The notes below the pieces were generated by a model, which worked only from the letters and a program-made list of their open reading frames with translations, did not search any database and was not told the origin of the DNA. The position numbers were made by a program, and so were the translations under genes. Shown in pieces: positions 1 to 64,000 of a DNA stretch of 64,000 nt (positions are counted from its first letter, which is position 1; each line of letters opens with the position of its first letter). This stretch comes from Flavobacterium pectinovorum. Its GTDB lineage: Bacteria; Bacteroidota; Bacteroidia; Flavobacteriales; Flavobacteriaceae. Where the stretch lies: positions 372,937 through 436,936 of the forward strand of contig NZ_RCZH01000003.1 of assembly GCF_006438875.1 (NCBI RefSeq), given 5' to 3'.

Positions 1-237
1 CTGAATCAAAAATTCAATCAAAGTACGGAAACATATAAAGTATTGCAATCACAATTAGTTGTAGCAGAAACATTAATCGAAGCCAATAAAAAATTACTGC
101 TTACAGGAGATGCACAAATTACCGAATACATTATTGCTTTGAGCAACATTATTTCGATTCAGGATGCCATTTCGCAAAACACAGTAAATAAACTGCAGAT
201 TATTAATGAAATAAATTACTGGAAAACAAATGAATAA
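1..237 (+). CDS. TolC-family outer-membrane efflux protein, C-terminal end (partial)
   Basis: The reading frame is open from the first base of the window and ends with a short helical C-terminus rich in Gln, Asn and Ile. The assignment rests mainly on context: it is followed, with an 8-base overlap (ATGAATAA), by a membrane-fusion protein and an RND pump. That is the usual gene order of tripartite efflux operons, in which the TolC-like trimer forms the outer-membrane channel. The residues seen (for example NTVNKLQIINEINYWKTNE) fit the last periplasmic helix of such proteins. Only about 78 codons are visible, so the family cannot be proven here. Confidence 0.7.
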   Translation: MNQKFNQSTETYKVLQSQLVVAETLIEANKKLLLTGDAQITEYIIALSNIISIQDAISQNTVNKLQIINEINYWKTNE

Positions 238-1156
238 AAAGATATACTCCATAGTAATGCCTTTAATGGCAACAGCACTTATTTTAAATTCCTGCAACAA
301 AACTGCTCCGGTAGAAGTTCCGGCAGAAGTGAGCGTTCCCGTTACAGTGACAAGTATTGATACTACGGCAATTGACAATTATGTTGACCTGAATGCAACG
401 ACCGCTTATTTGATTAAAAATACCATTAAAGCCAATACAACAGGATATCTGGAAATTGTAAATGCTGCATCGAATGATTTTGTGAGAAAGAACCAGCTTC
501 TTTTTTCTCTTAAAACTCGTGAAGCAAAAGTGCTGGGAAATACCATTAATAAAATAGATTCGAATCTACATTTTGGAGGTGCCTTAAACCTGAGAGCAAC
601 TTGTGATGGCTTTGTAACGTCTGTGAATGTTCAAAAAGGAGATTATGTACAAGAAGGTGATGCTTTGGCGGTTATTAACGACGCGGCGAGTTTTTCGATT
701 GTATTGAGTCTTCCTTATGAATTAAAAAGATACGTAAAACCAAATGAATTACTAGATGTGTCTTTGCCTGACGGAACGACAATAAAAACAAAGGTAGAAA
801 AATACATTCCTACGGTTGATCCGGCTTCACAAACGCAGAATGTTATTTTAAAAACACTGCAAAACTCCAATATACCAGAGAGTTTAATTGTAAAAGTTAG
901 GATCAATAAAACGGCTGCAAATAAAACAATTAGTCTTCCTAAAGGTGCCGTTTTGAGTGATGAAACGCAAACTGATTTCTGGATTATGAAAGTAGTCGGC
1001 AAAAATATGGCCGTTAAAGTTTCGATTAAAAAAGGAATTGAATCTTTTGATAAAGTAGAGATTTTATCTCCAAAATTAAAACCTGACGATAAAATTCTCC
1101 TTACCGGAAATTATGGAGTTGGAGATACGATCAAAATAAAAATAACAAATAAATAA
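230..1156 (+). CDS. RND efflux periplasmic adaptor (HlyD/MFP family) lipoprotein
   Basis: This 308-residue protein begins with a lipoprotein signal whose lipobox LNSC places the lipidated cysteine at residue 22, so it is anchored in the inner membrane facing the periplasm. It has the biotinyl-lipoyl-like segment of membrane-fusion proteins (ATCDGFVTSVNVQKGDYVQ) followed by beta-barrel strands. In a tripartite pump it bridges the RND transporter and the TolC-like channel. It overlaps the preceding TolC-like gene by 8 bases and ends 6 bases before the pump gene, so the three genes are one operon. The coiled-coil hairpin is short, which is common in the metal or lipid-type RND systems of Bacteroidota. 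The substrate is not evident. Confidence 0.9.
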   Translation: MNKKIYSIVMPLMATALILNSCNKTAPVEVPAEVSVPVTVTSIDTTAIDNYVDLNATTAYLIKNTIKANTTGYLEIVNAASNDFVRKNQLLFSLKTREAKVLGNTINKIDSNLHFGGALNLRATCDGFVTSVNVQKGDYVQEGDALAVINDAASFSIVLSLPYELKRYVKPNELLDVSLPDGTTIKTKVEKYIPTVDPASQTQNVILKTLQNSNIPESLIVKVRINKTAANKTISLPKGAVLSDETQTDFWIMKVVGKNMAVKVSIKKGIESFDKVEILSPKLKPDDKILLTGNYGVGDTIKIKITNK

Positions 1157-1162
1157 ACCGTT

Positions 1163-4100
1163 ATGCTGCCTTTTTTTGCCCGCCATAAAAATGGACTAAG
1201 TACAATTATCTTCCTGATTATTTTGGGAGGGATATTTTCTTATTCTAAAATGCAGACCGGATTATTTCCTGAAATCACATTTCCGAAAATAAAAATCATT
1301 GCTGATGCTGGCCAGCAGCCTGTAGATAAAATGATGATTACCGTGACCAAACCCCTTGAAAGCGCTATTAAAAAAGTGCAGGGATTGCAAACTGTAAGAA
1401 GTACGACAAGCAGAGGAAGCTGTGAAATTTCGGCATTTATGGACTGGAAAGCGGATATTGATCTTAGTAAAACAAGAATCGAAGCCCAGATCAATCAAAT
1501 TAAAAATGATCTTCCGCCGGATCTGCAGGTAACGGTCGAAAAAATGAATCCGTCGATACTTCCTGTTATTGGTTATGCCATTAACAGTAAAGAAAGATCT
1601 GCTGTTGATTTAAAAAAAATAGCCAATTATACGATAAAACCATTCCTTTCTCAGATTCAGGGAACAAGTGAAATTCGTGTAGTAGGAGGAAAGGAAAAGG
1701 AATACTGGCTTTCACTCGATTATCAAAAAATGAGCGCTTACGGTATTACTCCGGCAATGGTAACCCAAGCAATGAGTGAAACCAACTTTATTAAATCAAA
1801 CGGTTATCTGGCAGATTATCACCATTTATATTTAACCATTACGGATGCTCAACTTGATAAAAAAGACGAACTGGAGAATCTGGTGATCCGCAATAATAGT
1901 AAAGGAATCGTAAGGCTAAGTGACATTTGTCTGGTAGAAATAAGAGAGGCAAAAGAATATATTAAAGTCAATGCAAATGGCAAAGAAAGCATACTGATTG
2001 CGGTAATAAAACAGCCTGATGCCAACCTTATCGAAATGTCTGATGCCATGAATCAGAAAATGAAGGATCTTAAGGCAATATTGCCTAAAGACATTACCAT
2101 AAAACCATTTTATGAGCAGGCAAATTTTGTAAATGATGCCGTAAAAAGCGTAACAGACAGTTTGCTTATCGGATTGTTTTTAGCCATTATCATTGCGGTG
2201 CTTTTTCTAAAATCAGTAAAAGCAAGTGCAACCATATTAATCACGATTCCAGTTACTTTAAGTTTGACACTTATTGTATTGTATTTTACAGGACAAACAT
2301 TCAATATTATGACACTTGGTGCCATAGCCGCTGCCTTGGGATTAATTATAGACGATGCGATTGTCGTAGTAGAACAAATTCATCGTACGCATGAAGAAAA
2401 TCCGGACGAACCTGTAAAAACCTTATTGCAAAAGGCTATCAATTATCTTTTTCCTGCGATGCTGGGCTCTTCGATAAGCACCATCGTAATTTTTATTCCG
2501 TTTGTTTTGATGAGCGGTGTAGCGGGATCTTATTTTAAAGTTTTGACAGATACAATGATCATCACTTTAGTCTGTTCTTTTTTGGTAACATGGCTGCTGC
2601 TTCCGGTGATTTATCTGATGTTTTCCGGAAAAGAAAAATCTTCTGATAATATACAGCAGGAAGCGCACGATGTAAAAGAACAAAAATGGGTCTCCTTTTT
2701 TATTAAAAAACCTATTTTGAGTATAGGCTTTTGTATCGTTTTGGTACTCTCTATTTTTCTTATTCTGCCTAATCTTGAAACTGGTTTTCTTCCTGAAATG
2801 GATGAAGGAAGTATTGTTCTGGATTATGAATCTCCACCGGGAACTTCTCTTGAAGAAACAGATCGAATGTTGCGCGAAGTAGAGAAAATAATCATTAAAT
2901 ACCCTGATGTAGAAGCTTACAGCCGAAGAACAGGAACTCAAATGGGTTTTTTTATTACCGAACCCAATACAGGAGATTATTTAATTCAATTGAAAAAAGA
3001 CCGTGCCAAAACTACGAATGATGTTATTGATGATATAAGAGCAAAGGTCGAAAACAGCCAGCCTGCTTTAAGAATAGATTTTGGACAGGTTATAGGGGAT
3101 ATGTTGGGCGATTTGATGAGTTCAGTTTCTCCTATTGAAGTAAAAATTTACGGAAACGATCAAAAGAAACTCAACGAAATCGCACAACATATAAGTAGTC
3201 TTGTAGAGAATACCCCGGGAACTGCTGACGTTTTTGATGGAATTGTTCTGGCTGGTCCAAGTGTCAATATTGAACCTAATTATACTTTGCTGGCCCAATA
3301 TGGTATTACGCCAGCCGATTTGCAGTTTCAGATGCAAACCCAGCTGGAAGGAAATATTATTGGAACTTTATTAGAGCAGGAGCAAAGCACGGCCATTCGT
3401 CTTATCTATAAAAATTCAGATAAAAGAAGTCTTGAAGAAATTAAACAATTGCAGGTATTTCTTCCGGGCGGGCAATCTGTACCGCTTTCAAATCTGGTTA
3501 AAATTACACCGCAAAAAGGAAGCGCAGAAGTACAGCGTGAAAACCTGCAGATGATGAGCGTTGTAACAGGAAGACTTGATAATGGAGGCCTTGGAAGTGT
3601 GATGACAGAAATTCAGAATAAAATAGATCAAAATATCAAATTGCCACAAGGTTATTATGTTGAATATGGCGGCGCTTATAAAGAACAACAGCAGGCTTTT
3701 AGCGATTTATTATTGATTTTGATCGCTTCATCGCTTTTGGTTTTTGGTGTGATTTTATTTTTGTTTAGAGATTTTAGAGCAGCTTTGGTTATTCTTATAA
3801 TATCTGTATTGGGAATTTCAGGAAGTTATTTATTACTTTTTATAACCAACGTTCCGCTGAATGTGGGAAGCTACACCGGAATCATTATGATTGTTGGGAT
3901 TATTAGCGAAAATGCCATTTTTACTTTTCTGCAGTTTCGTGAAACCTACAAACTGACTTCTGATATTAATCAGTCACTAATCTATTCGATATCAACACGA
4001 TTAAGACCCAAATTAATGACGGCTATTGGAGCCATAATAGCCTTACTGCCTCTGGCTATTGGAGTTGGAACTGGTGCAGAATTACATCAGCCATTAGCAA

Positions 4101-4210
4101 TTGCAGTAATCGGAGGATTTATTGTTGCGATACCTTTATTATTAATTGTACTGCCGAGTCTTTTGGCGATAATCTATAAAAACCCTAAACACCATACTTA
4201 TTTAATATGA
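1163..4210 (+). CDS. RND family efflux transporter, inner-membrane pump
   Basis: At 1015 residues this has the full length of AcrB/CusA-type pumps. Twelve membrane spans are expected, with two large periplasmic loops. Transmembrane helix 4 carries the paired aspartates of the proton relay at residues 397-398 (GLIIDDAIVVVEQ), and the C-terminal half has the conserved RLRPKLMT loop. It uses the proton gradient to expel substrate through the adaptor and TolC-like channel encoded just upstream. The sequence does not show the methionine clusters expected of a dedicated CusA copper pump, so substrate specificity is left open. It is the last gene of the efflux operon; a 55-base gap separates it from the PAP2 gene. 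Confidence 0.93.
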   Translation: MLPFFARHKNGLSTIIFLIILGGIFSYSKMQTGLFPEITFPKIKIIADAGQQPVDKMMITVTKPLESAIKKVQGLQTVRSTTSRGSCEISAFMDWKADIDLSKTRIEAQINQIKNDLPPDLQVTVEKMNPSILPVIGYAINSKERSAVDLKKIANYTIKPFLSQIQGTSEIRVVGGKEKEYWLSLDYQKMSAYGITPAMVTQAMSETNFIKSNGYLADYHHLYLTITDAQLDKKDELENLVIRNNSKGIVRLSDICLVEIREAKEYIKVNANGKESILIAVIKQPDANLIEMSDAMNQKMKDLKAILPKDITIKPFYEQANFVNDAVKSVTDSLLIGLFLAIIIAVLFLKSVKASATILITIPVTLSLTLIVLYFTGQTFNIMTLGAIAAALGLIIDDAIVVVEQIHRTHEENPDEPVKTLLQKAINYLFPAMLGSSISTIVIFIPFVLMSGVAGSYFKVLTDTMIITLVCSFLVTWLLLPVIYLMFSGKEKSSDNIQQEAHDVKEQKWVSFFIKKPILSIGFCIVLVLSIFLILPNLETGFLPEMDEGSIVLDYESPPGTSLEETDRMLREVEKIIIKYPDVEAYSRRTGTQMGFFITEPNTGDYLIQLKKDRAKTTNDVIDDIRAKVENSQPALRIDFGQVIGDMLGDLMSSVSPIEVKIYGNDQKKLNEIAQHISSLVENTPGTADVFDGIVLAGPSVNIEPNYTLLAQYGITPADLQFQMQTQLEGNIIGTLLEQEQSTAIRLIYKNSDKRSLEEIKQLQVFLPGGQSVPLSNLVKITPQKGSAEVQRENLQMMSVVTGRLDNGGLGSVMTEIQNKIDQNIKLPQGYYVEYGGAYKEQQQAFSDLLLILIASSLLVFGVILFLFRDFRAALVILIISVLGISGSYLLLFITNVPLNVGSYTGIIMIVGIISENAIFTFLQFRETYKLTSDINQSLIYSISTRLRPKLMTAIGAIIALLPLAIGVGTGAELHQPLAIAVIGGFIVAIPLLLIVLPSLLAIIYKNPKHHTYLI

Positions 4211-4265
4211 GAGAAAACTACCTGTTTGATTGTCAATGTAATATTAATTTCTAATCTCTATTAAA

Positions 4266-5075
4266 ATGCTAAAAACTTTTTTATTATTCGTTCTGGGTAT
4301 TTCTGTCGTTCAGGCACAAGAACATGTTACGGATTCTATTGTAGGTGTTAAAGACACAGTAGTTCAGGTACAAAAACATGTGGCAGATACTCTTATGGTT
4401 AAAGATACTGTGCACAATTTAAAGTTTAATTACAAACAGTTAATTATTCCAGGCGTATTGATTGGTTACGGTTTTATCGGTTTGGAAAGTGACTGGCTTA
4501 AGGGCTTTAATTCTCAAATTCGGGATGAGGTAAAAGAGGATATTGATAACAAAATCACTATTGATGATTTCTCTCAATATGCTCCCGCAGCCTCCGTATA
4601 TGCGCTTAATGCGATGGGTATAAAAGGTAAAAACAATCTTAAGGACAGATCGATCATTTTGGCTACTTCTTATCTTATGATGAGTACTACGGTTTTTGCC
4701 TTAAAAAAGATTACACACGTAGAAAGGCCAGATGGCACATCTTATAATTCATTTCCTTCCGGGCATACCGCAAATGCTTTTGCCGGTGCCGAATTTCTTT
4801 GGCAGGAGTACAAAGACAAATCAATTTGGTACGGAATCAGCGGCTATATAGTAGCGACTGGAACAGGGCTTTTCAGAATGTATAATAACAGACACTGGCT
4901 TACTGATGTAGCTGCCGGAGCTGGGATTGGAATATTAAGTACCAAGGCAGCTTACTGGCTTTTTCCTTATGTAAAAAACAGCATTTTCCCTTCAAAAGAA
5001 AATAAAGTTACCTCAATGTTGATGCCGTTTTATAACGGAAAACAATTTGGCGGCGGAATGGTTGTACAGTTTTAA
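4266..5075 (+). CDS. PAP2-family phosphatase, secreted or outer-envelope type
   Basis: This 269-residue protein has an N-terminal signal peptide ending near VQAQ. It carries the three PAP2 phosphatase signatures: KKITHVERP, the FPSGHT motif and NNRHWLTD with the catalytic histidine and aspartate. Members remove phosphate from lipid phosphates such as undecaprenyl pyrophosphate, phosphatidylglycerol phosphate or lipid A. Residues 15-45 contain a short repeated pattern (HVTDSIVGVKDTVVQ and HVADTLMVKDTVHN), probably a linker. Unlike the second PAP2 protein of this window it has few membrane spans. The exact lipid substrate cannot be told from sequence. Confidence 0.88.
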   Translation: MLKTFLLFVLGISVVQAQEHVTDSIVGVKDTVVQVQKHVADTLMVKDTVHNLKFNYKQLIIPGVLIGYGFIGLESDWLKGFNSQIRDEVKEDIDNKITIDDFSQYAPAASVYALNAMGIKGKNNLKDRSIILATSYLMMSTTVFALKKITHVERPDGTSYNSFPSGHTANAFAGAEFLWQEYKDKSIWYGISGYIVATGTGLFRMYNNRHWLTDVAAGAGIGILSTKAAYWLFPYVKNSIFPSKENKVTSMLMPFYNGKQFGGGMVVQF

Positions 5076-5155
5076 AAGATTTAATTATTTGATTTTTTAG
5101 ACAATAGATAAAATACCACAAGCTATAACCTTAGCATTTAAAACCTTATTGCAAA

Positions 5156-6208
5156 ATGAAAATTTCGAAAAATATAAATAGTATAAGAAGAAGTATTATG
5201 CGTTTTTTTACCAAAAATATGAGCACCTCTAAAGTTTCTTCAAAGAGTATTGAAGATCCTGCTCAGATAAAAAAAATACTAATTTGCCGGCCAAATGGCA
5301 GATTAGGAAATCTTCTGCTTATTACGCCTTTAATTAAAGAAGTCAGTAGTACTTTTCCCAATGCCAGGATTGATCTTTTTGTAAAAGGAGGTTTAATGCC
5401 GATTATTTTAAAAAATTATCCGCAGATTGGAGAAATCATTGTACTTCCAAAAAAGCCTTTTAATCACCTTTTTGCGTATTTAGGAGTATGGTTAAACATT
5501 AAGCGCAAAAAATACGATATGGTGCTAAATGTAGACAAGGATTCTTCATCAGGCAGATTAGCTGTAGAAATCTCTCAAGCAGCTTATAAATTTTATGGTG
5601 ATACTATAAATGATGATGAGGTAAAGCAAGACGATTATCATCATATAGCGAAATATCCGGTCTACAATTTCAGGGAATATCTAAAAGCTTTGGGTATTAG
5701 CATAAATTCTAATCCAGTTGCTACTATCGATCTTGAATTAAGTAAGGAAGAAATCAATCAGGGTAGAAAAATTCTTAACGGAAAATTTGAAAACCAAAAA
5801 AAGACAATTGCCATATTTACTTATGCAACAAGTGATAAATGTTATTCGGAGTTATGGTGGAATGATTTTTATGAGCTGTTAAAAAGAAAATATGAGCGGG
5901 ATTATAATATTATTGAAATCCTGCCTTTGGAAAATGCTTCTCAAATTCGATTTAAGGCTACCAGTTTTTACAGTAAAGACATTCGTGAGATAGGTTCGGT
6001 AATAGCTAATACGGCAATTTTTATTGGTGCCGACAGCGGTATTATGCATTTAGCAAAATCGGTTCATATACCTGTAGTTGGGCTTTTTTCGGTTTCCAAT
6101 TGTAAAAAATATGAACCTTACGGTGACGGCAGCATTGGAATTGATACTAAAATCAAGTTCAACAAAAATTTGTACATACTAGAAATGGACCGTATTTTAC
6201 TGGAATGA
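5156..6208 (+). CDS. Glycosyltransferase family 9 (heptosyltransferase-like)
   Basis: This 350-residue protein shows the GT9 fold. The N-terminal signature RPNGRLGNLLLITPLIKE lies at about residues 44-61, and the C-terminal nucleotide-sugar site GADSGIMHLAKSVHIPVVGL at about 284-303. GT9 enzymes transfer heptose or related sugars onto the LPS core or other surface glycans at the cytoplasmic face. The gene is alone on the plus strand and is followed by a strong hairpin terminator. Context (PAP2 phosphatase upstream, lipid kinase and phosphoethanolamine transferase nearby) supports a lipooligosaccharide role. The sugar donor is not predictable. Confidence 0.88.
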   Translation: MKISKNINSIRRSIMRFFTKNMSTSKVSSKSIEDPAQIKKILICRPNGRLGNLLLITPLIKEVSSTFPNARIDLFVKGGLMPIILKNYPQIGEIIVLPKKPFNHLFAYLGVWLNIKRKKYDMVLNVDKDSSSGRLAVEISQAAYKFYGDTINDDEVKQDDYHHIAKYPVYNFREYLKALGISINSNPVATIDLELSKEEINQGRKILNGKFENQKKTIAIFTYATSDKCYSELWWNDFYELLKRKYERDYNIIEILPLENASQIRFKATSFYSKDIREIGSVIANTAIFIGADSGIMHLAKSVHIPVVGLFSVSNCKKYEPYGDGSIGIDTKIKFNKNLYILEMDRILLE

Positions 6209-6219
6209 TTCAAAAAAAG

Positions 6220-6254
6220 CTCTGAATAAATCCTGAATCAGGATTTATTCAGAG
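6220..6254. terminator. Bidirectional rho-independent terminator
   Basis: A near-perfect inverted repeat (arms CTCTGAATAAATCCTGA and its complement) lies between the convergent glycosyltransferase and lipid-kinase genes. A run of seven A residues on its left side becomes the T tract for the minus strand. Confidence 0.85.
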
Positions 6255-6259
6255 ATAAA

Positions 6260-7138
6260 TTAAACCAGTACCTTCAAAGCTTTGGGCAAGATGCGTACAT
6301 TTATGATGTTAGTTTTTATATTGTACTGTTCACCATCGATCTGTGCGTCTATATAGATCTTTTGGGGCATTTTGATGTGCACTTCATTTACTAAATAATG
6401 TTTTGCTTTTTTGAATTTTTCAATTGTATTTCGAAGCACATTAAATCCCAATAAGAGTTTTTCGATAAAAGACAATTCCGGGATAATTACCATATCTAAC
6501 AGTCCATCACTAAGGCTTGCTTTTGGCGTTAAGCTCATATTATATCCCATTTCGTTTGAATTAGAGATAAAGAGCATAAACGGATTCACTTCTATCTTCT
6601 GATCCTCAAATGATATAATTGCCTGTTTGGCCTTATATTGAAAACTTGACGATAGAGCAGCTTTTACATAAGAAGATAATGTTCTGTTACCGGAACGTTC
6701 GTATTTTTTTATAATTAAAGCATCAATACCAATTCCCATATTGCTGAAAAAATAAAAATCATTTATTTTTCCAACATCCATAAAAGTTGTTTTCCCTTTT
6801 TTGATAATGTCAATAGCTTTTTTAAAATTTCTTGGAATATTTAAGTTAGATGCAAGACCATTTCCTGATCCTACGGGAATAATTCCCAAAATAATTCTGG
6901 TGTTTACTAAACAAGAGGCAACTTCATTAATCGTACCATCTCCGCCACAAGCTACAATATAATCAGGATTCTGTTTTACTGCTGCTTTTGTTAATTCGAC
7001 AGCATGCGTTTTATGATTGGTATAATCCACTGCAATTTGATATTCTGAGGCTGGAAAATGCTGAAGAATATAAGAAGCGGCAAGGTTATGTTTGCCACTT
7101 CCTGAAATTGGATTAATAATAAAATGAATATAAGTCAT
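6260..7138 (-). CDS. Diacylglycerol kinase-like lipid kinase (YegS/DgkB fold)
   Basis: This 292-residue soluble lipid kinase has the DAGK catalytic motifs GGDGT at residues 65-69 and PVGSGNGLA at 88-96, preceded by NPISGSGK. Such enzymes phosphorylate diacylglycerol or related lipids with ATP at the membrane. It starts 3 bases after the stop of the LtaS-like transferase, so the two are co-transcribed. Transferases of that type release diacylglycerol when they use phospholipid head groups, so a kinase that returns diacylglycerol to phosphatidate would be a logical partner; that link is inference. Sphingosine or ceramide kinase activity is an alternative in sphingolipid-making Bacteroidota. Confidence 0.88.
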   Translation of the reverse strand: MTYIHFIINPISGSGKHNLAASYILQHFPASEYQIAVDYTNHKTHAVELTKAAVKQNPDYIVACGGDGTINEVASCLVNTRIILGIIPVGSGNGLASNLNIPRNFKKAIDIIKKGKTTFMDVGKINDFYFFSNMGIGIDALIIKKYERSGNRTLSSYVKAALSSSFQYKAKQAIISFEDQKIEVNPFMLFISNSNEMGYNMSLTPKASLSDGLLDMVIIPELSFIEKLLLGFNVLRNTIEKFKKAKHYLVNEVHIKMPQKIYIDAQIDGEQYNIKTNIINVRILPKALKVLV

Positions 7139-7141
7139 TAT

Positions 7142-9100
7142 TTATTTTAAAAGTTTATTTGTAAAAAGGTAATCAGCAGTTTGATACCACGAAATGGTTT
7201 CATCCAAAAAGGACTGATTCATTGGTATTGATTTTAAGCTGTTATCACTTTTGTTCCAAGTGTAAAAAGCCTGTTTTTTCTGATCAGAAAGAATCATAAC
7301 TTTTTCTTTTTTCATCAAAACAAGTTTGCGATACGTTCCCATAAGAGCCCGTTCTTCAAATTTTGAAGCTAAAACGTTTTTCCCAAAAAAATCAGATTCA
7401 TAATTCCAGTGAAAAATAGAAAACAAAGTGGGCCAAAGATCAATTTGAGAACATTGTTTCATTATTTTCTGATTGTATTGTTCTGATAAGTTTACAATAA
7501 AAGCTGGAATATGATAATTGGCAACATCAATTTCATCTTTTCCTGCACTGCTCGCACAATGATCAGCAATGATAACAAATACCGTATTTTTAAACCAGGG
7601 TTTCGTACTTGCTTTTTTGAACAATTGTCTTAAAGCAAAATCGGTATATTTTACAGCACCTTCACGGCTCGTTCCTGACGGAATATCAATTTTTCCTTCG
7701 GGATAAGTAAAAGGTCTGTGGTTTGAGGTTGTCATTACAAAATTAAAGAAAGGCTTACTGTCTTTGTATTGAGCATCAGCAACTTTAAGCATTTTATTAA
7801 AAATATCTTCATCACAAATTCCCCATGCATTTTCAAACGTTACTTCGTTATCATTGATATTATTTCGTGTTGTTTTGATCTTATCACTTAAAACACTTCC
7901 GCGTCCGCGATCATAAATGGTAAAGCCATTTCCGCCAAAATAAGCGTTCATATTATCAAAATAACCGTCACCGCCGTAAAAGAAATTACAATCATAAGCT
8001 CTCGATTTAAAAACACTGCAAACCGTATAAAGATTCTGGTTTTCTGGTCGTTTTACAATTGACTGTCCTGGAGTTGGCGGTATGCAAAGTGTTACAGCTT
8101 CCATACCACGCACAGTTCTGGTTCCGGTTGCATAAAGATCATTAAAGAAAATACTTTTCTGGGCCAGACTATCCATAAAAGGCGTAATGTTTTCTTTGTT
8201 TCCAAATTCTTTCAGGAAGCTTCCGCTAAGGCTTTCTACAAGCACAAATACAACATTTTTGTTTTCTAATGATGGGGTACTGTCGGTAATAGTTCTGTGG
8301 ATCGAATATCCCATAGAATTATAACGTGCATTTGGATTTTTAAGTTTCTCTTTTATAATTCCAAAGGCTTTATCATTATCTATCGAAGTATAGAAATCAA
8401 CATACTTCATTTGGTTGTTTCTAAAGGCAGCAAAAAATGAATAAATTCCTGATTTAGAAATTTCAGAGTTATAACGGTTTGATGACCATTCTGCCTGATA
8501 ATTATGGATAAAAGAACCAAAAAATAAAGCAATAGCCAAAGCACAGCTCAGTACAACAATTCTTGTTTTTAAACCAGCTTTAGAACTAAAAGTATCAGTA
8601 AAAGCTTTTCTTTTGTGAAAAATGAAAAGAAAAACAGCTGTTAATAATAATACACCTCCAATTAATAACGGCAAAGGATATGATTGCTCAATATTGGCCA
8701 CAACCTCATGTGTATAAATTAAGTAATCTACAGCAATAAAATTGAACCTGGTTTTAAATTCATCCCAGAATGTTAATTCAGCAAAAAAGGTAAACACAAG
8801 TATAAATGTGGTTAATGCCGTAAAAAAGCAGACCAATATTTTATCTAATAAGGTTCCTATAAATCTGTTAGGCATTATAGTATAATAAACAATTCCTGCC
8901 AGTGATATAAAAGTAATTGTACCAATATCAAAAAATAAACCTGTAAAAAGAGTCCTGATTAAATCAATAATATTCCACGTAACTTCGTCATATTGCCATA
9001 TAAAGAAAGTAAATCGTAAGATTTGTGACATGATTAAAAACCAGATCATAAAATGGAACAGCAGTGAATATCTGCCAAATTTTGGTAAATGTTTCTTCAT
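7142..9100 (-). CDS. LtaS/OpgB-like membrane sulfatase-fold phosphotransferase
   Basis: This 652-residue protein has about five N-terminal membrane spans (residues 10-210) and a periplasmic alkaline-phosphatase/sulfatase domain. The metal-binding start FVLVESLSGS, the likely threonine nucleophile in TGTRTVRGME and the IADHC metal motif can all be seen. Family members move phosphoglycerol or phosphoethanolamine from phospholipids onto envelope polymers. Flavobacteria lack lipoteichoic acid, so the acceptor is probably a glycan or lipid of the outer envelope. It is the first gene of a two-gene operon with the lipid kinase. Length matches LtaS-type proteins of Bacteroidota. Confidence 0.85.
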   Translation of the reverse strand: MKKHLPKFGRYSLLFHFMIWFLIMSQILRFTFFIWQYDEVTWNIIDLIRTLFTGLFFDIGTITFISLAGIVYYTIMPNRFIGTLLDKILVCFFTALTTFILVFTFFAELTFWDEFKTRFNFIAVDYLIYTHEVVANIEQSYPLPLLIGGVLLLTAVFLFIFHKRKAFTDTFSSKAGLKTRIVVLSCALAIALFFGSFIHNYQAEWSSNRYNSEISKSGIYSFFAAFRNNQMKYVDFYTSIDNDKAFGIIKEKLKNPNARYNSMGYSIHRTITDSTPSLENKNVVFVLVESLSGSFLKEFGNKENITPFMDSLAQKSIFFNDLYATGTRTVRGMEAVTLCIPPTPGQSIVKRPENQNLYTVCSVFKSRAYDCNFFYGGDGYFDNMNAYFGGNGFTIYDRGRGSVLSDKIKTTRNNINDNEVTFENAWGICDEDIFNKMLKVADAQYKDSKPFFNFVMTTSNHRPFTYPEGKIDIPSGTSREGAVKYTDFALRQLFKKASTKPWFKNTVFVIIADHCASSAGKDEIDVANYHIPAFIVNLSEQYNQKIMKQCSQIDLWPTLFSIFHWNYESDFFGKNVLASKFEERALMGTYRKLVLMKKEKVMILSDQKKQAFYTWNKSDNSLKSIPMNQSFLDETISWYQTADYLFTNKLLK

Positions 9101-9120
9101 ATTTTCTTAATATTGTGGCG

Positions 9121-9129
9121 CAAAGTTTA
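9121..9129 (-). promoter_or_regulatory. Possible -7 promoter element of the transferase/kinase operon
   Basis: On the minus strand the motif TAAACTTTG sits about 20 bases before the ATG. It resembles the Bacteroidota -7 element TAnnTTTG but has an extra base. The same nonamer precedes the PepSY-like gene at 12064-12072. Confidence 0.3.
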
Positions 9130-9175
9130 CAACTCAATTCTGAATTAAAACTGAATTTTCGTCTTATTAAGAAAA

Positions 9176-11587
9176 TTAAAACTTATAACTGTAGCCAAAT
9201 CGGACTACTTGCGTTTCGTAATAATCTTTACTTATATAGCTAAAATCTTGTCCTTTTATATTTTTTTGTAGGACTAATGTATTAAAAATATCGGTAGCAT
9301 TTAGAAAAACCTCTCCTTTTCCTTTTTGAACCGTCTTTTTTAATCCTAAATCAACAGAAAATCTTGAACCAACTTTTCCCTGCGGAATAATATCCGGAGC
9401 GAGATAAATAACAGAAAGCTGACCTTTTAGTGTTTTATCAAATTGTAAAGTATTGTTCCATTTTGCATTTCCGGAAACCATTTCCTGACTTTCGCCATAA
9501 TAAGTGCTTGGTACAGGGTATAAATTGGTAACGGTAAAAGCATCTATGGTGTTTTTATACAGATTTCCGTTGATATTGAAAGAATACCACGAAGTAATTT
9601 CTTTAGAATAAACAGCTTCAACTCCGAAAGAACTGCTTTCATCGGCATTTTGAAATACATTATAAATTAATGTGCTTCCGGGAACTGTTGTAGCGATGCG
9701 TGTTATGGTTCCGTTGATTACCCTGTAATAAAGAGAAGCAGTAAAATATCCTTTTTCAAGATTCTTTTTATAACCAATTTCGAAAGCACTGGTAAATTGA
9801 GGGCGAAGAGCCGGATTTCCCACTTTAATGATTTCAGCATCATCATATTTAGGAAAAATACGAATATCAACTTCGCTTGGCCTGTCGACTCTACGGTTAT
9901 AAAAAGCGGTGATTTTATCTTTATCATTTATTTTATATCCAAAACGAATGCTCGGAAAAGGTTCAGTATAATGATAATCATTGCTTTTATAAGTAGGATG
10001 ATCTGGGTTTACATCATATTGTAATTTTACATATTCATAACGAAGTCCAAGTTCCGCCTCAATTTTATTGGTTTCGTAGATATAATTAGAATATAGGGCG
10101 GGAATAATTTCTTTATAATTTGCCCATCCCCCGGCATTGGCATCAATTGGGGAATTCTGTCCAGCAAAAAATTGCATATTGGTAGGGATTTCTCTGTTTC
10201 TGAATTTAAAACCGGTTTCAAAACGACCATATTTCAATGGCTGAACATAATCAAGATTAATATCAATCACTTTTTCATCAGAAAGTAATTTAAAAGAATC
10301 TTGTCGCGTATAAGTTGGTAAAATATTGGTAAAGAAATATTTTTCATCTTCTCTGTGATAGGTATAATTAATTCCGGCATTTAATTTATGTCCTGCTTCT
10401 TTAAACTTATGTTCGTAAGAAGCGCTGGCCATAACAGTTGTTTTAAGCTCATCTTCAAGAAAACGCCAAAGACGTAAACGCTCTGAATAATCTTGATTAA
10501 AAAAAGGCTCGTCTCCGTTATCAATAATTTTTTCACTTCCAAAAAGCCCTGAAAAAGCAAATGTATTATGTTCGTTATAATTCCAGTCTATACCAGATTT
10601 AAGTGTTGTAAAATGAGTATCGCGGTTTCGCACCGTTTGCTGATTGATGATAGTTCCATCCTCATAAGTTCGGGTTACAAATTCATTTTTGTTAAGCGTT
10701 TCCGTATATAAATAATCTGCCTGAAGGTAAGCGTTTATTTTATTCTTGCGATAATTTAACGACAACGAAGGGTTCATTTTTGGCGTCATCTGATATTGCG
10801 GACGTATGGCAGGTAAATTTGCTTTACGTTCCCATAATGCCCCATATCCGGAACTGATTCCTACTTTTCCGTTCAATCCTTCCTGTTTGTTTTTCTTGTA
10901 AATGATATTGATGATTCCTGCGTTTCCGTTCGCATCAAATTTAGCAGAAGGATTATTGATAATTTCGATTTTTTCAATTGCCGAAGCCGGAATATTATCC
11001 AAACCGGATTGATTTCCAAAACCTGTCAGAGCAGTCTGTTTTCCATCAATTAACACCATTACTTTATCATTTCCTCTTAATTGTACTTTTCCGTCATTTA
11101 TGGTAACACCCGGAAGATTTTGCATAGATTGCAGTACAGAACCGCCGCTTTGGGTAATATTCTCGGCTACGGAAAATACTTTTTTATCCATTTTTGCACT
11201 TATCTCGGAAGTTTTTGAAGTTACTACAACTTCAGACAAGGCATTAATATCTTCTTCAAGATCAATGGTATTCAAGTCCAGGAAATCTGATAGCGTACCT
11301 ACAAATACTTTTTGCAGTTTTAGTTTGTAGCCTGTGGCAGTAATTTCCAATAAATAGTTTCCGGAAGGAACGGCTGCCAAATTAAAACGTCCGTCTTCAG
11401 CTGTAACAGTCCCAAAAAGAAATTTTTGGTCCTTGGCTGATTTTAAAACTATGTTTACATAGGGCAGGGGGGCCTTAGAAGTTTTGTCTTTAATTAATCC
11501 TGATAGTGTTACGGAGTTGTTTTGTGCTGTTACGTTAAAAATTTTTATTACAAAGAATGAGAGCACCAAAATTATCTTTAATTTCAT
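9176..11587 (-). CDS. TonB-dependent outer-membrane receptor (outer membrane beta-barrel family)
   Basis: This 803-residue protein has a signal peptide ending near VTAQ and a CarboxypepD_reg-like beta-sandwich at about 26-110. A TonB plug follows at about 135-230 (QNLPGVTINDGKVQLRGNDK, VMVLIDGK), and then a 22-strand-type barrel ending in the aromatic residue of SYKF. It takes up a ligand across the outer membrane using TonB energy. It lies 11 bases after the PepSY-like gene and downstream of the two-component system on the same strand, so it is probably an output of that regulator. No SusD partner is adjacent, which argues for siderophore, peptide or metal ligands rather than polysaccharides. 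Confidence 0.9.
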   Translation of the reverse strand: MKLKIILVLSFFVIKIFNVTAQNNSVTLSGLIKDKTSKAPLPYVNIVLKSAKDQKFLFGTVTAEDGRFNLAAVPSGNYLLEITATGYKLKLQKVFVGTLSDFLDLNTIDLEEDINALSEVVVTSKTSEISAKMDKKVFSVAENITQSGGSVLQSMQNLPGVTINDGKVQLRGNDKVMVLIDGKQTALTGFGNQSGLDNIPASAIEKIEIINNPSAKFDANGNAGIINIIYKKNKQEGLNGKVGISSGYGALWERKANLPAIRPQYQMTPKMNPSLSLNYRKNKINAYLQADYLYTETLNKNEFVTRTYEDGTIINQQTVRNRDTHFTTLKSGIDWNYNEHNTFAFSGLFGSEKIIDNGDEPFFNQDYSERLRLWRFLEDELKTTVMASASYEHKFKEAGHKLNAGINYTYHREDEKYFFTNILPTYTRQDSFKLLSDEKVIDINLDYVQPLKYGRFETGFKFRNREIPTNMQFFAGQNSPIDANAGGWANYKEIIPALYSNYIYETNKIEAELGLRYEYVKLQYDVNPDHPTYKSNDYHYTEPFPSIRFGYKINDKDKITAFYNRRVDRPSEVDIRIFPKYDDAEIIKVGNPALRPQFTSAFEIGYKKNLEKGYFTASLYYRVINGTITRIATTVPGSTLIYNVFQNADESSSFGVEAVYSKEITSWYSFNINGNLYKNTIDAFTVTNLYPVPSTYYGESQEMVSGNAKWNNTLQFDKTLKGQLSVIYLAPDIIPQGKVGSRFSVDLGLKKTVQKGKGEVFLNATDIFNTLVLQKNIKGQDFSYISKDYYETQVVRFGYSYKF

Positions 11588-11598
11588 TTGTATAGGTT

Positions 11599-12027
11599 TT
11601 AATCGGCTATGCTTTTAATATAAGTTCCTTGTTTGTCAAAAATCAGGTCAATAGAAGTCACCTGAGCCTCAAAAGTAACGATGCCTTGGGCGTCCGTTAT
11701 TATCGCAGCTTCTTTGATCTTTATGTTTTTGTAATTTTGTTTGATGTAAGCCAAGGCTTTGGCCGGAAGTTTTTTTACGCTGATTTCTTCTTCAGTTTCT
11801 ATGATGTTACCATTAGAATCTACAAGCATGGAGCGATCTGTTTTACCAATGGTAAAACTGGCTTCATAATTTTCTTTTTCCTTTTCCCACTTCACATTGG
11901 TCTGGTCAGGATAGGATAGTAAAAAGGTCGATTTTACAATGTTAGGGATGTCTTTTTCACTTACGCGCTGCGCTATGGCAAAGGAAGAAAAAAGCAGGAC
12001 TAAACATGTTAGGATTGAATTTTTCAT
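11599..12027 (-). CDS. PepSY-like periplasmic protein
   Basis: This 142-residue protein has a signal peptide (cleavage near AIAQ) and two short alpha-beta repeats of the PepSY-like type found in Bacteroidota (FLLSYPDQTNVKWEKEKENY and YIKQNYKNIKIKEAAII). Such proteins are small periplasmic modules often encoded next to sensor kinases. Here it lies between the histidine kinase and the TonB receptor on the same strand, with a 74-base gap before it containing a possible promoter. It could modulate the sensor or be a co-regulated stress protein; no enzymatic motif is seen. Confidence 0.75.
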   Translation of the reverse strand: MKNSILTCLVLLFSSFAIAQRVSEKDIPNIVKSTFLLSYPDQTNVKWEKEKENYEASFTIGKTDRSMLVDSNGNIIETEEEISVKKLPAKALAYIKQNYKNIKIKEAAIITDAQGIVTFEAQVTSIDLIFDKQGTYIKSIAD

Positions 12028-12063
12028 AAGTACTATTTTTTTTAATGGATAAAAAATCTAGTA

Positions 12064-12072
12064 CAAAGTTTA
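12064..12072 (-). promoter_or_regulatory. Possible -7 promoter element before the PepSY-like gene
   Basis: The minus-strand motif TAAACTTTG lies 37 bases before the start codon, identical to the element in front of the LtaS-like gene. It is close to, but not exactly, TAnnTTTG. Confidence 0.3.
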
Positions 12073-12101
12073 AATATGAATCTGTAGGAAGTTTGAATTT
12101 T

Positions 12102-13367
12102 TTAGAATTTGACGCTGAAACTATGTAAATTATTATCGAAAGTATAGCTTATTTCCCAACGATTAAGTTCCGTTATTTTTTTGATTATTGCCAGACCAAG
12201 GCCGTTTCCCTGCGAAGAGGGATTAGTTTTTGAAAATCGATTAAAAAGTTTTTCAATTTTCAAAGGAGTATTTTGACCGCTGTTTAAAAATATTAATTCA
12301 TTCTCTAGGGTTGTAATAATGATTTTTCCATTTTTTTCATTGTGACGAACCGCATTTAAAAACAAATTATTAATCAGTACCTCAGTAAGGGCTGGATTTC
12401 CTGTTACACTTAAAGTAGAGGTAAATTCAGTGATAATCGTTAAGTTTTTAGCATTGGCCTGTTCTGTAAAAAAATCTAAATGTTTTTTAAGATAGTCATT
12501 AAGTACAATAGTATTTTTGTCAAGGAAACTCTCGTTGTCAATTTTAGAGAGTAACAACAAGTTTTTATTAAGCCTGTTTAACCTTGATACATCCGTATTT
12601 AAAGACGCAACCAGAGAAGATTGTTCTTCATTCAAATTGAGCTGACTCAGGGTATCAATTTTATTTTGGAATAATGCTAAAGGTGTCTGAAGCTCATGGG
12701 CGGCATTTTCAACAAACTCTCTCTGACTCTTGTATATAGCTGTGTTTTTCTCGATAAGCCTTACAAGACTTTTATTTAGGCGGTCAAATTCGTCAATATC
12801 AGTCGCAATGAAATGTGGTGGTTTATTTTTATCGATTTCAAAATCCTGAATCTGATTCAGCGTATTATAAAAAGGGCTCCAGATTTTAGCGGCAGTGGCT
12901 TTTGAGATCCAGATAATTCCAATCAGGAGTACAATAATGATAAATAGAAACATGCCGGCAATGCTAAAGACCATTCCTTCCATTTCCAATAAATTTATCC
13001 TCTCCGTATAAGTATATCTTTTTCCATTTATATTCACGGGAGCATAGAGTACGCGAAAAGGTTCCTGTTCTTTTGCAATAGAATCATAGAGCATTTTACC
13101 AACTATAGAATCGCTCCTGACACCCATATCAGAAACAATCATTACTTCATGATTGTATTTGTTCCATAAATCAATATCAGTCTGTGTAAAATCCTTATGG
13201 CTTTCCTTGACAAAAGCACCTTTATGAAAATGCAGTACTTCATCAGTTTCATAAATATAAAGCTGTTGGCTTATGAAATAAAATAATGGTGCCGCTATCA
13301 ATAAAATGATGATAGCATAGGCAAGAAAGCTGTTTGTCGTTTTGTTAAGCAGTTTTTTATTATTCAT
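12102..13367 (-). CDS. Sensor histidine kinase of an OmpR-type two-component system
   Basis: An upstream ATG at 13391 is in frame, but the start chosen is the ATG at 13367 (MNNKKLLNK), which overlaps the response-regulator stop by 8 bases (ATGAATAA) as expected for translational coupling. The protein of about 421 residues has one membrane span near the N-terminus, a sensor loop of about 100 residues and a second span. A HisKA helix with the phospho-acceptor in AAHELQTPLALF and an HATPase domain (NAVRHN, GNGLGLAIIKK) follow. It phosphorylates the regulator encoded just before it. Nearby lipid A genes suggest an envelope or cationic-peptide signal, by inference only. Confidence 0.93.
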   Translation of the reverse strand: MNNKKLLNKTTNSFLAYAIIILLIAAPLFYFISQQLYIYETDEVLHFHKGAFVKESHKDFTQTDIDLWNKYNHEVMIVSDMGVRSDSIVGKMLYDSIAKEQEPFRVLYAPVNINGKRYTYTERINLLEMEGMVFSIAGMFLFIIIVLLIGIIWISKATAAKIWSPFYNTLNQIQDFEIDKNKPPHFIATDIDEFDRLNKSLVRLIEKNTAIYKSQREFVENAAHELQTPLALFQNKIDTLSQLNLNEEQSSLVASLNTDVSRLNRLNKNLLLLSKIDNESFLDKNTIVLNDYLKKHLDFFTEQANAKNLTIITEFTSTLSVTGNPALTEVLINNLFLNAVRHNEKNGKIIITTLENELIFLNSGQNTPLKIEKLFNRFSKTNPSSQGNGLGLAIIKKITELNRWEISYTFDNNLHSFSVKF

Positions 13368-14037
13368 TTTCCCATTTATATCCAAGTCCATAAACTGTTT
13401 TAATATAATCGCCGCTTCCTGCCTGAGTTAGTTTCTTTTTGAGATTTTTGATGTGTGCATAAATAAAGTCATGATTATCGAGCATATCTGCCATATCTCC
13501 GGAAAGATGTTCGGCAATTGCAGCTTTTGATAACACTTTATCCTGATTGCCTATTAGAAACAATAACAAATCAAGTTCTTTTTTGGTAATATCTAATTTC
13601 TGGTCATTTACACTGACAGTTTTAGAGAGAATTTCAATTACAATTTCATTGAATATAATGCTGTTACTACCTTTAAAATTCTTGCGGCGGATTAACGCCT
13701 GCATTCTAACCAAAAGTTCGGCTAGATGAAAAGGTTTGGTAAGATAATCATCTGCACCAAGATTGAATCCTTCCAAACGTGTTTCAAGCGTTTCTTTAGC
13801 AGAAACCACAATGACACCATCTGTTTTGTTTTTTCTTTTGAGTTCCCTTAATATATCAAATCCGTCACCGTCAGGCAGCATAAGATCCAGAAGTATGCAG
13901 TCATAATCATAAGAATCAATTTTATTCAATGCCAAATTATAGCTTTCTGCTGTTTCGCATTGAATACCATTAGTCTTAAAATAATTTTTGATGCTTTGAG
14001 CAATTTCCAGCTCATCTTCTATAATTAAAATTTTCAT
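13360..14037 (-). CDS. OmpR/PhoB-family response regulator
   Basis: This 225-residue regulator has a receiver domain with the acidic pocket IEDE near residues 6-9, the phospho-acceptor Asp51 (LLDLMLPDGDG) and the conserved lysine in VSAKE. The winged-helix DNA-binding domain occupies about 130-223 and ends KTVYGLGYKWENE. It is the first gene of the two-component operon and is divergent from the PAP2/EptA pair. It may act on the long intergenic region between them, on its own operon, or on both. No clear direct-repeat operator could be assigned by eye. Confidence 0.94.
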   Translation of the reverse strand: MKILIIEDELEIAQSIKNYFKTNGIQCETAESYNLALNKIDSYDYDCILLDLMLPDGDGFDILRELKRKNKTDGVIVVSAKETLETRLEGFNLGADDYLTKPFHLAELLVRMQALIRRKNFKGSNSIIFNEIVIEILSKTVSVNDQKLDITKKELDLLLFLIGNQDKVLSKAAIAEHLSGDMADMLDNHDFIYAHIKNLKKKLTQAGSGDYIKTVYGLGYKWENE

Positions 14038-14469
14038 GGTCTAAATTTAGTTATGAATTTTGAAGGAAAATTGAATATTTAGTTTTTTACCTAATAAATG
14101 TAGAGAAAAAAATCTATACTATAAAATAGCATTGATGTGCTTTTTGGCAATTGTTCTGCTTTATAGTGACTTTTTTACATTCTATGATCAGGTAGTTCTG
14201 TTGATGCCTTATTTTAAAATAAAAGCGATTAATGTATTGAAATCTTTTAAAATTCTTAGAAGTAAAATGGATTTCTTTCTGTGTAAATAAATTAAAAAAA
14301 ACAGCATTTAAAAATATTGCTATTCTATTGATGGATAAAAAATAGAACTTAATGATAAAATAAGTTAAGCAATATTAATTAATTGTAAATAAAGTAATTG
14401 GGTATCTGGAATTCAGAATTTATTCAAAGTTCAACAAGAGTTTTGGTTTTAAATAAATCAACTACTCCA
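14038..14469. other. Divergent intergenic region between response regulator and PAP2/EptA genes
   Basis: This AT-rich stretch of about 430 bases separates two divergent operons and must hold both promoters. A 52-codon plus-strand frame (14135-14290, starting MCFLAIVLLYSDFF) is open but has no recognisable relatives or clear ribosome site, so it is only a weak small-gene candidate. No confident operator repeat was found. Confidence 0.4.
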
Positions 14470-15297
14470 ATGAACACAATTGTCATTAATAATTATTCAA
14501 GAATTAAACCATCTCTGTTTTTTTTACCTCTGTTTCTCTTAATAGCTATTGTTTTATTTTTGTATAGTAAAGGCGCTTTATGCACTGATAAATATATACA
14601 AATTCAAAAAAGTAGTTTCTTTTTTATCAATTCTCATTTAGGACAATATCCAAATCTTGAATATAACCTTACCCAATTAGGAGATGCGCTCATTTTTTTA
14701 TCGTTTTTCAGTATTTTGATTCTCTATGTTCCTAAAATATGGGAAGCTTTATTATCATCTCTACTGGTTTCCATACTGCTCACTTGTCCGCTAAAAAGTG
14801 TATTTGCAGTTCCAAGACCTGATGCAGTCTTTAATAATGATACTATTATTATCGTCGGAAAAGCATTATGCGGACATAATAGTTTACCATCCGGGCACTC
14901 CATTACAGTTTTCACCATACTTACCGTTTTATTGTTTGCCCTTATGCCCAAAGAATTGAAATCTAAAATTTTATGGACTCTTTTAATAATTACTGCAGGA
15001 TTAATTATTGTTTTTACAAGGGTAGGCATAGGAGCACACTATCCACTGGATGTTATTACAGGGAGTATTATCGGATATATTTCAGGGCTTTTAGGTATTT
15101 TTATTAGCCGAAAATATAAAATTTGGGCTTGGATTAATAATAAAAAGTACTATCCTATTTTTATTTTGTTGTTTGTAATTTGCTGTATTTCATTAATCTG
15201 CAGAATAATTCATGAAAATTTAATAATCTTTTATTTTGCATTTGTTAGCTTAGCCGTTTCACTTTATAAAATCATTACTGTTTATGTTAAAAAATAA
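14470..15297 (+). CDS. PAP2-family integral membrane phosphatase (LpxE/LpxF-like candidate)
   Basis: An in-frame TTG at 14398 would give 24 extra residues of no obvious function, so the ATG at 14470 is preferred. The resulting 275-residue protein has about six membrane spans and the PAP2 triad: KSVFAVPRP, LPSGHS and RVGIGAHYPLDV. It overlaps the EptA-type gene by 14 bases. Pairing of a PAP2 phosphatase with a phosphoethanolamine transferase suggests it removes a lipid A phosphate (LpxE/LpxF activity) before or alongside amine decoration. Undecaprenyl pyrophosphatase activity remains possible. Confidence 0.87.
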   Translation: MNTIVINNYSRIKPSLFFLPLFLLIAIVLFLYSKGALCTDKYIQIQKSSFFFINSHLGQYPNLEYNLTQLGDALIFLSFFSILILYVPKIWEALLSSLLVSILLTCPLKSVFAVPRPDAVFNNDTIIIVGKALCGHNSLPSGHSITVFTILTVLLFALMPKELKSKILWTLLIITAGLIIVFTRVGIGAHYPLDVITGSIIGYISGLLGIFISRKYKIWAWINNKKYYPIFILLFVICCISLICRIIHENLIIFYFAFVSLAVSLYKIITVYVKK

Positions 15298-16804
15298 TTT
15301 AAGAATAACTCATTTTGTTTTGCTGATGAGTTTTTTGACTTTTTTGTTCTTTCATTTACCATTTTACACCTATGTTTTTAATAACGTAGATTATAAAAGT
15401 TTCAACGGTATAATTTTGGTTGCCAGTTTGGTAATTTTAATGTTGGTTTTAAATGCTTTTGTTTTTTACCTGATATTTTTTCTGTCTCGTTATGTTGGAA
15501 AATTTTTATTGGTATTATTCTTTATAATCAATTCAATTGCAGTTTATTTTATCAATACCTATAGTGTTATCATAGACGAAAGCATGGTTGGTAATATACT
15601 TAATACCAATTTGGAAGAGTCGAGCAGCTTTTTTTCCTTTAAATTAATAGTCTATATAATCCTGCTGGGTGTAATTCCAAGTGTTTATATTATTAAGGCT
15701 AAAATTATAAATGTAACAGTAAAGAAATTTTTTACCATCTCTTCGCTTACCTTATTATTTGTTGCCGTTTTAGTGTTTGCAAATGCAAGCAACTGGCTGT
15801 GGATTGATAAAAATTCAAAACAACTGGGAGGCCTTGCAATGCCCTGGTCATATTCAGTAAATACATCACTTTTTTATATTCATAAATATAAAAAAAATGA
15901 AAAAGAAATTTTATTGCCCAATGCTGTAATAAAAGACAATCAGAAGTCGGTTGTTGTTTTAGTGATTGGAGAATCTGCAAGAAGCCAGAATTTCTCTTTA
16001 TATGGTTATAAGAAAAGCACGAATCCACTGCTTTCTAAAACTCAAAATTTATTTCATTTTAACGCCACTTCATTTGCTACCTATACCACGGCTGGTGTAA
16101 AATGTATTTTAGAACCTACCAATAGTGATGATTTATATGAAATCCTGCCGAATTATTTATATCGAAATAATGTAGAAGTTATCTGGAGAACTACAAATTG
16201 GGGAGAGCCTCCTGTACATATAGAAAAATATCAAAACCGGGATGTTTTAAAGAAGGATTGCAAAGGCGAAGGATGTAATTATGATGAAGTGCTTTTAACA
16301 GGACTAAAAGAGCAGATACTAGCCAGTAAAAAAAATAAAATATTGATAATACTGCACACAAGTACCAGTCACGGGCCAACCTACAGTAAGAAATATCCGC
16401 CTCGATTTGAGAACTTTAAACCTGTATGCAATAGTGTTGAACTGGGAAAATGTTCTCGGGAAGAACTACTCAATGCTTATGATAATACTATTGTTTACAC
16501 GGATTATATTCTATCGAAAGTAATTGAAGATCTAAAACAGTTAAAAGAGTATAAAAGTGCGATGATTTTTGTTTCCGATCATGGGGAATCTTTAGGAGAA
16601 AAAAATCTATATATGCATGGAGTTCCTATTAGTTTTGCGCCCAAGGAACAATATGAAATACCTTTTATAGTATGGGTATCTGATAATTCAAAAAAACTCA
16701 AGCCTAATAAAACATTATCGCAAAATCATGTATTTCATAGTGTTTTAAATTTTTTGAATATAGGAAGTCCTGTTTATAAAGAGGAAATGAATATTTTTAA
16801 ATAA
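15284..16804 (+). CDS. Phosphoethanolamine transferase, EptA/MCR family
   Basis: This 506-residue protein has five N-terminal membrane helices and a periplasmic sulfatase-fold catalytic domain. The metal ligands are visible in VIGESARSQNFSLYGY and in SDHGESLGEKNLYMHG. The segment FATYTTAGVKC aligns with the EptA/MCR nucleophile region and places the catalytic threonine at about residue 266, eight residues before a conserved cysteine. Several Cys pairs (CKGEGC, CNSVELGKC) are typical of the disulfide-rich periplasmic domain. The enzyme transfers phosphoethanolamine from phosphatidylethanolamine to lipid A phosphates, lowering negative charge and affinity for polymyxin. It is translationally coupled to the PAP2 gene and divergent from the two-component system. 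Confidence 0.93.
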   Translation: MLKNNLRITHFVLLMSFLTFLFFHLPFYTYVFNNVDYKSFNGIILVASLVILMLVLNAFVFYLIFFLSRYVGKFLLVLFFIINSIAVYFINTYSVIIDESMVGNILNTNLEESSSFFSFKLIVYIILLGVIPSVYIIKAKIINVTVKKFFTISSLTLLFVAVLVFANASNWLWIDKNSKQLGGLAMPWSYSVNTSLFYIHKYKKNEKEILLPNAVIKDNQKSVVVLVIGESARSQNFSLYGYKKSTNPLLSKTQNLFHFNATSFATYTTAGVKCILEPTNSDDLYEILPNYLYRNNVEVIWRTTNWGEPPVHIEKYQNRDVLKKDCKGEGCNYDEVLLTGLKEQILASKKNKILIILHTSTSHGPTYSKKYPPRFENFKPVCNSVELGKCSREELLNAYDNTIVYTDYILSKVIEDLKQLKEYKSAMIFVSDHGESLGEKNLYMHGVPISFAPKEQYEIPFIVWVSDNSKKLKPNKTLSQNHVFHSVLNFLNIGSPVYKEEMNIFK

Positions 16805-16852
16805 TAAATAAAAAGGAGTTGTTTTTTAACAGAGCAAAAAATAAAAAATATC

Positions 16853-16860
16853 TACATTTG
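16853..16860 (+). promoter_or_regulatory. Bacteroidota -7 promoter element (TACATTTG)
   Basis: The octamer TACATTTG matches the TAnnTTTG consensus and lies 35 bases before the ATG of the 83-aa gene. A TTG is present about 31 bases further upstream, farther than the usual -33 spacing, so only the -7 element is convincing. Confidence 0.5.
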
Positions 16861-16895
16861 ATGTGAATTAGGTCTTTATTAATTTTAAAATATCT

Positions 16896-17147
16896 GTGAT
16901 GGAAAAAGCTATAAAACTAAAAGTCCGAAAGGATTTGAATAGCCAGCAACAGTTGAATATAATTAGACTAAAGGGAAGTTTAATTTCTAAGGGATATACA
17001 GAAATTATACATATTCTAGATCAGGACGATGAATTTCATATCAACTCATTTGAAACCCCGGATGAAACAAAAAGTGAAGTTCAGGAATTTATAAAAGCAT
17101 TTATAACTAGAGAGAACCTGGCAGATACAATATCACTTTTTAAATAA
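16896..17147 (+). CDS. Hypothetical protein, 83 aa
   Basis: I do not recognise this family. It is a small soluble protein with alternating helix and strand character and a highly charged C-terminal half (ETPDETKSEVQEFIKAFITR). No signal peptide or membrane span is visible. It has its own promoter-like TACATTTG and is followed 30 bases later by a strong terminator, so it is a self-contained single-gene unit. It closes the chromosomal-looking part of the window before the accessory zone. Confidence 0.7.
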   Translation: MMEKAIKLKVRKDLNSQQQLNIIRLKGSLISKGYTEIIHILDQDDEFHINSFETPDETKSEVQEFIKAFITRENLADTISLFK

Positions 17148-17176
17148 ATTTCAACGGTTATAATTAATTCAATACT

Positions 17177-17206
17177 AAAAACCTCCATTCTTAATGGAGG
17201 TTTTTG
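17177..17206 (+). terminator. Rho-independent terminator
   Basis: A perfect 13-base stem (AAAAACCTCCATT and its complement) with a 3-base loop ends in a T run, directly after the 83-aa gene. Confidence 0.9.
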
Positions 17207-17338
17207 CATTTATTTCATTGCAATATCATCCCGAATCGGTATTTTAAATCAAATGATAGTAGGAGGCCACAAACATCCCTAAAAAATAAATCTATAATTG
17301 TTTGTAGAAATTGATTAAGAATACATCCCAACTTGAAT

Positions 17339-17425
17339 TTAGTAATGTTTCGAACTTGATCCTTCAAATTGTTTTAATACAGTATTATAAGTTCTTGTTA
17401 AATCTAAATGCATCGATTGTGCACC
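17339..17425 (+). repeat. Attachment-like unit, copy 1
   Basis: An 87-base block starts with TTAGTAATGTTTCGAACTT and ends with TGCATCGATTGTGCACC. It is collinear, without gaps, with the block at 26942-27028: the first 19 bases are identical and the last 17 differ at two positions. The layout is TTCGAAC, then about 54 bases, then a paired TGCAyC-type repeat, as in the other units listed here. The 250 bases between the terminator and the IS3 element hold nothing else recognisable. Confidence 0.65.
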
Positions 17426-17456
17426 CAGTTTAACTCTAGCATCATAAGAAAAGCTA

Positions 17457-18328
17457 TTATTTAATTGCCTGCTGATTCTGAAACTCTTCGATCGTTAAGT
17501 TTCCGAGTGCAGAATGTCTTCTGCAGGTGTTGTAAAAGTTCTCTATATAATCGGTTATTGATTTTTCTGCTTTCTCTTTAGTCTTATATTTATTTTGGTA
17601 TACCAGTTCTACCTTTAATGTCTTGAAGAAGCTTTCTGCTATCGCGTTATCATAGCAGTTTCCTTTTCGGCTCATGCTTTGGGTTATTTTATTTGTGGCT
17701 AATAAAGCAATAAACTCACGGCAGGCATATTGCTTTCCTTGGTCTGAGTGAAGAGTAGTTCCTGATTGTTCTGCAATGGACGATTTAAAAGAGCTTTCGT
17801 TAAAGAGGCGATGCTGGTATCTTTTGCGCTCATTGTTTCGCTGATTGACCAACCGATCACTTTACGGTCAAAAAGGTCTATCACCACAGTGAGATAGATC
17901 CAGCCTTCATCTGTTTCGATGTAGGTTATATCAGAAACCCAGATTTCGTTTCTTCTGGCTGCCTTAAAAATCTGTTCTAATCTGTTTTCTGCTGATCTGT
18001 TATTACGGGGTGGGCTTGTAGTCTTTTTATATTTAGATTTTGCAATGCTTCTTAGATGGTTTTCCTTCATAATCTGCCCGACAAATTTTCTGGAAACTTT
18101 TATCCCGATGGAATCTAATTCTTTAGCAATTCTCGGGCTTCCGTATCGGCTTTGGCTCCAGTGGTAAATTCTTATAATTTCTTTTATTATATGGGCTTTC
18201 CGCACTGACTTTGCAGTGGGTGTTCTTTTCCTCCATCGAAAGAAACTGCTTTTGTGAATCTGAAAAATCCGGCACATCTTCTCGACAGGAAATATTTCAG
18301 CATTTTCTCTGATGAATTCATATTTCAC
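17457..18328 (-). pseudogene. IS3-family transposase orfB, frameshifted
   Basis: This is the catalytic subunit of an IS3-group element, with an integrase-core (DDE) domain: VSDITYIETDEGW with the first Asp, HSDQGKQY with the second and AESFFKTLKVEL with the Glu. It starts at a GTG (18328) that overlaps the orfA stop as GTGA, normal for IS3. A single-base deletion near 17750 breaks the frame. The 5' part reads NNQELLF and then runs out of frame, whereas HSDQG continues in the next frame; adding one base restores the motif. The enzyme is therefore inactive unless this is a sequencing error. Confidence 0.9.
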
Positions 18329-18615
18329 CCGCCGCTCTTGGAGAAGATATTTTGAGCCTTTTTTAGGATGTCCCTTTCAATTTCTAATTCTCATATCTGT
18401 TTCCGAAGCTTCTGCAGCTCATTTTTATGGGTAATTTCAGCTGAAGTTTTCTTTATGGTAAATCTGCCTTCTTGGTAAAGCTTCTTCCAGTGCTTAAGGT
18501 TACTTGTACTGATGTTGAGTTCTCTTGCCACGTCACAGACTCTTCCGCAGTGGATGCTCATGGAAGCGACCAGAATCTTAAAGCTTAAAGTAAAGGTTCT
18601 CCTCGTATTTTTCAT
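18325..18615 (-). pseudogene. IS3-family transposase orfA, internal stop
   Basis: This encodes a helix-turn-helix transposase subunit of about 96 codons (DVARELNISTSNLKHWKKLY). An in-frame TGA follows residue 74 (LRKQI, stop), after which the same frame carries on with the expected tail ELEIERDILKKAQNIFSKSG to a second stop at 18325-18327. A single change of an Arg codon to TGA explains it. With the orfB frameshift the element carries two independent lesions. No clear terminal inverted repeats could be found by eye around 17440 or 18640. Confidence 0.85.
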
Positions 18616-19069
18616 GCTGTTAAAATTAGCAGGAATAAAATTAGCTGCCAGTCAGAAATTTTAGGCAATATATCATCATTTTTTACTGCTTCAGATAAAC
18701 ACTGCCTAAGCTTTTAGTCGCAAATAAGGTATCAACTCCAAATACCATTTGCCACGATTCTGTCACAAAACTTAAATATGTGAAATATCTTTAAACACGT
18801 CTTAACTTTTTGCGGCAAAAAACGTATCCACTCCATTTTAAATTAGTTATTGATAAGAGTCATTTTTTTGTTTATTTTTTATCCCAAATCATTACAGTAA
18901 TTATTAAATAAGATTTTGCAAAATTTGAAATTTGTATCTGTAAACGTCATCTAAATTTATATATTTACTTAAATGTACTAAAGTGCATAATACGAAACTT
19001 TAGTAGCAAATAAAAATATTACCTAACCAAAGACAGAAGCAATGCACACTGTCAAAAAAAAATTAAGTT
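18616..19069. other. Intergenic stretch with repeat fragments
   Basis: There is no gene here that I can support. It contains an orphan copy of the 23-base paired repeat (18750-18772). It also has two related segments, AAGGTATCAACTCC near 18726 and ACGTATCCACTCC near 18822, that look like diverged direct repeats. The string TCGCAAATAAGGT (18718-18730) recurs at 22489-22501 at the edge of the IS6-like element. The rest is very AT-rich. Confidence 0.5.
18750..18772 (+). repeat. Orphan copy of the 23-base paired repeat
   Basis: Here the TGCCACGATT...TCACAAAACT repeat differs by one base from the copy at 27155-27177, but the matching TTCGAAC core about 55 bases upstream is missing. The unit appears to have lost its left half, perhaps when the IS3 element inserted. 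Confidence 0.6.
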
Positions 19070-19240
19070 ATGTCTAGAATTTTAATGGTAATAGGTTTGA
19101 CGGTCGCTTTCTTAGGTTGGATTTTATATCGACTTATAGTCAAAAAAGATTTAAACAAAAACTTAAATAACATGTACCTTGGACTTTTTTTTATAGGAAC
19201 TTGGGTACTTTTCTATTTTTTTATTGTTGATTGGTTTTAA
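19070..19240 (+). CDS. Small two-span membrane protein, 56 aa
   Basis: The frame begins ATG at 19070 (MSRILMVIGLTVAFLGWILY) and ends TAA at 19240. It predicts two hydrophobic helices (residues 2-19 and 36-53) separated by a basic, Asn-rich loop (VKKDLNKNLNN). I do not recognise the family. It stands alone on the plus strand ahead of the cassette-like repeats. The strong hydrophobic pattern and correct frame make chance unlikely, but there is no recognisable homologue to support it. Confidence 0.5.
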   Translation: MSRILMVIGLTVAFLGWILYRLIVKKDLNKNLNNMYLGLFFIGTWVLFYFFIVDWF

Positions 19241-19368
19241 ATTCTTCAATTCTTGACTCTCCTCACCGAAGAGTTCTTTTGGAAAGATGTGTAAATGTTT
19301 ACTTACTTCGCAGCCGCTTTTTTTAACTCAAGTTAAAAAACTTAGCAAAAGAAGTAGTGTAAAACAAA

Positions 19369-19425
19369 AAAAAATCCAGATTTCTCTGAAACTTACTTAG
19401 TAGCGAGCGGGAAGCAGTCAAACAT
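19369..19425 (-). repeat. Decayed terminator plus tRNA 3'-end remnant, copy 1
   Basis: The plus-strand text (A run, CAGATTTCTCTGA, then CTTAGTAGCGAGCGGGAA) parallels the cleaner copies at 21866 and 22021. Read on the minus strand it is a degenerate tRNA acceptor end followed by a hairpin and T tract. Confidence 0.45.
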
Positions 19426-19536
19426 CCAACCAGCTTATGGATGATTATTATAGTATTATAGCATGAGCATCTGAATTTTAAAATATTACGATAAGTTGTT
19501 TGAAGAAAAATGAAGACAATTCTGCCTGCCCATAAC

Positions 19537-19592
19537 AGCTACAACAGATTTGGGCAATTGACTTAATGGAAAGTTGGTTTTGTATTTAGGAT
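19537..19592 (+). repeat. Cassette-boundary-like repeat A
   Basis: This 56-base segment (AGCTACAACAGATTTGGGCAATTG...) matches 20325-20380 at 49 of 56 positions without gaps. It follows the 56-aa gene and precedes the 135-aa gene. Just downstream, 19673-19680 AGAGTGTT pairs with 19712-19719 AACACTCT to make a larger stem. Repeat A and its downstream stem together span about 180 bases. Confidence 0.6.
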
Positions 19593-19788
19593 GATTTACT
19601 TCGTCTATTCGCTACGCTCGGGTGGCAAATCCGAATAATGGGCTTAATTTAGTTTAAAACCCACTGATTACTAGAGTGTTGGCGGTCAGTTGAAGCTGAA
19701 CTTACGAAGAAAACACTCTGGTAGCATTAATTTTCTTTGCACACGAAATCCGAAAAGTAAAAATGGAATTTAAAATACTAAATATCGA

Positions 19789-20196
19789 ATGAGTAAATCA
19801 ACCAAAATTCAAATATATTTTTATTCGATACTTGTAATTAGCATAATTTGGTTATTTATTTTTCCAAAACCTATTAAAAATTTTGCCCCAATTATTTTTG
19901 GAGTTCCAACTTTTCCCGTTTTTATGTTTAATTTTCGTGATAAATTAGAAGATTTTAGTAGAGCTCTTAAAAAAACGCTTCCTGATTTATTCCAAAAATA
20001 TGTTTTTGATTATGGAATTTCAGCTGACATAGGCGAAATCGTTGATATAGGATTGCTTTCGAAGAATGAAGATTTTGAGAATTTAAAAGATGTGAAACTT
20101 TACGAAATGTATATTTTATGTAAACAATCAATAAGACTAGCTTTTCTATCTTTTTGCATCATTGCATTATTAGGAGTTGCAACAGTTTATCTATAA
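19789..20196 (+). CDS. Hypothetical membrane protein, 135 aa
   Basis: I do not recognise this family. It predicts two N-terminal membrane helices (about residues 8-24 and 31-48), a soluble charged middle (ISADIGEIVDIGLLSKNEDF) and a C-terminal helix (about 112-133). It lies alone between repeats A and B in the same orientation as the 56-aa gene, as a cassette-borne orphan would. No own promoter was recognised. Confidence 0.6.
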   Translation: MSKSTKIQIYFYSILVISIIWLFIFPKPIKNFAPIIFGVPTFPVFMFNFRDKLEDFSRALKKTLPDLFQKYVFDYGISADIGEIVDIGLLSKNEDFENLKDVKLYEMYILCKQSIRLAFLSFCIIALLGVATVYL

Positions 20197-20324
20197 TAAA
20201 GCAAAAATTAGAAATTTAACATTGGAATTTAAATATTGGATTTTGCAAATAGAAGCGTGAAAGGCAGAAACTTAAAAATAGGATTGAAATCATAATTTTG
20301 ACTAAAAATAACCGAACCGCCAAT

Positions 20325-20380
20325 AGCTACAACGGATTTTAGCAATTGGCTTAATGGGAAGTTGGTCTTGTATTTGGGAT
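20325..20380 (+). repeat. Cassette-boundary-like repeat B
   Basis: The second copy of the 56-base repeat (87 percent identical to repeat A). Its flank makes an imperfect hairpin, GCCAATAGCTA pairing with TAGCAATTGGC. It is followed by the tRNA T-loop-like string ACTCGAACC at 20405-20413. The rest of 20197-20648 holds only this repeat and the hairpin at 20481. Confidence 0.6.
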
Positions 20381-20480
20381 CGCACTCCAAAAGAACTTAA
20401 AAGTACTCGAACCAATTTTCCTTGAAAACACTGATAGTTGTGTTCTTTTTAAAATGAAACAAGATTTTCGAATCACAAAA

Positions 20481-20510
20481 AAGCCTGAGAAATCTATATT
20501 TCTCAGGCTT
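20481..20510 (-). terminator. Orphan minus-strand terminator hairpin, copy 2
   Basis: A perfect 13-base stem (AAGCCTGAGAAAT, loop CTAT) with A residues on the left gives a T tract on the minus strand. It is homologous to the hairpin at 21985-22016. It could terminate the SPFH/RHH operon, though it lies about 140 bases beyond it. Confidence 0.6.
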
Positions 20511-20648
20511 ACCTTATTCTTGTAGCCCTAAAAAGACAATTCTTGAATCATTTTATTGATGATTTGAAAAAATTGAGAATTTAGCAAATGACTATTAAAA
20601 AAAACAGCTTAACGGCAGTTCTCTGGTTTATATAATCATTCTATGCTT

Positions 20649-20819
20649 TTATTTTTTTTGTTCATTTTTTTCCTTTAGTCTCTTTGCATTCTTTAGACTA
20701 TTGTTAAGCATCCACTCAATCTGACCATTGACACTACGAAATTCATCATTAGCCCATTTTTCAATTGCTTTCATCGTTTCTGAATCAATTCTTAATGCAA
20801 ATGACTTTTTTTCAGACAT
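20649..20819 (-). CDS. Arc/MetJ-type ribbon-helix-helix protein, 56 aa
   Basis: The frame starts ATG at 20819 and reads MSEKKSFALRIDSETMKAIE, then a two-helix segment (WANDEFRSVNGQIEWMLNNS) and a lysine-rich tail. This is the compact form of Arc-like DNA-binding proteins: beta strand FALRID followed by two helices. It begins 4 bases after the stop of the SPFH gene, so the two are co-transcribed. This SPFH plus Arc-like pairing is frequent in Bacteroidota, where the small protein may autoregulate the operon or accompany the membrane protein. Confidence 0.85.
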   Translation of the reverse strand: MSEKKSFALRIDSETMKAIEKWANDEFRSVNGQIEWMLNNSLKNAKRLKEKNEQKK

Positions 20820-20823
20820 CTTT

Positions 20824-21678
20824 TTATTGATTTAAAGTACCGGTATTTATTACAGGTTTAGTTTCACTATCACCACAAAGTACTACCATTAAATTACTTA
20901 CCATTGTTGCTTTTCTATCTTCATCAAATTCTATAATTTCTTTATCTGCTAATAGTTTTAAAGCACTTTCAACCATACCGACTGCACCTTCTACAATTTT
21001 ATGACGTGCAGCAACGACGGCCGACGCTTGTTGTCGTCGTAACATCGAATGAGCAATTTCAGGAGCATAGGCTAGATATCCAATCCTTGACTCTATTACT
21101 TCTATTCCGGCAATTTCTAATCGTTGCGTAACTTCGTGTTCAAGAGCTATGTTAACATCGTCAAAATTAGTACTTAATGTTACGGTTGCTCTCTCATCTT
21201 CAAAATGGTCGTATGGAAAAGAACCTGCCAGTTTTCGAACAGCTGAATCCGTTTGGATTCTAATGAATGTCTCATAGTTGTCAACTTCAAACGTAGACTT
21301 AAATGTATCTTTAACTTTCCAAACTAATATAACACTAATTAAAATAGGATTCCCCATTTTATCATTAACCTTAATTTTTTCGCTTTCAAAGTTTCTTGCA
21401 CGCAAAGATAAACTAGTTTTATTATAAAGTGGATTTACCCAAAATAAACCACTTTGTTTAATACTTCCTTTATAATCTCCAAATAACAATAAGACTTTTG
21501 AGCTGTTGGGACCTATTACAATAAAACCCTTTGTTAAAACAACAAATAGCAGAAGTGCAATCACTGCTAATATCATGTTGTTTGAGATAAAGCCATAAAA
21601 GGCTACAGTGATTGATAGTAATAGAATGACAATAACCAAATAGCCATTAAAGGGTATTAAAACTTTTTCTGTTTTCAT
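20824..21678 (-). CDS. SPFH/Band 7 domain membrane protein
   Basis: This 284-residue protein has two close N-terminal membrane helices (about 11-28 and 31-50) and an SPFH domain of about 60-220 (GNPILISVILVWKVKDTF, IRIQTDSAVRKLAGS). It ends in a helical region that includes RRQQASAVVAARHKIVEGAV. Such stomatin/prohibitin relatives form membrane scaffolds that organise proteases or lipids. It is the first gene of an operon with the Arc-like protein. Its place in an integration-scar zone suggests that it is cargo rather than core genome, though the family is widespread in the phylum. Confidence 0.88.
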   Translation of the reverse strand: MKTEKVLIPFNGYLVIVILLLSITVAFYGFISNNMILAVIALLLFVVLTKGFIVIGPNSSKVLLLFGDYKGSIKQSGLFWVNPLYNKTSLSLRARNFESEKIKVNDKMGNPILISVILVWKVKDTFKSTFEVDNYETFIRIQTDSAVRKLAGSFPYDHFEDERATVTLSTNFDDVNIALEHEVTQRLEIAGIEVIESRIGYLAYAPEIAHSMLRRQQASAVVAARHKIVEGAVGMVESALKLLADKEIIEFDEDRKATMVSNLMVVLCGDSETKPVINTGTLNQ

Positions 21679-21865
21679 AATGAGTAATATTTAAATGATA
21701 TTAAATTGATATCATAAAGATATGTATTATTTTAATGTGAAAACATTTTTTTACTTTATAAATTTAAAAATAAAAGAAATGGTAGAATTAAATTACAAAT
21801 AATCCTGATTATACAGATTTGCAATTTGTATTCTTGAAAAAATTAAAAAATACTTATAACAAAAA

Positions 21866-21889
21866 AAGCTTCAGATTTCTCTGAAGCTT
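21866..21889 (-). terminator. Orphan minus-strand terminator hairpin, copy 3
   Basis: A perfect 10-base stem AAGCTTCAGA / TCTGAAGCTT with seven A residues on the left functions on the minus strand. On its right, ACTCGAACC (21910-21918) resembles a tRNA T loop. It lies upstream of the SPFH gene and terminates no visible gene. Confidence 0.6.
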
Positions 21890-21984
21890 GTCTTAGTTGA
21901 CATAAGGGGACTCGAACCAATTTTACTAGAATACAGGCTTTTTATATTTGATAAGAAATATTATAAGATTTATCGAACCATAAA

Positions 21985-22052
21985 AAAAGCCGAGAAATCT
22001 ATATTTTCCGGCTTTTAATTTTTCTTAGTAGCGGGAACAGTACTCGAACCTG
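21985..22052 (-). repeat. tRNA 3'-end remnant with its terminator, copy 4
   Basis: Read on the minus strand, 22052-22027 gives a T arm (ACAGG, loop TTCGAGT, ACTGT, with one mismatch) and an acceptor 3' strand TCCCGCT. A hairpin (21985-21998 pairing with 22003-22016) and T tract follow. The rest of the tRNA is absent, so it is the 3' scar of an integration rather than a working gene. It is the best preserved of the copies in this zone. Confidence 0.65.
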
Positions 22053-22092
22053 TTAATCAGAAAAAAGAACGAAAATAAAATGCTTATTCATA

Positions 22093-22175
22093 TTCGAAAC
22101 TAGACTTCTTTAACCTTGATTTAGCTGGTTTTTCATTTTCCAAATACTGATGTGCTGCGATTTTGCCACAATTCT
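22093..22175 (+). repeat. Attachment-like unit, copy 2
   Basis: This unit runs from TTCGAAA at 22093, about 54 bases on, to TGCTGCGATTTTGCCACAATTCT (22153-22175). It starts about 40 bases after the tRNA 3'-end remnant. The stretch 21679-22225 holds only the scars listed here. Confidence 0.6.
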
Positions 22176-22225
22176 AAGACAAGTAATTACTATAACATTT
22201 TTGATGTAGTAATGGAGAAACCATT

Positions 22226-22471
22226 TTGGAATCATTAAAAAATTACTTAATCAAAATTAAAAACTATGCTGTTATTTCTATTGCTACACGAGTATTTGCA
22301 ATTCTAATGCTTTTGGGCTATTTTATTTCAACTATATCATTAACCAATGAAAAACTTGTCTCCTTAAGTTTTATTTCTCTTGTTATTCCTGTTCAAATTT
22401 ACTTATTGCACCGAGTTTGGGTTAAAAGAAAAAACAGAATAAATAAGATGTTTCAAAGGCTCAAAGAATAA
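22226..22471 (+). CDS. Hypothetical membrane protein, 81 aa
   Basis: I do not recognise this protein. It starts at a TTG codon (no in-frame ATG nearby) and has two predicted membrane helices (about 13-35 and 45-62) with a basic, cytoplasm-like tail (RVWVKRKNRINKMFQRLKE). It is a lone small gene between an attachment-like unit and the IS6-like element. The uncertain start and lack of relatives keep confidence moderate. Confidence 0.45.
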   Translation: MESLKNYLIKIKNYAVISIATRVFAILMLLGYFISTISLTNEKLVSLSFISLVIPVQIYLLHRVWVKRKNRINKMFQRLKE

Positions 22472-22498
22472 ACTAATAGTCGCTTAGATCGCAAATAA

Positions 22499-23094
22499 GG
22501 TTCTGTCGCATCTGGGAATAACTTTTATCTTTAGAATTTTAAACCGATCAAAAAATTAATACTAAAGGTAATTGCTATCCAAAACAAATAATTCTTCAGT
22601 CAGTATATTTCAAATTAAGATTTACACTTAGTTACCGTGATGTTGAAGAAATAATGAAGATTATAGGAGTGCTTGTGGATCATGCCACGATTCAGCGCTG
22701 GGTTTATAAGTTTGCACCTTTGATTGAATCAGAGATGAAGAAGAGAAAAGTCAGAGTGGGGGCGAGGTGGAGATTGGATGAAACCTATATCAAAGTAAAA
22801 GGTATTTGGTGTTATTTATACAGGGCGGTAGATAAATTAGGCAATACAAATATCTCAACAATATTGTAGAGCAGGACCATCGTTTTATAAAATGCGTATC
22901 CAAAATGGACTAGGTTTTAAAAGTTTTGAATCGGCCAAACGAACATTGAGCGGAATTGAAGTTGTGCATATGCTCAGAAAGAATCAGATGGTTAGATCAG
23001 GGATAACTATGTTTAAATCATTCTGTAAATTGGCCGGCTAACTTTTAAATTACCTAAATTCTTATATTTGATTCTGACAGATACGACGGAACCG
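22499..23094 (+). mobile_element. IS6-like insertion sequence, internally deleted
   Basis: The ends GGTTCTGTCGCATCTG (22499-22514) and CAGATACGACGGAACC (23079-23094) are inverted repeats matching at 14 of 16 positions, typical of IS6-family elements. The whole is only 596 bases, some 200 shorter than a complete element. No exact 8-base target duplication is seen (GCAAATAA on the left, GCAAAATG on the right). Confidence 0.85.
22555..23041 (+). pseudogene. IS6-family transposase, deleted and frameshifted
   Basis: The N-terminal part (QSVYFKLRFTLSYRDVEEIM, the first catalytic Asp in RWRLDETYIKVKG, YLYRAVDKLGN) joins directly to the C-terminal part (KYLNNIVEQDHRFIK...IQNGLGFKSFESAKRTL). The central region with the second catalytic residue is missing. 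One further base is missing after VEQDHRFIK, where TGG has become TG. It cannot make a working transposase, but the intact-looking ends could still be mobilised in trans. Confidence 0.9.
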
Positions 23095-23324
23095 CAAAAT
23101 GTTTTATTGGATAATATTTTGGGATAAAAGTAAAATTAATATTTGTTTTTTTTAAAAAACAGTACGAATATTTTTTCTTTTTATGATATTTTGCTTTTCT
23201 TTGATCAAAAATATCTTGCTTTTATTCTTGGATATATGCTAAGTCGACGTAGCAGTTTAAAGGAAAATTTTTCGGTATTTTTTTGACAATTTAAAATCAC
23301 TATTAATAACAAAAAAAAGTAACT

Positions 23325-23492
23325 ATGAAATTAGAATCATTAGGATTGGAAAAATTCAGAAAAGAAGAATTAAGCAATTTAGCAGCAATAAAAGGTGGTA
23401 CCCAAGTGGAACCAGCTTATGAAACAGGATGTGCAGATGCGCCGGATTGTTGTACAGGCGCAGATTGTTCTGATGACGAACCAATGGAGTAA
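23325..23492 (+). CDS. RiPP precursor peptide, double-glycine leader, 55 aa
   Basis: The frame ATG 23325 to TAA 23492 encodes a leader, MKLESLGLEKFRKEELSNLA then AIKGG (residues 1-25), of the GG-type seen in Bacteroidota natural-product precursors. A 30-residue core follows (TQVEPAYETGCADAPDCC, then TGADCSDDEPME). The core has four Cys, three Thr and many Asp/Glu, but no Arg or Lys. It stands first in an operon with an ATP-grasp and a SPASM-domain maturase, matching grasp-with-spasm systems. ATP-grasp enzymes of this type can join side-chain carboxylates to Thr/Ser/Lys or related groups, so Thr/Cys and Asp/Glu are likely modification sites. A hairpin follows immediately. Confidence 0.85.
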   Translation: MKLESLGLEKFRKEELSNLAAIKGGTQVEPAYETGCADAPDCCTGADCSDDEPME

Positions 23493-23496
23493 TAAT

Positions 23497-23529
23497 AAAA
23501 TGTCAGCGATTTTAAATCGCTGACATTTT
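23497..23529 (+). terminator. Hairpin between precursor and maturation genes
   Basis: A 16-base perfect stem (AAAATGTCAGCGATTT and complement, one-base centre) ends in T residues, 5 bases after the precursor stop and 16 before the next start. It can act as a leaky terminator that gives more precursor than enzyme mRNA, or as a 3' stabiliser. Confidence 0.75.
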
Positions 23530-23544
23530 TAAAAATAATAATTT

Positions 23545-24429
23545 ATGAAATACATTATACTGTTTCTTTTTATTTTTAAAAGTTCACTTTCGATTTCACA
23601 ATGCAAAACAGTAAATATGTATGCGCAACTTAGTAAAGCTAAAAGTGATAGTGAAAAATTAAATATATATATTGAAATGAATAAAAGTGGTTTGGATAAT
23701 GTTTTTCCATCCATTATTGAATATGCTTTTAAGTTGAAAAAAAATAAAATTGGCAACAAATATTTAAAAAAAGGTATTAAAAAAGGTTTAACAATTGACG
23801 GAGACTATACAAATTATATACCTGGTGAAATATTAGAAAAAGTTAAAAAAAAGTATTCAAAATGGAGAAGTGTTTTTTACAGTACTTATGATGAAGAGAT
23901 GTATAATAAAGTATTGTATTTAGTCAATACAGATCAATATCTGGCAAAAGAAGATTTTTATGGTGGAAGAAAACAGCAATATCCTATCAGAAATAAAGTT
24001 TTTCAGAATAATTTAACGCAATTACGTTATTATTTAATTGCTAAGAATAAAGGGCTATTACCTCATAGTAATCAGATAGGGAATTTGACAACGGCGATTT
24101 CATTAATGTTTATGCATCGTACATGCAATGATTCGATTGATGAGGTAAATTTTAATTTTTTTGAGCCAAGACTAAAAGAAGAGATTTGTTCAGGAAAAAC
24201 ATATTCGCCTTATACTTATTTACAATTAGTAGATAATATGCAGTCAATAATGGAAAAAGGAGTTCCTCAGGTGTATGGACATTTCAGGAATTATAAAACA
24301 AAAAAAATTCATCTGTTAAAATATCCTGCAAAAGTAGATAGTCTTAGAGCTTCAATTGGTCTTCCGTCTTTAAGGGAGTACGCAAAAGAAAAGGGATTTT
24401 TACTTCCGGATAATTATATTGAACAATGA
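23545..24429 (+). CDS. Secreted protein of the RiPP operon, unknown function, 294 aa
   Basis: I do not recognise a named family with confidence. It has a signal peptide (MKYIILFLFIFKSSLSISQ) and a helical, lysine-rich N-terminal half. The C-terminal half has a spaced pattern LRYYLIAKNKGLLPHSNQIG, MHRTCNDS and GVPQVYGHFRNY. The histidines, HR, DS and GHFR could bind metal or ligand, and the order recalls the DUF6624-type proteins found with peptide clusters, though I cannot confirm it. It overlaps the ATP-grasp gene by 4 bases (ATGA), so it is a bona fide operon member. An immunity, peptide-processing or peptide-binding role is plausible. Confidence 0.75.
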   Translation: MKYIILFLFIFKSSLSISQCKTVNMYAQLSKAKSDSEKLNIYIEMNKSGLDNVFPSIIEYAFKLKKNKIGNKYLKKGIKKGLTIDGDYTNYIPGEILEKVKKKYSKWRSVFYSTYDEEMYNKVLYLVNTDQYLAKEDFYGGRKQQYPIRNKVFQNNLTQLRYYLIAKNKGLLPHSNQIGNLTTAISLMFMHRTCNDSIDEVNFNFFEPRLKEEICSGKTYSPYTYLQLVDNMQSIMEKGVPQVYGHFRNYKTKKIHLLKYPAKVDSLRASIGLPSLREYAKEKGFLLPDNYIEQ

Positions 24430-25379
24430 TTTTAATTCAAAGTATTTCGCAAGATTATTCAACAAGTGTAGTTATTCAATGGCTATGTGATACAAATGAA
24501 GATTTTATACGCTTAAATAATAAAAGTTTTATAGATCAGATTACTTTTTCAGAAAATATTTTTCGAATTAAAATTAATGACAAAATTATTGATTTAAGTC
24601 AATTTAAAAGCTATTGGTTTAGAAGAGGAAGTTTTGATTTTGAAAGCAAATTGAATCAAAACGTCGAAATGAAAATTCCCATTGAGGGATATCTAAAAGG
24701 AGAAAATTTGATTATAAAAGAAGCTATAGATCATTACCTTCTAAAGAATGTTAAAAGTATCGGGAATTATAAAACTTCACAAAATAATAAAATAATTGCA
24801 TGTGAGGTTGCAAAAAATATGGGATTTAAGATTCCTGATTTTATAATTACGACAGAAAAAATTGAGCTTTTAAAGTTTTATAAAAAGCATCCTCAGATTA
24901 TTTCTAAAAGTTTATATGGATTACCAGGATTTTTAGCGAATAATGTTGATTATTCTGCCAAAACAAGAATTATAGAACTAAGTGATATTAAAGATTGCAC
25001 GGATAATTTTGGTGTTTCATTATTTCAACAATATGTAGAAAAGAAAATCGAATTGCGAGTTTTCTTTTTGAACGATAAATTTTATCCATCTGCGATTTTT
25101 TCTCAAAATGATGTCCAGACAAAAATTGACTTTAGAAATTACAATAAAGACAAGCCTAATAGGGTTGTGCCCTACAAACTACCTGATGACGTGATCGAAA
25201 AATTAAAAAAAATCAATCAGGAACTAGCACTAAATACAGGATCATATGATTTAATTTTGACTCCAAAAAATGAATACTACTTTCTTGAAGTAAATCCTAT
25301 TGGTCAATTTGCCCAAGTATCATTGCCGTGTAATTATTATTTAGAAAAAGAAATAGCAAAAGAACTTTCAAATGCATAA
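24426..25379 (+). CDS. gwsG: ATP-grasp peptide maturase (grasp-with-spasm system)
   Basis: This 317-residue enzyme follows the RiPP ATP-grasp plan. The N-terminal region contains KSYWFRRGSFDF at about residues 61-72, and the central ATP-grasp fold has ISKSLYGLPGFLANN and LFQQYVEKKIELRVFF. The C-terminal metal/ATP site includes YDLILTPKNEYYFLEVNPIG at about 278-297. It would activate carboxylates in the precursor with ATP and form ester or amide crosslinks in the cytoplasm. It overlaps both neighbours by a few bases and precedes the SPASM maturase, the defining pair of grasp-with-spasm clusters in flavobacteria. Confidence 0.9.
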   Translation: MILIQSISQDYSTSVVIQWLCDTNEDFIRLNNKSFIDQITFSENIFRIKINDKIIDLSQFKSYWFRRGSFDFESKLNQNVEMKIPIEGYLKGENLIIKEAIDHYLLKNVKSIGNYKTSQNNKIIACEVAKNMGFKIPDFIITTEKIELLKFYKKHPQIISKSLYGLPGFLANNVDYSAKTRIIELSDIKDCTDNFGVSLFQQYVEKKIELRVFFLNDKFYPSAIFSQNDVQTKIDFRNYNKDKPNRVVPYKLPDDVIEKLKKINQELALNTGSYDLILTPKNEYYFLEVNPIGQFAQVSLPCNYYLEKEIAKELSNA

Positions 25380-25560
25380 AATAAAAGAACTCTTAAAGTC
25401 CGATACTACCAAAATGCAGTTGCCATTTAATTCCGTTTTTTTTGTTTCTGAAGAAGTAAAGAAAAAAAAGCATATAAGTATAGAAAAGTACAATACAAAC
25501 TCATTTATACCTTATTCATGTTATAAACCTATTATGCTATATTTTGAAAACGAAAAATAG
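25372..25560 (+). CDS. Small protein between the two RiPP maturases, 62 aa
   Basis: The start overlaps the ATP-grasp stop as ATGCATAA, and its end overlaps the TTG start of the SPASM gene by 17 bases, so it is translated within a coupled chain. It is basic and hydrophilic (VSEEVKKKKHISIEKY) with a single Cys near the end (PYSCYKPIMLYFENEK) and no signal peptide or span. I know no family for it. It may be a docking or recognition factor for the maturases, or a second substrate-like peptide. Confidence 0.65.
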   Translation: MHKIKELLKSDTTKMQLPFNSVFFVSEEVKKKKHISIEKYNTNSFIPYSCYKPIMLYFENEK

Positions 25561-26617
25561 ATATTACAAATTATTTGCAGATTGTTTTGCTGTAAAAGGA
25601 TATTCTCGAAGTGTAATATGTGATATAACAAGAAAAAAATTTGATTTTATTCCAAATAGTCTTTATGAAATAATTATCGATGAAGTCATTGATATCTTCA
25701 GCTATCATAATATTTTAGATGATGAATCCACAGAAATTTTTAATGAGTACATTGACTTTCTCTTGAGGGAAGAATATATATATGAAATTTTAGATATTTC
25801 TGAAAAAGACAATTATCCTGCTATTGATTTGAAATTTGATTATCCTGCAAAAATTTCAAACGCAGTTATAGACTATAATGGGGATTATGATTTATTTGTT
25901 AAGAGTATTTGTCAGTTAGAACTAATGAATTGTAATTTCTTAATAGTGAGATTTTTGATTCCAGTTAAAATTATTGAAATTGAAAACATTTTGCTTTTGA
26001 TTAACGATTCGATAATTTTTTCAATTGATATAATTGTTGATTATAGCATTGATTATAATGAAGAGTGTATGCTTGAGATGATGCTTAAGTACCCAAGAAT
26101 TAATATAGTTACAATATTTAGCAGCCCGACAACCAGCCATAATAAAACTATTTTAAACAACGGAATGGGGCATTTAATTTTTTCTCAGAAAGAGTATAAC
26201 AAGGATGAAATTTTAAAAATTAAAGGTGAGAATAATTTCGTAATAAATATTAAGCTATTTACAGAATCTTATAACTACAATAATTTCTTTCATAAAAAAG
26301 TTTTTATTTCTGAAATCGGAGATGTTAAGAATTCCCCATTTGCGAAAATTATTTTTGGGAACATACAAAATAATAGTCTTGAAAATATAATCAATCATAC
26401 AGATTTTAAAAAAATATGGTATGTAAAAAAAGATTTTATAGAGGTTTGCAAAGATTGCGAGTTTAGATATATGTGTGTTGATAATAGAAATCCTGTACAA
26501 AAGAAAGTAAATGAGTGGTATTTTGAAGATGAATGTCATTATAATCCTTATATTAATAAATGGAATTTTGATGAACAGAATCTCACTTTTCCTGCTTTTA
26601 ACACGACTCTTTTATAA
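25544..26617 (+). CDS. gwsS: SPASM-domain peptide maturase (grasp-with-spasm system)
   Basis: The only suitable start is TTG at 25544, giving MKTKNRYYKLFADCFAVKGY, which has the usual opening of this family; the nearby ATG at 25534 belongs to the 62-aa frame. The 357-residue protein ends with a SPASM-like cysteine cluster, CKDCEFRYMC (CX2CX5C) followed by a Cys in EDECHYN, expected to bind an auxiliary iron-sulfur cluster. The N-terminal half lacks the CX3CX2C signature of radical SAM enzymes, so radical chemistry should not be assumed. It is the last gene of the operon; no ABC exporter or C39 peptidase follows. Confidence 0.88.
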   Translation: MKTKNRYYKLFADCFAVKGYSRSVICDITRKKFDFIPNSLYEIIIDEVIDIFSYHNILDDESTEIFNEYIDFLLREEYIYEILDISEKDNYPAIDLKFDYPAKISNAVIDYNGDYDLFVKSICQLELMNCNFLIVRFLIPVKIIEIENILLLINDSIIFSIDIIVDYSIDYNEECMLEMMLKYPRINIVTIFSSPTTSHNKTILNNGMGHLIFSQKEYNKDEILKIKGENNFVINIKLFTESYNYNNFFHKKVFISEIGDVKNSPFAKIIFGNIQNNSLENIINHTDFKKIWYVKKDFIEVCKDCEFRYMCVDNRNPVQKKVNEWYFEDECHYNPYINKWNFDEQNLTFPAFNTTLL

Positions 26618-26742
26618 AATAGGTTTTATAAAAAGAATTCTGGTAAATATGAGAGTTAAGGAGAAGATTTAAATTAGTTTTATAAAAAGGAAAAACTTTT
26701 GTTGGAGGGGAAGTGCCAAGTTTAATTTTTTTTTAGAGAGTT

Positions 26743-26769
26743 GCATAACAGGAACAGGACTCGAACCTT
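26743..26769 (-). repeat. tRNA 3'-end remnant, copy 5
   Basis: The plus-strand text GCATAACAGGAACAGGACTCGAACCTT parallels AGTAGCGGGAACAGTACTCGAACCTG at 22027. On the minus strand it is a T loop (TTCGAGT) with part of its stem and a diverged acceptor end. No terminator hairpin is kept here. Confidence 0.5.
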
Positions 26770-26825
26770 CTAGAACAAAAAAACAAGTAAAATAAAAAGG
26801 GAGTTACATAAGGTTTTTTAATATA

Positions 26826-26909
26826 TTCGAACCTAAACTCGTCAGCACCTTATTTTGTTGACTTTCTAGTTTTGAAAAACACCGTGTGCCACGATTTTGC
26901 CACAAATCT
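26826..26909 (+). repeat. Attachment-like unit, copy 3
   Basis: TTCGAACCTAAACTC, then 55 bases later the paired repeat TGCCACGATTTTGCCACAAATCT (26887-26909). It lies about 60 bases after the tRNA-like remnant, the same order as copies 4 and 2 at 22027 and 22093. Confidence 0.65.
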
Positions 26910-26941
26910 CCGATTGCTAAATATTATAACAGTTTTTAATG

Positions 26942-27028
26942 TTAGTAATGTTTCGAACTTAAGGTTTCAAGTGATTGTTTAACAATGTTTTAAACTGTCT
27001 TATGAAATTGATGCACCGATTCTGCACC
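26942..27028 (+). repeat. Attachment-like unit, copy 4
   Basis: This 87-base block is collinear with 17339-17425. It starts TTAGTAATGTTTCGAACTT and ends TGCACCGATTCTGCACC. The two copies bracket the IS3, SPFH, IS6 and RiPP region as direct repeats about 9.6 kb apart. Confidence 0.65.
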
Positions 27029-27092
27029 TAAATTCAATTATGTCTATTTCAATATTTTATTCTTAAAAATGTTTTTACTAAGTTTCTAAAAG

Positions 27093-27177
27093 TTTCGAAC
27101 CTAAACTCCTTAGGTCTTGATTTTGCTGGATTCTTAATTGTTAAAAATAGTTTGTGCCACGATTCTGCCACAAAACT
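27093..27177 (+). repeat. Attachment-like unit, copy 5
   Basis: TTTCGAACCTAAACTCCTTA, then after 55 bases TGCCACGATTCTGCCACAAAACT (27155-27177), 22 of 23 bases identical to the orphan at 18750. Confidence 0.65.
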
Positions 27178-27573
27178 CAAAGTATCGTTTCTGCCCTTAG
27201 TAATGATCTATTAATTTCTATCTTATTTGTAGTTTAAAAGCATTTTATATTACTCAATAGGACAAAACTAATTTCTGGAAGTGAAATTCGCAATATGCAT
27301 TTCTGTATTCAAAGTCTATTCTTAAAAAATGAACTTTATTTATGTCCTTTATTTCTATTTTTCTAAGTCTCATTCTTGTAAATATTTGCAGTCTTTATGT
27401 CCCGTAGAGTGACCTCTACGTTACAAATTCCAAATCATTTTATGCAAGATTTAAAGAAATCGGTTTATTTTTAAGTTAATTTGTAAGAAAATTATTTGTT
27501 ATTTTGCATTGATAGCGGTTTGTATGTATCGTAAGGGTTAAATGTTAAAAAGATTAATAATATAAACATTTAA

Positions 27574-27600
27574 TTTTTATCAAAGAGCCTTTGATAAAAA
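27574..27600. terminator. Perfect hairpin TTTTTATCAAAG / CTTTGATAAAAA
   Basis: A 12-base stem with loop AGC has a T run on one side and an A run on the other, so it could terminate in either direction. It lies 137 bases beyond the 3' end of the minus-strand 146-aa gene, which it may serve. Confidence 0.55.
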
Positions 27601-27647
27601 ACAAAGTCAAATCAATTTTGAAGGTAGAGTTTATTTTTAGATAAAGA

Positions 27648-27689
27648 TTAAATTATAGTTCTTAAATTATAGCTCTTAGATTATATTGA
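27648..27689 (+). repeat. 14-base tandem repeat, three copies
   Basis: TTAAATTATAGTTC, TTAAATTATAGCTC and a weaker TTAGATTATATTGA follow each other without gaps. It may be replication slippage or a binding-site array. Confidence 0.6.
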
Positions 27690-27736
27690 TCAAAATTCAA
27701 GTTTTAATAAGTACTGTTTTTTTTGCATTTTAATAA

Positions 27737-28177
27737 TTATTCTAAAACGTTTTTATCTATTATCAAAGTAAAAAGTTCTCCACTACCTTTTGGAATTGGA
27801 GTTTTAATTTTCTTTATAACATTTACCCTAATTGTATAAGAAATTACTTTTTGTACATTTTGTGAGCTAATCTCTTCAATGTTTATTTTTATTATCTCAA
27901 AACCATTTATTTTTTGCGAAATAGAAATCTGTTCCTTTATAAAATCTAATTTGTTTAAAGATACAGACATCATTTTCTTCATTTGTATTATTGTCATTTC
28001 TTTTGTTAAAACGCCTAAAAGTTCTGCTTGAAACCTTATTGCATCTAGTTTATCAGCTACTTGAATAATTAATGGTAGTTTATATTGGTTTTCAGTTTTT
28101 GGATTTATAAAACGAAACTCTAAGTAAAAAGATTTCAAAGAGGTCTCAGGAATTTTTTTGAAGGTTTTTATAATCAT
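27737..28177 (-). CDS. Hypothetical protein, 146 aa
   Basis: I do not recognise this family. It looks soluble and mixed alpha/beta, with beta-strand stretches at both ends (SFYLEFRFINPKTENQY; VQKVISYTIRVNVIKKIK) and a helical middle (ADKLDAIRFQAELLGVLTKE). It begins divergently from the Qat operon across a 393-base AT-rich gap. It may be a regulator or structural accessory of the neighbouring cargo, but nothing in the sequence proves this. Confidence 0.6.
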   Translation of the reverse strand: MIIKTFKKIPETSLKSFYLEFRFINPKTENQYKLPLIIQVADKLDAIRFQAELLGVLTKEMTIIQMKKMMSVSLNKLDFIKEQISISQKINGFEIIKINIEEISSQNVQKVISYTIRVNVIKKIKTPIPKGSGELFTLIIDKNVLE

Positions 28178-28570
28178 ATACGGAATTTACTTTTTTGCTA
28201 ATATAATAAATTACCGTTTTCTAAAATAATTAATATTCAACCAAATATCTAAATTTATTTACCAATATAGAACTACATCTTAAATTGTTTTTTTCAATTA
28301 TCTAACTATAAAAATCGTAAAATCGAATTATTAAATTATTGCGATATGTTTTGTAATAAAAATATAAAAAGCAGTATAAATACTGTTGTCATTTATTTTG
28401 GTTTAATATACCTTCCGATCAAATTTAGATATGATGATTTATTGTAGGATTATATAATATTTAATTTTAACGATTTTATAATTCATTATGGAAAACCGTA
28501 ATTTCTTCTGGATTGAATAACATACTTTTACGAAAATTATTTATAAAATGTTTTAATAAAAATTATATAA
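28178..28570. other. AT-rich divergent promoter region of the defence island
   Basis: This 393-base stretch has long A and T runs and no gene that I can support. It must hold the promoter of the Qat operon and of the divergent 146-aa gene. I could not assign an exact TAnnTTTG element with suitable spacing. Confidence 0.4.
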
Positions 28571-30469
28571 ATGTGGGCAGATAACGAAACATCAGAGGAT
28601 TTATTAGGGTTTAAAGTACATGCAGATCTATTGGTGAATATCATTAAAGATGAATCGATTTTGCCAATTACAATTGGTGTTTTTGGTGACTGGGGAAGCG
28701 GAAAATCTAGCATATTACAAATAGTAAAAGAAGAGTTTGATAAAGACGAGGATAAAGAGTCGCTTTGTATATACTTTAACGGATGGACTTTTGAGGGTTA
28801 TGATGATGCTAAAGCGGCATTACTCAATTCAATTCTTAAAGAACTGGAAGATAACAAAAAAATTACTGCCGAAATAAAAGATGCAGTAAAAGAGAAAGCG
28901 AAAAAACTATGGAAATCTATTGATTGGATGCGAGGCGCGGGGATGGTTTTAAAAAATGTTGCATTACCAGCGGTTTCAGCATATTTTACTGGAGGGGTGA
29001 GCTTAGTGCCCGCATCTATTCAGATAATTTCACAATGGAGTGATTCTCCCGAAAAGATAATTGAAAAGCTTCAATCAAAAGAAGGGAAAGAGATTTATGA
29101 ATCATTTATAAAGCAAAAAAAAGAAGGGAATAATAGCTCGACAAATGCAATAGCGGATCTTAGAAAGGATTTCTATGATTTATTAGCCTCTACTGGTTTT
29201 AAAAGATTAGTGGTTATAATTGATGATCTTGATAGATGTAGTCCTGAAAGAATTATAGAGAATCTTGAAGCTATTAAACTTTTCCTCAACGTGCCAAAAA
29301 CTGCATTTATTATTGGAGCTGATCCCAGAATTGTGAAATATGCAATCGAACATAAATACAAAAGTAACAAAGAAATTGAAGAAGATAATAACAGAATTGT
29401 TATTGATTATTTGGAAAAATTAATTCAGCTTCCCTATTCTCTTCCAAGACTTTCAGAATCAGAAGTTGAAACTTACATTTCAATGTTAATCTGTAAAAAA
29501 GAGGTTGGCGATACGAAATTTAAAAATGTGCTTGATGAATTTAAAAAGTATAGAATAACTAACAAATATTCTGCATTTGGATTGTCAAACTTCGAAAAGA
29601 TTTTGGAAGCCCAAGAATTTGGAAAAGTTAAGGACAATGTAATTACAATTCCTTCATTAGTGCCCTTAATTACAAATAGTTTGTATGGAAATCCCCGACA
29701 GATTAAACGTTTTCTAAATACTTATACTATCAGAAAAAGGCTGGCAGAAGTTGCGTCGTTAGTAAGCTTTAATGACGCCGTTCTTGCAAAAATGATGATA
29801 CTTGAATATTCTGAACCTAAGTTATTCAAGAAGTTATTTGAATGGCAAATAATTCAAGATGGAGTGCCAAAAGAAATAACCAATATAGAGGCTCTATGCA
29901 AAGACAAAGGGATTGAAGACGTTATTTCAGAAATTAAAGATTCTGATTTCAAAGAATGGAGTAAACCTAAAATAATAAAATGGTTTCAAATAGAACCTTT
30001 ATTAACAGGAATTGATTTAAGGGATTATTATTGGATTGCTCGCGATAAGTTAGAAAATTCTATTACTTCAACAAGTATGATTCCGCCAGTAGTAAGGTCA
30101 TTATTTAATGAGTTATTACCGGATAATATGACGGCAGCAGTTACAAAATCTTTACTATCTGAAAAATTTCAACCTTTTAGTGATATTGAGAAAGATGCGT
30201 TTTTCAATCTTTTATCTTCAAATTTAAAAAGAAATCCTCAGCAAAAAAGGTTGTATGACATTTTCAATGCAATGACAGAAGATAAAATAGAAAATACAGT
30301 TTATCAATATATGGAAACTCTTAAAATAATCAGCGTATCAGATATTGAACCTGCGGTTGCTACGAGATTAGCAGACTTTAAATCAGAAACTGAAATAGGA
30401 ACTTTTTTGAATGATTATTTCAAAGATGGAAAAACAAGAGCAAGTAAGGCGTTTAATCTAAAAAAATAA
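28571..30469 (+). CDS. qatA: QatA-like KAP-family P-loop NTPase
   Basis: This 632-residue KAP NTPase has Walker A GDWGSGKS at residues 39-46 and Walker B VVIIDDLDRC with the acidic pair at about 218-219. A typical insert with hydrophobic character lies between them (about 120-155). The later GNPRQIKRFLNTY box at about 375-387 is the sensor-like region of KAP and STAND-type ATPases. It is the first of four tightly packed genes in the order KAP NTPase, unknown, QueC-like, TatD-like, which is the QatABCD anti-phage system described from defence-island screens. Its role is presumably to sense or act through ATP hydrolysis; the mechanism of Qat is unsettled. Confidence 0.88.
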   Translation: MWADNETSEDLLGFKVHADLLVNIIKDESILPITIGVFGDWGSGKSSILQIVKEEFDKDEDKESLCIYFNGWTFEGYDDAKAALLNSILKELEDNKKITAEIKDAVKEKAKKLWKSIDWMRGAGMVLKNVALPAVSAYFTGGVSLVPASIQIISQWSDSPEKIIEKLQSKEGKEIYESFIKQKKEGNNSSTNAIADLRKDFYDLLASTGFKRLVVIIDDLDRCSPERIIENLEAIKLFLNVPKTAFIIGADPRIVKYAIEHKYKSNKEIEEDNNRIVIDYLEKLIQLPYSLPRLSESEVETYISMLICKKEVGDTKFKNVLDEFKKYRITNKYSAFGLSNFEKILEAQEFGKVKDNVITIPSLVPLITNSLYGNPRQIKRFLNTYTIRKRLAEVASLVSFNDAVLAKMMILEYSEPKLFKKLFEWQIIQDGVPKEITNIEALCKDKGIEDVISEIKDSDFKEWSKPKIIKWFQIEPLLTGIDLRDYYWIARDKLENSITSTSMIPPVVRSLFNELLPDNMTAAVTKSLLSEKFQPFSDIEKDAFFNLLSSNLKRNPQQKRLYDIFNAMTEDKIENTVYQYMETLKIISVSDIEPAVATRLADFKSETEIGTFLNDYFKDGKTRASKAFNLKK

Positions 30470-30471
30470 AA

Positions 30472-31212
30472 ATGGGAACATCTAAGTCATTTTCTGATGT
30501 AAAACACACGATGGTTCCGAATTGGGGGCCACTTAGCTCTTCGCTTACCTCAAATTGCGATTCTTCTAGTCTTCCTGCACCAAAACTACAGAATATAATG
30601 CGAAATTTTGTTAAGGCATTGGGGGGAGCATCGGCAGGGGGACGCGGTGGCTCAAAAGCTGGAGGAAGAAGTAGTATCAAGACTGCAAAGAAAATTGGAG
30701 GAGTTTTTTCAACTTTTATCAGTTCAGGTAATAATATTAGAGAAACTCTTGCATCTACTGGTTTAACAGATATTGATAATAAAACGGTTGGTGATGTAAT
30801 TAATCACCTGATCGAATATTGTTCTGGGAGTGCTACATCAATTGATGATAATGCGGCAAAAGAAGCTACAAGACTATTATTGGAAGAACTAATTGGACAA
30901 GCTGAATCCATTGACAGAGTACAAACTCTATTAGAAGAAAGCTTCACGACTAGTAGATTGGAAGATGTAATAATTAAATATTTTGGGTATTACATTAATG
31001 AGCTTTTATCAAAGTGGTTTTATGAGAATTTAATAAAAAATAAGAATGAAAGTGATTGTAATAATCTTTTCAGTCAAATAAAAAATTTCATAGTGGAAAG
31101 AGTTGCCGATATGAACAAAAAGAATCCATTGCAAAATATTGATTGGAGTTCCCAAGAAGCAGATAGACTTGTAAAAAATATCCAACAAGATGTATTAACC
31201 GTATTTGAATAG
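30472..31212 (+). CDS. qatB: QatB-like protein
   Basis: This 246-residue protein has the features of the second Qat gene. The N-terminus contains TMVPNWGPLSSS, and a Gly-rich, basic linker follows at about residues 50-66 (GGASAGGRGGSKAGGR). The rest is a helical domain (ATRLLLEELIGQAESIDRVQ) with an acidic-aromatic C-terminus. It starts 2 bases after the qatA stop and ends 2 bases before qatC. No catalytic motif is visible. The Gly-rich stretch suggests a flexible tether or a site handled by the QueC-like partner, which is speculation. Confidence 0.82.
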   Translation: MGTSKSFSDVKHTMVPNWGPLSSSLTSNCDSSSLPAPKLQNIMRNFVKALGGASAGGRGGSKAGGRSSIKTAKKIGGVFSTFISSGNNIRETLASTGLTDIDNKTVGDVINHLIEYCSGSATSIDDNAAKEATRLLLEELIGQAESIDRVQTLLEESFTTSRLEDVIIKYFGYYINELLSKWFYENLIKNKNESDCNNLFSQIKNFIVERVADMNKKNPLQNIDWSSQEADRLVKNIQQDVLTVFE

Positions 31213-31214
31213 TT

Positions 31215-32570
31215 ATGATAGTAAATATAGTTATTGACGATGCTCATTATGGCAAGTTTTCAGACTTGCATCTTTGTTACATAGATAACGGAGTAAACAG
31301 AAGGATTCCATTATCTTTTTTAGGTTATGAAAAAGTTTTTGATTTCACGACTGATTTTGTCTCTGTAAAATTTGATTTTTTTCTGATATCTGCGATTGTT
31401 TATGGAGTCGATAATTTACTTAATCGGGCTATTTATTCAAATGATGGTTGGACAAGAGATATAGAAGTAGAGTTTCCTGTGAATAACTTAGCTGTTTGGA
31501 ACGGTAAAGAAGATAAACTAAAACAAACTTTAGACTTCTTAACAGGAGATAATTGGCAGATTTCATTCCGAGAAATAGAAGATGTTGATTTATTTCAACC
31601 ACGTACAAATAGAAGGAAAGTTCCAAATTATGATAAAAATCTTATCAAATCTGTAAGTTTATTCTCAGGCGGATTGGATTCTTTAATTGGAGTTATTGAT
31701 GAATTGGAAAAGCTTAGTAATGGTGAAAGAATACTTTTGGTTTCTCATTTTGATTCAAAATCTCCAGGACCAAATGGAGATCAAAGAAAGTTATTAAGGC
31801 ATTTAATGACCCAATACCCAAATAAGATATATTGGGTACAATCGAAATTGGCATTATCAAGAAAAGACATTGATGGTAATAGCGTAAGTATTGAGAAGAA
31901 TTATCGAAGTCGTTCACTTTTTTTTATTGGTTTAGGTATTTATCTGTCATCTACTGATGAATTAATAATTCCCGAAAACGGTACAATTTCAATCAATTAT
32001 CCTCTCACGCCATCTAGAGTAAGTTCTTTAAGTACAAGAACAACGCATCCTTATGTTTTAAAAAATATTCAAGAATTACTTGTAGAATTGAGGTTATCGA
32101 CAGTAATACATAATCCCTATACTTTTAAGACAAAAGGAGAAATGTTTATTGAATGTACAAACCAAATATTTTTAAAAAGTATTTATACAGATTCGGTTTC
32201 TTGTGGTAAAAGAGGGTTTAGACAATTTCATTTTGACAATCCTAATGAGAATCATAGTTGTGGAAGATGCATGCCTTGTGTTTATAGGCGAGCGGCATTG
32301 AATAAAGCTGGCATGGATAATGAAGATCAGTATGGAAACTTTATTACAAAAGTTTCATCTTTAGGGAATAATGATTTACCAGCACTATTCAGTTACTTGA
32401 AAAAAAACATATCTTTGGAGAAAATGAAAAGAGATTTGTTAGTTAATGGAAATATAGAGATTAGTCTTCTTGAAGAATATGCTAAAATGGTGTTAAGGTC
32501 AAAACTAGAAGTTAAGCAATTATTTAGCGATAAAGGGAGTAATTTTGTAAAATCGGAATTGAATTTGTAA
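31215..32570 (+). CDS. qatC: QatC-like protein (QueC-type ATP-pyrophosphatase)
   Basis: This 451-residue protein has a PP-loop SGGLDS at about residues 150-155, as in the 7-cyano-7-deazaguanine synthase QueC. A zinc-type cysteine set (CGKRG, then HSCGRCMPCVYRR) sits at about 333-358. QueC enzymes adenylate a carboxylate and form a nitrile. QatC homologues carry a longer N-terminal region, about 140 residues here (YGKFSDLHLCYIDNGV...). It overlaps the TatD-like gene by one base. In the Qat setting it may modify a protein or nucleotide rather than make queuosine precursors; no other queuosine genes are nearby. Confidence 0.87.
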   Translation: MIVNIVIDDAHYGKFSDLHLCYIDNGVNRRIPLSFLGYEKVFDFTTDFVSVKFDFFLISAIVYGVDNLLNRAIYSNDGWTRDIEVEFPVNNLAVWNGKEDKLKQTLDFLTGDNWQISFREIEDVDLFQPRTNRRKVPNYDKNLIKSVSLFSGGLDSLIGVIDELEKLSNGERILLVSHFDSKSPGPNGDQRKLLRHLMTQYPNKIYWVQSKLALSRKDIDGNSVSIEKNYRSRSLFFIGLGIYLSSTDELIIPENGTISINYPLTPSRVSSLSTRTTHPYVLKNIQELLVELRLSTVIHNPYTFKTKGEMFIECTNQIFLKSIYTDSVSCGKRGFRQFHFDNPNENHSCGRCMPCVYRRAALNKAGMDNEDQYGNFITKVSSLGNNDLPALFSYLKKNISLEKMKRDLLVNGNIEISLLEEYAKMVLRSKLEVKQLFSDKGSNFVKSELNL

Positions 32571-33301
32571 TGAATGTTGATACCCATTGCCACATAGATT
32601 TATATAATAATCCAAAACAAATTTTGCAAGAATGCATAAAATCTGATATTACGGTTTTAGCAATGACTAATCTTCCAAGTCATTTTGAAATGGGATATCC
32701 ACATTTTCAATCATTAAGAAAGATAAGATTAGCTTTAGGAATGCATCCCTTAATGGCAGATTCACACCAAAAAGAGTTTAAATTATTTCTTACTAATATT
32801 GATAAAACATCATATATTGGAGAAGTTGGGCTAGACTTTTCGAGAGAAGGTATATCTACAAAAACTATACAAATCGAGACGTTTACTAAAATACTAAACA
32901 TTGTTTCTGGTAAAAAAAAGATACTAAGTATCCATTCTAGAAAGGCAGAAAAAGAAGTTTTAGAACTTTTAATAAAATATGATATTACAGCAGCTATCTT
33001 TCATTGGTATTCAGGCGAGTTAGGTATAATTGACTCTATTGTGAGCAGCGGGTATTATTTTTCTATTAATCCAGCAATGATTAAATCTTCTGCCGGAAGG
33101 AAAATTATTTCTAAAATACCTAAAAATTTTATTTTGACTGAAACAGATGGACCTTTTATAAATGAAAAGAATTTGCCATTGAAACCGGGAGAAACATCTT
33201 CTGTTGTTAATTTTTTAGCAGAAGAATGGAAAGTTACTAAACAAGAAGTAGAAAAAATTATAGCATCAAATTTTTTGCGAATAATTAGTTATTTGAAGTA
33301 G
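32570..33301 (+). CDS. qatD: QatD-like TatD-family metal-dependent hydrolase
   Basis: This 243-residue TatD-type TIM-barrel protein has the metal ligands in THCHID (His6 and His8), the Glu in YIGEVGLDFSR, the His in LSIHSRKAEKEV, the HWYSG histidine and the TETDGPF aspartate. Such proteins are nucleases or phosphoesterases. It is the last gene of the qat operon, and the gene order completes QatABCD. About 110 AT-rich bases separate it from the Argonaute gene. Confidence 0.88.
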   Translation: MNVDTHCHIDLYNNPKQILQECIKSDITVLAMTNLPSHFEMGYPHFQSLRKIRLALGMHPLMADSHQKEFKLFLTNIDKTSYIGEVGLDFSREGISTKTIQIETFTKILNIVSGKKKILSIHSRKAEKEVLELLIKYDITAAIFHWYSGELGIIDSIVSSGYYFSINPAMIKSSAGRKIISKIPKNFILTETDGPFINEKNLPLKPGETSSVVNFLAEEWKVTKQEVEKIIASNFLRIISYLK

Positions 33302-33410
33302 TTTTTTTTTAAATTAAGTGAGTAAAGCCATATTGTTGTTGCGTGGCAATTAAATTTATGAATAAATATTAAGAAGTGTATTAGATAAAAAAAATTGAAA
33401 AATTAAAATA

Positions 33411-35405
33411 ATGAGCGGACTATTTTTAAATTTTTATCAAGTAGATATTCCTGCAAAAGCAGTTTTAATTGATTCAATTCAATATAGTAAATATGCTTCG
33501 AAGGAAGCTTTCTTTGCGTTAAAAGATAGTTTTCCTGATATTTTCTTCTACCGTGATGACGAGAATCTTTTAATTTGGAAAAAGAACAATAAAGCCCACC
33601 TTCCTGAAAATGTCTATCCAATAAATATTGACTTATCAGAGAAAACTAAAGTGCTCTCAAAAATATTAGAAAGGTCAATTATTGACTTCATAGAGCCGAA
33701 AGGGTACAAAATTTTCAAGAATAAACATTCAAATTGTTGGGAAATTATTTCTCCAAAAGACATCCTTAATAGTAGCATTGAAGGTTTGACAGTCAACAGA
33801 ATTGTTAGTTTTTTACCCTGTTTTTTTTTCAAAGAAAGCAAATTGCTTTTAGGCTTTTCATTATCGACATCACTTAAAAATTCATTTACTTGGAGTAAGA
33901 CAGAATTTGAAAAATACGGAATTGATATTAAGGGTTTGAAGGGCGATGAAGAACGAATTTATGCAAACAGACAGTCACTAAAAAGATTCTTAGAGACTAA
34001 AGGAGCGACGACCGAATATGATCAGATCATCAATAATGAAAACAGGAACGCTAAAGTATTTGCAGTAATAGATAATTTTTATAAATGGCTTGAAAAGAAC
34101 AAATCGCAAATTCAATTGCCTTTTGGCTTGGAAATAAATTCAATTTCTAAAAAGTACCTGCCATTTGAGGATGAATTAATAAAATCTGAAATTATTGGTA
34201 AGCCACAGCGATACTTTTACAGCAACCGTAAAAATACACAAGGCTTACAATATTATGATCAAATGGTTAAGGCATATCAGCCTTATTCACTTGAACTTTA
34301 TCAAAATAAGCAAATCAATATTGGTATTATTTGCCCATCAGAATACCAAGGCGAAACAGAAGGGTTCGTCAGAAAAACGGAGGCAAAGTTGAAAGAAGTA
34401 TTTCATTTCAACGCCTTAAACATTCACTTCAAAACAATTAACAGCAAAGATTTAGAAAGCTATAAAGAAGTTCTTTATGACGAAACTTTACTTAATTGTG
34501 ATTTAGTTTATGTTATTGTAAATGAAGCACAAGAAAAATTAAGCCCGAGCAATTCACCTTACTACGTTTGCAAAGCAAAGTTTATTGGCAATGGAATTCC
34601 AACGCAGGATATTCAGATTGAAACTATCAGACAAAATTTGAATGCTTTTACGATGACTAATATTGCTCTTAACTCGTATGCAAAACTTGGCGGTACGGCT
34701 TGGACAATTGAAAAGGAAGAAAAACTTAAAGACGAACTGGTTATTGGAATTGGATCTACACTTTCAGAAAACGGTCAGTTTGTTTTAGGAATAGCGCAAG
34801 TATTTCATAATGATGGGAGATATATGACGGGAGATTGTTCACCCCTTTCTTCGTTCGATAATTATGCTGAGAATTTAGAAAACCACCTTTTTAAAACATT
34901 ACAGCCCTTGGTTGAGGAAATGAGTAAGTCGGGTACATTCCGTTTGATTTTTCATTTGTTCAAATCGGCCAGCGAAGAATATGAAATAAAAGCCATTAAC
35001 AAATTAAAAGAAAGGTTTACGAATTTTAATTTTGAGTTTGCGTTGGTTCATTTGGCATATGGTCATAATTTCCGATTGTATAACAATGATGGAAATAGCG
35101 ACATCAGACAAGGAACATATGTTCAACTAAGTAAGCATTCGGCATTGCTTCATTTTGTTGGAAAAAGTGACTTGCCTTTAAAAATTGATTTAGACAAACG
35201 TTCAACCTTTACAAGTTTATTCTACTTAGCAAAACAAGTCTATTGGTTTTCCCATTTATCCCATAGAAGCTATATGCCTTCTAAAAGGACAGTAACTATT
35301 ATGTACCCTTCCTTGATGGCTAAAATGACTGAAGAACTAAAAAAAGTAGAAGGATGGGATTATGAAAGATTAAAAGCAGTAAGTGAAAAATTATGGTTTA
35401 TTTAA
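33411..35405 (+). CDS. Long prokaryotic Argonaute, catalytically inactive PIWI
   Basis: This 664-residue Argonaute has a recognisable MID domain with the guide 5'-end pocket SPYYVCKAKFIGNGIPTQ at about 382-399, and a C-terminal PIWI domain of about 435-660. The first catalytic aspartate (normally in GIDxS) is glycine here (VIGIGST, about 443-449). The second (normally after HRxG or HRD) is missing in IFHLFKSASEE near 514, and the last motif reads VTIMYPSLMA. The DEDX tetrad is therefore absent and target cutting is unlikely. It overlaps a PD-(D/E)XK nuclease gene by 13 bases, the layout of long-B Argonautes that recruit a separate effector (BPAN type). Confidence 0.87.
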   Translation: MSGLFLNFYQVDIPAKAVLIDSIQYSKYASKEAFFALKDSFPDIFFYRDDENLLIWKKNNKAHLPENVYPINIDLSEKTKVLSKILERSIIDFIEPKGYKIFKNKHSNCWEIISPKDILNSSIEGLTVNRIVSFLPCFFFKESKLLLGFSLSTSLKNSFTWSKTEFEKYGIDIKGLKGDEERIYANRQSLKRFLETKGATTEYDQIINNENRNAKVFAVIDNFYKWLEKNKSQIQLPFGLEINSISKKYLPFEDELIKSEIIGKPQRYFYSNRKNTQGLQYYDQMVKAYQPYSLELYQNKQINIGIICPSEYQGETEGFVRKTEAKLKEVFHFNALNIHFKTINSKDLESYKEVLYDETLLNCDLVYVIVNEAQEKLSPSNSPYYVCKAKFIGNGIPTQDIQIETIRQNLNAFTMTNIALNSYAKLGGTAWTIEKEEKLKDELVIGIGSTLSENGQFVLGIAQVFHNDGRYMTGDCSPLSSFDNYAENLENHLFKTLQPLVEEMSKSGTFRLIFHLFKSASEEYEIKAINKLKERFTNFNFEFALVHLAYGHNFRLYNNDGNSDIRQGTYVQLSKHSALLHFVGKSDLPLKIDLDKRSTFTSLFYLAKQVYWFSHLSHRSYMPSKRTVTIMYPSLMAKMTEELKKVEGWDYERLKAVSEKLWFI

Positions 35406-36433
35406 GAGAAATATTAAAACATAATAGGGAAAAGCTGATTCAATACAAAAACATTGAGCTTGCTGCCTATTGGCATATCCGATCTTTTGAAGATTTACCT
35501 AATCAAACTTTTGAATTGAGCCCAGAAGAAGAAATTGCGCTGGTTGGTTATAAAAAAGAGTCTGCTGAAATTTCCAAAGTTATAGCATTAGTTTCTAAGC
35601 CTCCGATTAAGGGAATAAGCGCAACTTCCAATATATACAAATTTTCCGGGCTATATTTATGCGCAAAAAATCAACTTCGTGAACAAATGATTGAAAAGTA
35701 TCAGCAAGGTGATTTAAAACAGAAATACTTTTTGAGCAAAATAGAACCGTCTTTACAAGTTCAATTATCAAAAGAAGTTTTGGGACTTCATGATAATTCT
35801 TTAGCAGTTCTAATAAATACAGTATTCGATATAAATACAGTAAAAGAAACAGAATTAAATATAGCATTACAAAGTGCCACATTAGGAGCTGACATTGATG
35901 TTCAATTACAAATCCTATTGGAGGATATTGAAAACGCTTTGCTTCAAACAAAGTTTGTGAACAAGAGCGCTGACGAAATGGTTCGTGATGTTCTGAATAA
36001 TTTCAGTAATGCAATTCAAAAAATAATTAGTGGTAGAAGGTTAAATCATCCTAATTTTATAATTGAGGATGAATATGATGTTCAAGATATTTTGTATGTA
36101 ATACTTAAATCACTGTTTCCAAATCTCCGGGATGAAGATCCAATTTCAAAAGTAGGTGGGAAATCAACAAAAATAGACTTAATACTTCGTGAAGAAAAAA
36201 TTTTAATTGAGGTAAAAATGATCAAAGTTAAAGATTCTAACGAAACTCATTTCATTGAGCAGCTTAAGGTTGATTTTGAATCTTACCATCAATGTAAATG
36301 GATGAGAAAACTATTTTGTTTTGTCTACGATCCCTACAAGAAAACTCGCGACATTTCAAACTTCAATGACCTGAATGGAGAAAGAACAAAGGGGGAAAAC
36401 AATTTTAACGTAGAAGTAATTGTAGTGCACTAG
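35393..36433 (+). CDS. Argonaute-associated PD-(D/E)XK nuclease
   Basis: This 346-residue protein has a helical N-terminal region of about 220 residues that I cannot assign. Its C-terminal nuclease domain shows KIDLILREEKILIEVKM, where the D-x10-ExK arrangement (about Asp262, Glu273 and Lys275) is the PD-(D/E)XK active site. It lies in the same operon as the inactive Argonaute, overlapping it by 13 bases. The likely model is that guide-directed target binding by the Argonaute unleashes nuclease activity and causes abortive infection. That rests on known long-B systems and has not been tested here. Confidence 0.85.
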   Translation: MVYLREILKHNREKLIQYKNIELAAYWHIRSFEDLPNQTFELSPEEEIALVGYKKESAEISKVIALVSKPPIKGISATSNIYKFSGLYLCAKNQLREQMIEKYQQGDLKQKYFLSKIEPSLQVQLSKEVLGLHDNSLAVLINTVFDINTVKETELNIALQSATLGADIDVQLQILLEDIENALLQTKFVNKSADEMVRDVLNNFSNAIQKIISGRRLNHPNFIIEDEYDVQDILYVILKSLFPNLRDEDPISKVGGKSTKIDLILREEKILIEVKMIKVKDSNETHFIEQLKVDFESYHQCKWMRKLFCFVYDPYKKTRDISNFNDLNGERTKGENNFNVEVIVVH

Positions 36434-36748
36434 GAATAGTTATTGATGCTTGTTTAATGAGGGAAATTTGGGATGAAGCAATTATATTGATGACATTCTT
36501 TTAAAACCAGAAATGGCGCCTATTGGTCGCGACTATGCACTCTCACTCATTGAGGCTTTCATGGTTTATCATGTTATAAAACTTGCCAGTGATGCTGATA
36601 CTCATGCCCTACAGTTTATTTAAATAGTCATTATTAAGAATCATTAAGGTTATTATTAAGTGGTCGTTGGAATTCATATCATAGTGACCACTTTTATACT
36701 CTATATTGTGAAGCATCGAGGTTGTTTATATTAAAAAAAAGGGAAAGT
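36434..36748. other. Intergenic stretch with a gene remnant
   Basis: A plus-strand frame at 36513-36623 (MAPIGRDYALSLIEAFMVYH and following) is 36 codons long. Its richer, less AT-biased codon use differs from its flanks, suggesting the stub of a lost gene. I cannot name it. The stretch ends with the hairpin at 36658-36693. Confidence 0.35.
36658..36693 (+). terminator. Probable terminator of the Argonaute operon
   Basis: Arms AAGTGGTC and GACCACTT flank a 20-base loop and are followed by TTT. It lies between the convergent Argonaute and AlbA_2/RT operons. Confidence 0.55.
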
Positions 36749-37657
36749 TTATTTGAACCAACGAGGGTTTTTTTCTACCAATTTTTCAATGTCTTTTAAA
36801 ATGGAATTTTCTTCTATTGTTTCAATTGTTCCTTGATTGTAAATGGTTAAATCAATGATGTTTTTTTTACAAAAATCTACTAATAAAGAATTATGAAATC
36901 TTAAATTAAAAGATAATATATTAATAGATTCATTTGGAAATATAGGAATTACATCATTAGTTGCAATTGAAAAATAGCTCTCTGTATTAGTTTGAATATG
37001 TTTATTTTCTGTTGTGCAAATGAAATTTTTATTACCATAAATAGTACATACAACTCTATATTTTTCCGCAATATTATTTCCTTTATTGATTGCATGAATT
37101 TCGATGCTAATATAAATTTCGTCTATCAAACGTTTCATTCTGACAGTGCACCTATCAAATTCTACTCGACTTTCTGAAACTCTTAAGTATGAATCTCTAA
37201 CTTCATATTCTTCCATTGGAACAGATTTAAAATTAAATCTGCGGTAGTATTTTTTATCGGCGTTTATATGTGGACTGCTTCCAGATTTAGGAATTTTTAC
37301 AATGTAAATAGTTTTAGTAATATCATTGTCAAAGCGAACTGGGATAATTAATAAATTTTCAATTCTTTGCTGAATGTTAGTTGTTATCTTATTTTCTAGC
37401 CACTCTTTATTGTATTTATCGCCATCAATGAATGACAATCCACTGGCAACATGATTTTCTTCATTTATTCCATAAAAGATCATACCGCCATCAGAATTAG
37501 CAAAAGCACTAACGTCTTTCGATATTTCCTTACCATTTTCAGAAGATAATGCTCTTGCATCTTTAAAGTCGATATTGATTGATTCCTCTGTTTTTGATGA
37601 TATTATGTCTAATATTTCTTCTTGTGTGAATTCTATTTTATCCAGTAAACTTGCCAT
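36749..37657 (-). CDS. Schlafen AlbA_2 domain protein
   Basis: This 302-residue protein has an AlbA_2/Schlafen-type N-terminal domain (about 15-150): INIDFKDARAL, the core DVSAFANSDGGMIFYGI and YIVKIPKSGSSPH. The C-terminal half is unassigned and rich in beta strands. Such domains bind or cleave nucleic acids in several stress and defence proteins. It lies 39 bases downstream of the reverse-transcriptase gene on the same strand and is probably co-transcribed, so it may be an accessory of that system. Confidence 0.85.
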   Translation of the reverse strand: MASLLDKIEFTQEEILDIISSKTEESINIDFKDARALSSENGKEISKDVSAFANSDGGMIFYGINEENHVASGLSFIDGDKYNKEWLENKITTNIQQRIENLLIIPVRFDNDITKTIYIVKIPKSGSSPHINADKKYYRRFNFKSVPMEEYEVRDSYLRVSESRVEFDRCTVRMKRLIDEIYISIEIHAINKGNNIAEKYRVVCTIYGNKNFICTTENKHIQTNTESYFSIATNDVIPIFPNESINILSFNLRFHNSLLVDFCKKNIIDLTIYNQGTIETIEENSILKDIEKLVEKNPRWFK

Positions 37658-37696
37658 AAATCTTAATATATTGCTTTTATAAGTTACTTTGAAAAT

Positions 37697-40600
37697 TTAA
37701 TTTTTCAAATCTTTCAATCTCCTAAATTCACTTATTTCAAAACCAGTCGGGACTGGTTTAAAAGGTTTTTCTGGAGATTTATAATTTCTTTGAAAATCTC
37801 GCAGCTGGATTGCCTTTACGGTAGTTACAACAAAGAAGTCTAAATCTCCTCCTTTTATTCTTGCAACATCACGTTCATAACTTTCTTTAAACGGACCTCT
37901 TAGCCTTGTGTCTCCGTAGCTTCTATTATTTACTTGGGCTACAAAACAATGGAGATCGTTACTTGTTGCAGCAACTATATTATTATACATATCGATATCT
38001 TTATTCCATTCCACTACAATAAGCATATCAATTTTCCCACGGAGGGCTTGACGATAATCGATATTTAATAAGTCATTACATATTAGTCCACTAAAAAAGA
38101 AATTGTTATGGTCAAAAACATATTTCATTTCACTTTTATAACTCAATGACAGCCCACCGGTATTGTATAATTCCGATTCTTCATGAATCGCAGGTACAGT
38201 TTTTTCTTGTGTAATCGCTACTTGATCGTAAGATGATCCATTAAATGCATTTAATACATATAATAGTTGGTTATATACTAGTCCATTATTGTTTTTTGAA
38301 TTATGAAGCTTTTTTTGATACTCTACTCCAACAATTAACGAAATACCTTTCGATCTTAGTTTTTTAGCAATTTCAATCAAACTGTGTCTGGGCATTGATA
38401 ACTCTGGCAATATGATATACTGTAAAGAGATTTTATTTTTTCTAATTTCTTCTAGGATATTATTAATAAGTCTATTCAATCTTGTATATCTTGATTTATC
38501 TGGCTCAAAATTATCATTGCGTACATGTGCAACCCAACTTTTTGCATCGGTATAAAAATTGGTCAAAATTATGTGTGGATTTTGAACTTCTTTATTAGAT
38601 TTTAATTTTATGAAATTTAGATTATTTCCAAGCCCATCCTTATTTCCATAATTTTCTTTAATCTCTATTTCAATATTTCGAATTGAAAATAAATGAAGGT
38701 ATTCGATAAATTTTTTCTGATTTTTAATGCTGTGTGACCAGGAAGTTATTATTAAACTAAGTTCTAACGCACTAAATTTCCTAGTACAAAAATAAAGAGC
38801 GTTAGGAGTAAGATTTAAATCCAAAAGTCTTTTTAAATCTCGGTTTACTTTTACAAATCGATGTAATAAATTTAAATTAAATGTTTTTAAGTTTAATGAA
38901 ATAAGATTTAAATTAAAATAGGGCAAATGTTTTGATGCAGATTCTTTAGATGTTGGCAGGTCAGCGCTTAAGAAAACATTTTTAAATGGTATCTTATGTA
39001 AATCACATAAAAACAATCTAACTGGAAAAGCTCTAAATTCTTTGCTTGATAAATTAATAGTAATTAAATTTTCTTTCAGCAGGTTTTCAATCTGATTTGT
39101 GTTTTTTTTATCATTATAGTTTTGATTCGTAAGTATAGTCTCTACTATTTTTAAGTCTAGATATTCCTTTGACATTTTTAATCGCTCATCTTGACTTTTA
39201 TTAATTCTTCCATTTTCAATTTTTCGAAAAGTCTCCTTATAGCTTTTTAGAATTTTTTCTAAGAAAAACAAATTTCCGGAAGAAGTTATAAGTCCGAAAA
39301 TTCTTGGAATATACTGTGAAAATGTACTTATATTACTCGGATTAATAATGAAATCAGAGCAGATTTCCACAAATTCCTTAAGAGGGTTTTCCCACTCATT
39401 TTTTGGAGTATTGAGAATTAATTTTTCAAAATTTCTTAGTCTTAATGAAAATTTTAGCCTTTGGATACTTACACCATCAGCTTTTCTTAAAGTAGTGCCA
39501 GCTTCATTATTATCAGTCGTACTGGATGTAAACTGCTTATTAAGATTGTCTATATCATGTTCGGCATCAGGAAGAAGTCGCCATTCACTGCTGTTCTCAA
39601 TCATTGAGTTTTGAATAGTTTCAATTAGTGCAATACCTGATTTTCCATTTAATAAAAATATTTTTTCTTTTTCCCTATTAAAACTTAAATCCACAAAGTG
39701 ACTTTTTTCAAAGATTAGAGATCGCGTATTATTTTCTATACGAAAAGAACAACAATGTAATCTTTTTTCGATAAAATCCCAAAGTTGATTCCTATTCTCT
39801 AAATCTACCTTATCCTCAATAGCCAGAATGATGTCATCGACATATCTGCCATAAAAGACGGGATTTAAGCATTTTTCAATTTCTACATCTAGCTCCTCCA
39901 AATATAAGTTAGCAATTACTTTAGAGGCACTTAGCCCGATTGGTATTCCTAAGTGGTCCTGCAATTTGAAACTTAACTTTTTTACCTGTGCATAATTTAT
40001 TTTGCTCCAGGTTATGAGTGATTCGGAAAAAATATAATTTAAATTTGAAAATTCTATAAAATCGTTTGCATTTGAATTAAAATAATTAATTAGGAATGCG
40101 GGATCTATAGAATGATAAAATCCTTTTATATCCGTACTAAGGACAGCTATCTTTTTATTGTCCTTCAGTGCAGTCGTGATAGTTTTTAAACTTTCATCCT
40201 GCCACGCTTTGTAATCAAAAAAATAGGGTCTAAAGTGTCCATTTAAATTCTCATAATCTTCTTCTTGTTTTTCATTTACTTGTCTATCTAGACGACAGCC
40301 ATAACTGTTTTTTGAAAGCTTTTTTTCAAGATGTATACCAATTTTATCAATCCATAATGAACCTAAAATTTGAAACTCAATAGGCAGATCACCAACATAT
40401 CTAAAGTTTATATTTTTAATTTTGTGAATTTTATTTTTGTCAAATTCATCTGAAAAAATCAGACCTTCGTTAGTTGTTCCTTCTAAATTTAGTGACTTTA
40501 AGCTAATGTTTATCCCACCAACAAATTCCCTACTTGTAAAATAATGTAAATTGTTTTTATTTAAATTTTGTAAAATTAGATCTAGATTTTCTAGTAAGTT

Positions 40601-40711
40601 TTGCTCATAATCAGCCAGCTTGAGTAATGATATATTATTTTTATCATAGTACATATCTGCTTTAACTTTTCTATAGGCAATAAGTAAATCTTTTAATGTA
40701 TATTGGTTCAT
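37697..40711 (-). CDS. drt1: Reverse transcriptase-nitrilase fusion, DRT type 1 (UG1)
   Basis: This 1004-residue two-part protein has an N-terminal half that is a reverse transcriptase. Motif A reads STDIKGFYHSI, and the catalytic box YVDD is at residues 290-293. The C-terminal half is a carbon-nitrogen hydrolase with a complete Glu-Lys-Cys triad: Glu770 in LPELSMPR, Lys837 in QEKTVPAI and Cys878 in GLICNDL. This architecture is that of the UG1 group, described as defence-associated reverse transcriptase type 1. It would synthesise cDNA upon infection and act through the nitrilase-like domain. An apparent AlbA_2 partner follows. Confidence 0.9.
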   Translation of the reverse strand: MNQYTLKDLLIAYRKVKADMYYDKNNISLLKLADYEQNLLENLDLILQNLNKNNLHYFTSREFVGGINISLKSLNLEGTTNEGLIFSDEFDKNKIHKIKNINFRYVGDLPIEFQILGSLWIDKIGIHLEKKLSKNSYGCRLDRQVNEKQEEDYENLNGHFRPYFFDYKAWQDESLKTITTALKDNKKIAVLSTDIKGFYHSIDPAFLINYFNSNANDFIEFSNLNYIFSESLITWSKINYAQVKKLSFKLQDHLGIPIGLSASKVIANLYLEELDVEIEKCLNPVFYGRYVDDIILAIEDKVDLENRNQLWDFIEKRLHCCSFRIENNTRSLIFEKSHFVDLSFNREKEKIFLLNGKSGIALIETIQNSMIENSSEWRLLPDAEHDIDNLNKQFTSSTTDNNEAGTTLRKADGVSIQRLKFSLRLRNFEKLILNTPKNEWENPLKEFVEICSDFIINPSNISTFSQYIPRIFGLITSSGNLFFLEKILKSYKETFRKIENGRINKSQDERLKMSKEYLDLKIVETILTNQNYNDKKNTNQIENLLKENLITINLSSKEFRAFPVRLFLCDLHKIPFKNVFLSADLPTSKESASKHLPYFNLNLISLNLKTFNLNLLHRFVKVNRDLKRLLDLNLTPNALYFCTRKFSALELSLIITSWSHSIKNQKKFIEYLHLFSIRNIEIEIKENYGNKDGLGNNLNFIKLKSNKEVQNPHIILTNFYTDAKSWVAHVRNDNFEPDKSRYTRLNRLINNILEEIRKNKISLQYIILPELSMPRHSLIEIAKKLRSKGISLIVGVEYQKKLHNSKNNNGLVYNQLLYVLNAFNGSSYDQVAITQEKTVPAIHEESELYNTGGLSLSYKSEMKYVFDHNNFFFSGLICNDLLNIDYRQALRGKIDMLIVVEWNKDIDMYNNIVAATSNDLHCFVAQVNNRSYGDTRLRGPFKESYERDVARIKGGDLDFFVVTTVKAIQLRDFQRNYKSPEKPFKPVPTGFEISEFRRLKDLKN

Positions 40712-40926
40712 GATTTTGGTTATAAATAAGTTATTTACGGTCTTTTTTGATTAATTTAAGTAATGAAATAATTGATTTTATGATTTTTATCAATCTGTTA
40801 TTTTTATTGTTGGTCAAAATGACTTTGATTTCTGCTATAAATATATTTAAAATTGTAGATTTTTGTAAATTTAATCTTAATCCATTTCTAAATAATTAAA
40901 TTAGCCACGTTAAAATTTTTATTCAT

Positions 40927-43068
40927 ATGCACATTTCTGATGTTACACTTGTAAATTATAGAAACTTTTCTCAATCAAAATTTAATTTTAAAAAAGGTAT
41001 AAATACTATTATAGGAGAAAATGGGTCAGGGAAAACAAACCTTTTTAGAGCAATAAGATTACTACTTGATAATAGTTTGTATTCTTCTGCTTACAAATTA
41101 GATGAAGGGGATTTCAATAGGAGTCTTGAAGACTGGCGTGGGCATTGGATAATAATTGCTATAAAATTTGAGGATATTTCTAATGAGGAAGCTCTGCAAG
41201 CTTTATTTAGTCATCATGTTGGAGTTGTTGAAGATCCTTTACATATTACTACTGCAACATATAATTTATTTTTTAGACCAAAAGTTGATATACGCTATAG
41301 ACTTTCCGAATTAGAAGAAGGTGATATTGATGGATTAAACGCAATTTTAGATGAAATTGATATTGACGAAAATTATGAAACTGTATTTTATGGTAAGAGT
41401 AGTGTCGATTTTAGTGATCCTGAAGTGTATAAAAATTTAGTTGGAGATTTTGATAAAGTAATATTTCCAGCTACGTTTGATGCATCATTACATGGCGTTT
41501 GGGTACCTAACCAATTATCAGTTGCAAAAGAAATTTCTTTTACGTTTATTCAAGCTCTTAGGGACGTTGTTGCGGATTTTAATAACAATCGGACAAATCC
41601 TTTGCTGACACTTTTAAAAAATAAAAGCGGTGAAATTGAAAAAGCAGAATTTGATCCAATAGCTAAAATGGTTAAGAAATTAAATAATGGAATTGAGAGT
41701 TTAAAGGATGTTCAGACAATAAGAGCAGATATAAAGTCAACTATTAAAGCCGCAGTGGGAGAAACTTACTCTCCTTCTAGTTTGTCTATTAGATCAAATC
41801 TTTCTGAAGATGCAGGAAAATTACTTCAATCTTTAAAATTGTTTATTAGTGAACCTGATGAAGATCATGAAGGAGCAATTCATGAACTAAGTCTAGGTGG
41901 TGCAAATTTGATATTTTTAACATTAAAGTTATTAGAATATAAATATCGGAAGGACAAAGGTACTTTTGCTAATTTTTTAATAATTGAGGAGCCTGAGGCA
42001 CATATTCATACACATATACAAAAAACTTTATTTGATAAACTTGATTATAGTGATACGCAAATTATCTATTCTACCCATTCTACATATATTTCGGAAGTTA
42101 GTGATGTTTCCAATATTAATATTTTAGCTAAAAAACGAAACTTTGCTGAAGTTTATCAGCCAGCAAATGGACTAGCAAAGGATGGAATAAAGCAGATACA
42201 AAGGTACCTTGATGCCGTTCGAAGCAATTTATTATTTGCGAAAGGTATAGTTCTAGTTGAAGGAGATGCGGAGGAGATATTAATTCCTTTGATGATAAAA
42301 AAGGTTTTAGGTGTTAGTCTCGATGAATTAGGAATAAGTTTAATAAATATTGGGAGTACAGGATTTGCAAATGTTGCTCAACTTTTTCATGAATTGCGTA
42401 TTAGAAGGAATTGCAGTATAGTTACAGATTTAGACAGTTCCTTTTTTGATACCACTCTAGAAGATACTGATAGCGATAAGATTAAGTTACTAAAAATTAA
42501 AAGTATAAATTCAGAAAAATCAGGTTCAATAAGAAAAATTTCTTTAGATGAATTAGCTGTTGGTAATGATTATTTATCTGTGTTCTATGCTCGTACAACA
42601 TTTGAAGTTGAATTCGTACAAGCTGGGAATTCAAGTGAGGTAGCAAATCTTGTTGATTCAATATATAAATCAGGAACAAAACAAAAGCAAGCAATTAAAG
42701 AGTTGTCTTCGGATGATATCAGCTTATTTGGAAGGAGAGTTTTAATAATGGCTAATAATGTTGGAAAAGGTTGGTTTGCCATCATGCTTGGTGAATATAT
42801 AACAGCCGGAACAATTATTCCCGATTATATTTTAAAAGCTGTTTTATTTGCAAAACCATCATTTTCACGAATATTAATTGTTAATGTCATTAGTTTTAGA
42901 ATTAATTTTTATGAAGGTTTCGAAGATGATTTGACAATTGATTTTTCAGAAGTAAAGAAAGGGCTAATAAGTTATTTTGTTGAAGAAATTGATATTCCTG
43001 CATTAGAAAAAATGTTGAAAAAGGTTATACCTAATGATCAAATTATAGATTTTTTAAATTCAATTTGA
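40927..43068 (+). CDS. gajA: GajA-like OLD-family ATPase/TOPRIM nuclease (Gabija)
   Basis: This 713-residue overcoming-lysogenisation-defect (OLD) protein has Walker A GENGSGKT at residues 30-37, the signature-like LSLGGANLIF and Walker B LIIEEPEAHIH. A TOPRIM domain follows, with the Glu in VLVEGDAEEIL and the DxD in IVTDLDSSF. GajA proteins nick DNA when nucleotide levels drop during infection. It is followed after one base by a UvrD-like helicase gene, the defining Gabija pair. It is longer than the best studied GajA (about 580 residues), with extra sequence both in the ATPase insert and at the C-terminus. Confidence 0.87.
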   Translation: MHISDVTLVNYRNFSQSKFNFKKGINTIIGENGSGKTNLFRAIRLLLDNSLYSSAYKLDEGDFNRSLEDWRGHWIIIAIKFEDISNEEALQALFSHHVGVVEDPLHITTATYNLFFRPKVDIRYRLSELEEGDIDGLNAILDEIDIDENYETVFYGKSSVDFSDPEVYKNLVGDFDKVIFPATFDASLHGVWVPNQLSVAKEISFTFIQALRDVVADFNNNRTNPLLTLLKNKSGEIEKAEFDPIAKMVKKLNNGIESLKDVQTIRADIKSTIKAAVGETYSPSSLSIRSNLSEDAGKLLQSLKLFISEPDEDHEGAIHELSLGGANLIFLTLKLLEYKYRKDKGTFANFLIIEEPEAHIHTHIQKTLFDKLDYSDTQIIYSTHSTYISEVSDVSNINILAKKRNFAEVYQPANGLAKDGIKQIQRYLDAVRSNLLFAKGIVLVEGDAEEILIPLMIKKVLGVSLDELGISLINIGSTGFANVAQLFHELRIRRNCSIVTDLDSSFFDTTLEDTDSDKIKLLKIKSINSEKSGSIRKISLDELAVGNDYLSVFYARTTFEVEFVQAGNSSEVANLVDSIYKSGTKQKQAIKELSSDDISLFGRRVLIMANNVGKGWFAIMLGEYITAGTIIPDYILKAVLFAKPSFSRILIVNVISFRINFYEGFEDDLTIDFSEVKKGLISYFVEEIDIPALEKMLKKVIPNDQIIDFLNSI

Positions 43069-43069
43069 T

Positions 43070-44875
43070 ATGTTTATTTGGGAAAAAGGAGAGTTAAATT
43101 CTGAACAGGAGGCTGCAATTTTTGAGGAGCAGTCTACTTTAATTATAGCATGTCCTGGAAGTGGTAAGACTAGAACCTTAACTTATAAAATAGCTTATGA
43201 ACTAGCACGTTTGAATTCAAGAAAACAATATGTCATTGCAATAACCTATACTAATGCCGCAGCTGATGAAATAAAGGATAGGATAGAATTATTAGGAGTT
43301 GACATTTCTCAATTATGGATTGGCACAATACATTCCTTTTGTAATGAGTGGATCTTACGTCCCTATTCATTATATGTTAAAGAATTAAAAAATGGATTTA
43401 AAATTTTAAATGCACATGATTCACAAAAAATAATTGAGGAACTATGTAAAAATGAAACAAATCCATCCATAACGTATTATGATTGTCAATTTATAGCAAC
43501 TATTGATGAATATAAGATTGCAAATTTAGATACTCGCAAACATGTTGCAATTGGTAATGTTTTAAGACAATATCTTAAAATTTTACGTCAAAATCATCAA
43601 TTAGATTATGAGCAAATTCTTTTCTATTCTTATCAGATCTTAAAATCAAGACCAGTAATATGTGAAGTTTTGGCCAATATATTTCCATTTATTATGATTG
43701 ACGAATACCAAGATACAAAAGATATTCAGTATCATATCATTTTTTCGATTGCTAAGGCTGGGAAAACAAAAACAAAACTTTTTATTGTTGGTGATCCGAA
43801 TCAATCAATATTCGAGACTCTTGGGGGCTATCCGATGAATAAAACAAAAATTGAAGCATTAACAAATTTGCATTTTGTTGAGCGACATTTAGAAAATAAT
43901 TATAGGTCATCGGCTTTAATTATTAAATATTTTGATTATTTTAAAACATTTCCAAATGTAATCGCTGCTAAAGGTAAGTTTTCTGATTTTCAAAGTGTGG
44001 TAACTTTTAATTATACAGTTAATTATTCATTGATCGAAGATGAGATAGCAAGGTTAATTCTTTATAATATAAATGAAAACGGGATTTCTCCTAATGAAAT
44101 CTGCATTGCTGCACCTCAATGGGTACATTTAGCTAGTTTGACGAGAAAATTAATGGTCAGATTACCAGATTACAGTTTTGACGGCCCCGGTATGGCTCCT
44201 TTTGCTCGTGACATTGATAATTTTTGGTTTAAATTATCTAGAATTGTCTTGACAGAACCTTCACCTAATATGTATATAAGAAGACTTAGATGGGCAAGGG
44301 AGATTTTAAATGAGTTAAATTCGGCTGGATTTGGTTCAGAAGAAATAACTAATAAACAACTACTAAAGATATGTAACTCTTTGAATATTAATGAGGAGGA
44401 AGGAATTTCCTATTTGGTAAAGGCGTTCGCCAGCATTATGAAGGAATTAAATGTGAAGATATCCTACTATCCATCACTTCAGGAACATTACGATTCATTT
44501 TTTGAGAGTTCTGAAAAGCGTATGAAAATGTTACTTGATGCTGGTAACGATTCGGTTAACACCATTTCTAATTTCAGAAAAGTTTTTAAGCAAAGAGAAG
44601 GCATTAAAGTTTCAACTATTCATGGTGTGAAGGGGACTGAGTACGATACTATAATTGGTTTTGGATTATTACAAAATTGGGTACCGCACTTTCAAGATGT
44701 TAATGGTATTGTAAATTCTAAAAAGATGCTATATGTTTTAGCATCAAGAGCTAGAAAACATCTTCATTTAATTTCCGAGTCAGGACGTCAAATAAATAGA
44801 TATAATCCGCACGGATTATTGCCCACATCACATCTAATTGAATATGAATTTGATTATAATGATGAGCAGATTTAA
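43070..44875 (+). CDS. gajB: GajB-like UvrD/PcrA-type helicase (Gabija)
   Basis: This 601-residue superfamily 1 helicase has Walker A ACPGSGKT at residues 27-34, motif Ia TYTNAAADEI, motif II MIDEYQDT and motif III VGDPNQSIF. Motif V reads STIHGVKGTEYDT and motif VI LYVLASRARKHL. With the upstream OLD protein it forms Gabija, in which GajB senses DNA ends and boosts GajA activity. A very strong hairpin overlaps its stop codon, ending the plus-strand defence block. A stand-alone OLD plus UvrD pair of another type is the only real alternative. Confidence 0.87.
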   Translation: MFIWEKGELNSEQEAAIFEEQSTLIIACPGSGKTRTLTYKIAYELARLNSRKQYVIAITYTNAAADEIKDRIELLGVDISQLWIGTIHSFCNEWILRPYSLYVKELKNGFKILNAHDSQKIIEELCKNETNPSITYYDCQFIATIDEYKIANLDTRKHVAIGNVLRQYLKILRQNHQLDYEQILFYSYQILKSRPVICEVLANIFPFIMIDEYQDTKDIQYHIIFSIAKAGKTKTKLFIVGDPNQSIFETLGGYPMNKTKIEALTNLHFVERHLENNYRSSALIIKYFDYFKTFPNVIAAKGKFSDFQSVVTFNYTVNYSLIEDEIARLILYNINENGISPNEICIAAPQWVHLASLTRKLMVRLPDYSFDGPGMAPFARDIDNFWFKLSRIVLTEPSPNMYIRRLRWAREILNELNSAGFGSEEITNKQLLKICNSLNINEEEGISYLVKAFASIMKELNVKISYYPSLQEHYDSFFESSEKRMKMLLDAGNDSVNTISNFRKVFKQREGIKVSTIHGVKGTEYDTIIGFGLLQNWVPHFQDVNGIVNSKKMLYVLASRARKHLHLISESGRQINRYNPHGLLPTSHLIEYEFDYNDEQI

Positions 44876-44912
44876 TAATAAAGTGTTTTTGAAAGAAAAA
44901 CACTTTATTATT
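44874..44912 (+). terminator. Strong terminator overlapping the gajB stop codon
   Basis: A 17-base perfect stem (AATAATAAAGTGTTTTT, loop GAAAG) followed by T residues. The stem starts inside the TAA stop, so the operon ends right at the coding end. Confidence 0.9.
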
Positions 44913-45005
44913 TTGTTATAAATACAATCATTATAAATCAAATAGCAATTTAAAAGGATTTGTTAATTAGCAATCAATCTAAGTTTTTACAAACTTTATA
45001 TTGTT

Positions 45006-45042
45006 AAGCGGAAAAACCGAGAGTTCTTCGGTTTTTCCGCTT
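45006..45042. terminator. Bidirectional terminator at the pcfJ 3' end
   Basis: Arms AAGCGGAAAAACCGA and TCGGTTTTTCCGCTT with a 7-base loop lie directly after the minus-strand PcfJ stop and separate the defence island from the mobilisation module. Confidence 0.8.
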
Positions 45043-46347
45043 TTAGCATCTTTTTTCTTTCTTTAATCTTGAATAGATTTGATAAAGATTTCTATTCATC
45101 AAATTCAAGATAACTTTATGATGTTTTGATTTATTATTTTTTATTCCACGACATTGGACTACTTCCATATTGGACAGGGAAACTTCTATTGTTTCAACAG
45201 GTTTGTTATCTATTCTTGCAGACAACAGAAGGGAATCTTTCTTTTTGTAATACTCATTAGTAAATACACAGTGTTTTAAGGTATCTCCCTCTTCAATAAA
45301 TTCACTCACATTTTCCAGTACGGAAATAGTTATATCTCCCTCAGAGAAGCGAAGCCCAAAAAACTGCTTTTTTTCTAGTGTATATAAGACCTGTGCCTGC
45401 TGTATTTCAGCACGCATTTTTAAAAGATATTTTTTTCTCTGCAATTCCCTTTTTTTAGCCACAAGTTTATCGTGAACTTCATGAAGATTTTCAGGGCAGA
45501 TAAGAGAAACAGAGCTGAGATCTTTTTTAAACCATCGAAGCAGGGCTATATAATCTTCCCATATCCTAAAATCTTCGATTTTATATCTGTATTTCAGGCA
45601 GGTTTTAACCGCCTGCCAATTTTCCCTTATGTGCTGTTCATGAGATATAAGATAATAAGAAAGCAGGGAGGTCTGTGAAGATTTCAAAAGAGTTTCCGTA
45701 ATAGAATCTTTTAAAAGGGAGGTAAAGAGAATCTGCGGAGTAATATTGTAAAATCCTGTTTTAAACCCGTTTCTTTTCAAAACAGGCAGTACTTTTAGCT
45801 GTGGAAAAACCTTGTAAGGATTGATTCTGTATTTCGGGGAGTTTTGAAAATCCTTAGGTCGTATTTCAAGAGGGGAGTAGTACTGCCATGCATCATAGAC
45901 ATTTGAAAAAACGTTTGTGCTAAGCGACATCGTGCGCACTTCACCTTTTGGGTTTATCCAATGTTGCATCACTTCTTTGTGAAAGTAGGTTGGAGCAGTA
46001 TTCTTTTTCATGTGCTTATGAGAGCAGATGATACGCACAACCTGATACCCTGCACAGACATCTAGTACTGCACAGTATTCAATTTCCCTGAAATGCACCT
46101 GATTGCATCCCTGCATTTTTAGCCTACCCTGACAAGCTGTACATTTTATATATTTTTCGCAGGGCTTACTTTGCGATTCAGGTTTCCATGAATGCGTGCA
46201 TTCCAAACAGTGAAATTTTCCACGAGATAAAACTCCCCATTTAAGGAAAATACTTTTTTCCGCCCAAGAGTTCATCTGCGCTGAAATGGGTTTCAGGGTA
46301 GTACTTAAATGGGATATCTCTTTCTCGCTGATGGTTTTCGGTGTCAT
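45043..46347 (-). CDS. PcfJ-like protein of a conjugative or mobilisable element
   Basis: This 434-residue protein has the N-terminal zinc-ribbon-like cysteines FHCLECTHSW and IKCTACQGRLKMQGC. The C-terminal PcfJ domain (about 325-430) contains EFIEEGDTLKHCV and KPVETIEVSL...VQCRGIKNN. PcfJ-type proteins travel with conjugative elements of Gram-positives and Bacteroidota; their function is unknown. It overlaps the PcfK-like gene by 4 bases (ATGA), forming the usual pair. Confidence 0.85.
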   Translation of the reverse strand: MTPKTISEKEISHLSTTLKPISAQMNSWAEKSIFLKWGVLSRGKFHCLECTHSWKPESQSKPCEKYIKCTACQGRLKMQGCNQVHFREIEYCAVLDVCAGYQVVRIICSHKHMKKNTAPTYFHKEVMQHWINPKGEVRTMSLSTNVFSNVYDAWQYYSPLEIRPKDFQNSPKYRINPYKVFPQLKVLPVLKRNGFKTGFYNITPQILFTSLLKDSITETLLKSSQTSLLSYYLISHEQHIRENWQAVKTCLKYRYKIEDFRIWEDYIALLRWFKKDLSSVSLICPENLHEVHDKLVAKKRELQRKKYLLKMRAEIQQAQVLYTLEKKQFFGLRFSEGDITISVLENVSEFIEEGDTLKHCVFTNEYYKKKDSLLLSARIDNKPVETIEVSLSNMEVVQCRGIKNNKSKHHKVILNLMNRNLYQIYSRLKKEKRC

Positions 46348-46727
46348 AGGTCAAAAAGTGTTAAGGTTTGCTGTGCAATAGTTTTAGGAGACTTTACCGT
46401 TTCAGTTTTCTGTACAGGAGTTTCAGAAACGACAGGAGCGGATGTGAATAAATCAGCCTTTATAAGCTGACTTACCACAGCTTTACAATTAATGGGAGCA
46501 GGTATACCGATACTGTCATCGGTGTAATATTTGACCGCCATGTCAAAGATTTCCTGATCGTCAAAGGCGCAGAAACCTGTTTTTTTGACCTCGCCAAAAA
46601 TGTAATTGATACAGTTCTCAAGGTTTTTGGATGCTTTTGTGAAGTTCTGCGCAAAGACGCTATCGTTCTGCGCAGTATCACTGAGGTATTTTTCCATGAC
46701 GGATTTAAATTGTTCTGTAGCTTTCAT
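46344..46727 (-). CDS. PcfK-like protein
   Basis: This 127-residue protein matches PcfK-like helical proteins of Bacteroidota elements (MKATEQFKSVMEKYLSDTA, FCAFDDQEIFDMAVKYYTDD). A linker rich in Thr, Val and Pro follows, ending QTLTLFDL. That tail looks like a short clamp-binding or protein-docking motif (QxxLFxL type); this is inference. It is paired with PcfJ through a 4-base overlap. Confidence 0.8.
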   Translation of the reverse strand: MKATEQFKSVMEKYLSDTAQNDSVFAQNFTKASKNLENCINYIFGEVKKTGFCAFDDQEIFDMAVKYYTDDSIGIPAPINCKAVVSQLIKADLFTSAPVVSETPVQKTETVKSPKTIAQQTLTLFDL

Positions 46728-46754
46728 AAGGGAAGATTTTAAGATTGAAAAATG

Positions 46755-47114
46755 TTATTCAAAATGGCTTCTATAGATTTCAAAACAGTATTCTTCAAAG
46801 CAGAGCCAGCACATAAAAGTGTAGTGAGGCATGCGGTGGCGGTTTTTAACAGGTTCGCCAAGAGAATCTTCGAGGTCTTCCCTGATGTTTTCCAAATCAT
46901 CAAGGTGTTCGATGTAGAATTTTTTGCAGTCCGCATGGTATATAAATTCGGATATCATACCGCTCATGCATCCGCCATTCTGCAAATCCTCTAAAAAGGA
47001 TTTGAGCTGTTCTTTTTTAGTCCCGTCATACGATCCTAGATTGGAAAGGATTATTTTATTGAATGCTTGGCAAACTTCAAACTCGGCGTATATTGATTTT
47101 TCTAAGGCTTTCAT
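46755..47114 (-). CDS. Hypothetical mobile-element protein, 119 aa
   Basis: This acidic helical protein has several Cys and aromatic residues (MSGMISEFIYHADCKKFYIE, MCWLCFEEYCFEIYRSHFE). Small proteins of this pattern accompany PcfK, PcfJ and SSB genes in Bacteroidota transfer regions, but I know no function. It lies in the same minus-strand run, 27 bases before pcfK. The overlapping plus-strand frame at 46752 looks like a shadow. Confidence 0.7.
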   Translation of the reverse strand: MKALEKSIYAEFEVCQAFNKIILSNLGSYDGTKKEQLKSFLEDLQNGGCMSGMISEFIYHADCKKFYIEHLDDLENIREDLEDSLGEPVKNRHRMPHYTFMCWLCFEEYCFEIYRSHFE

Positions 47115-47152
47115 AACTCATTTTTTAGGCTTGTACATTATTTATGGGAGTA

Positions 47153-47542
47153 TTAAAAAGGCAAATCGTCGGGTTCTTTTTCAGAATTAGTTTTAGTTCC
47201 TGTATTTACCTGTGGGGTATCCTGTTCACTTTTCGCAAATGCAAGGATTTTAATATGGCTTGTGTGAAAGGTCAGAGAGCCGTGCGCCTGCCCATCATTT
47301 CCGATATACACATTCATGCCAATGCGACCAAAGAGTTCCACTAGTGCGCCTTTTTTGAGCCACTGTGCTGATTTGGAAGAAACCCAATAGGAGCAGTTGA
47401 TGTAGGTGACAATTTTTTTCAGCTCTGTGCTGTCTTTGGGTTTATAGCTGTCGTTGACAGCTATGGTAAAGTTTACAACCTCACGGTTTTCTTTTAGTTT
47501 AAAAACTGAGGCATCTTTTACAATTCGTCCTGTAATTTCCAT
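47153..47542 (-). CDS. ssb: Single-stranded DNA-binding protein of the mobile element
   Basis: This 129-residue SSB has an OB fold of about 105 residues (MEITGRIVKDASVFKLKENR, YINCSYWVSSKSAQWLKKGA) and a disordered tail. The tail ends EPDDLPF, the acidic tip that recruits DNA-processing enzymes. It would coat the transferred strand. It is first in the minus-strand run SSB, 119-aa protein, PcfK, PcfJ, and is divergent from the xseA gene. Confidence 0.9.
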   Translation of the reverse strand: MEITGRIVKDASVFKLKENREVVNFTIAVNDSYKPKDSTELKKIVTYINCSYWVSSKSAQWLKKGALVELFGRIGMNVYIGNDGQAHGSLTFHTSHIKILAFAKSEQDTPQVNTGTKTNSEKEPDDLPF

Positions 47543-47647
47543 GACATTTGATTTTTAGTGAATACTTGTTTTAAGTTCTCTTCCACCGTTTGCGCCAAAT
47601 GAATTTTTTCAAAAGAAAAAACGGGAAAAAAGAAAGCACAAGTAAAG

Positions 47648-47750
47648 TGGCCGGATAAGGAAGCCGGAGTGCTATAAGTCCCGAAGGGCGGCGAGAGCCG
47701 TTATGCGCATGCAGGTGACGGCGGGCACTACTTTAGCTGCCCTTTTAACC
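47648..47750. other. G+C-rich structured intergenic element between ssb and xseA
   Basis: This stretch of about 100 bases is far richer in G+C than its surroundings. It contains several self-complementary runs (CCGG spaced with CCGG, CCCGAAGGG, TGCGCA, and CCGGATAAGGAAGCCGG). It lies between divergent operons. Candidates are a leader RNA, a replication or transfer site, or a binding region; no known family was recognised. Confidence 0.4.
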
Positions 47751-47843
47751 CGTTTTGAATGAAAATCAGATTATACTTTTTGAGCCTTTTTGAGATTTTC
47801 GGCTAATAGTAGTACCTTAGCTAAACACAAGAAATCGCAATCA

Positions 47844-49280
47844 ATGGAACCGCATCCCTATATCAGACTCTCAGCGCTTAATGACATGATTCATGATACG
47901 ATCAGTGCTCGTTTTGCCGGACAGCGTTTCTGGGTACTGGCCGATATCACCAATCATTCCTATAAGGCAGATAAAAAGATCCATTATTTTGAACTGGTGG
48001 AAAAAGCACAGAACGGCAATGCCATAACAGCCAAGATGATGGGTAAATCATGGGGAGGAGGAGCCGTTCGTATTGAGGAATTTGAAAAAAATACAGGACA
48101 GACCTTTACCAACAATCTGCATGTACTGGTGCAGGTGAGTGTGGATTATCACCCCTTATACGGTTTGTCTGTGAGCGTTCTGGATATCGACAGCAATTTT
48201 ATGCTGGGTATCTTAGAGCAGCAGCGAAATGCCACTCTTGAGCGTCTGGTAAAGGAAAATGATTATATCCAGAAAGTGGGGGATGGTTACTCGACGTTTA
48301 ACAGCCGGCTTAAACTTCCGGCAGTAATTCAGAGAGTGGCATTAATTTCTTCGAGCAGTTCTGCAGGGAATGAAGATTTTCGCCACACGATGCAGCATAA
48401 TGATTTTGGGTATGTTTTCCAGATAGATGATTATTATACCGTTGTGCAGGGAGATAACAACGCAAAACTATTCTTAAATAAACTTATTGAAATATATAAT
48501 ACCCGAATCCCATACGATGCTGTTGTCATTAACAGGGGCGGCGGCTCACAGTCTGATTTTCTTATTTTTGACAACTATAATATCGGGAGAGCAGTGGCCA
48601 AGTTTCCCATTCCGGTCATAACAGGTATAGGGCATCAGAAAAATATCAGTATAACCGATCTCATGGCCCATACCCACACCAAAACACCAACCAAGGCGGC
48701 AGAGTTTATTATTGCCCATAACCGAAGTTTTGAGCTGAATATTCTATCGTTACAGCAAAATATTTTAATAAAATCACAGCAGCTTTTTCATGTTCATTAC
48801 AAAGAACTCAACCAACTTAAAAACGCTATTTCCCATAATGCAAGGGAACTGTTACAGATACATCGCGAGGAACTGGCAAAAACCAACCAGCGTATAATAA
48901 GCAGTTCAAGATCGGTTTTGTACGGACATCAAAAGCAACTTATCTTAACTGCCCATCAGGTAGTGCAGAGTCCAAAAATGCTTTTACAGCAGAAAAAAAA
49001 TGCTTTAGTACATATCAAAAGTGCCATAAAGAGCTCAGCTAATGATTATCTTCGCAGAGAAAAGATCACTTTGGAGCACCACATGAAAAGTATTCAGATG
49101 ATGTCCCCTCAGAATATCCTTCGCAAAGGTTATGCGATTGTGAAGATTAATGAAAAAATAATCAGTAGTGCGGAAAACATTCAGGCTGGGCAGGAGATTG
49201 AAGTGATCCTGAAAGACGCTAAACTAAAAAGCACCGTTAAAGAAAAAATACAATACGATGGAAGAGAAACTGACCTATGA
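47844..49280 (+). CDS. xseA: Exodeoxyribonuclease VII large subunit-like
   Basis: The ATG at 47844 (MEPHPYIRLSAL) is preferred over the upstream TTG at 47790, because it begins right at the OB-fold domain. The 478-residue protein has the OB fold at about 10-125 and the catalytic domain with RGGGSQSDF and ITGIGHQKN. A long coiled-coil follows (about 300-430), then a C-terminal barrel (NILRKGYAIVKINEK). With XseB it degrades single-stranded DNA to oligonucleotides. It overlaps xseB by 23 bases. The genes are on the element next to SSB and two polymerases, and look like an element-borne copy. Confidence 0.88.
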   Translation: MEPHPYIRLSALNDMIHDTISARFAGQRFWVLADITNHSYKADKKIHYFELVEKAQNGNAITAKMMGKSWGGGAVRIEEFEKNTGQTFTNNLHVLVQVSVDYHPLYGLSVSVLDIDSNFMLGILEQQRNATLERLVKENDYIQKVGDGYSTFNSRLKLPAVIQRVALISSSSSAGNEDFRHTMQHNDFGYVFQIDDYYTVVQGDNNAKLFLNKLIEIYNTRIPYDAVVINRGGGSQSDFLIFDNYNIGRAVAKFPIPVITGIGHQKNISITDLMAHTHTKTPTKAAEFIIAHNRSFELNILSLQQNILIKSQQLFHVHYKELNQLKNAISHNARELLQIHREELAKTNQRIISSSRSVLYGHQKQLILTAHQVVQSPKMLLQQKKNALVHIKSAIKSSANDYLRREKITLEHHMKSIQMMSPQNILRKGYAIVKINEKIISSAENIQAGQEIEVILKDAKLKSTVKEKIQYDGRETDL

Positions 49281-49464
49281 GGCAGCATTAGCAGAGCTGA
49301 CGTCTATTTCGAAAGAGATAGAAAACGAAACAATCTCGGTTGATACCCTGGCTTCAAAAGTGAAAAGAGCATCAGAGCTTATTGAGTTCTGCCAGACAAA
49401 GCTTAAAGATACAGAAGAGGAAGTCAGCAAGATCATCAGTAGGATGGAAAACCCAGAAAAATAA
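49258..49464 (+). CDS. xseB: Exodeoxyribonuclease VII small subunit-like
   Basis: This 68-residue helical hairpin protein has the family pattern LTYEAALAELTSISKEIENE and LASKVKRASELIEFCQTKLK. It binds the coiled-coil of XseA in several copies. Its start lies inside the end of xseA (23-base overlap), so the two are translationally linked. It ends about 120 bases before a strong terminator. Confidence 0.9.
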   Translation: MEEKLTYEAALAELTSISKEIENETISVDTLASKVKRASELIEFCQTKLKDTEEEVSKIISRMENPEK

Positions 49465-49584
49465 ATAAAAAAGAGATATACTATCGTAATTATTTCTTCG
49501 TTATTTAGCTATATAACCCGAATACATAAGGAATACTTAACATAAAAAGTTTAAATATTCATTTATATATGCTTCTTACTTTAT

Positions 49585-49612
49585 AAGTCCCATTACATCT
49601 GTAATGGGACTT
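49585..49612 (+). terminator. Terminator after xseAB
   Basis: Perfect 12-base stem AAGTCCCATTAC / GTAATGGGACTT with loop ATCT and a T run. Confidence 0.92.
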
Positions 49613-49673
49613 TTTTATGTCATTATACTGTAGATAAAGTTTTCTTTTTATGATTTTCAAAAGACTTTATCAT

Positions 49674-52600
49674 TTATAAAATCATTTTGTTTCTAGGCAG
49701 ATTAATTTCATGTTCCTGCGGATATGGTGCCCGATGTGTCATACTAACGTCTTCACGAATCTGCTGGTGTACTTTATACTGATTATCGCCTGCATTGGAG
49801 TAACGCGGGTCAGGGATGAATGGCATTTTTTCCATTTTTATAATGGTTATCGTTGGAAAGTGATAATCAACTTCCACGTTTCCCAGCAGCAGATAACATC
49901 CGCCTCCCTGAAATGGATATTTTGCCAGACTGTCCGTAAAATGCGCTGTATCAAAAAACTCCCCTTCAGCATCTATCCAGGTGCCAAAATACATGGCTCC
50001 CATTTTAGTCGGGACATGTTTTCGGGATATCAGGTAAGCGAGCATACGTACCATTTTTTTGTGATGTTTTAATAAATCTTTAGCTAGGACATCACCTCTG
50101 AATTTAGTTTTAAGTAAATCAAAAGGAGAGCATGAGATAGGAAAACTTAATAATTCAATTTCATCAAATGCATCTTCAAATTCTGAGCGTTCCAATTTCG
50201 GAAGTTCATATTCTTTGACAGGCTCCTGAATGAGCATAAGATTTCTGTTTTCAGGTTTGAAGTTGATCAGAATCAGCCTAGCGATTACCAGCAGCTGATT
50301 TTTTGTCTTTCCGGTAAAACGGAAAGCCCCTATAAAGATCAGGATCTGAATGCCTTCAATACCAATTGAAATGCGATTGATAAAATCTTCAAGCGATTTG
50401 TAATTTCCATTTTTTTCACGCTCGTTCTGTATCATAAAAGCTGTTTTGGATTCCAGACTCTGCAGGTGCATGAAACCCAGATACACATCTGTTCCATATA
50501 ACGTTGTTTCGAACTCGCTTTTATTTACGCATGGATTATGCACACAAGCGCCTGACATTTTTACTTCATGAACGTACACTTCTGTTCTGTAAAACCCACC
50601 CTGATTGTTTATGACCGCTACCATAAATTCTACGGGATAATAAACTTTCAAATAGAGACTCTGATAACTCTCTACCGCATAAGATGCGGAATGGGCCTTG
50701 CAGAAAGAATAACCCGCGAAAGATTCAATCTGGCGGTATATTTCTTCACTTAGCCCGAGCGGATGGCCTTTTTCAGCACAGCAGGCAAAGAAATTATCTT
50801 TTACTTTTTGCAGTGCCGATTTCGAACGTCCCTTTCCTGACATTGCACGGCGCAGAATATCTCCATCAGCTGCAGGAAGTCCTCCATAATGCAGTGCAAT
50901 TTTAATTACGTCTTCCTGATAGACCATGATACCGTATGTTTCTCCCAGTTGCTGCTCAAAGACAGGGTGGAAGTATTCAAACTTATCCGGATGATTATGA
51001 CGGAAAATATATTCCTTCATCATGCCGGACTGTGCTACGCCTGGCCGTATGATGGAAGAGGCTGCAACAAGGGTTTTGTAATTATCACAATTTAAACGGC
51101 GAAGCAGCCCCCGCATATCCGGGCTTTCGATGTAGAAACAGCCGATGGTTTTACCCAGTGCTAAGAACTCATTGCACCTGGTCTCATTTTTTGAAATAGC
51201 AGTATCACGGATGTTAAGCCTGATGCCCCGGTTTTTTTCAATCAGTTTCACGCTGTCATCAATGTGCCCGATACCACGCTGGCTGAGAATATCGAATTTT
51301 TCCAGCCCAATGTCTTCTGCAATATGCATATCAAAAAGCACAATTGGAAAACCTTTAGGAGGCATTTCCAGAGGCGTATAATTGGTAATGGGTTCCTCGG
51401 AGATGAGTATACCGCAGGAATGCATACTTCTCTGGTTGGGATACTTCTCTAGAAGCATGCCATATTGCTGCACCTGTTTTACGACCTTATTTGTGGCGTG
51501 AAGTTCCATGGGGTTTTTAGCCAATGCATCGAGTTCTTCTTTTGGAAGCCCAAAAACTTTGCCTACTTCACGAAATATGGAGCGGTATTTAAATTCAACA
51601 TTTGTGCCGCAGAAAGCGACGTGCTCATATCCATAACGTGAAAAAATATACTCTAAAATCGTATCACGTTCTTTCCAGCTCCAGTCAATGTCAAAATCGG
51701 GCGGGCTTTTACGGTTGAGGTTTAAAAAACGTTCAAAATACAAGTCAAGTTCCAATGGGCAGATATCTGTAATACCCAAGCAATAGGCAATGATGCTGTT
51801 GGCACCACTGCCACGTCCGATATGAAGGAACCCTTGTGAATTACTGAAGCGTATAATATCCCAAGTAATTAAAAAGTAACCGCTGAACTCCAGCTGATCA
51901 ATTACTTTGAGTTCTTTGAACATACGGGATTTTGCTTCTGCATTATTTTTTCCATAGCGCCACTCCAAACCCTTCTTTGCCAGAGTGGTGAGCAGGTTCA
52001 TATCATCTTTTCGGTTATTGGTATAAAATTTCTTGTTTTTGGGAGTCTTAAAGTCAAATTCAAAATTGCACTGCTCGATAATTTTTTCCGTGTTTGCGAT
52101 AATTTCGGGATACTGCCCATAGCAGGATGAGATTCTTTGTATATTGACCATCACTTCTGAATCTCTGCAGAAATCCAAAGGGGTAAGTTTAGATAAAATA
52201 ACATTCAGGTCAATGGCCCGAAGAATCTTGTGCAGTTCGTATTCCTTTTTGTTTCTAAAGGTTACAGGCTGGAGGATAACCATTTTTTCCTGCCTGTTTT
52301 TCCACTCGGACAGAATGAGCTTTTGCAGCTGTTCGGGACGAATGCCGATATATTCATTTTCTTTTAAAGCGGAGGGCGCATTTTCCAAAGGATAGATGAT
52401 AAAAACATGGTCAAAATCCGGAGCAGAGAGCGGCAGAGTGGTATTGTCAAAATTATGGCGGGTCAGAAAGCGGTTCATTTCAGCCAGCCCATCTGCATTT
52501 TTAGCCAGTCCGATGTAACGCAGCTGATTTTCACTGCGGAACTCCATTCCTATAACAGGCTTGATACCTGCAATATTACAGCCTTTTATAAAATCGTAAA

Positions 52601-52730
52601 TTCCAGTTACAGTATTAATATCTGTAAGTGCCATAGCATTAACACCGCAGTTTATCGCATGCTGGATTAATTCCTCAAGGGGAATGGTGCCATATCGCAG
52701 GGAATGAAAGGAATGGCAGTTGAGGTACAT
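49674..52730 (-). CDS. DnaE-like DNA polymerase III alpha subunit (mutagenesis type)
   Basis: This 1018-residue C-family polymerase has an N-terminal PHP domain (CHSFHSLRYG, AMALTDINTVTG), the catalytic PPDFDIDW motif (Asp345, Asp347, Asp349) and GRGSGANS upstream of it. The finger, helix-hairpin-helix and OB regions follow. It is shorter than the replicative DnaE (about 1160) and comparable to DnaE2/ImuC enzymes. It starts 2 bases after the stop of the DinB gene, a translesion pair. It would extend damaged or processed DNA, for instance during transfer or after stress. Confidence 0.87.
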   Translation of the reverse strand: MYLNCHSFHSLRYGTIPLEELIQHAINCGVNAMALTDINTVTGIYDFIKGCNIAGIKPVIGMEFRSENQLRYIGLAKNADGLAEMNRFLTRHNFDNTTLPLSAPDFDHVFIIYPLENAPSALKENEYIGIRPEQLQKLILSEWKNRQEKMVILQPVTFRNKKEYELHKILRAIDLNVILSKLTPLDFCRDSEVMVNIQRISSCYGQYPEIIANTEKIIEQCNFEFDFKTPKNKKFYTNNRKDDMNLLTTLAKKGLEWRYGKNNAEAKSRMFKELKVIDQLEFSGYFLITWDIIRFSNSQGFLHIGRGSGANSIIAYCLGITDICPLELDLYFERFLNLNRKSPPDFDIDWSWKERDTILEYIFSRYGYEHVAFCGTNVEFKYRSIFREVGKVFGLPKEELDALAKNPMELHATNKVVKQVQQYGMLLEKYPNQRSMHSCGILISEEPITNYTPLEMPPKGFPIVLFDMHIAEDIGLEKFDILSQRGIGHIDDSVKLIEKNRGIRLNIRDTAISKNETRCNEFLALGKTIGCFYIESPDMRGLLRRLNCDNYKTLVAASSIIRPGVAQSGMMKEYIFRHNHPDKFEYFHPVFEQQLGETYGIMVYQEDVIKIALHYGGLPAADGDILRRAMSGKGRSKSALQKVKDNFFACCAEKGHPLGLSEEIYRQIESFAGYSFCKAHSASYAVESYQSLYLKVYYPVEFMVAVINNQGGFYRTEVYVHEVKMSGACVHNPCVNKSEFETTLYGTDVYLGFMHLQSLESKTAFMIQNEREKNGNYKSLEDFINRISIGIEGIQILIFIGAFRFTGKTKNQLLVIARLILINFKPENRNLMLIQEPVKEYELPKLERSEFEDAFDEIELLSFPISCSPFDLLKTKFRGDVLAKDLLKHHKKMVRMLAYLISRKHVPTKMGAMYFGTWIDAEGEFFDTAHFTDSLAKYPFQGGGCYLLLGNVEVDYHFPTITIIKMEKMPFIPDPRYSNAGDNQYKVHQQIREDVSMTHRAPYPQEHEINLPRNKMIL

Positions 52731-52732
52731 AA

Positions 52733-53935
52733 CTAGGGTTTACGTTTTAAAATTTCATTTTTAGTATTAGGCTTGAATGAAGCTCCGGCGCATCGCATTA
52801 CCGCATCAAAGCCATAACGGCTTTTCATTTTGTCCATAGCCTCATAGAGTGCCAGCATTTCTTCGGTATCCTGAAAAAGATCGATCTGGTAAGTTCCGCG
52901 AACCAGTCCGCTGAACCGAACTCCGATAAGACGAAGGCGCATTCGGCGCTGGTATAATTTGTCAAAGAGTTCAGTCACGGTTTTAGTGAGAATATAATCG
53001 GCAGATGTATACTGAACGCGGCATTGTTTGGTTTCAGTGTCAAAATTAGCATAGCGTATTTTAATGGTAACCGTTGAAGCCAGCCACTGTTCTGACCGGA
53101 GTTGAAAAGCCAGTTTTTCCACCATTCCCAGGATTACTCTTTTTAGTTTATCAATATCAATAGTATCCTGAGTGAAAGTATGCTCTGTGGATATGGATTT
53201 TCTCTCGGTGTAGGGTTCAACAGGATTATTATCAATGCCGTTGGATTTTTTCCATAATTCAATTCCGTTCTTTCCGATCATCTGCTGGAGTACCTCACAT
53301 GGCATTTTAGAAAGGGTTTCAATAGTTCTGATCCCTATCCTTGACAAGAGCTGAAAAGTTTTATCCCCAACCATTGGTATTTTTTGGACAGACAGCGGAT
53401 TTAAAAACTGCTGCACCATTTCTGGGGGAATCTGCAGGTTCTGCTTTTGTTTGCCTTCCCCTGTACCGATTTTGGAAACGGTTTTATTAATTGAAAGGGC
53501 AAATGTAAGCGGGAGACCTGTTTCCTTTGTAATGGTCTGGGCAAGTTCATTTGTCCACTTATAGCTTCCATGGAATTTATCCATACCGGTAATGTCCAAA
53601 TAAAATTCATCTATACTGGCTTTTTCCACAACGGGAGCTTTTTCCTGAATAATTTCCGTGATGCTATGAGAAAGCTGAGAGTATAATTCCATATCTCCTT
53701 TCATTACCTTAGCTTGAGGACAGAGACGAAGCGCCATCTGTATCGGCATTGCGGATCGGACTCCGAAGCGGCGTGCCTCGTAAGAGCAAGATGCTACAAC
53801 CCCTCTGTCTCCGCCTCCAATAATAAGCGGTATGCCGTTTAATTCTGAATTTGTGAGCCTTTCGCAGGACACGAAAAACGTATTCATATCAATATGTACA
53901 ACCGATCTTTCCATAATCTTCTCATTTTTATACAA
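52733..53935 (-). CDS. Y-family DNA polymerase (DinB/Pol IV-like)
   Basis: This 400-residue Y-family polymerase has the first metal motif VVHIDMNTFFVSCE, the second KASIDEFYLDI and the conserved YEARRFGV. The little-finger domain follows (about 235-390). ATG codons at 53935 and 53914 are both in frame; the second gives MERSVVHIDMNTF, the usual opening, so the real product may be 393 residues. It is first in an operon with the DnaE-like polymerase. An ImuB-like role is possible, but here the catalytic residues are intact, unlike ImuB. Confidence 0.9.
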   Translation of the reverse strand: MYKNEKIMERSVVHIDMNTFFVSCERLTNSELNGIPLIIGGGDRGVVASCSYEARRFGVRSAMPIQMALRLCPQAKVMKGDMELYSQLSHSITEIIQEKAPVVEKASIDEFYLDITGMDKFHGSYKWTNELAQTITKETGLPLTFALSINKTVSKIGTGEGKQKQNLQIPPEMVQQFLNPLSVQKIPMVGDKTFQLLSRIGIRTIETLSKMPCEVLQQMIGKNGIELWKKSNGIDNNPVEPYTERKSISTEHTFTQDTIDIDKLKRVILGMVEKLAFQLRSEQWLASTVTIKIRYANFDTETKQCRVQYTSADYILTKTVTELFDKLYQRRMRLRLIGVRFSGLVRGTYQIDLFQDTEEMLALYEAMDKMKSRYGFDAVMRCAGASFKPNTKNEILKRKP

Positions 53936-54120
53936 GTCAAAATTAGCATAGATCGTAACATTTAATAGGTATTAATATGTTCTAATTTATAACAAAAAAT
54001 GTTAATCAATATTTTCTGACGCTATGAATACCCGTAAAAACTGAAATACTGTAGAAATTAACCTAAAAGAAAAAATGTAAAGTATTTATTTTTTAATGTG
54101 TTTTTTCTTAATTAAGGAAT

Positions 54121-56115
54121 TTAGGAATCTTTTTTTATGATTAAATGAGACAGCGCAGGATTATTAATTAAACGCTCCATTTCGGCATGCATAATATCCT
54201 GAACATCCTGTTTAATCTGCATGTAATTTCGCTGTACCATGATACTGTCAATTTTACGGATTATGGGAATGTCCTGATAATTATCCTGTTCTTTTTTAAG
54301 CGCATCATGATTGTTTATAATTTCGGAATGAAAAGTTTTCAGCTCGATTTTACAATCAGGATTGTCGGCTACAATCCCAACAAATTCCCCGGAACTTAAA
54401 GAGGAAATTTTGGAAGGGGGTACGGCAGATTCCAATTGTTTGGAACGGCTGATTGAAGTGTCTGCACTATTGATTGAAAGGCTTTCGCGATCCTGCATAA
54501 TTTTTCCAAATCGTTCGGAAAGCTGTTTGGCTGTATCACCGGTGACCTGACCGCTTATGATGTTTCCGGTAATATTTAAGATCACATCCGCCTGTTCGCG
54601 TCCATAGTCTTTTCTAAGCTGGCTGAAGTCCTGAATTCCCAAACAGGTCGCTACTTTATTGCTTCTTGCCGTAGCAATTAAGCTGTCCATATTGTTAAGA
54701 TAAATTGTTGGAAATTCATCAAATATCAGACTGCTTTTCAGTTTTCCTTTTTGATTGACCTGCTTGATTAAGCGGCTTACATAAAGTGATAAAACAGCGC
54801 CATAAGTTTGTATTTTCTGGGGGTTGTTTCCCATGGATACAATCTTAGGCTCAAGCGGGTTATTGATGTCCAAAGTAAAGTCATTGCCTGAAAGTACATA
54901 GTAAAGCTGCGGGGAAGAGAGCCTTGCCATGGAAATTTTGGCAGAGGCAATCTGACCCTCAAGCTGCTCACTGACATCCTTAAGGTAAGCGCTGAGAAAT
55001 GGATTGATCAGCACTTCAATCTCTTTTTCTGTTCTCAGCAGTGTAAAGAGACTGTCGTAATCCAGCTGCATGAGTTCAATAACGTGCGGAAGGGTGCAGA
55101 ATTCCCCGTCATTATATTTTCGTAAATACCATATTATAGCAGTCAGAAAATTGATAGGGGATTCCACAAAAAAGTCACCCTGTTTTTTAATCCATTCCCG
55201 GTTGAGTCCAAGCAGAATAGTTCTTGCTGATTCTGCTGCATCGGTTATGTCGGTCATCGATTCAGGATACAGAGGGTTGCACCTGTGGGTGCGGCTTAAA
55301 TCATCGAAATTAATCATGTAAAATTTGGGTTCAACTGCATAAAGATGCCGGTATTTCAGCCAGGTATTATAGGCAATGATCGTCAGGTCAGCGAATTTAA
55401 AATCGTAAACGAACATGCTGAATCCCTTTTGAATATGCTGGGTAATAACATGGCGAATTACAAAATAAGATTTTCCGGAACCGGGTGTTCCTGGAACTAG
55501 AAGCGATCGAAAAGGATTGATAATATTAATCCAGCTGTTTCGTACTTTATCTTTTAAATGGTAACGAGCCGGAAGGTTAACGGAGTATTCGTTTTCTATA
55601 AGCCTTTCTTCCTGTGGGAAAGTTTCATTTTCTTTGTTGAAAATATCTTTATGATTTAATTTTCTACTGATAATTCTTGAGAGAAGCGTACCTCCGGAAA
55701 GTATCATCAGATATCCTATCGAAGTGGATATAATATAACCTATAATTTTAAAAACAGGACTAAGAACTGTCAGCAGAAACAGGTAACTGATAAAATACAA
55801 AATCAGTCCTGCCAGGATGTAATATAATGCCGTTTTGAATTGCAGCTTTTCATCTTTTTTTCCTTTTGCACCGAGTAATGAAATGAGCAGTAAACCCAAG
55901 GCAAAAAACTTTGTTTTATGAAAATTACTGAAAATCCCTGTATTGTAAATGTTGTGTAAAATCTTATCGCTAAATGGGCTGACCAATTCCCAATATTTAA
56001 AAACCGAATAACCGAAATAATAGAAGTGAATACTCAAAAGCATTATGCTTATGAGCCTTGTCATATCTAAAATTTTTCTAAGTGCCTGATCATTTTCTCC
56101 TGTCTGCATAGCCAT
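54121..56115 (-). CDS. VirD4/TraG-type coupling protein (T4CP)
   Basis: This 664-residue ATPase has N-terminal membrane spans (about 20-45, 65-80 and 90-145). The YWFCY-like opening LSIHFYYFGYSVFKYW is typical of Bacteroidota coupling proteins. It also has Walker A LVPGTPGSGKSYF at about residues 206-218 and Walker B KSSLIFDEFPTI. It couples the relaxase-DNA complex to a type IV secretion channel. It is preceded by mobB and mobA on the same strand; no mating-channel genes are in the window. Confidence 0.9.
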   Translation of the reverse strand: MAMQTGENDQALRKILDMTRLISIMLLSIHFYYFGYSVFKYWELVSPFSDKILHNIYNTGIFSNFHKTKFFALGLLLISLLGAKGKKDEKLQFKTALYYILAGLILYFISYLFLLTVLSPVFKIIGYIISTSIGYLMILSGGTLLSRIISRKLNHKDIFNKENETFPQEERLIENEYSVNLPARYHLKDKVRNSWINIINPFRSLLVPGTPGSGKSYFVIRHVITQHIQKGFSMFVYDFKFADLTIIAYNTWLKYRHLYAVEPKFYMINFDDLSRTHRCNPLYPESMTDITDAAESARTILLGLNREWIKKQGDFFVESPINFLTAIIWYLRKYNDGEFCTLPHVIELMQLDYDSLFTLLRTEKEIEVLINPFLSAYLKDVSEQLEGQIASAKISMARLSSPQLYYVLSGNDFTLDINNPLEPKIVSMGNNPQKIQTYGAVLSLYVSRLIKQVNQKGKLKSSLIFDEFPTIYLNNMDSLIATARSNKVATCLGIQDFSQLRKDYGREQADVILNITGNIISGQVTGDTAKQLSERFGKIMQDRESLSINSADTSISRSKQLESAVPPSKISSLSSGEFVGIVADNPDCKIELKTFHSEIINNHDALKKEQDNYQDIPIIRKIDSIMVQRNYMQIKQDVQDIMHAEMERLINNPALSHLIIKKDS

Positions 56116-56130
56116 GGCTTTAGTGTTTAA

Positions 56131-57390
56131 TTAATCGTCGGACTGTCCTTTTCTTTTTCTTTTTTTTCGTCTACCTTTTAAACTGGCGGGAATATATTCA
56201 GATGCATATTCAGGCTGTAAAACGCTGTCAATTATATTTTGTAATTCAAGCTCAGAAATAAAAGCAGGATTTTTAGTTCCTTGTTCCTTCTGTATTTTGT
56301 TTTCATAATTATTTCCGTCAGGTTTTACCCTTACATTACCGCACCTTTCCAGCATTGCTTTTGCTGCATACTGAACCCCCAAAACGCTGCCATTAAAAAC
56401 GCATTTAGTAGTATGGTCTACATATGTAATTCCATAAATCAAACGTTGAGAGCTTTGTCTGTAAATTACAGCGATACCTTCTTTTAGTAATTTTTTTTCC
56501 AGCTCGTCAAGGTTTATATTGCTGTTTTTTAAAAATGCCATATCAATACTGTTTCGGACTCTTTTCATGTCAGGAATCCGGTTTTTTTTATTGGCTTCAA
56601 ATTTTTGTTCAAGAGCCTTCAAAGTAGGCCTGAAATGAAAGCTGCTTGCTTTTATAGGAACTCCGATTGGTTTTTTGTCAGCATTAATAATCTGGTATAA
56701 CAGTCCCTTATGAAGAAACATTTTAGAATCCTCTTTTCCCTGCAGAACAGAAACATTGTACAGGTTCAATACTGCATTTAATTCTCCAAGGGTGGTAAAT
56801 TTATAATGCGGTATTACAGCATTTAAAATACCCGCGATTGCTTTTTTTGAATCTGAGTTGCCATAATTGATTTTAAGAACATTCACTGGTTTTAAATCTA
56901 TTGCGGTTGTCTTTTTTTTACTTTCTGCACGTACTAAATTAAATTGTGTTTCAATTTCTTTTCGTGCTGTTTCCGACTGATTTTTTCCAATGTTCTGCAT
57001 GTCTATTCTGCTGCCGTCTGCCTTTACTTTTATCGAAACAATATGGATGTGCGGATGTCCGGCATCATGGTGCTGATAAACTAAATATGGCTGATCCCCA
57101 AAACCAATTTTATCCATATAAGTGCCGGCAATTTCCATGAGTTTTTCCTTTGATAATTCTTTTTCTGAAGGATCAAAATTCAGCGATATATGCACACTGT
57201 TTCGGGTAACATTTTCATTGAGTTCAAGTAGTTTTAAAAACATGTTAAGTTTAACACTTGCATTCATATCCTGCACGTCCATTGGATAATTTCCTTCTCC
57301 AATGCACTGGGCAGCACCAACGGAAACTTTGTTCTCATTATAATTGAAAATAGCTCTAATGGAGCGCCCTGTATTTATGACTGCAACCAT
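56131..57390 (-). CDS. mobB: MobB relaxase (MOBP/VirD2-type)
   Basis: This 419-residue relaxase opens with INTGRSIRAIFNYNENKV, the usual start of Bacteroidota relaxases. It has the metal-binding histidines in YQHHDAGHPHIHIVSI at about residues 103-118 and a basic C-terminus (GRRKKRKRKG). It nicks oriT and covalently carries the transferred strand. The start overlaps the mobA stop by 16 bases, so they are coupled. The candidate oriT lies upstream of mobA, the typical place. Confidence 0.92.
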   Translation of the reverse strand: MVAVINTGRSIRAIFNYNENKVSVGAAQCIGEGNYPMDVQDMNASVKLNMFLKLLELNENVTRNSVHISLNFDPSEKELSKEKLMEIAGTYMDKIGFGDQPYLVYQHHDAGHPHIHIVSIKVKADGSRIDMQNIGKNQSETARKEIETQFNLVRAESKKKTTAIDLKPVNVLKINYGNSDSKKAIAGILNAVIPHYKFTTLGELNAVLNLYNVSVLQGKEDSKMFLHKGLLYQIINADKKPIGVPIKASSFHFRPTLKALEQKFEANKKNRIPDMKRVRNSIDMAFLKNSNINLDELEKKLLKEGIAVIYRQSSQRLIYGITYVDHTTKCVFNGSVLGVQYAAKAMLERCGNVRVKPDGNNYENKIQKEQGTKNPAFISELELQNIIDSVLQPEYASEYIPASLKGRRKKRKRKGQSDD

Positions 57391-57770
57391 TTTTCAGAGA
57401 GATTTTCAATATGTTTTTTTATTTGGTTTATGGAATTAAAGAGTACTTTTTTTTCTATTTCATAAACCATAATCCAATGTTTAAATTCTGAAGTTTGTAC
57501 AAGGGTGTGAAGCTTTTTAACTGCCTGATTGAAGTTGTTTCCAATACCATTTAAATCTTTTTTAAGTAGTATGAGTTCACTCATTAATTCATCGAGTGAT
57601 TCGTTTCGATATTTCAAAACCACAGGTTTCTGCAGCAGATTTTTTCTGGCATACTCGCTCAGTTTTCTGCAGGTTGATTTGCCAAACTGCTTCTGCAATA
57701 TTTCATATTCGGCGCTAGTCAGTCTAAGATGCAGCCATCTGGTTCTGTTTTTGTTTTCTTCTTCCATCAT
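57375..57770 (-). CDS. mobA: MobA-like relaxosome accessory protein (RHH)
   Basis: This 131-residue protein has an N-terminal ribbon-helix-helix segment (RWLHLRLTSAEYEILQKQFG) and a helical C-terminal region with the conserved GIGNNFNQAVKKLH. The pattern is shared with MobC/MbeC-type plasmid mobilisation proteins. It binds oriT and helps the relaxase nick. It is the first gene of the mob operon, next to the inverted repeats upstream. Confidence 0.88.
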   Translation of the reverse strand: MMEEENKNRTRWLHLRLTSAEYEILQKQFGKSTCRKLSEYARKNLLQKPVVLKYRNESLDELMSELILLKKDLNGIGNNFNQAVKKLHTLVQTSEFKHWIMVYEIEKKVLFNSINQIKKHIENLSEKWLQS

Positions 57771-57811
57771 TTATCTTTTTCATTTTACAAACTATTTTCT
57801 TTCTGGTTTCA

Positions 57812-57874
57812 CCGCCAACGAGTTCCGAGTAAAAAGGCGGCAAGATATCGGTTGTGATACAACCGGACATCTTG
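57812..57874. other. Candidate origin of transfer (oriT)
   Basis: Upstream of mobA, an imperfect inverted repeat at 57841-57874 (CAAGATatCGGTTGT, loop GAT, then ACAACCGgacATCTTG) follows a second pair, CCGCC at 57812 and GGCGG at 57836. It is adjacent to TTGCAGATTGCAGG direct repeats. Position and structure fit an oriT. The nick site cannot be placed by eye. The rest of 57771-58058 shows nothing further. Confidence 0.55.
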
Positions 57875-58058
57875 CAGATTGCAGGAACGTGGCAATCCTT
57901 AAGAGCCTTAATAAATTTTCAGACTATTTTCAAATATCAATACGAATTTACGTAAGAGGAGTCAATACAGCCCATCACAGGTAAATTATACTTATGATGC
58001 TTTGCTGATGCATTCTTAACTTTAAACTTTGATTTATTAATTTAAAAATGCTGAAATT

Positions 58059-58349
58059 ATGATTACAAAAAATGAAGTAGCTAAGGTATTTGATACTATT
58101 ATGAGTATCCCTGGCATGAGTGAGCCCGTGAAGATTGATTTGAAAATTTCGCGAAAAAATGTATTGTTATTAAGTCACTTTATAGAACAGGGACTGCTGT
58201 TGGAAAAAGATGCTTCGAGTCTTATGGGAAGTGTAAGCCAAGAAGGATTAACAGATCTAAAAAATGTCTCGCAGGAGTGTCTTCAGAAAGCTGGTTTGGT
58301 TGAACTAAACCAGAAGTTATTTACATTGACCGAAGCTTGTAAATCATAA
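58059..58349 (+). CDS. Hypothetical protein of the mobilisation module, 96 aa
   Basis: This is a small helical protein (ITKNEVAKVFDTIMSIPGMS, LLLSHFIEQGLLLEKD) divergent from the mob operon. Proteins of this pattern are common next to mobA in Bacteroidota elements, but I know no function. It is followed by a clear terminator. It may be a transcriptional or relaxosome accessory factor. Confidence 0.65.
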   Translation: MITKNEVAKVFDTIMSIPGMSEPVKIDLKISRKNVLLLSHFIEQGLLLEKDASSLMGSVSQEGLTDLKNVSQECLQKAGLVELNQKLFTLTEACKS

Positions 58350-58368
58350 TTTAAGTTTCGAAAATAAA

Positions 58369-58405
58369 AATGCTTTATGGATACTATGTTATTTTATAAA
58401 GCATT
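58369..58405 (+). terminator. Terminator at the right edge of the mobilisation module
   Basis: Arms AATGCTTTAT and ATAAAGCATT with a loop of 17 bases, followed by a T run, shortly after the 96-aa gene. Confidence 0.8.
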
Positions 58406-58492
58406 TTTTTTGCCTACTTAGGATTTGAAAAATTGCCTGTTTTGGAAATATTTTGGCTTGTTTTTGATACTCTTCCATAAGATAAGCTACAC

Positions 58493-58500
58493 TAAATTTG
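58493..58500 (+). promoter_or_regulatory. Bacteroidota -7 element (TAAATTTG) before the MauE-like gene
   Basis: TAAATTTG matches TAnnTTTG. A TTTG lies at 58463-58466, 26 bases upstream, somewhat farther than the usual spacing. The start codon is 53 bases downstream. Confidence 0.5.
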
Positions 58501-58553
58501 TTGATATATAATATGAATATAATTGATACTCATCAATAGAAAAAACTTCCATT

Positions 58554-60077
58554 ATGAAATTAAAAACCAGTTTTAGAAGTATTGTTATTGAAGTAATATC
58601 TTTTTTACTTGTACTTTTATTTGTCTATGCGGCACTGAGTAAGTTGCTTGATTTTGAAAATTTCCAAGTACAACTTGGACAATCTCCTTTATTAAATCAA
58701 TTTGCCGGAGAAATTTCATGGACAGTCCCGTTGTTTGAAATTATTGCTGCTATCTTATTGAGTATTCCAAAATTTAGAAATGCAGGTCTTTTACTGTCGT
58801 TTACACTTATGGTTTTATTCACGGCTTATATTTATTTCATTTTAAATTATAGCCCTTTTGTACCCTGTTCATGCGGCGGAATATTAGAGAAAATGGGATG
58901 GAAGGAGCATTTTATTTTTAATTGTTTTTTTATTCTCTTAACAGTCACGGCAATTTTATTATTGTATGTAAAAGAAAACAAAACCAGAAATCAAATTTTA
59001 TTTATTGGTTTTGCCTTGACTATACTTGCTTTTTCGGGAGTTGGTACGCTGGAATTTCTTTTAAAGATTAGTGAAAACAAACGATTTCAGCGTAATAATT
59101 TTGTGAGGATGTTTCCACCGGTTGCTGTAAAAAAAGAAACAAGTTTTGATTTAAAATACAACTCATATTATTTGGCCGGAACAGATAATAATTGTGTTTA
59201 TCTCGGCAATACTACAGCGCCTTTACTGGTTCTTCAATTAGACAGTATACTTAAAAAAAGCATTAGACATAATATTATTCTTCCAAATAACAAAGTAAAC
59301 TTTGATGGTATGCAGCTTCGAATCAGTAGCAGCAGCTTTTACCTAATAAACGGTGCTATCCCATTCGTATATAAGGGAACAACAGCAGACTGGAAGGCTC
59401 ATTCGAAAATGATAAAAGGTCTAAAATTTTCCATTGCGGAAGTTATCGATTCAACGAACATTGTTTTTAGGAGTCTGTCTGATAAAAAAAATGAAAATAT
59501 CCTTGGAACAATAAATTTTTCAGACAGTACAACAGTAAAATTAAAATATCATCCAGAACTGCTGCAAAAACAAATTGATGGCGTATTTGATACCGATGGA
59601 GCGATGCATTACAGTGGGAAACTTAAAAAATTTGTATATATCTATTATTACAGAAACGAGTTTATTGTAACTGATGATAATCTGAATTTAGACTACAGAG
59701 GAAATACTATTGATACAACCTCAAGAGCAAAACTCAAAGTGCGTTGGCTAAAAAGAAAAAATGAAAAAAAATTGGCAGAACCAGCATTAACAGTAAATCG
59801 AACAAGTGCCATTTATCAAAATTTGCTTTTTGTAAATTCCAGCCTTCCTGGAAGACATGAATCTTTAGTAATGTGGAAAGATGCAAGTATTATTGATGTA
59901 TATGACATTGAAAGCAAATTATATCTAATGAGTTTCTATATCTACAATGAGAACGGAAGACAGCTAAGTACTTTTATAGTAGAGGGAAGCAGGCTTTATG
60001 CATTAATTGGAAACTCTATTGTAAGTTACCGCCTTGGAAGTACAATACGTACTTACATGAAACAAAATTCAAAATAA
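58554..60077 (+). CDS. MauE/DoxX-type redox-associated membrane protein with large C-terminal domain
   Basis: This 507-residue protein has an N-terminal four-helix MauE/DoxX-like membrane domain of about 10-140. The CxC pair of YSPFVPCSCGGILEKMG at about residues 100-115 is probably redox active. The C-terminal 320 residues form a beta-rich, periplasm-facing domain that resembles a propeller-like or quinoprotein-type fold only loosely. It is followed by a DUF6520 gene encoding a secreted peptide with four Cys, so it may help form disulfides in it. That is inference. Confidence 0.8.
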   Translation: MKLKTSFRSIVIEVISFLLVLLFVYAALSKLLDFENFQVQLGQSPLLNQFAGEISWTVPLFEIIAAILLSIPKFRNAGLLLSFTLMVLFTAYIYFILNYSPFVPCSCGGILEKMGWKEHFIFNCFFILLTVTAILLLYVKENKTRNQILFIGFALTILAFSGVGTLEFLLKISENKRFQRNNFVRMFPPVAVKKETSFDLKYNSYYLAGTDNNCVYLGNTTAPLLVLQLDSILKKSIRHNIILPNNKVNFDGMQLRISSSSFYLINGAIPFVYKGTTADWKAHSKMIKGLKFSIAEVIDSTNIVFRSLSDKKNENILGTINFSDSTTVKLKYHPELLQKQIDGVFDTDGAMHYSGKLKKFVYIYYYRNEFIVTDDNLNLDYRGNTIDTTSRAKLKVRWLKRKNEKKLAEPALTVNRTSAIYQNLLFVNSSLPGRHESLVMWKDASIIDVYDIESKLYLMSFYIYNENGRQLSTFIVEGSRLYALIGNSIVSYRLGSTIRTYMKQNSK

Positions 60078-60090
60078 TACCGGCCGGTAT
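60077..60090. promoter_or_regulatory. 14-base perfect palindrome after the MauE-like stop
   Basis: ATACCGGCCGGTAT starts on the last base of the stop codon and is unusually G+C-rich here. No T run follows. It could be an operator for the DUF6520 gene 67 bases downstream. Confidence 0.4.
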
Positions 60091-60156
60091 ACAGGGGTAA
60101 GATCGAAAACCTGTAGAAAAGAGTAGATCATTTTTTTAATTTTAATATTTATTACC

Positions 60157-60411
60157 ATGAAAAATTTAGTAAAAATTATCATGCCGGTAGGAGCCTTTAT
60201 TTTGGCTTCTGCAGGAGCGGTAAGCACAAATGCAGGAAGTTCAAAAAGTACTGCTGACATACAAGGCTACAACCGCAATTCGTTGACTGAGCCTTGTGAG
60301 GAAGTGAGATTGTGTAATAATCAGGGAACTCAAATTTGTACTCTTGCCGGTGATCAGGCATTTGAGCAAGTAGGAGCAAACTGTTCAAAAGTACTTTATC
60401 ACAAAAATTAG
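60157..60411 (+). CDS. DUF6520 family small secreted protein, 84 aa
   Basis: The N-terminus MKNLVKIIMPVGAFILASAG is a signal peptide, and the mature part has four Cys in EPCEEVRLCNN, TQICTLAG and GANCSKVLYH. This is the pattern of DUF6520, a Bacteroidota family of unknown function often found in groups near MauE and TonB/SusD genes. The even number of Cys suggests two disulfides. It is followed by a terminator 35 bases later. Confidence 0.85.
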   Translation: MKNLVKIIMPVGAFILASAGAVSTNAGSSKSTADIQGYNRNSLTEPCEEVRLCNNQGTQICTLAGDQAFEQVGANCSKVLYHKN

Positions 60412-60445
60412 TTTTCATGATTATTAATCTCCCTTTTAGAGGGTA

Positions 60446-60472
60446 ATGCAGGTCTGCTATAGACCTGCATTA
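60446..60472. terminator. Terminator between DUF6520 and S9 peptidase genes
   Basis: Perfect 11-base stem AATGCAGGTCT / AGACCTGCATT, loop GCTAT, with T-rich sequence after it. Lies between convergent genes. Confidence 0.85.
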
Positions 60473-60477
60473 TTTTA

Positions 60478-63141
60478 TTATTTTGTTCCGCCTGATATCC
60501 AATTAATTGGTTTTCCTTTTAAATAATAATCAAACCATTCCTCTGTTCTACGACTAAGATCAATTTGATGTGATTTATTGCTTATAATATGGGCATCGCC
60601 TGGATAAATCAGCATAATTTGTTTTTTATTATTTCTCTGTAATGCTAAATAGAAAGCAATACTTTGACTGTAATGAATCTGACTGTCTTGCTCACCAGTC
60701 CATAACAGTAATGGTGTTTTTACTTTGTCGGCAAATTGTACTGGTGAGTTCCGATCGTAACCTGCTTTATCTTCAAAAAAAGATTTTTTCATACGGTTCT
60801 GCTGATCTTCATAGCGCCAGATCTCGGCCTTTCCCCAATTCCATCCAATTGAAAAATAATGTCCTGTAAAATCTCCGATTCCTGCTCCTGAGACAGCCGC
60901 TGAAAATAAATCTGTCTGCGTTATTATGAAGTTGGCTTCATAACCGCCAAATGAATGTCCCATAAGTCCGATTTTGGCGGGATCGACAAGTTTTCTGTGA
61001 ATTATTTCCTTTACTGCAGAGACTGTACAGTCGGTGGCAGAGAGTCCAGGATTACCAATTTCATAATTGATATCCGGTATTAAAACAAAGTAGCCCTTGG
61101 AAGTCAGATTTGCAACATTTAGTCCAATGTCCAACAAAAGTGATGGGTTATAATATTTATGTAACTGGTTAGGCCATTTCTCATAAATATGAACAATCAT
61201 TGGATATTTTTTTTCGCTGTCATAATGTGCGGGATAGTAAAGAACACTGTTTATTTTCTGATTTTTTGAATTCCTATATTCGACTGATTCAGATTTCCCC
61301 CATAGGTAATTATAATGTTGTGGATTACTTCGGATTAAAACTTTTTCATCTTCTCCATTTATATTTTTTAATATTAAGCATGGAGGCCTGTCAAAGTCTT
61401 CTTCTATATAAATGTAGAGATCATTTTTTTCTGCCTTATTAAGGAATGATACAAGACTTTTTTTCCAAGCAATTGGCTGTAAATTCTGTTTTGCGTTTAG
61501 TATATAATATCCATTATCTGTATTGCTGCTAGCTTCTATAAGAAGATGATCAGGGTCTAAAGTAAGTCCCGTTATTCCATCGAAATTTCTCGTGCCAATC
61601 AGATCACTTCCCAATCTTTTGACCCTGTAGTAAATATTTTTTTCCCTGCCGGATGTAATTTTCTGCCGGGTTTTTCCATCTGAACTTATTTTCCAGATAT
61701 CATATTTATCCCTGATAATAATATCCCTATCATTGGCAGTCCATCCCTGAAATCCGACCGGAAGAGTTTGTATTACCTCAGATTCATACAAGTCATTATT
61801 TTTATCAGCTGTCAGATTAATGTGGCTATCATTTTCAAAGTTATATATCCACCAATTTCTATCCCTGAAATAAGTCGCATATCTGCCAGTGGGAGATATA
61901 ATCAGATCGCCAGAGTTCCTGTTTTGATTCTCTAGCCATAATTTAGTTAAACCCGTAGAAAGATTGGTTATGTAAAAATTAGTATTTGGATATTCTTTAT
62001 GCTGCAGTCCAAGCTCGGAAGGATTAAAAGTAATAGCATACTTTTGATTACCGTTGAGTAGCACATACGGACGCTCATCGTTTGCCACGGCAAGTACCCG
62101 GTTTTCTTCAGGTTCCCATAATGTTAATTTGGATAAGATTTCATAATTGCGATATTCTTTGCGATACGGATAGAGAAGGCTGTCATTGCCGTTCCATATT
62201 TGAACTTTGTCTGCATCATATTGATCTGTTGGCACCTTCTTTTCTACGCCAAAAAAAATCTTACTGCCGTCATCTGAGATGGTAAGTTTACTCTGGTGCG
62301 TATCAGAAATACGATTTTCTTTTGATATATCAGACGTAGATTCAGGATCTAGATAATGCATTTTTTTATTACTTAGCTTATAATAATATATACTATTGTT
62401 TTGTCCATTTTTTTTATCTAAGGTATGCTGTAAAAAGGCAAAACTTTGGCTGTTTTCCTGCCATACCATATGCGAAAACATCCCTTTAGGGCTGTCAAAA
62501 ATTACTTTTTTATCGATAGTTTTTCCAAACGTAAATAGAATCATTTGACTGCTTTGTCCTTCTGAAAAAGAACAAAGTGCCATGTTTCGAGTCGGATTAA
62601 AAACTATTCGATGGATTCCTGATATACTGTCAGCGATGATTCCATTCCGATATCTAATATCCAGCCATCTGACGTTGGATGATTTTCGCTGGGTAATAAG
62701 AAAATTGCCGTTTGCACTAAAATTAAAAGTATTTACCTCTTTGATCAATTTCCTAGTACCCTTTTTTAAGTCAATTATTTCCAGGCCTTTGCCGGGAATT
62801 ACAGATGCAAAGTCAGTTTCCTTATTAAAATATCCAGTGGTGCTTAAAAGTTTATAAGTAAACGACGAAGAAGCGTTTCGAACAAACAGAGTATCTGGAT
62901 GTTCATCATATGCCATTCTGTAGCTAACCCAGTTTCCGTATTCGGAAATTTTATCGAAATACAAATTTCCCCATAAGTGATAGTCTTTTTCTGTCACAGG
63001 AGTTTTAAGAATTGTCTGAGCAGAAATTGTTTCAGCTTTAAATATTAAAAAAATACAGAAAGACAATGCAGCAAATCGCTTGACGACTCTCCGAGCAATA
63101 AAAAGGGCTTCTTTTTTATTTAAGATGTATAATGATTTCAT
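60478..63141 (-). CDS. Secreted S9-family peptidase (prolyl oligopeptidase-like)
   Basis: This 887-residue peptidase has a signal-anchor and signal peptide (about 18-42, ending SAQ), a beta-propeller region of about 60-600 and an alpha/beta hydrolase domain. The triad is Ser730 (GHSFGGYEA), Asp819 (GEQDSQIHYSQ) and His851 (PGDAHIISN). It would cleave short peptides in the periplasm. It starts 1 base after the stop of the SusD-like gene, so it is in the same operon; a SusC-like TonB receptor probably lies further upstream, outside the window. The pairing suggests peptide uptake and digestion. Confidence 0.9.
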   Translation of the reverse strand: MKSLYILNKKEALFIARRVVKRFAALSFCIFLIFKAETISAQTILKTPVTEKDYHLWGNLYFDKISEYGNWVSYRMAYDEHPDTLFVRNASSSFTYKLLSTTGYFNKETDFASVIPGKGLEIIDLKKGTRKLIKEVNTFNFSANGNFLITQRKSSNVRWLDIRYRNGIIADSISGIHRIVFNPTRNMALCSFSEGQSSQMILFTFGKTIDKKVIFDSPKGMFSHMVWQENSQSFAFLQHTLDKKNGQNNSIYYYKLSNKKMHYLDPESTSDISKENRISDTHQSKLTISDDGSKIFFGVEKKVPTDQYDADKVQIWNGNDSLLYPYRKEYRNYEILSKLTLWEPEENRVLAVANDERPYVLLNGNQKYAITFNPSELGLQHKEYPNTNFYITNLSTGLTKLWLENQNRNSGDLIISPTGRYATYFRDRNWWIYNFENDSHINLTADKNNDLYESEVIQTLPVGFQGWTANDRDIIIRDKYDIWKISSDGKTRQKITSGREKNIYYRVKRLGSDLIGTRNFDGITGLTLDPDHLLIEASSNTDNGYYILNAKQNLQPIAWKKSLVSFLNKAEKNDLYIYIEEDFDRPPCLILKNINGEDEKVLIRSNPQHYNYLWGKSESVEYRNSKNQKINSVLYYPAHYDSEKKYPMIVHIYEKWPNQLHKYYNPSLLLDIGLNVANLTSKGYFVLIPDINYEIGNPGLSATDCTVSAVKEIIHRKLVDPAKIGLMGHSFGGYEANFIITQTDLFSAAVSGAGIGDFTGHYFSIGWNWGKAEIWRYEDQQNRMKKSFFEDKAGYDRNSPVQFADKVKTPLLLWTGEQDSQIHYSQSIAFYLALQRNNKKQIMLIYPGDAHIISNKSHQIDLSRRTEEWFDYYLKGKPINWISGGTK

Positions 63142-63142
63142 T

Positions 63143-64000
63143 TTAATAACCTGGATTTTGAGGAGTTAAAAATGGATTTGTTAACAGCTCGGACTGTGGA
63201 AGAGGCCAAAGGGAATCAGTGGAATTCCACCCGGTTTTATAGTTAAGTGCTGAATCAAGTTTTCCAGTCCGCTTTAAATCAAAAAAGCGATGACCATACT
63301 CGGTAAAAAGTTCGAATCTGCGCTCTTGTATAACAGCATCAATAATTTGATCAGCCGTAACAGCATCCGAATTAGGAAGCCCCGCTGTGTTCCTTATTTT
63401 ATTTAAATCTTCTTTTGCACCTATTAGATTACCCTGATGTGCCCGTGCTTCTGCTCTGATTAGATATTGTTCAGCTGTACGAAATACAATGGAGTATTCC
63501 ACTGAAGAACCTGTATCTGAATCCTCCTTGTATTTATAGCTATGATACCAGATATCGGTGCCGTCAGTAACTGCCTTTATCCAATGGCTTTTTCTAAGAT
63601 CATTTGCAGCGAAGGACTCCAACAACGTGTTTGAAAGCGCAACAAGAGATGGCGCGGCGGAAGGAAATATAAATGCTGCACCCTCATGTGTGTTCTTTCC
63701 ATTGTAATCAGGTGATAATTGCCATATAGTTGCGGTGCTTTCTTTAAGAAAAACAGCATCAAGATCATTTTCCCAAACATAAAGTGATTGATTATTTAAA
63801 ACCGCAGAGGCCATATTGGAAGCCTTATCCCATTGCTGAGTATATAAGTAAACCCTGGCTAGGAGCGCCTGTGCTGTGGATTTGTTAGGACGGACCCGTT
63901 CAGAGGTAACATAATCCTGCGAGAGTAAATCTACCGAGGTAAGAAGGTCTTCGATTATTTTACTATAGACTTCACTAATGGGTATTCGCGTAATTGTACT
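63143..64000 (-). CDS. RagB/SusD-like nutrient-binding lipoprotein, C-terminal part (partial)
   Basis: The frame is open to the right edge of the window, so the N-terminus is not seen. Visible SusD features are the TPR-like helices (STAQALLARVYLYTQQWDKA), YLIRAEARAHQGNLIGAKED, IIDAVIQERRFELFTEYGHR and FFDLKRTGK, and the C-terminal LWPLPQSELLTNPFLTPQN. It lies at the cell surface and forms a lid on a SusC-type TonB receptor. It is co-transcribed with the S9 peptidase. Confidence 0.92.
   Translation of the reverse strand, partial: STITRIPISEVYSKIIEDLLTSVDLLSQDYVTSERVRPNKSTAQALLARVYLYTQQWDKASNMASAVLNNQSLYVWENDLDAVFLKESTATIWQLSPDYNGKNTHEGAAFIFPSAAPSLVALSNTLLESFAANDLRKSHWIKAVTDGTDIWYHSYKYKEDSDTGSSVEYSIVFRTAEQYLIRAEARAHQGNLIGAKEDLNKIRNTAGLPNSDAVTADQIIDAVIQERRFELFTEYGHRFFDLKRTGKLDSALNYKTGWNSTDSLWPLPQSELLTNPFLTPQNPGY

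Follow-up and report, generated by a model that had tools for sequence, protein, structure and literature searches.

On sequence grounds, a gene cluster of Flavobacterium pectinovorum is assigned to the graspetide-type RiPPs of the grasp-with-spasm kind, and its SPASM protein, GwsS, is most likely a non-radical, leader-binding partner of the ATP-grasp enzyme GwsG. The cluster lies in the window, the whole 64,000-nucleotide stretch that was analysed. Curated-family scores and gene order uphold the class given in the preliminary description: GwsG passes TIGR04192 (280.3 bits; cut-off 230) and GwsS passes TIGR04193 (215.9 bits; cut-off 175). The sequence relatives of GwsG in the PDB are graspetide synthetases, namely AMdnB (7m4s), CdnC (7mgv), 5ig8 and 5ig9 (E 4.5e-20 to 4.5e-17), the last two of which are ATP grasp ligases that we take to be MdnB and MdnC. 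The closest known systems are the grasp-with-spasm loci (TIGR04192/TIGR04193) and branch 5 of the graspetides, whose layout, as described in the accessible sections of the source, the locus matches (Makarova et al., 2022, PMC8939145): a GG precursor upstream of the ATP-grasp gene, an LPL protein before the SPASM protein, an auxiliary protein and variable cores containing Cys. On its SPASM protein alone, the cluster perhaps belongs to graspetide group 14, as that group is defined in the available text of Carter et al. (2026, PMC13097080).

All five frames of the cluster (Table 1) are open, and four are joined in a chain of tight overlaps running from the 294-aa gene through gwsG and the 62-aa gene to gwsS, so that GwsG and GwsS are separated by the overlapping 62-aa gene only. 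The overlaps described earlier for every neighbour thus hold from the 294-aa gene onward but not for the precursor, which is followed by a 52-nt gap; likewise, the precursor, GwsG and GwsS had been correctly listed, whereas the 294-aa DUF6624-like and 62-aa LPL-type genes had been overlooked. The window has no Rfam match at gathering scores and no tRNA, and a sigma-70 promoter scan gave no excess (20 vs a shuffle mean of 26.6).

Table 1. Features of the grasp-with-spasm cluster in window coordinates.
Feature	Position	Strand	Remarks
Precursor gene, 55 aa	23325..23492	+	Leader 25 aa, 23325-23399; core 30 aa, 23400-23489; from ORF list
Hairpin, 15-pair stem, 3-nt loop	23497..23529	+	Between precursor and 294-aa gene
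294-aa protein gene	23545..24429	+	Signal-peptide-like start by eye; C-terminal half DUF6624-like
gwsG, ATP-grasp graspetide synthetase, 317 aa	24426..25379	+	TIGR04192
LPL-type small protein gene, 62 aa	25372..25560	+	Directly before gwsS; LPF ... YNT ... YKPI
gwsS, 357 aa	25544..26617	+	TIGR04193; AlphaFold2 model; structure matches; conservation
GwsS RRE-like domain, residues 6-84	25559-25795	+	Predicted model
GwsS degenerate radical-SAM barrel, residues 97-223	25832-26212	+	Predicted model
GwsS SPASM domain, residues 224-341	26213-26566	+	Predicted model; conservation
SPASM cluster II cysteine codons C302, C305, C311, C331	26447..26536	+	All four retained

The 294-aa protein falls below the cut-off of PF20329 (DUF6624; 22.5 vs 27 bits) but shares 42% identity over 72 aa with a protein of locus L113 that passes this model. 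If DUF6624 is equated with cluster 23, as we infer, it is probably the counterpart of the 'cluster 23' proteins in published branch 5 loci; a 306-aa gene at the equivalent position in L186 has no detectable relation to it. A small ORF directly precedes GwsS in 63 of 82 cases, and an alignment of these ORFs (A2, n=58) has the consensus LP ... YQT ... KPI; the window protein, with its LPF and YNT..YKPI motifs, is of the branch 5 LPL type, a small-protein family described in the accessible part of Makarova et al. (2022, PMC8939145). The AlphaFold2 model of the LPL protein reaches pLDDT 67 and pTM 0.19, which supports no fold assignment.

The case for a non-radical GwsS comes from 82 homologs of at least 305 aa in 81 stretches, the window included. 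Shorter frames, which were fragments or split frames (e.g., L182, L209 and pieces in L128 and L115), were excluded. The sources were overlapping draws of 199, 299, 296, 395 and 398 genomes, the window's own genome and one contig profile scan that contributed only 2 loci; the fractions given here are not population frequencies, since only part of the listed places, mostly higher-scoring ones, was fetched. In 82/82, the strand that carries GwsS also has a GwsG-type gene upstream of it, within 400 nt in 76; this count is to be read with the fact that GwsS was the search hit for 68 of the 82, the remaining 14 having come from GwsG hits or being the window.

Radical-SAM enzymes carry a cluster loop between strand 1 and helix 1 of the barrel. 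When the 82 GwsS are aligned to the window model, this link has 0-6 residues in every one; none of the 82 contains CX3CX2C, and none has three Cys within any 14-residue stretch of the barrel. As a control, 18 other proteins with weak matches to TIGR04193 were put through this motif test; 14 contain CX3CX2C, and in some of the remaining four the chosen frame may be wrong or cut. No barrel position (0/127) is conserved at 85% or more, vs 22/118 in the SPASM part. PF04055 lies outside the 25 Pfam families most matched by 61 GwsS, so at most one of the 61 matches it.

That GwsS is nevertheless a catalytic radical-SAM/SPASM maturase, one that crosslinks the core Cys through thioethers or otherwise, either ahead of or following ring closure by GwsG, is unlikely in light of these counts. 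The idea has a published basis, as the accessible sections of Makarova et al. (2022, PMC8939145) name the SPASM protein a radical SAM enzyme and propose thioethers; the core does have four Cys, residues 97-335 have a fold that resembles those of radical-SAM/SPASM enzymes, and true radical-SAM families are matched by many GwsS at E <= 0.1 (AhbD by 37/61, NirJ2 by 35/61). However, in the window GwsS, the only member detailed, radical-SAM family matches are confined to residues 253-335, i.e., the SPASM part. Judging by the sequences, a non-standard ligation of a radical-SAM cluster may be a formal possibility. We found no paper, in a search that covered few subscription papers, reporting that TIGR04193 proteins lack the radical-SAM motif, have an RRE-like domain or are split by cluster I, although the missing radical site may already have been noted in NCBI family texts.

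What GwsS may do instead is suggested by its predicted structure. GwsS has no match among PDB sequences up to E 10, and its AlphaFold2 model has a pLDDT of 91.5. In this model, residues 6-84 are most similar to leader-bound TbiB1 (5v1v; Z 8.8, 79/88 residues, 2.9 A) and next to the N-terminal parts of heterocyclases, e.g., TruD, and of MccB (Z 6.8-7.5), which are presumably RREs. The N terminus of GwsS is thus predicted to have the PqqD-like winged-helix RRE fold, although Z 7-9 is close to what common folds reach. Residues 97-335 of the model match PqqE, SuiB, anSME and BtrN (Z 10-12), as expected of a radical-SAM partial barrel; TigE and 5wgg match nearly the whole model at Z 10-12. The barrel part also matches the unrelated TIM barrels of tryptophan synthase and dipeptide epimerase, at Z 6-7. 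The RRE and barrel assignments rest on the predicted model of one member.

Other SPASM proteins named as having no working radical-SAM site are those of the pseudo-rSAM/SPASM families TIGR04150 and TIGR04347. They are matched by 8/61 (best E 2.5e-7) and 3/61 (best E 0.0022) GwsS, unlike TIGR04193, which matches 61/61 with a best E of 3.7e-139. In a comparison of architecture made on the GwsS side only, GwsS differs from both in its predicted RRE-like domain and ATP-grasp partner.

The SPASM part, by contrast with the barrel, is well preserved: in the window, it passes PF13186 (25.0 bits; cut-off 21.5), and all four Cys ligands of cluster II are kept in 82/82 GwsS. The ligands of cluster I are either all present (56/82) or all absent (26/82), with no intermediates. 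The window GwsS is among the 26, reading L224, F248, S264 and N314 at these positions; our naming of clusters I and II assumes correspondence with anSME. A two-cluster form is encoded on contig C34 of the same genome. Compared with the closest known systems, the window GwsS keeps a single SPASM cluster site rather than two, and its locus has no transporter of its own. The two-cluster majority suggests that cluster I is kept in these 56 proteins for some reason, possibly a catalytic one, a point against a non-radical GwsS. With the four Cys columns in the alignment, the one-cluster proteins make up one side of a branch (support 95/92). This clustering is clear, but a single origin is not upheld by alternative trees: the one-cluster state takes 2 changes on a quick tree made without the Cys columns and 6 on the GwsG tree (n=74). 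The numbers of core Cys overlap between the two GwsS types, ranging from 0 to 4 in both groups.

An iron-sulfur cluster with four Cys ligands has no open iron. This speaks against a non-radical enzymatic role of GwsS in which the SPASM Fe-S site would serve electron transfer or redox chemistry on Cys, a reading that we regard as improbable even though cluster II is invariant and the SPASM part is the best conserved; the barrel has no conserved residues, and the one-cluster forms would have no electron relay.

The precursor bears out the preliminary description, which had read a 55-residue gene with a GG leader and an acidic core with four Cys, three Thr and no Lys or Arg. The leader, MKLESLGLEKFRKEELSNLAAIKGG, is 25 aa long and ends in GG; the 30-aa core also has 1 Ser and 9 Asp/Glu. 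Candidate precursors were selected by an ATG start, GG/GA and hydrophobic residues at -4/-7, a rule that found them in 47/81 stretches; a few of the 63 candidates are plainly spurious (L185 at 73, L228 at 1430, L184 at 883 and L204 at 1022). Among 60 other candidate cores from related loci, with only those shorter than 20 aa excluded, none has an equal or higher fraction of Asp/Glu or of Cys and only 3 lack Lys and Arg; of all 61 cores, that of the window ranks first in both acidity and Cys content. The window precursor stays below the curated cut-off of the precursor family TIGR04149 (16 vs 25 bits).

The lack of any conserved homolog of the 55-aa frame had been named as evidence against the cluster; the leader has counterparts, whereas the core has no convincing homolog among 61 other candidates. 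In shuffled-alignment tests, the leader resembles those of related gws loci, by a standard lenient enough that L228 at 1430, a plainly spurious candidate, likewise had 0/300 shuffles as good. The same test found only weak matches for the core, the best (L130; z 4.0, 1/300 shuffles as good) being the best of 61 uncorrected tries. L122 and L186, considered for their acidic cores with 3 and 4 Cys, are outside the ten best core matches of 61 and therefore have only composition in common with the window core. Fast-changing cores are reported to be normal for branch 5, in whose precursors the Phhx(1,2)h leader motif is said to be absent, according to the accessible sections (Makarova et al., 2022, PMC8939145). 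The window leader has no proline and therefore lacks this motif, in which it differs from AMdnB/CdnC-type systems.

The 52-nt gap downstream of the precursor holds a strong hairpin (MFE -19 kcal/mol, z -7.3; 0/200 shuffles equally stable), which is probably an attenuator or terminator. An MFE of -15 or lower is found in the 70 nt 3' of 39/63 candidate precursors vs 10/82 stretches following GwsS, a comparison in which base composition is uncontrolled.

Which residues GwsG would join is constrained by the core: without Lys, lactams of Lys are ruled out. Cys thiols, which the preliminary description had brought into play, may take part in ATP-grasp chemistry, since ester-forming ATP-grasp enzymes can make thioesters with a substituted nucleophile, as reported in the accessible portion of PMC12291112. 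We nonetheless think it doubtful that GwsG uses the native core Cys as nucleophiles to form thioester links. In its favor, the core lacks Lys, Cys outnumber Ser, and Cys are reported to be typically conserved in branch 5 precursors, but such conservation can be explained by a disulfide role as well as by enzymatic use; Thr/Ser and Asp/Glu are the residues that are conserved, and presumably joined, in one subtree of branch 5 (Makarova et al., 2022, PMC8939145, accessible sections). The window core offers three Thr and one Ser, Cys are generally frequent (at least one in 48/60 candidate cores of related loci), and nothing in the present data favors Cys over other nucleophiles. The combination of a radical-free GwsS that holds the leader with a GwsG that joins native Cys to Asp/Glu, yielding a natural thioester graspetide, is very improbable.

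The absence of an exporter from the cluster, reported earlier, is confirmed: none adjoins it, and a tblastn search of 22001-28571 with 10 exporters from related loci detected no remnant. That this absence is an anomaly is mostly unsupported, since most of the sampled GwsS have no exporter next to them (absent in 61/82, present in 21/82, counted within the fetched stretches, which usually extend ~3 kb downstream) and the genome, when checked for C39 ABC exporters, proved to have seven C39-domain frames of exporter length (718-736 aa) outside the cluster. On the contrary side, an NHLM-type transporter co-occurs at a high rate with group 14, which carries SPASM proteins, according to the accessible text of Carter et al. 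(2026, PMC13097080). Two of the seven frames, those on contigs C32 (14) and C49 (12), are nearest to the 26 exporters of at least 600 aa from the fetched stretches.

It is unlikely that the cluster is a decaying relic that lost its exporter and a GwsS cluster beside insertion sequences: an IS6-type transposase fragment does lie nearby (22654-22869, from profile matches), and transporters are often reported with group 14 (Carter et al., 2026, PMC13097080, accessible text), but all five frames are open, four of them tightly overlapping, both enzymes score above the curated cut-offs, no exporter remnant was detected in 22001-28571, the loss of cluster I is common to 26/82 GwsS without intermediates, and exporters are not adjacent in 61/82.

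We therefore favor, with moderate confidence, a pathway in which a non-radical, RRE-bearing GwsS and the LPL protein serve GwsG, the core receives ester rings, and export in trans is followed by disulfide formation. GwsS would bind the precursor leader via its N-terminal RRE and, with the LPL protein, present the core to GwsG, performing no radical chemistry itself; its single remaining SPASM [4Fe-4S] site would be structural. GwsG, by analogy with its family, would activate Asp/Glu side chains with ATP and close ester rings with core Thr/Ser. Once cleaved behind GG, the modified peptide would leave the cell through a C39 ABC transporter from another place in the genome, most likely one of the two on contigs C32 and C49, which resemble the exporters of related clusters, and the four core Cys would then form disulfides outside the cytoplasm. 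The product is thus likely to have Thr/Ser-to-Asp/Glu ester rings, followed by disulfides after export in trans. The hairpin would probably keep the precursor transcript more abundant than that of the enzymes.

Partner-dependent graspetide synthesis has been published for rosaritide, in which an ATP-grasp enzyme, MirB, likewise has a co-encoded partner, MirC, possibly with an RRE-like domain (its N-domain is weakly RRE-like); as described in the accessible text, MirC is PpiC/SurA-like, unlike the SPASM protein GwsS, and partner dependence is proven for MirB/MirC whereas here it is inferred (Carter et al., 2026, PMC13097080). If GwsS has no radical site and a leader-binding domain, the grasp-with-spasm system is a partner-dependent graspetide pathway; if this is true, the expected products and the genes needing co-expression change. 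The split of the 82 GwsS into 56 and 26 would then offer a natural test of the role of a SPASM auxiliary cluster without radical chemistry.

The cluster is a known kind of system, and its protein families suggest a Bacteroidota host. Its layout matches that given for the 'branch 5' loci, which combine highly varied GG precursors, frequently with conserved Cys, an ATP-grasp enzyme and a SPASM protein; nearly every such locus adds a 'cluster 23' protein, and a small protein, LPL, immediately precedes the SPASM gene (PMC8939145). The 294-aa protein is probably the counterpart of the 'cluster 23' protein, and the 62-aa protein shares LPF and YNT..YKPI with an alignment of 58 small proteins in the same position. 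A GG-leader precursor followed by ATP-grasp and SPASM maturases, as proposed in the preliminary description, is upheld by the family cut-offs passed by GwsG, the graspetide synthetase, and GwsS, the SPASM protein; the overlap of each gene with its neighbor holds for the last four genes, arranged head to tail, but not for the precursor gene, which stands apart with a hairpin 3' of it. With base composition uncontrolled, a stable 3' structure (70 nt, -15 kcal/mol or lower) follows 39/63 candidate precursors of related loci versus 10/82 GwsS genes. One related locus (L236) carries three near-identical tandem precursor copies, in minus-strand frames starting at 3072, 3340 and 3609.

Features of the locus and its flanks (window coordinates)
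Feature	Position	Strand	Basis or remark
Transposase pieces	17457-18328	-	integrase-core and HTH_21, two overlapping frames; presumably IS3-like
71-aa frame	22654-22869		IS6-family transposase below curated cut-off (83 vs 125 bits); DDE_Tnp_IS240 above cut-off
Short frame	22892-23041		by eye, looks like the end of the same transposase as the 71-aa frame
Precursor, 55 aa	23325-23492	+	ORF list
Hairpin between precursor and next gene	23497-23529		-19 kcal/mol, z -7.3
294-aa protein, signal-peptide-like start	23545-24429	+	ORF list
GwsG	24426-25379	+	passes TIGR04192 curated cut-off
62-aa protein	25372-25560	+	ORF list
GwsS	25544-26617	+	passes TIGR04193 curated cut-off
Imperfect 96-nt direct repeat	26815-26910, 27083-27178		75% identity; between gwsS and defense genes
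QatABCD	28571-33301		QatB weak, 31 bits
Long pAgo	33411-35405		PADLOC pAgo, 1021 bits; overlaps next gene
Gene after pAgo	35393-36433		matches pAgo-associated helical-REase models; defense stretch 28571-36433 in all

The repeat copies have TCGAACCTAAACTC and GTGCCACGATT.TGCCACAAA in common and are possibly scars of integration.

GwsS was compared across 82 frames of at least 305 aa, drawn mostly from higher-scoring loci, so that fractions are not population frequencies. The CX3CX2C radical-SAM motif is absent from all 82, while the same test finds it in 14/18 control proteins; no barrel holds three Cys inside a 14-residue stretch, and by alignment to the window's model strand 1 of the barrel is joined to helix 1 by 0-6 residues in every one. 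That AlphaFold2 model (alignment of 61; mean pLDDT 91.5, pTM 0.86) predicts an RRE-like domain at residues 6-84, mostly strands and then three helices, which matches leader-bound TbiB1 (Z 8.8) as well as the N-terminal parts of MccB and of heterocyclases such as TruD (Z 6.8-7.5). Residues 97-335 of the model match radical-SAM/SPASM enzymes (Z 10-12), with unrelated TIM barrels lower (Z 6-7); Foldseek returns only 5why (3.8e-6) and anSMEcpe 4k36 (3.4e-4) at E <= 0.001. Positions conserved at 85% number 22 in the SPASM part, two in the RRE part (G19 and D27, both invariant) and none in the barrel. True radical-SAM families of NCBIfam are matched at E <= 0.1 (AhbD 37/61, NirJ2 35/61), in the window's GwsS within the SPASM part only. 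The pseudo-rSAM/SPASM families TIGR04150 and TIGR04347 are matched by 8/61 and 3/61; with such families already named in NCBIfam, a SPASM protein that has lost its radical site is not without precedent.

The SPASM part itself exists in two forms, in which we take the cluster I and cluster II Fe-S sites to correspond to those of anSME. Cluster II is kept in all 82; the four cluster I Cys are all present in 56 and all missing in 26, the window's included, with no intermediates. One-cluster proteins group together, with a single origin only when the Cys columns are included. Counted over the loci examined, both forms coexist in 9/66 genomes or contigs. The window's genome is one of the nine: its contig C34 (75000-91000) holds a second grasp-with-spasm locus, which encodes a two-cluster GwsS alongside an 85-aa candidate precursor. 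Another genome, G1144, has three separate one-cluster loci (L186, L190, L193); the two-cluster form is absent from its examined loci.

Together, the predicted RRE-like domain and the missing radical site suggest that GwsS is a leader-holding partner of GwsG. Three further points argue for this role: an ATP-grasp gene lies upstream on the same strand of 82/82 GwsS (within 400 nt in 76), although 14 of these entered the sample by way of GwsG or as the window's own copy; the leader lacks the proline-led motif reported as read by other graspetide synthetases (PMC8939145); and rosaritide synthesis is partner-dependent (PMC13097080). GwsS would hold the precursor leader while GwsG, judging by its enzyme family, would close ester rings; disulfide formation and export in trans would complete the pathway. 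The core has no Lys, so the nucleophile would be Thr, Ser, Tyr or Cys if GwsG modifies it; thioester formation by GwsG at the core Cys, raised in the preliminary description, is possible, unsupported.

The GG-terminated leader has Ile (-4), Leu (-7), Glu (-12) and Phe (-15); the C39-peptidase patterns given in a review call for hydrophobic side chains at positions -4, -7 and -12, plus Phe at -15 in the case of ComA (PMC10885120). A conserved homolog of the 55-aa frame is found in part: by a loose test the leader is similar to leaders from related clusters, but no candidate precursor of related loci has a convincingly similar core. The window's core is the most acidic and most Cys-rich of 61 compared.

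No exporter lies beside gwsS, as originally noted, but this is hardly an anomaly: one follows within 100 nt in just 21/82 cases, and anywhere downstream on the same strand of the fetched stretch in 30/82 (upstream, 2/82). Published surveys point the other way: an NHLM-type transporter is reported to accompany group 14 graspetides often (PMC13097080), and across graspetide loci as a whole the C39 transporter is listed as the most frequent family, although the latter survey also states that ATP-grasp loci do not typically encode the C39 peptidase (PMC8939145). The suggested genome search finds eight C39-domain places in the window's assembly, seven in exporter-length frames (718-736 aa). When these seven, as cut frames of 623-648 aa, are compared with 26 exporters of at least 600 aa from the fetched stretches, the nearest is always that on contig C32 (14) or C49 (12), at 44-74% identity. 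The C49 exporter sits among LanB- and LanC-type genes and may therefore have its own substrate. That class I lanthipeptide-like locus (54000-68000) has Lant_dehydr_N and Lant_dehydr_C as separate genes, a LanC-like protein and the C39 exporter, with a TIGR04149 precursor over cut-off in the vicinity.

What appears new here is the window's core together with its one-cluster, radical-site-free GwsS and predicted RRE-like domain. The branch 5 SPASM protein is described in PMC8939145 as a radical SAM enzyme; the lack of a radical site in any of the 82 GwsS contradicts that printed description.
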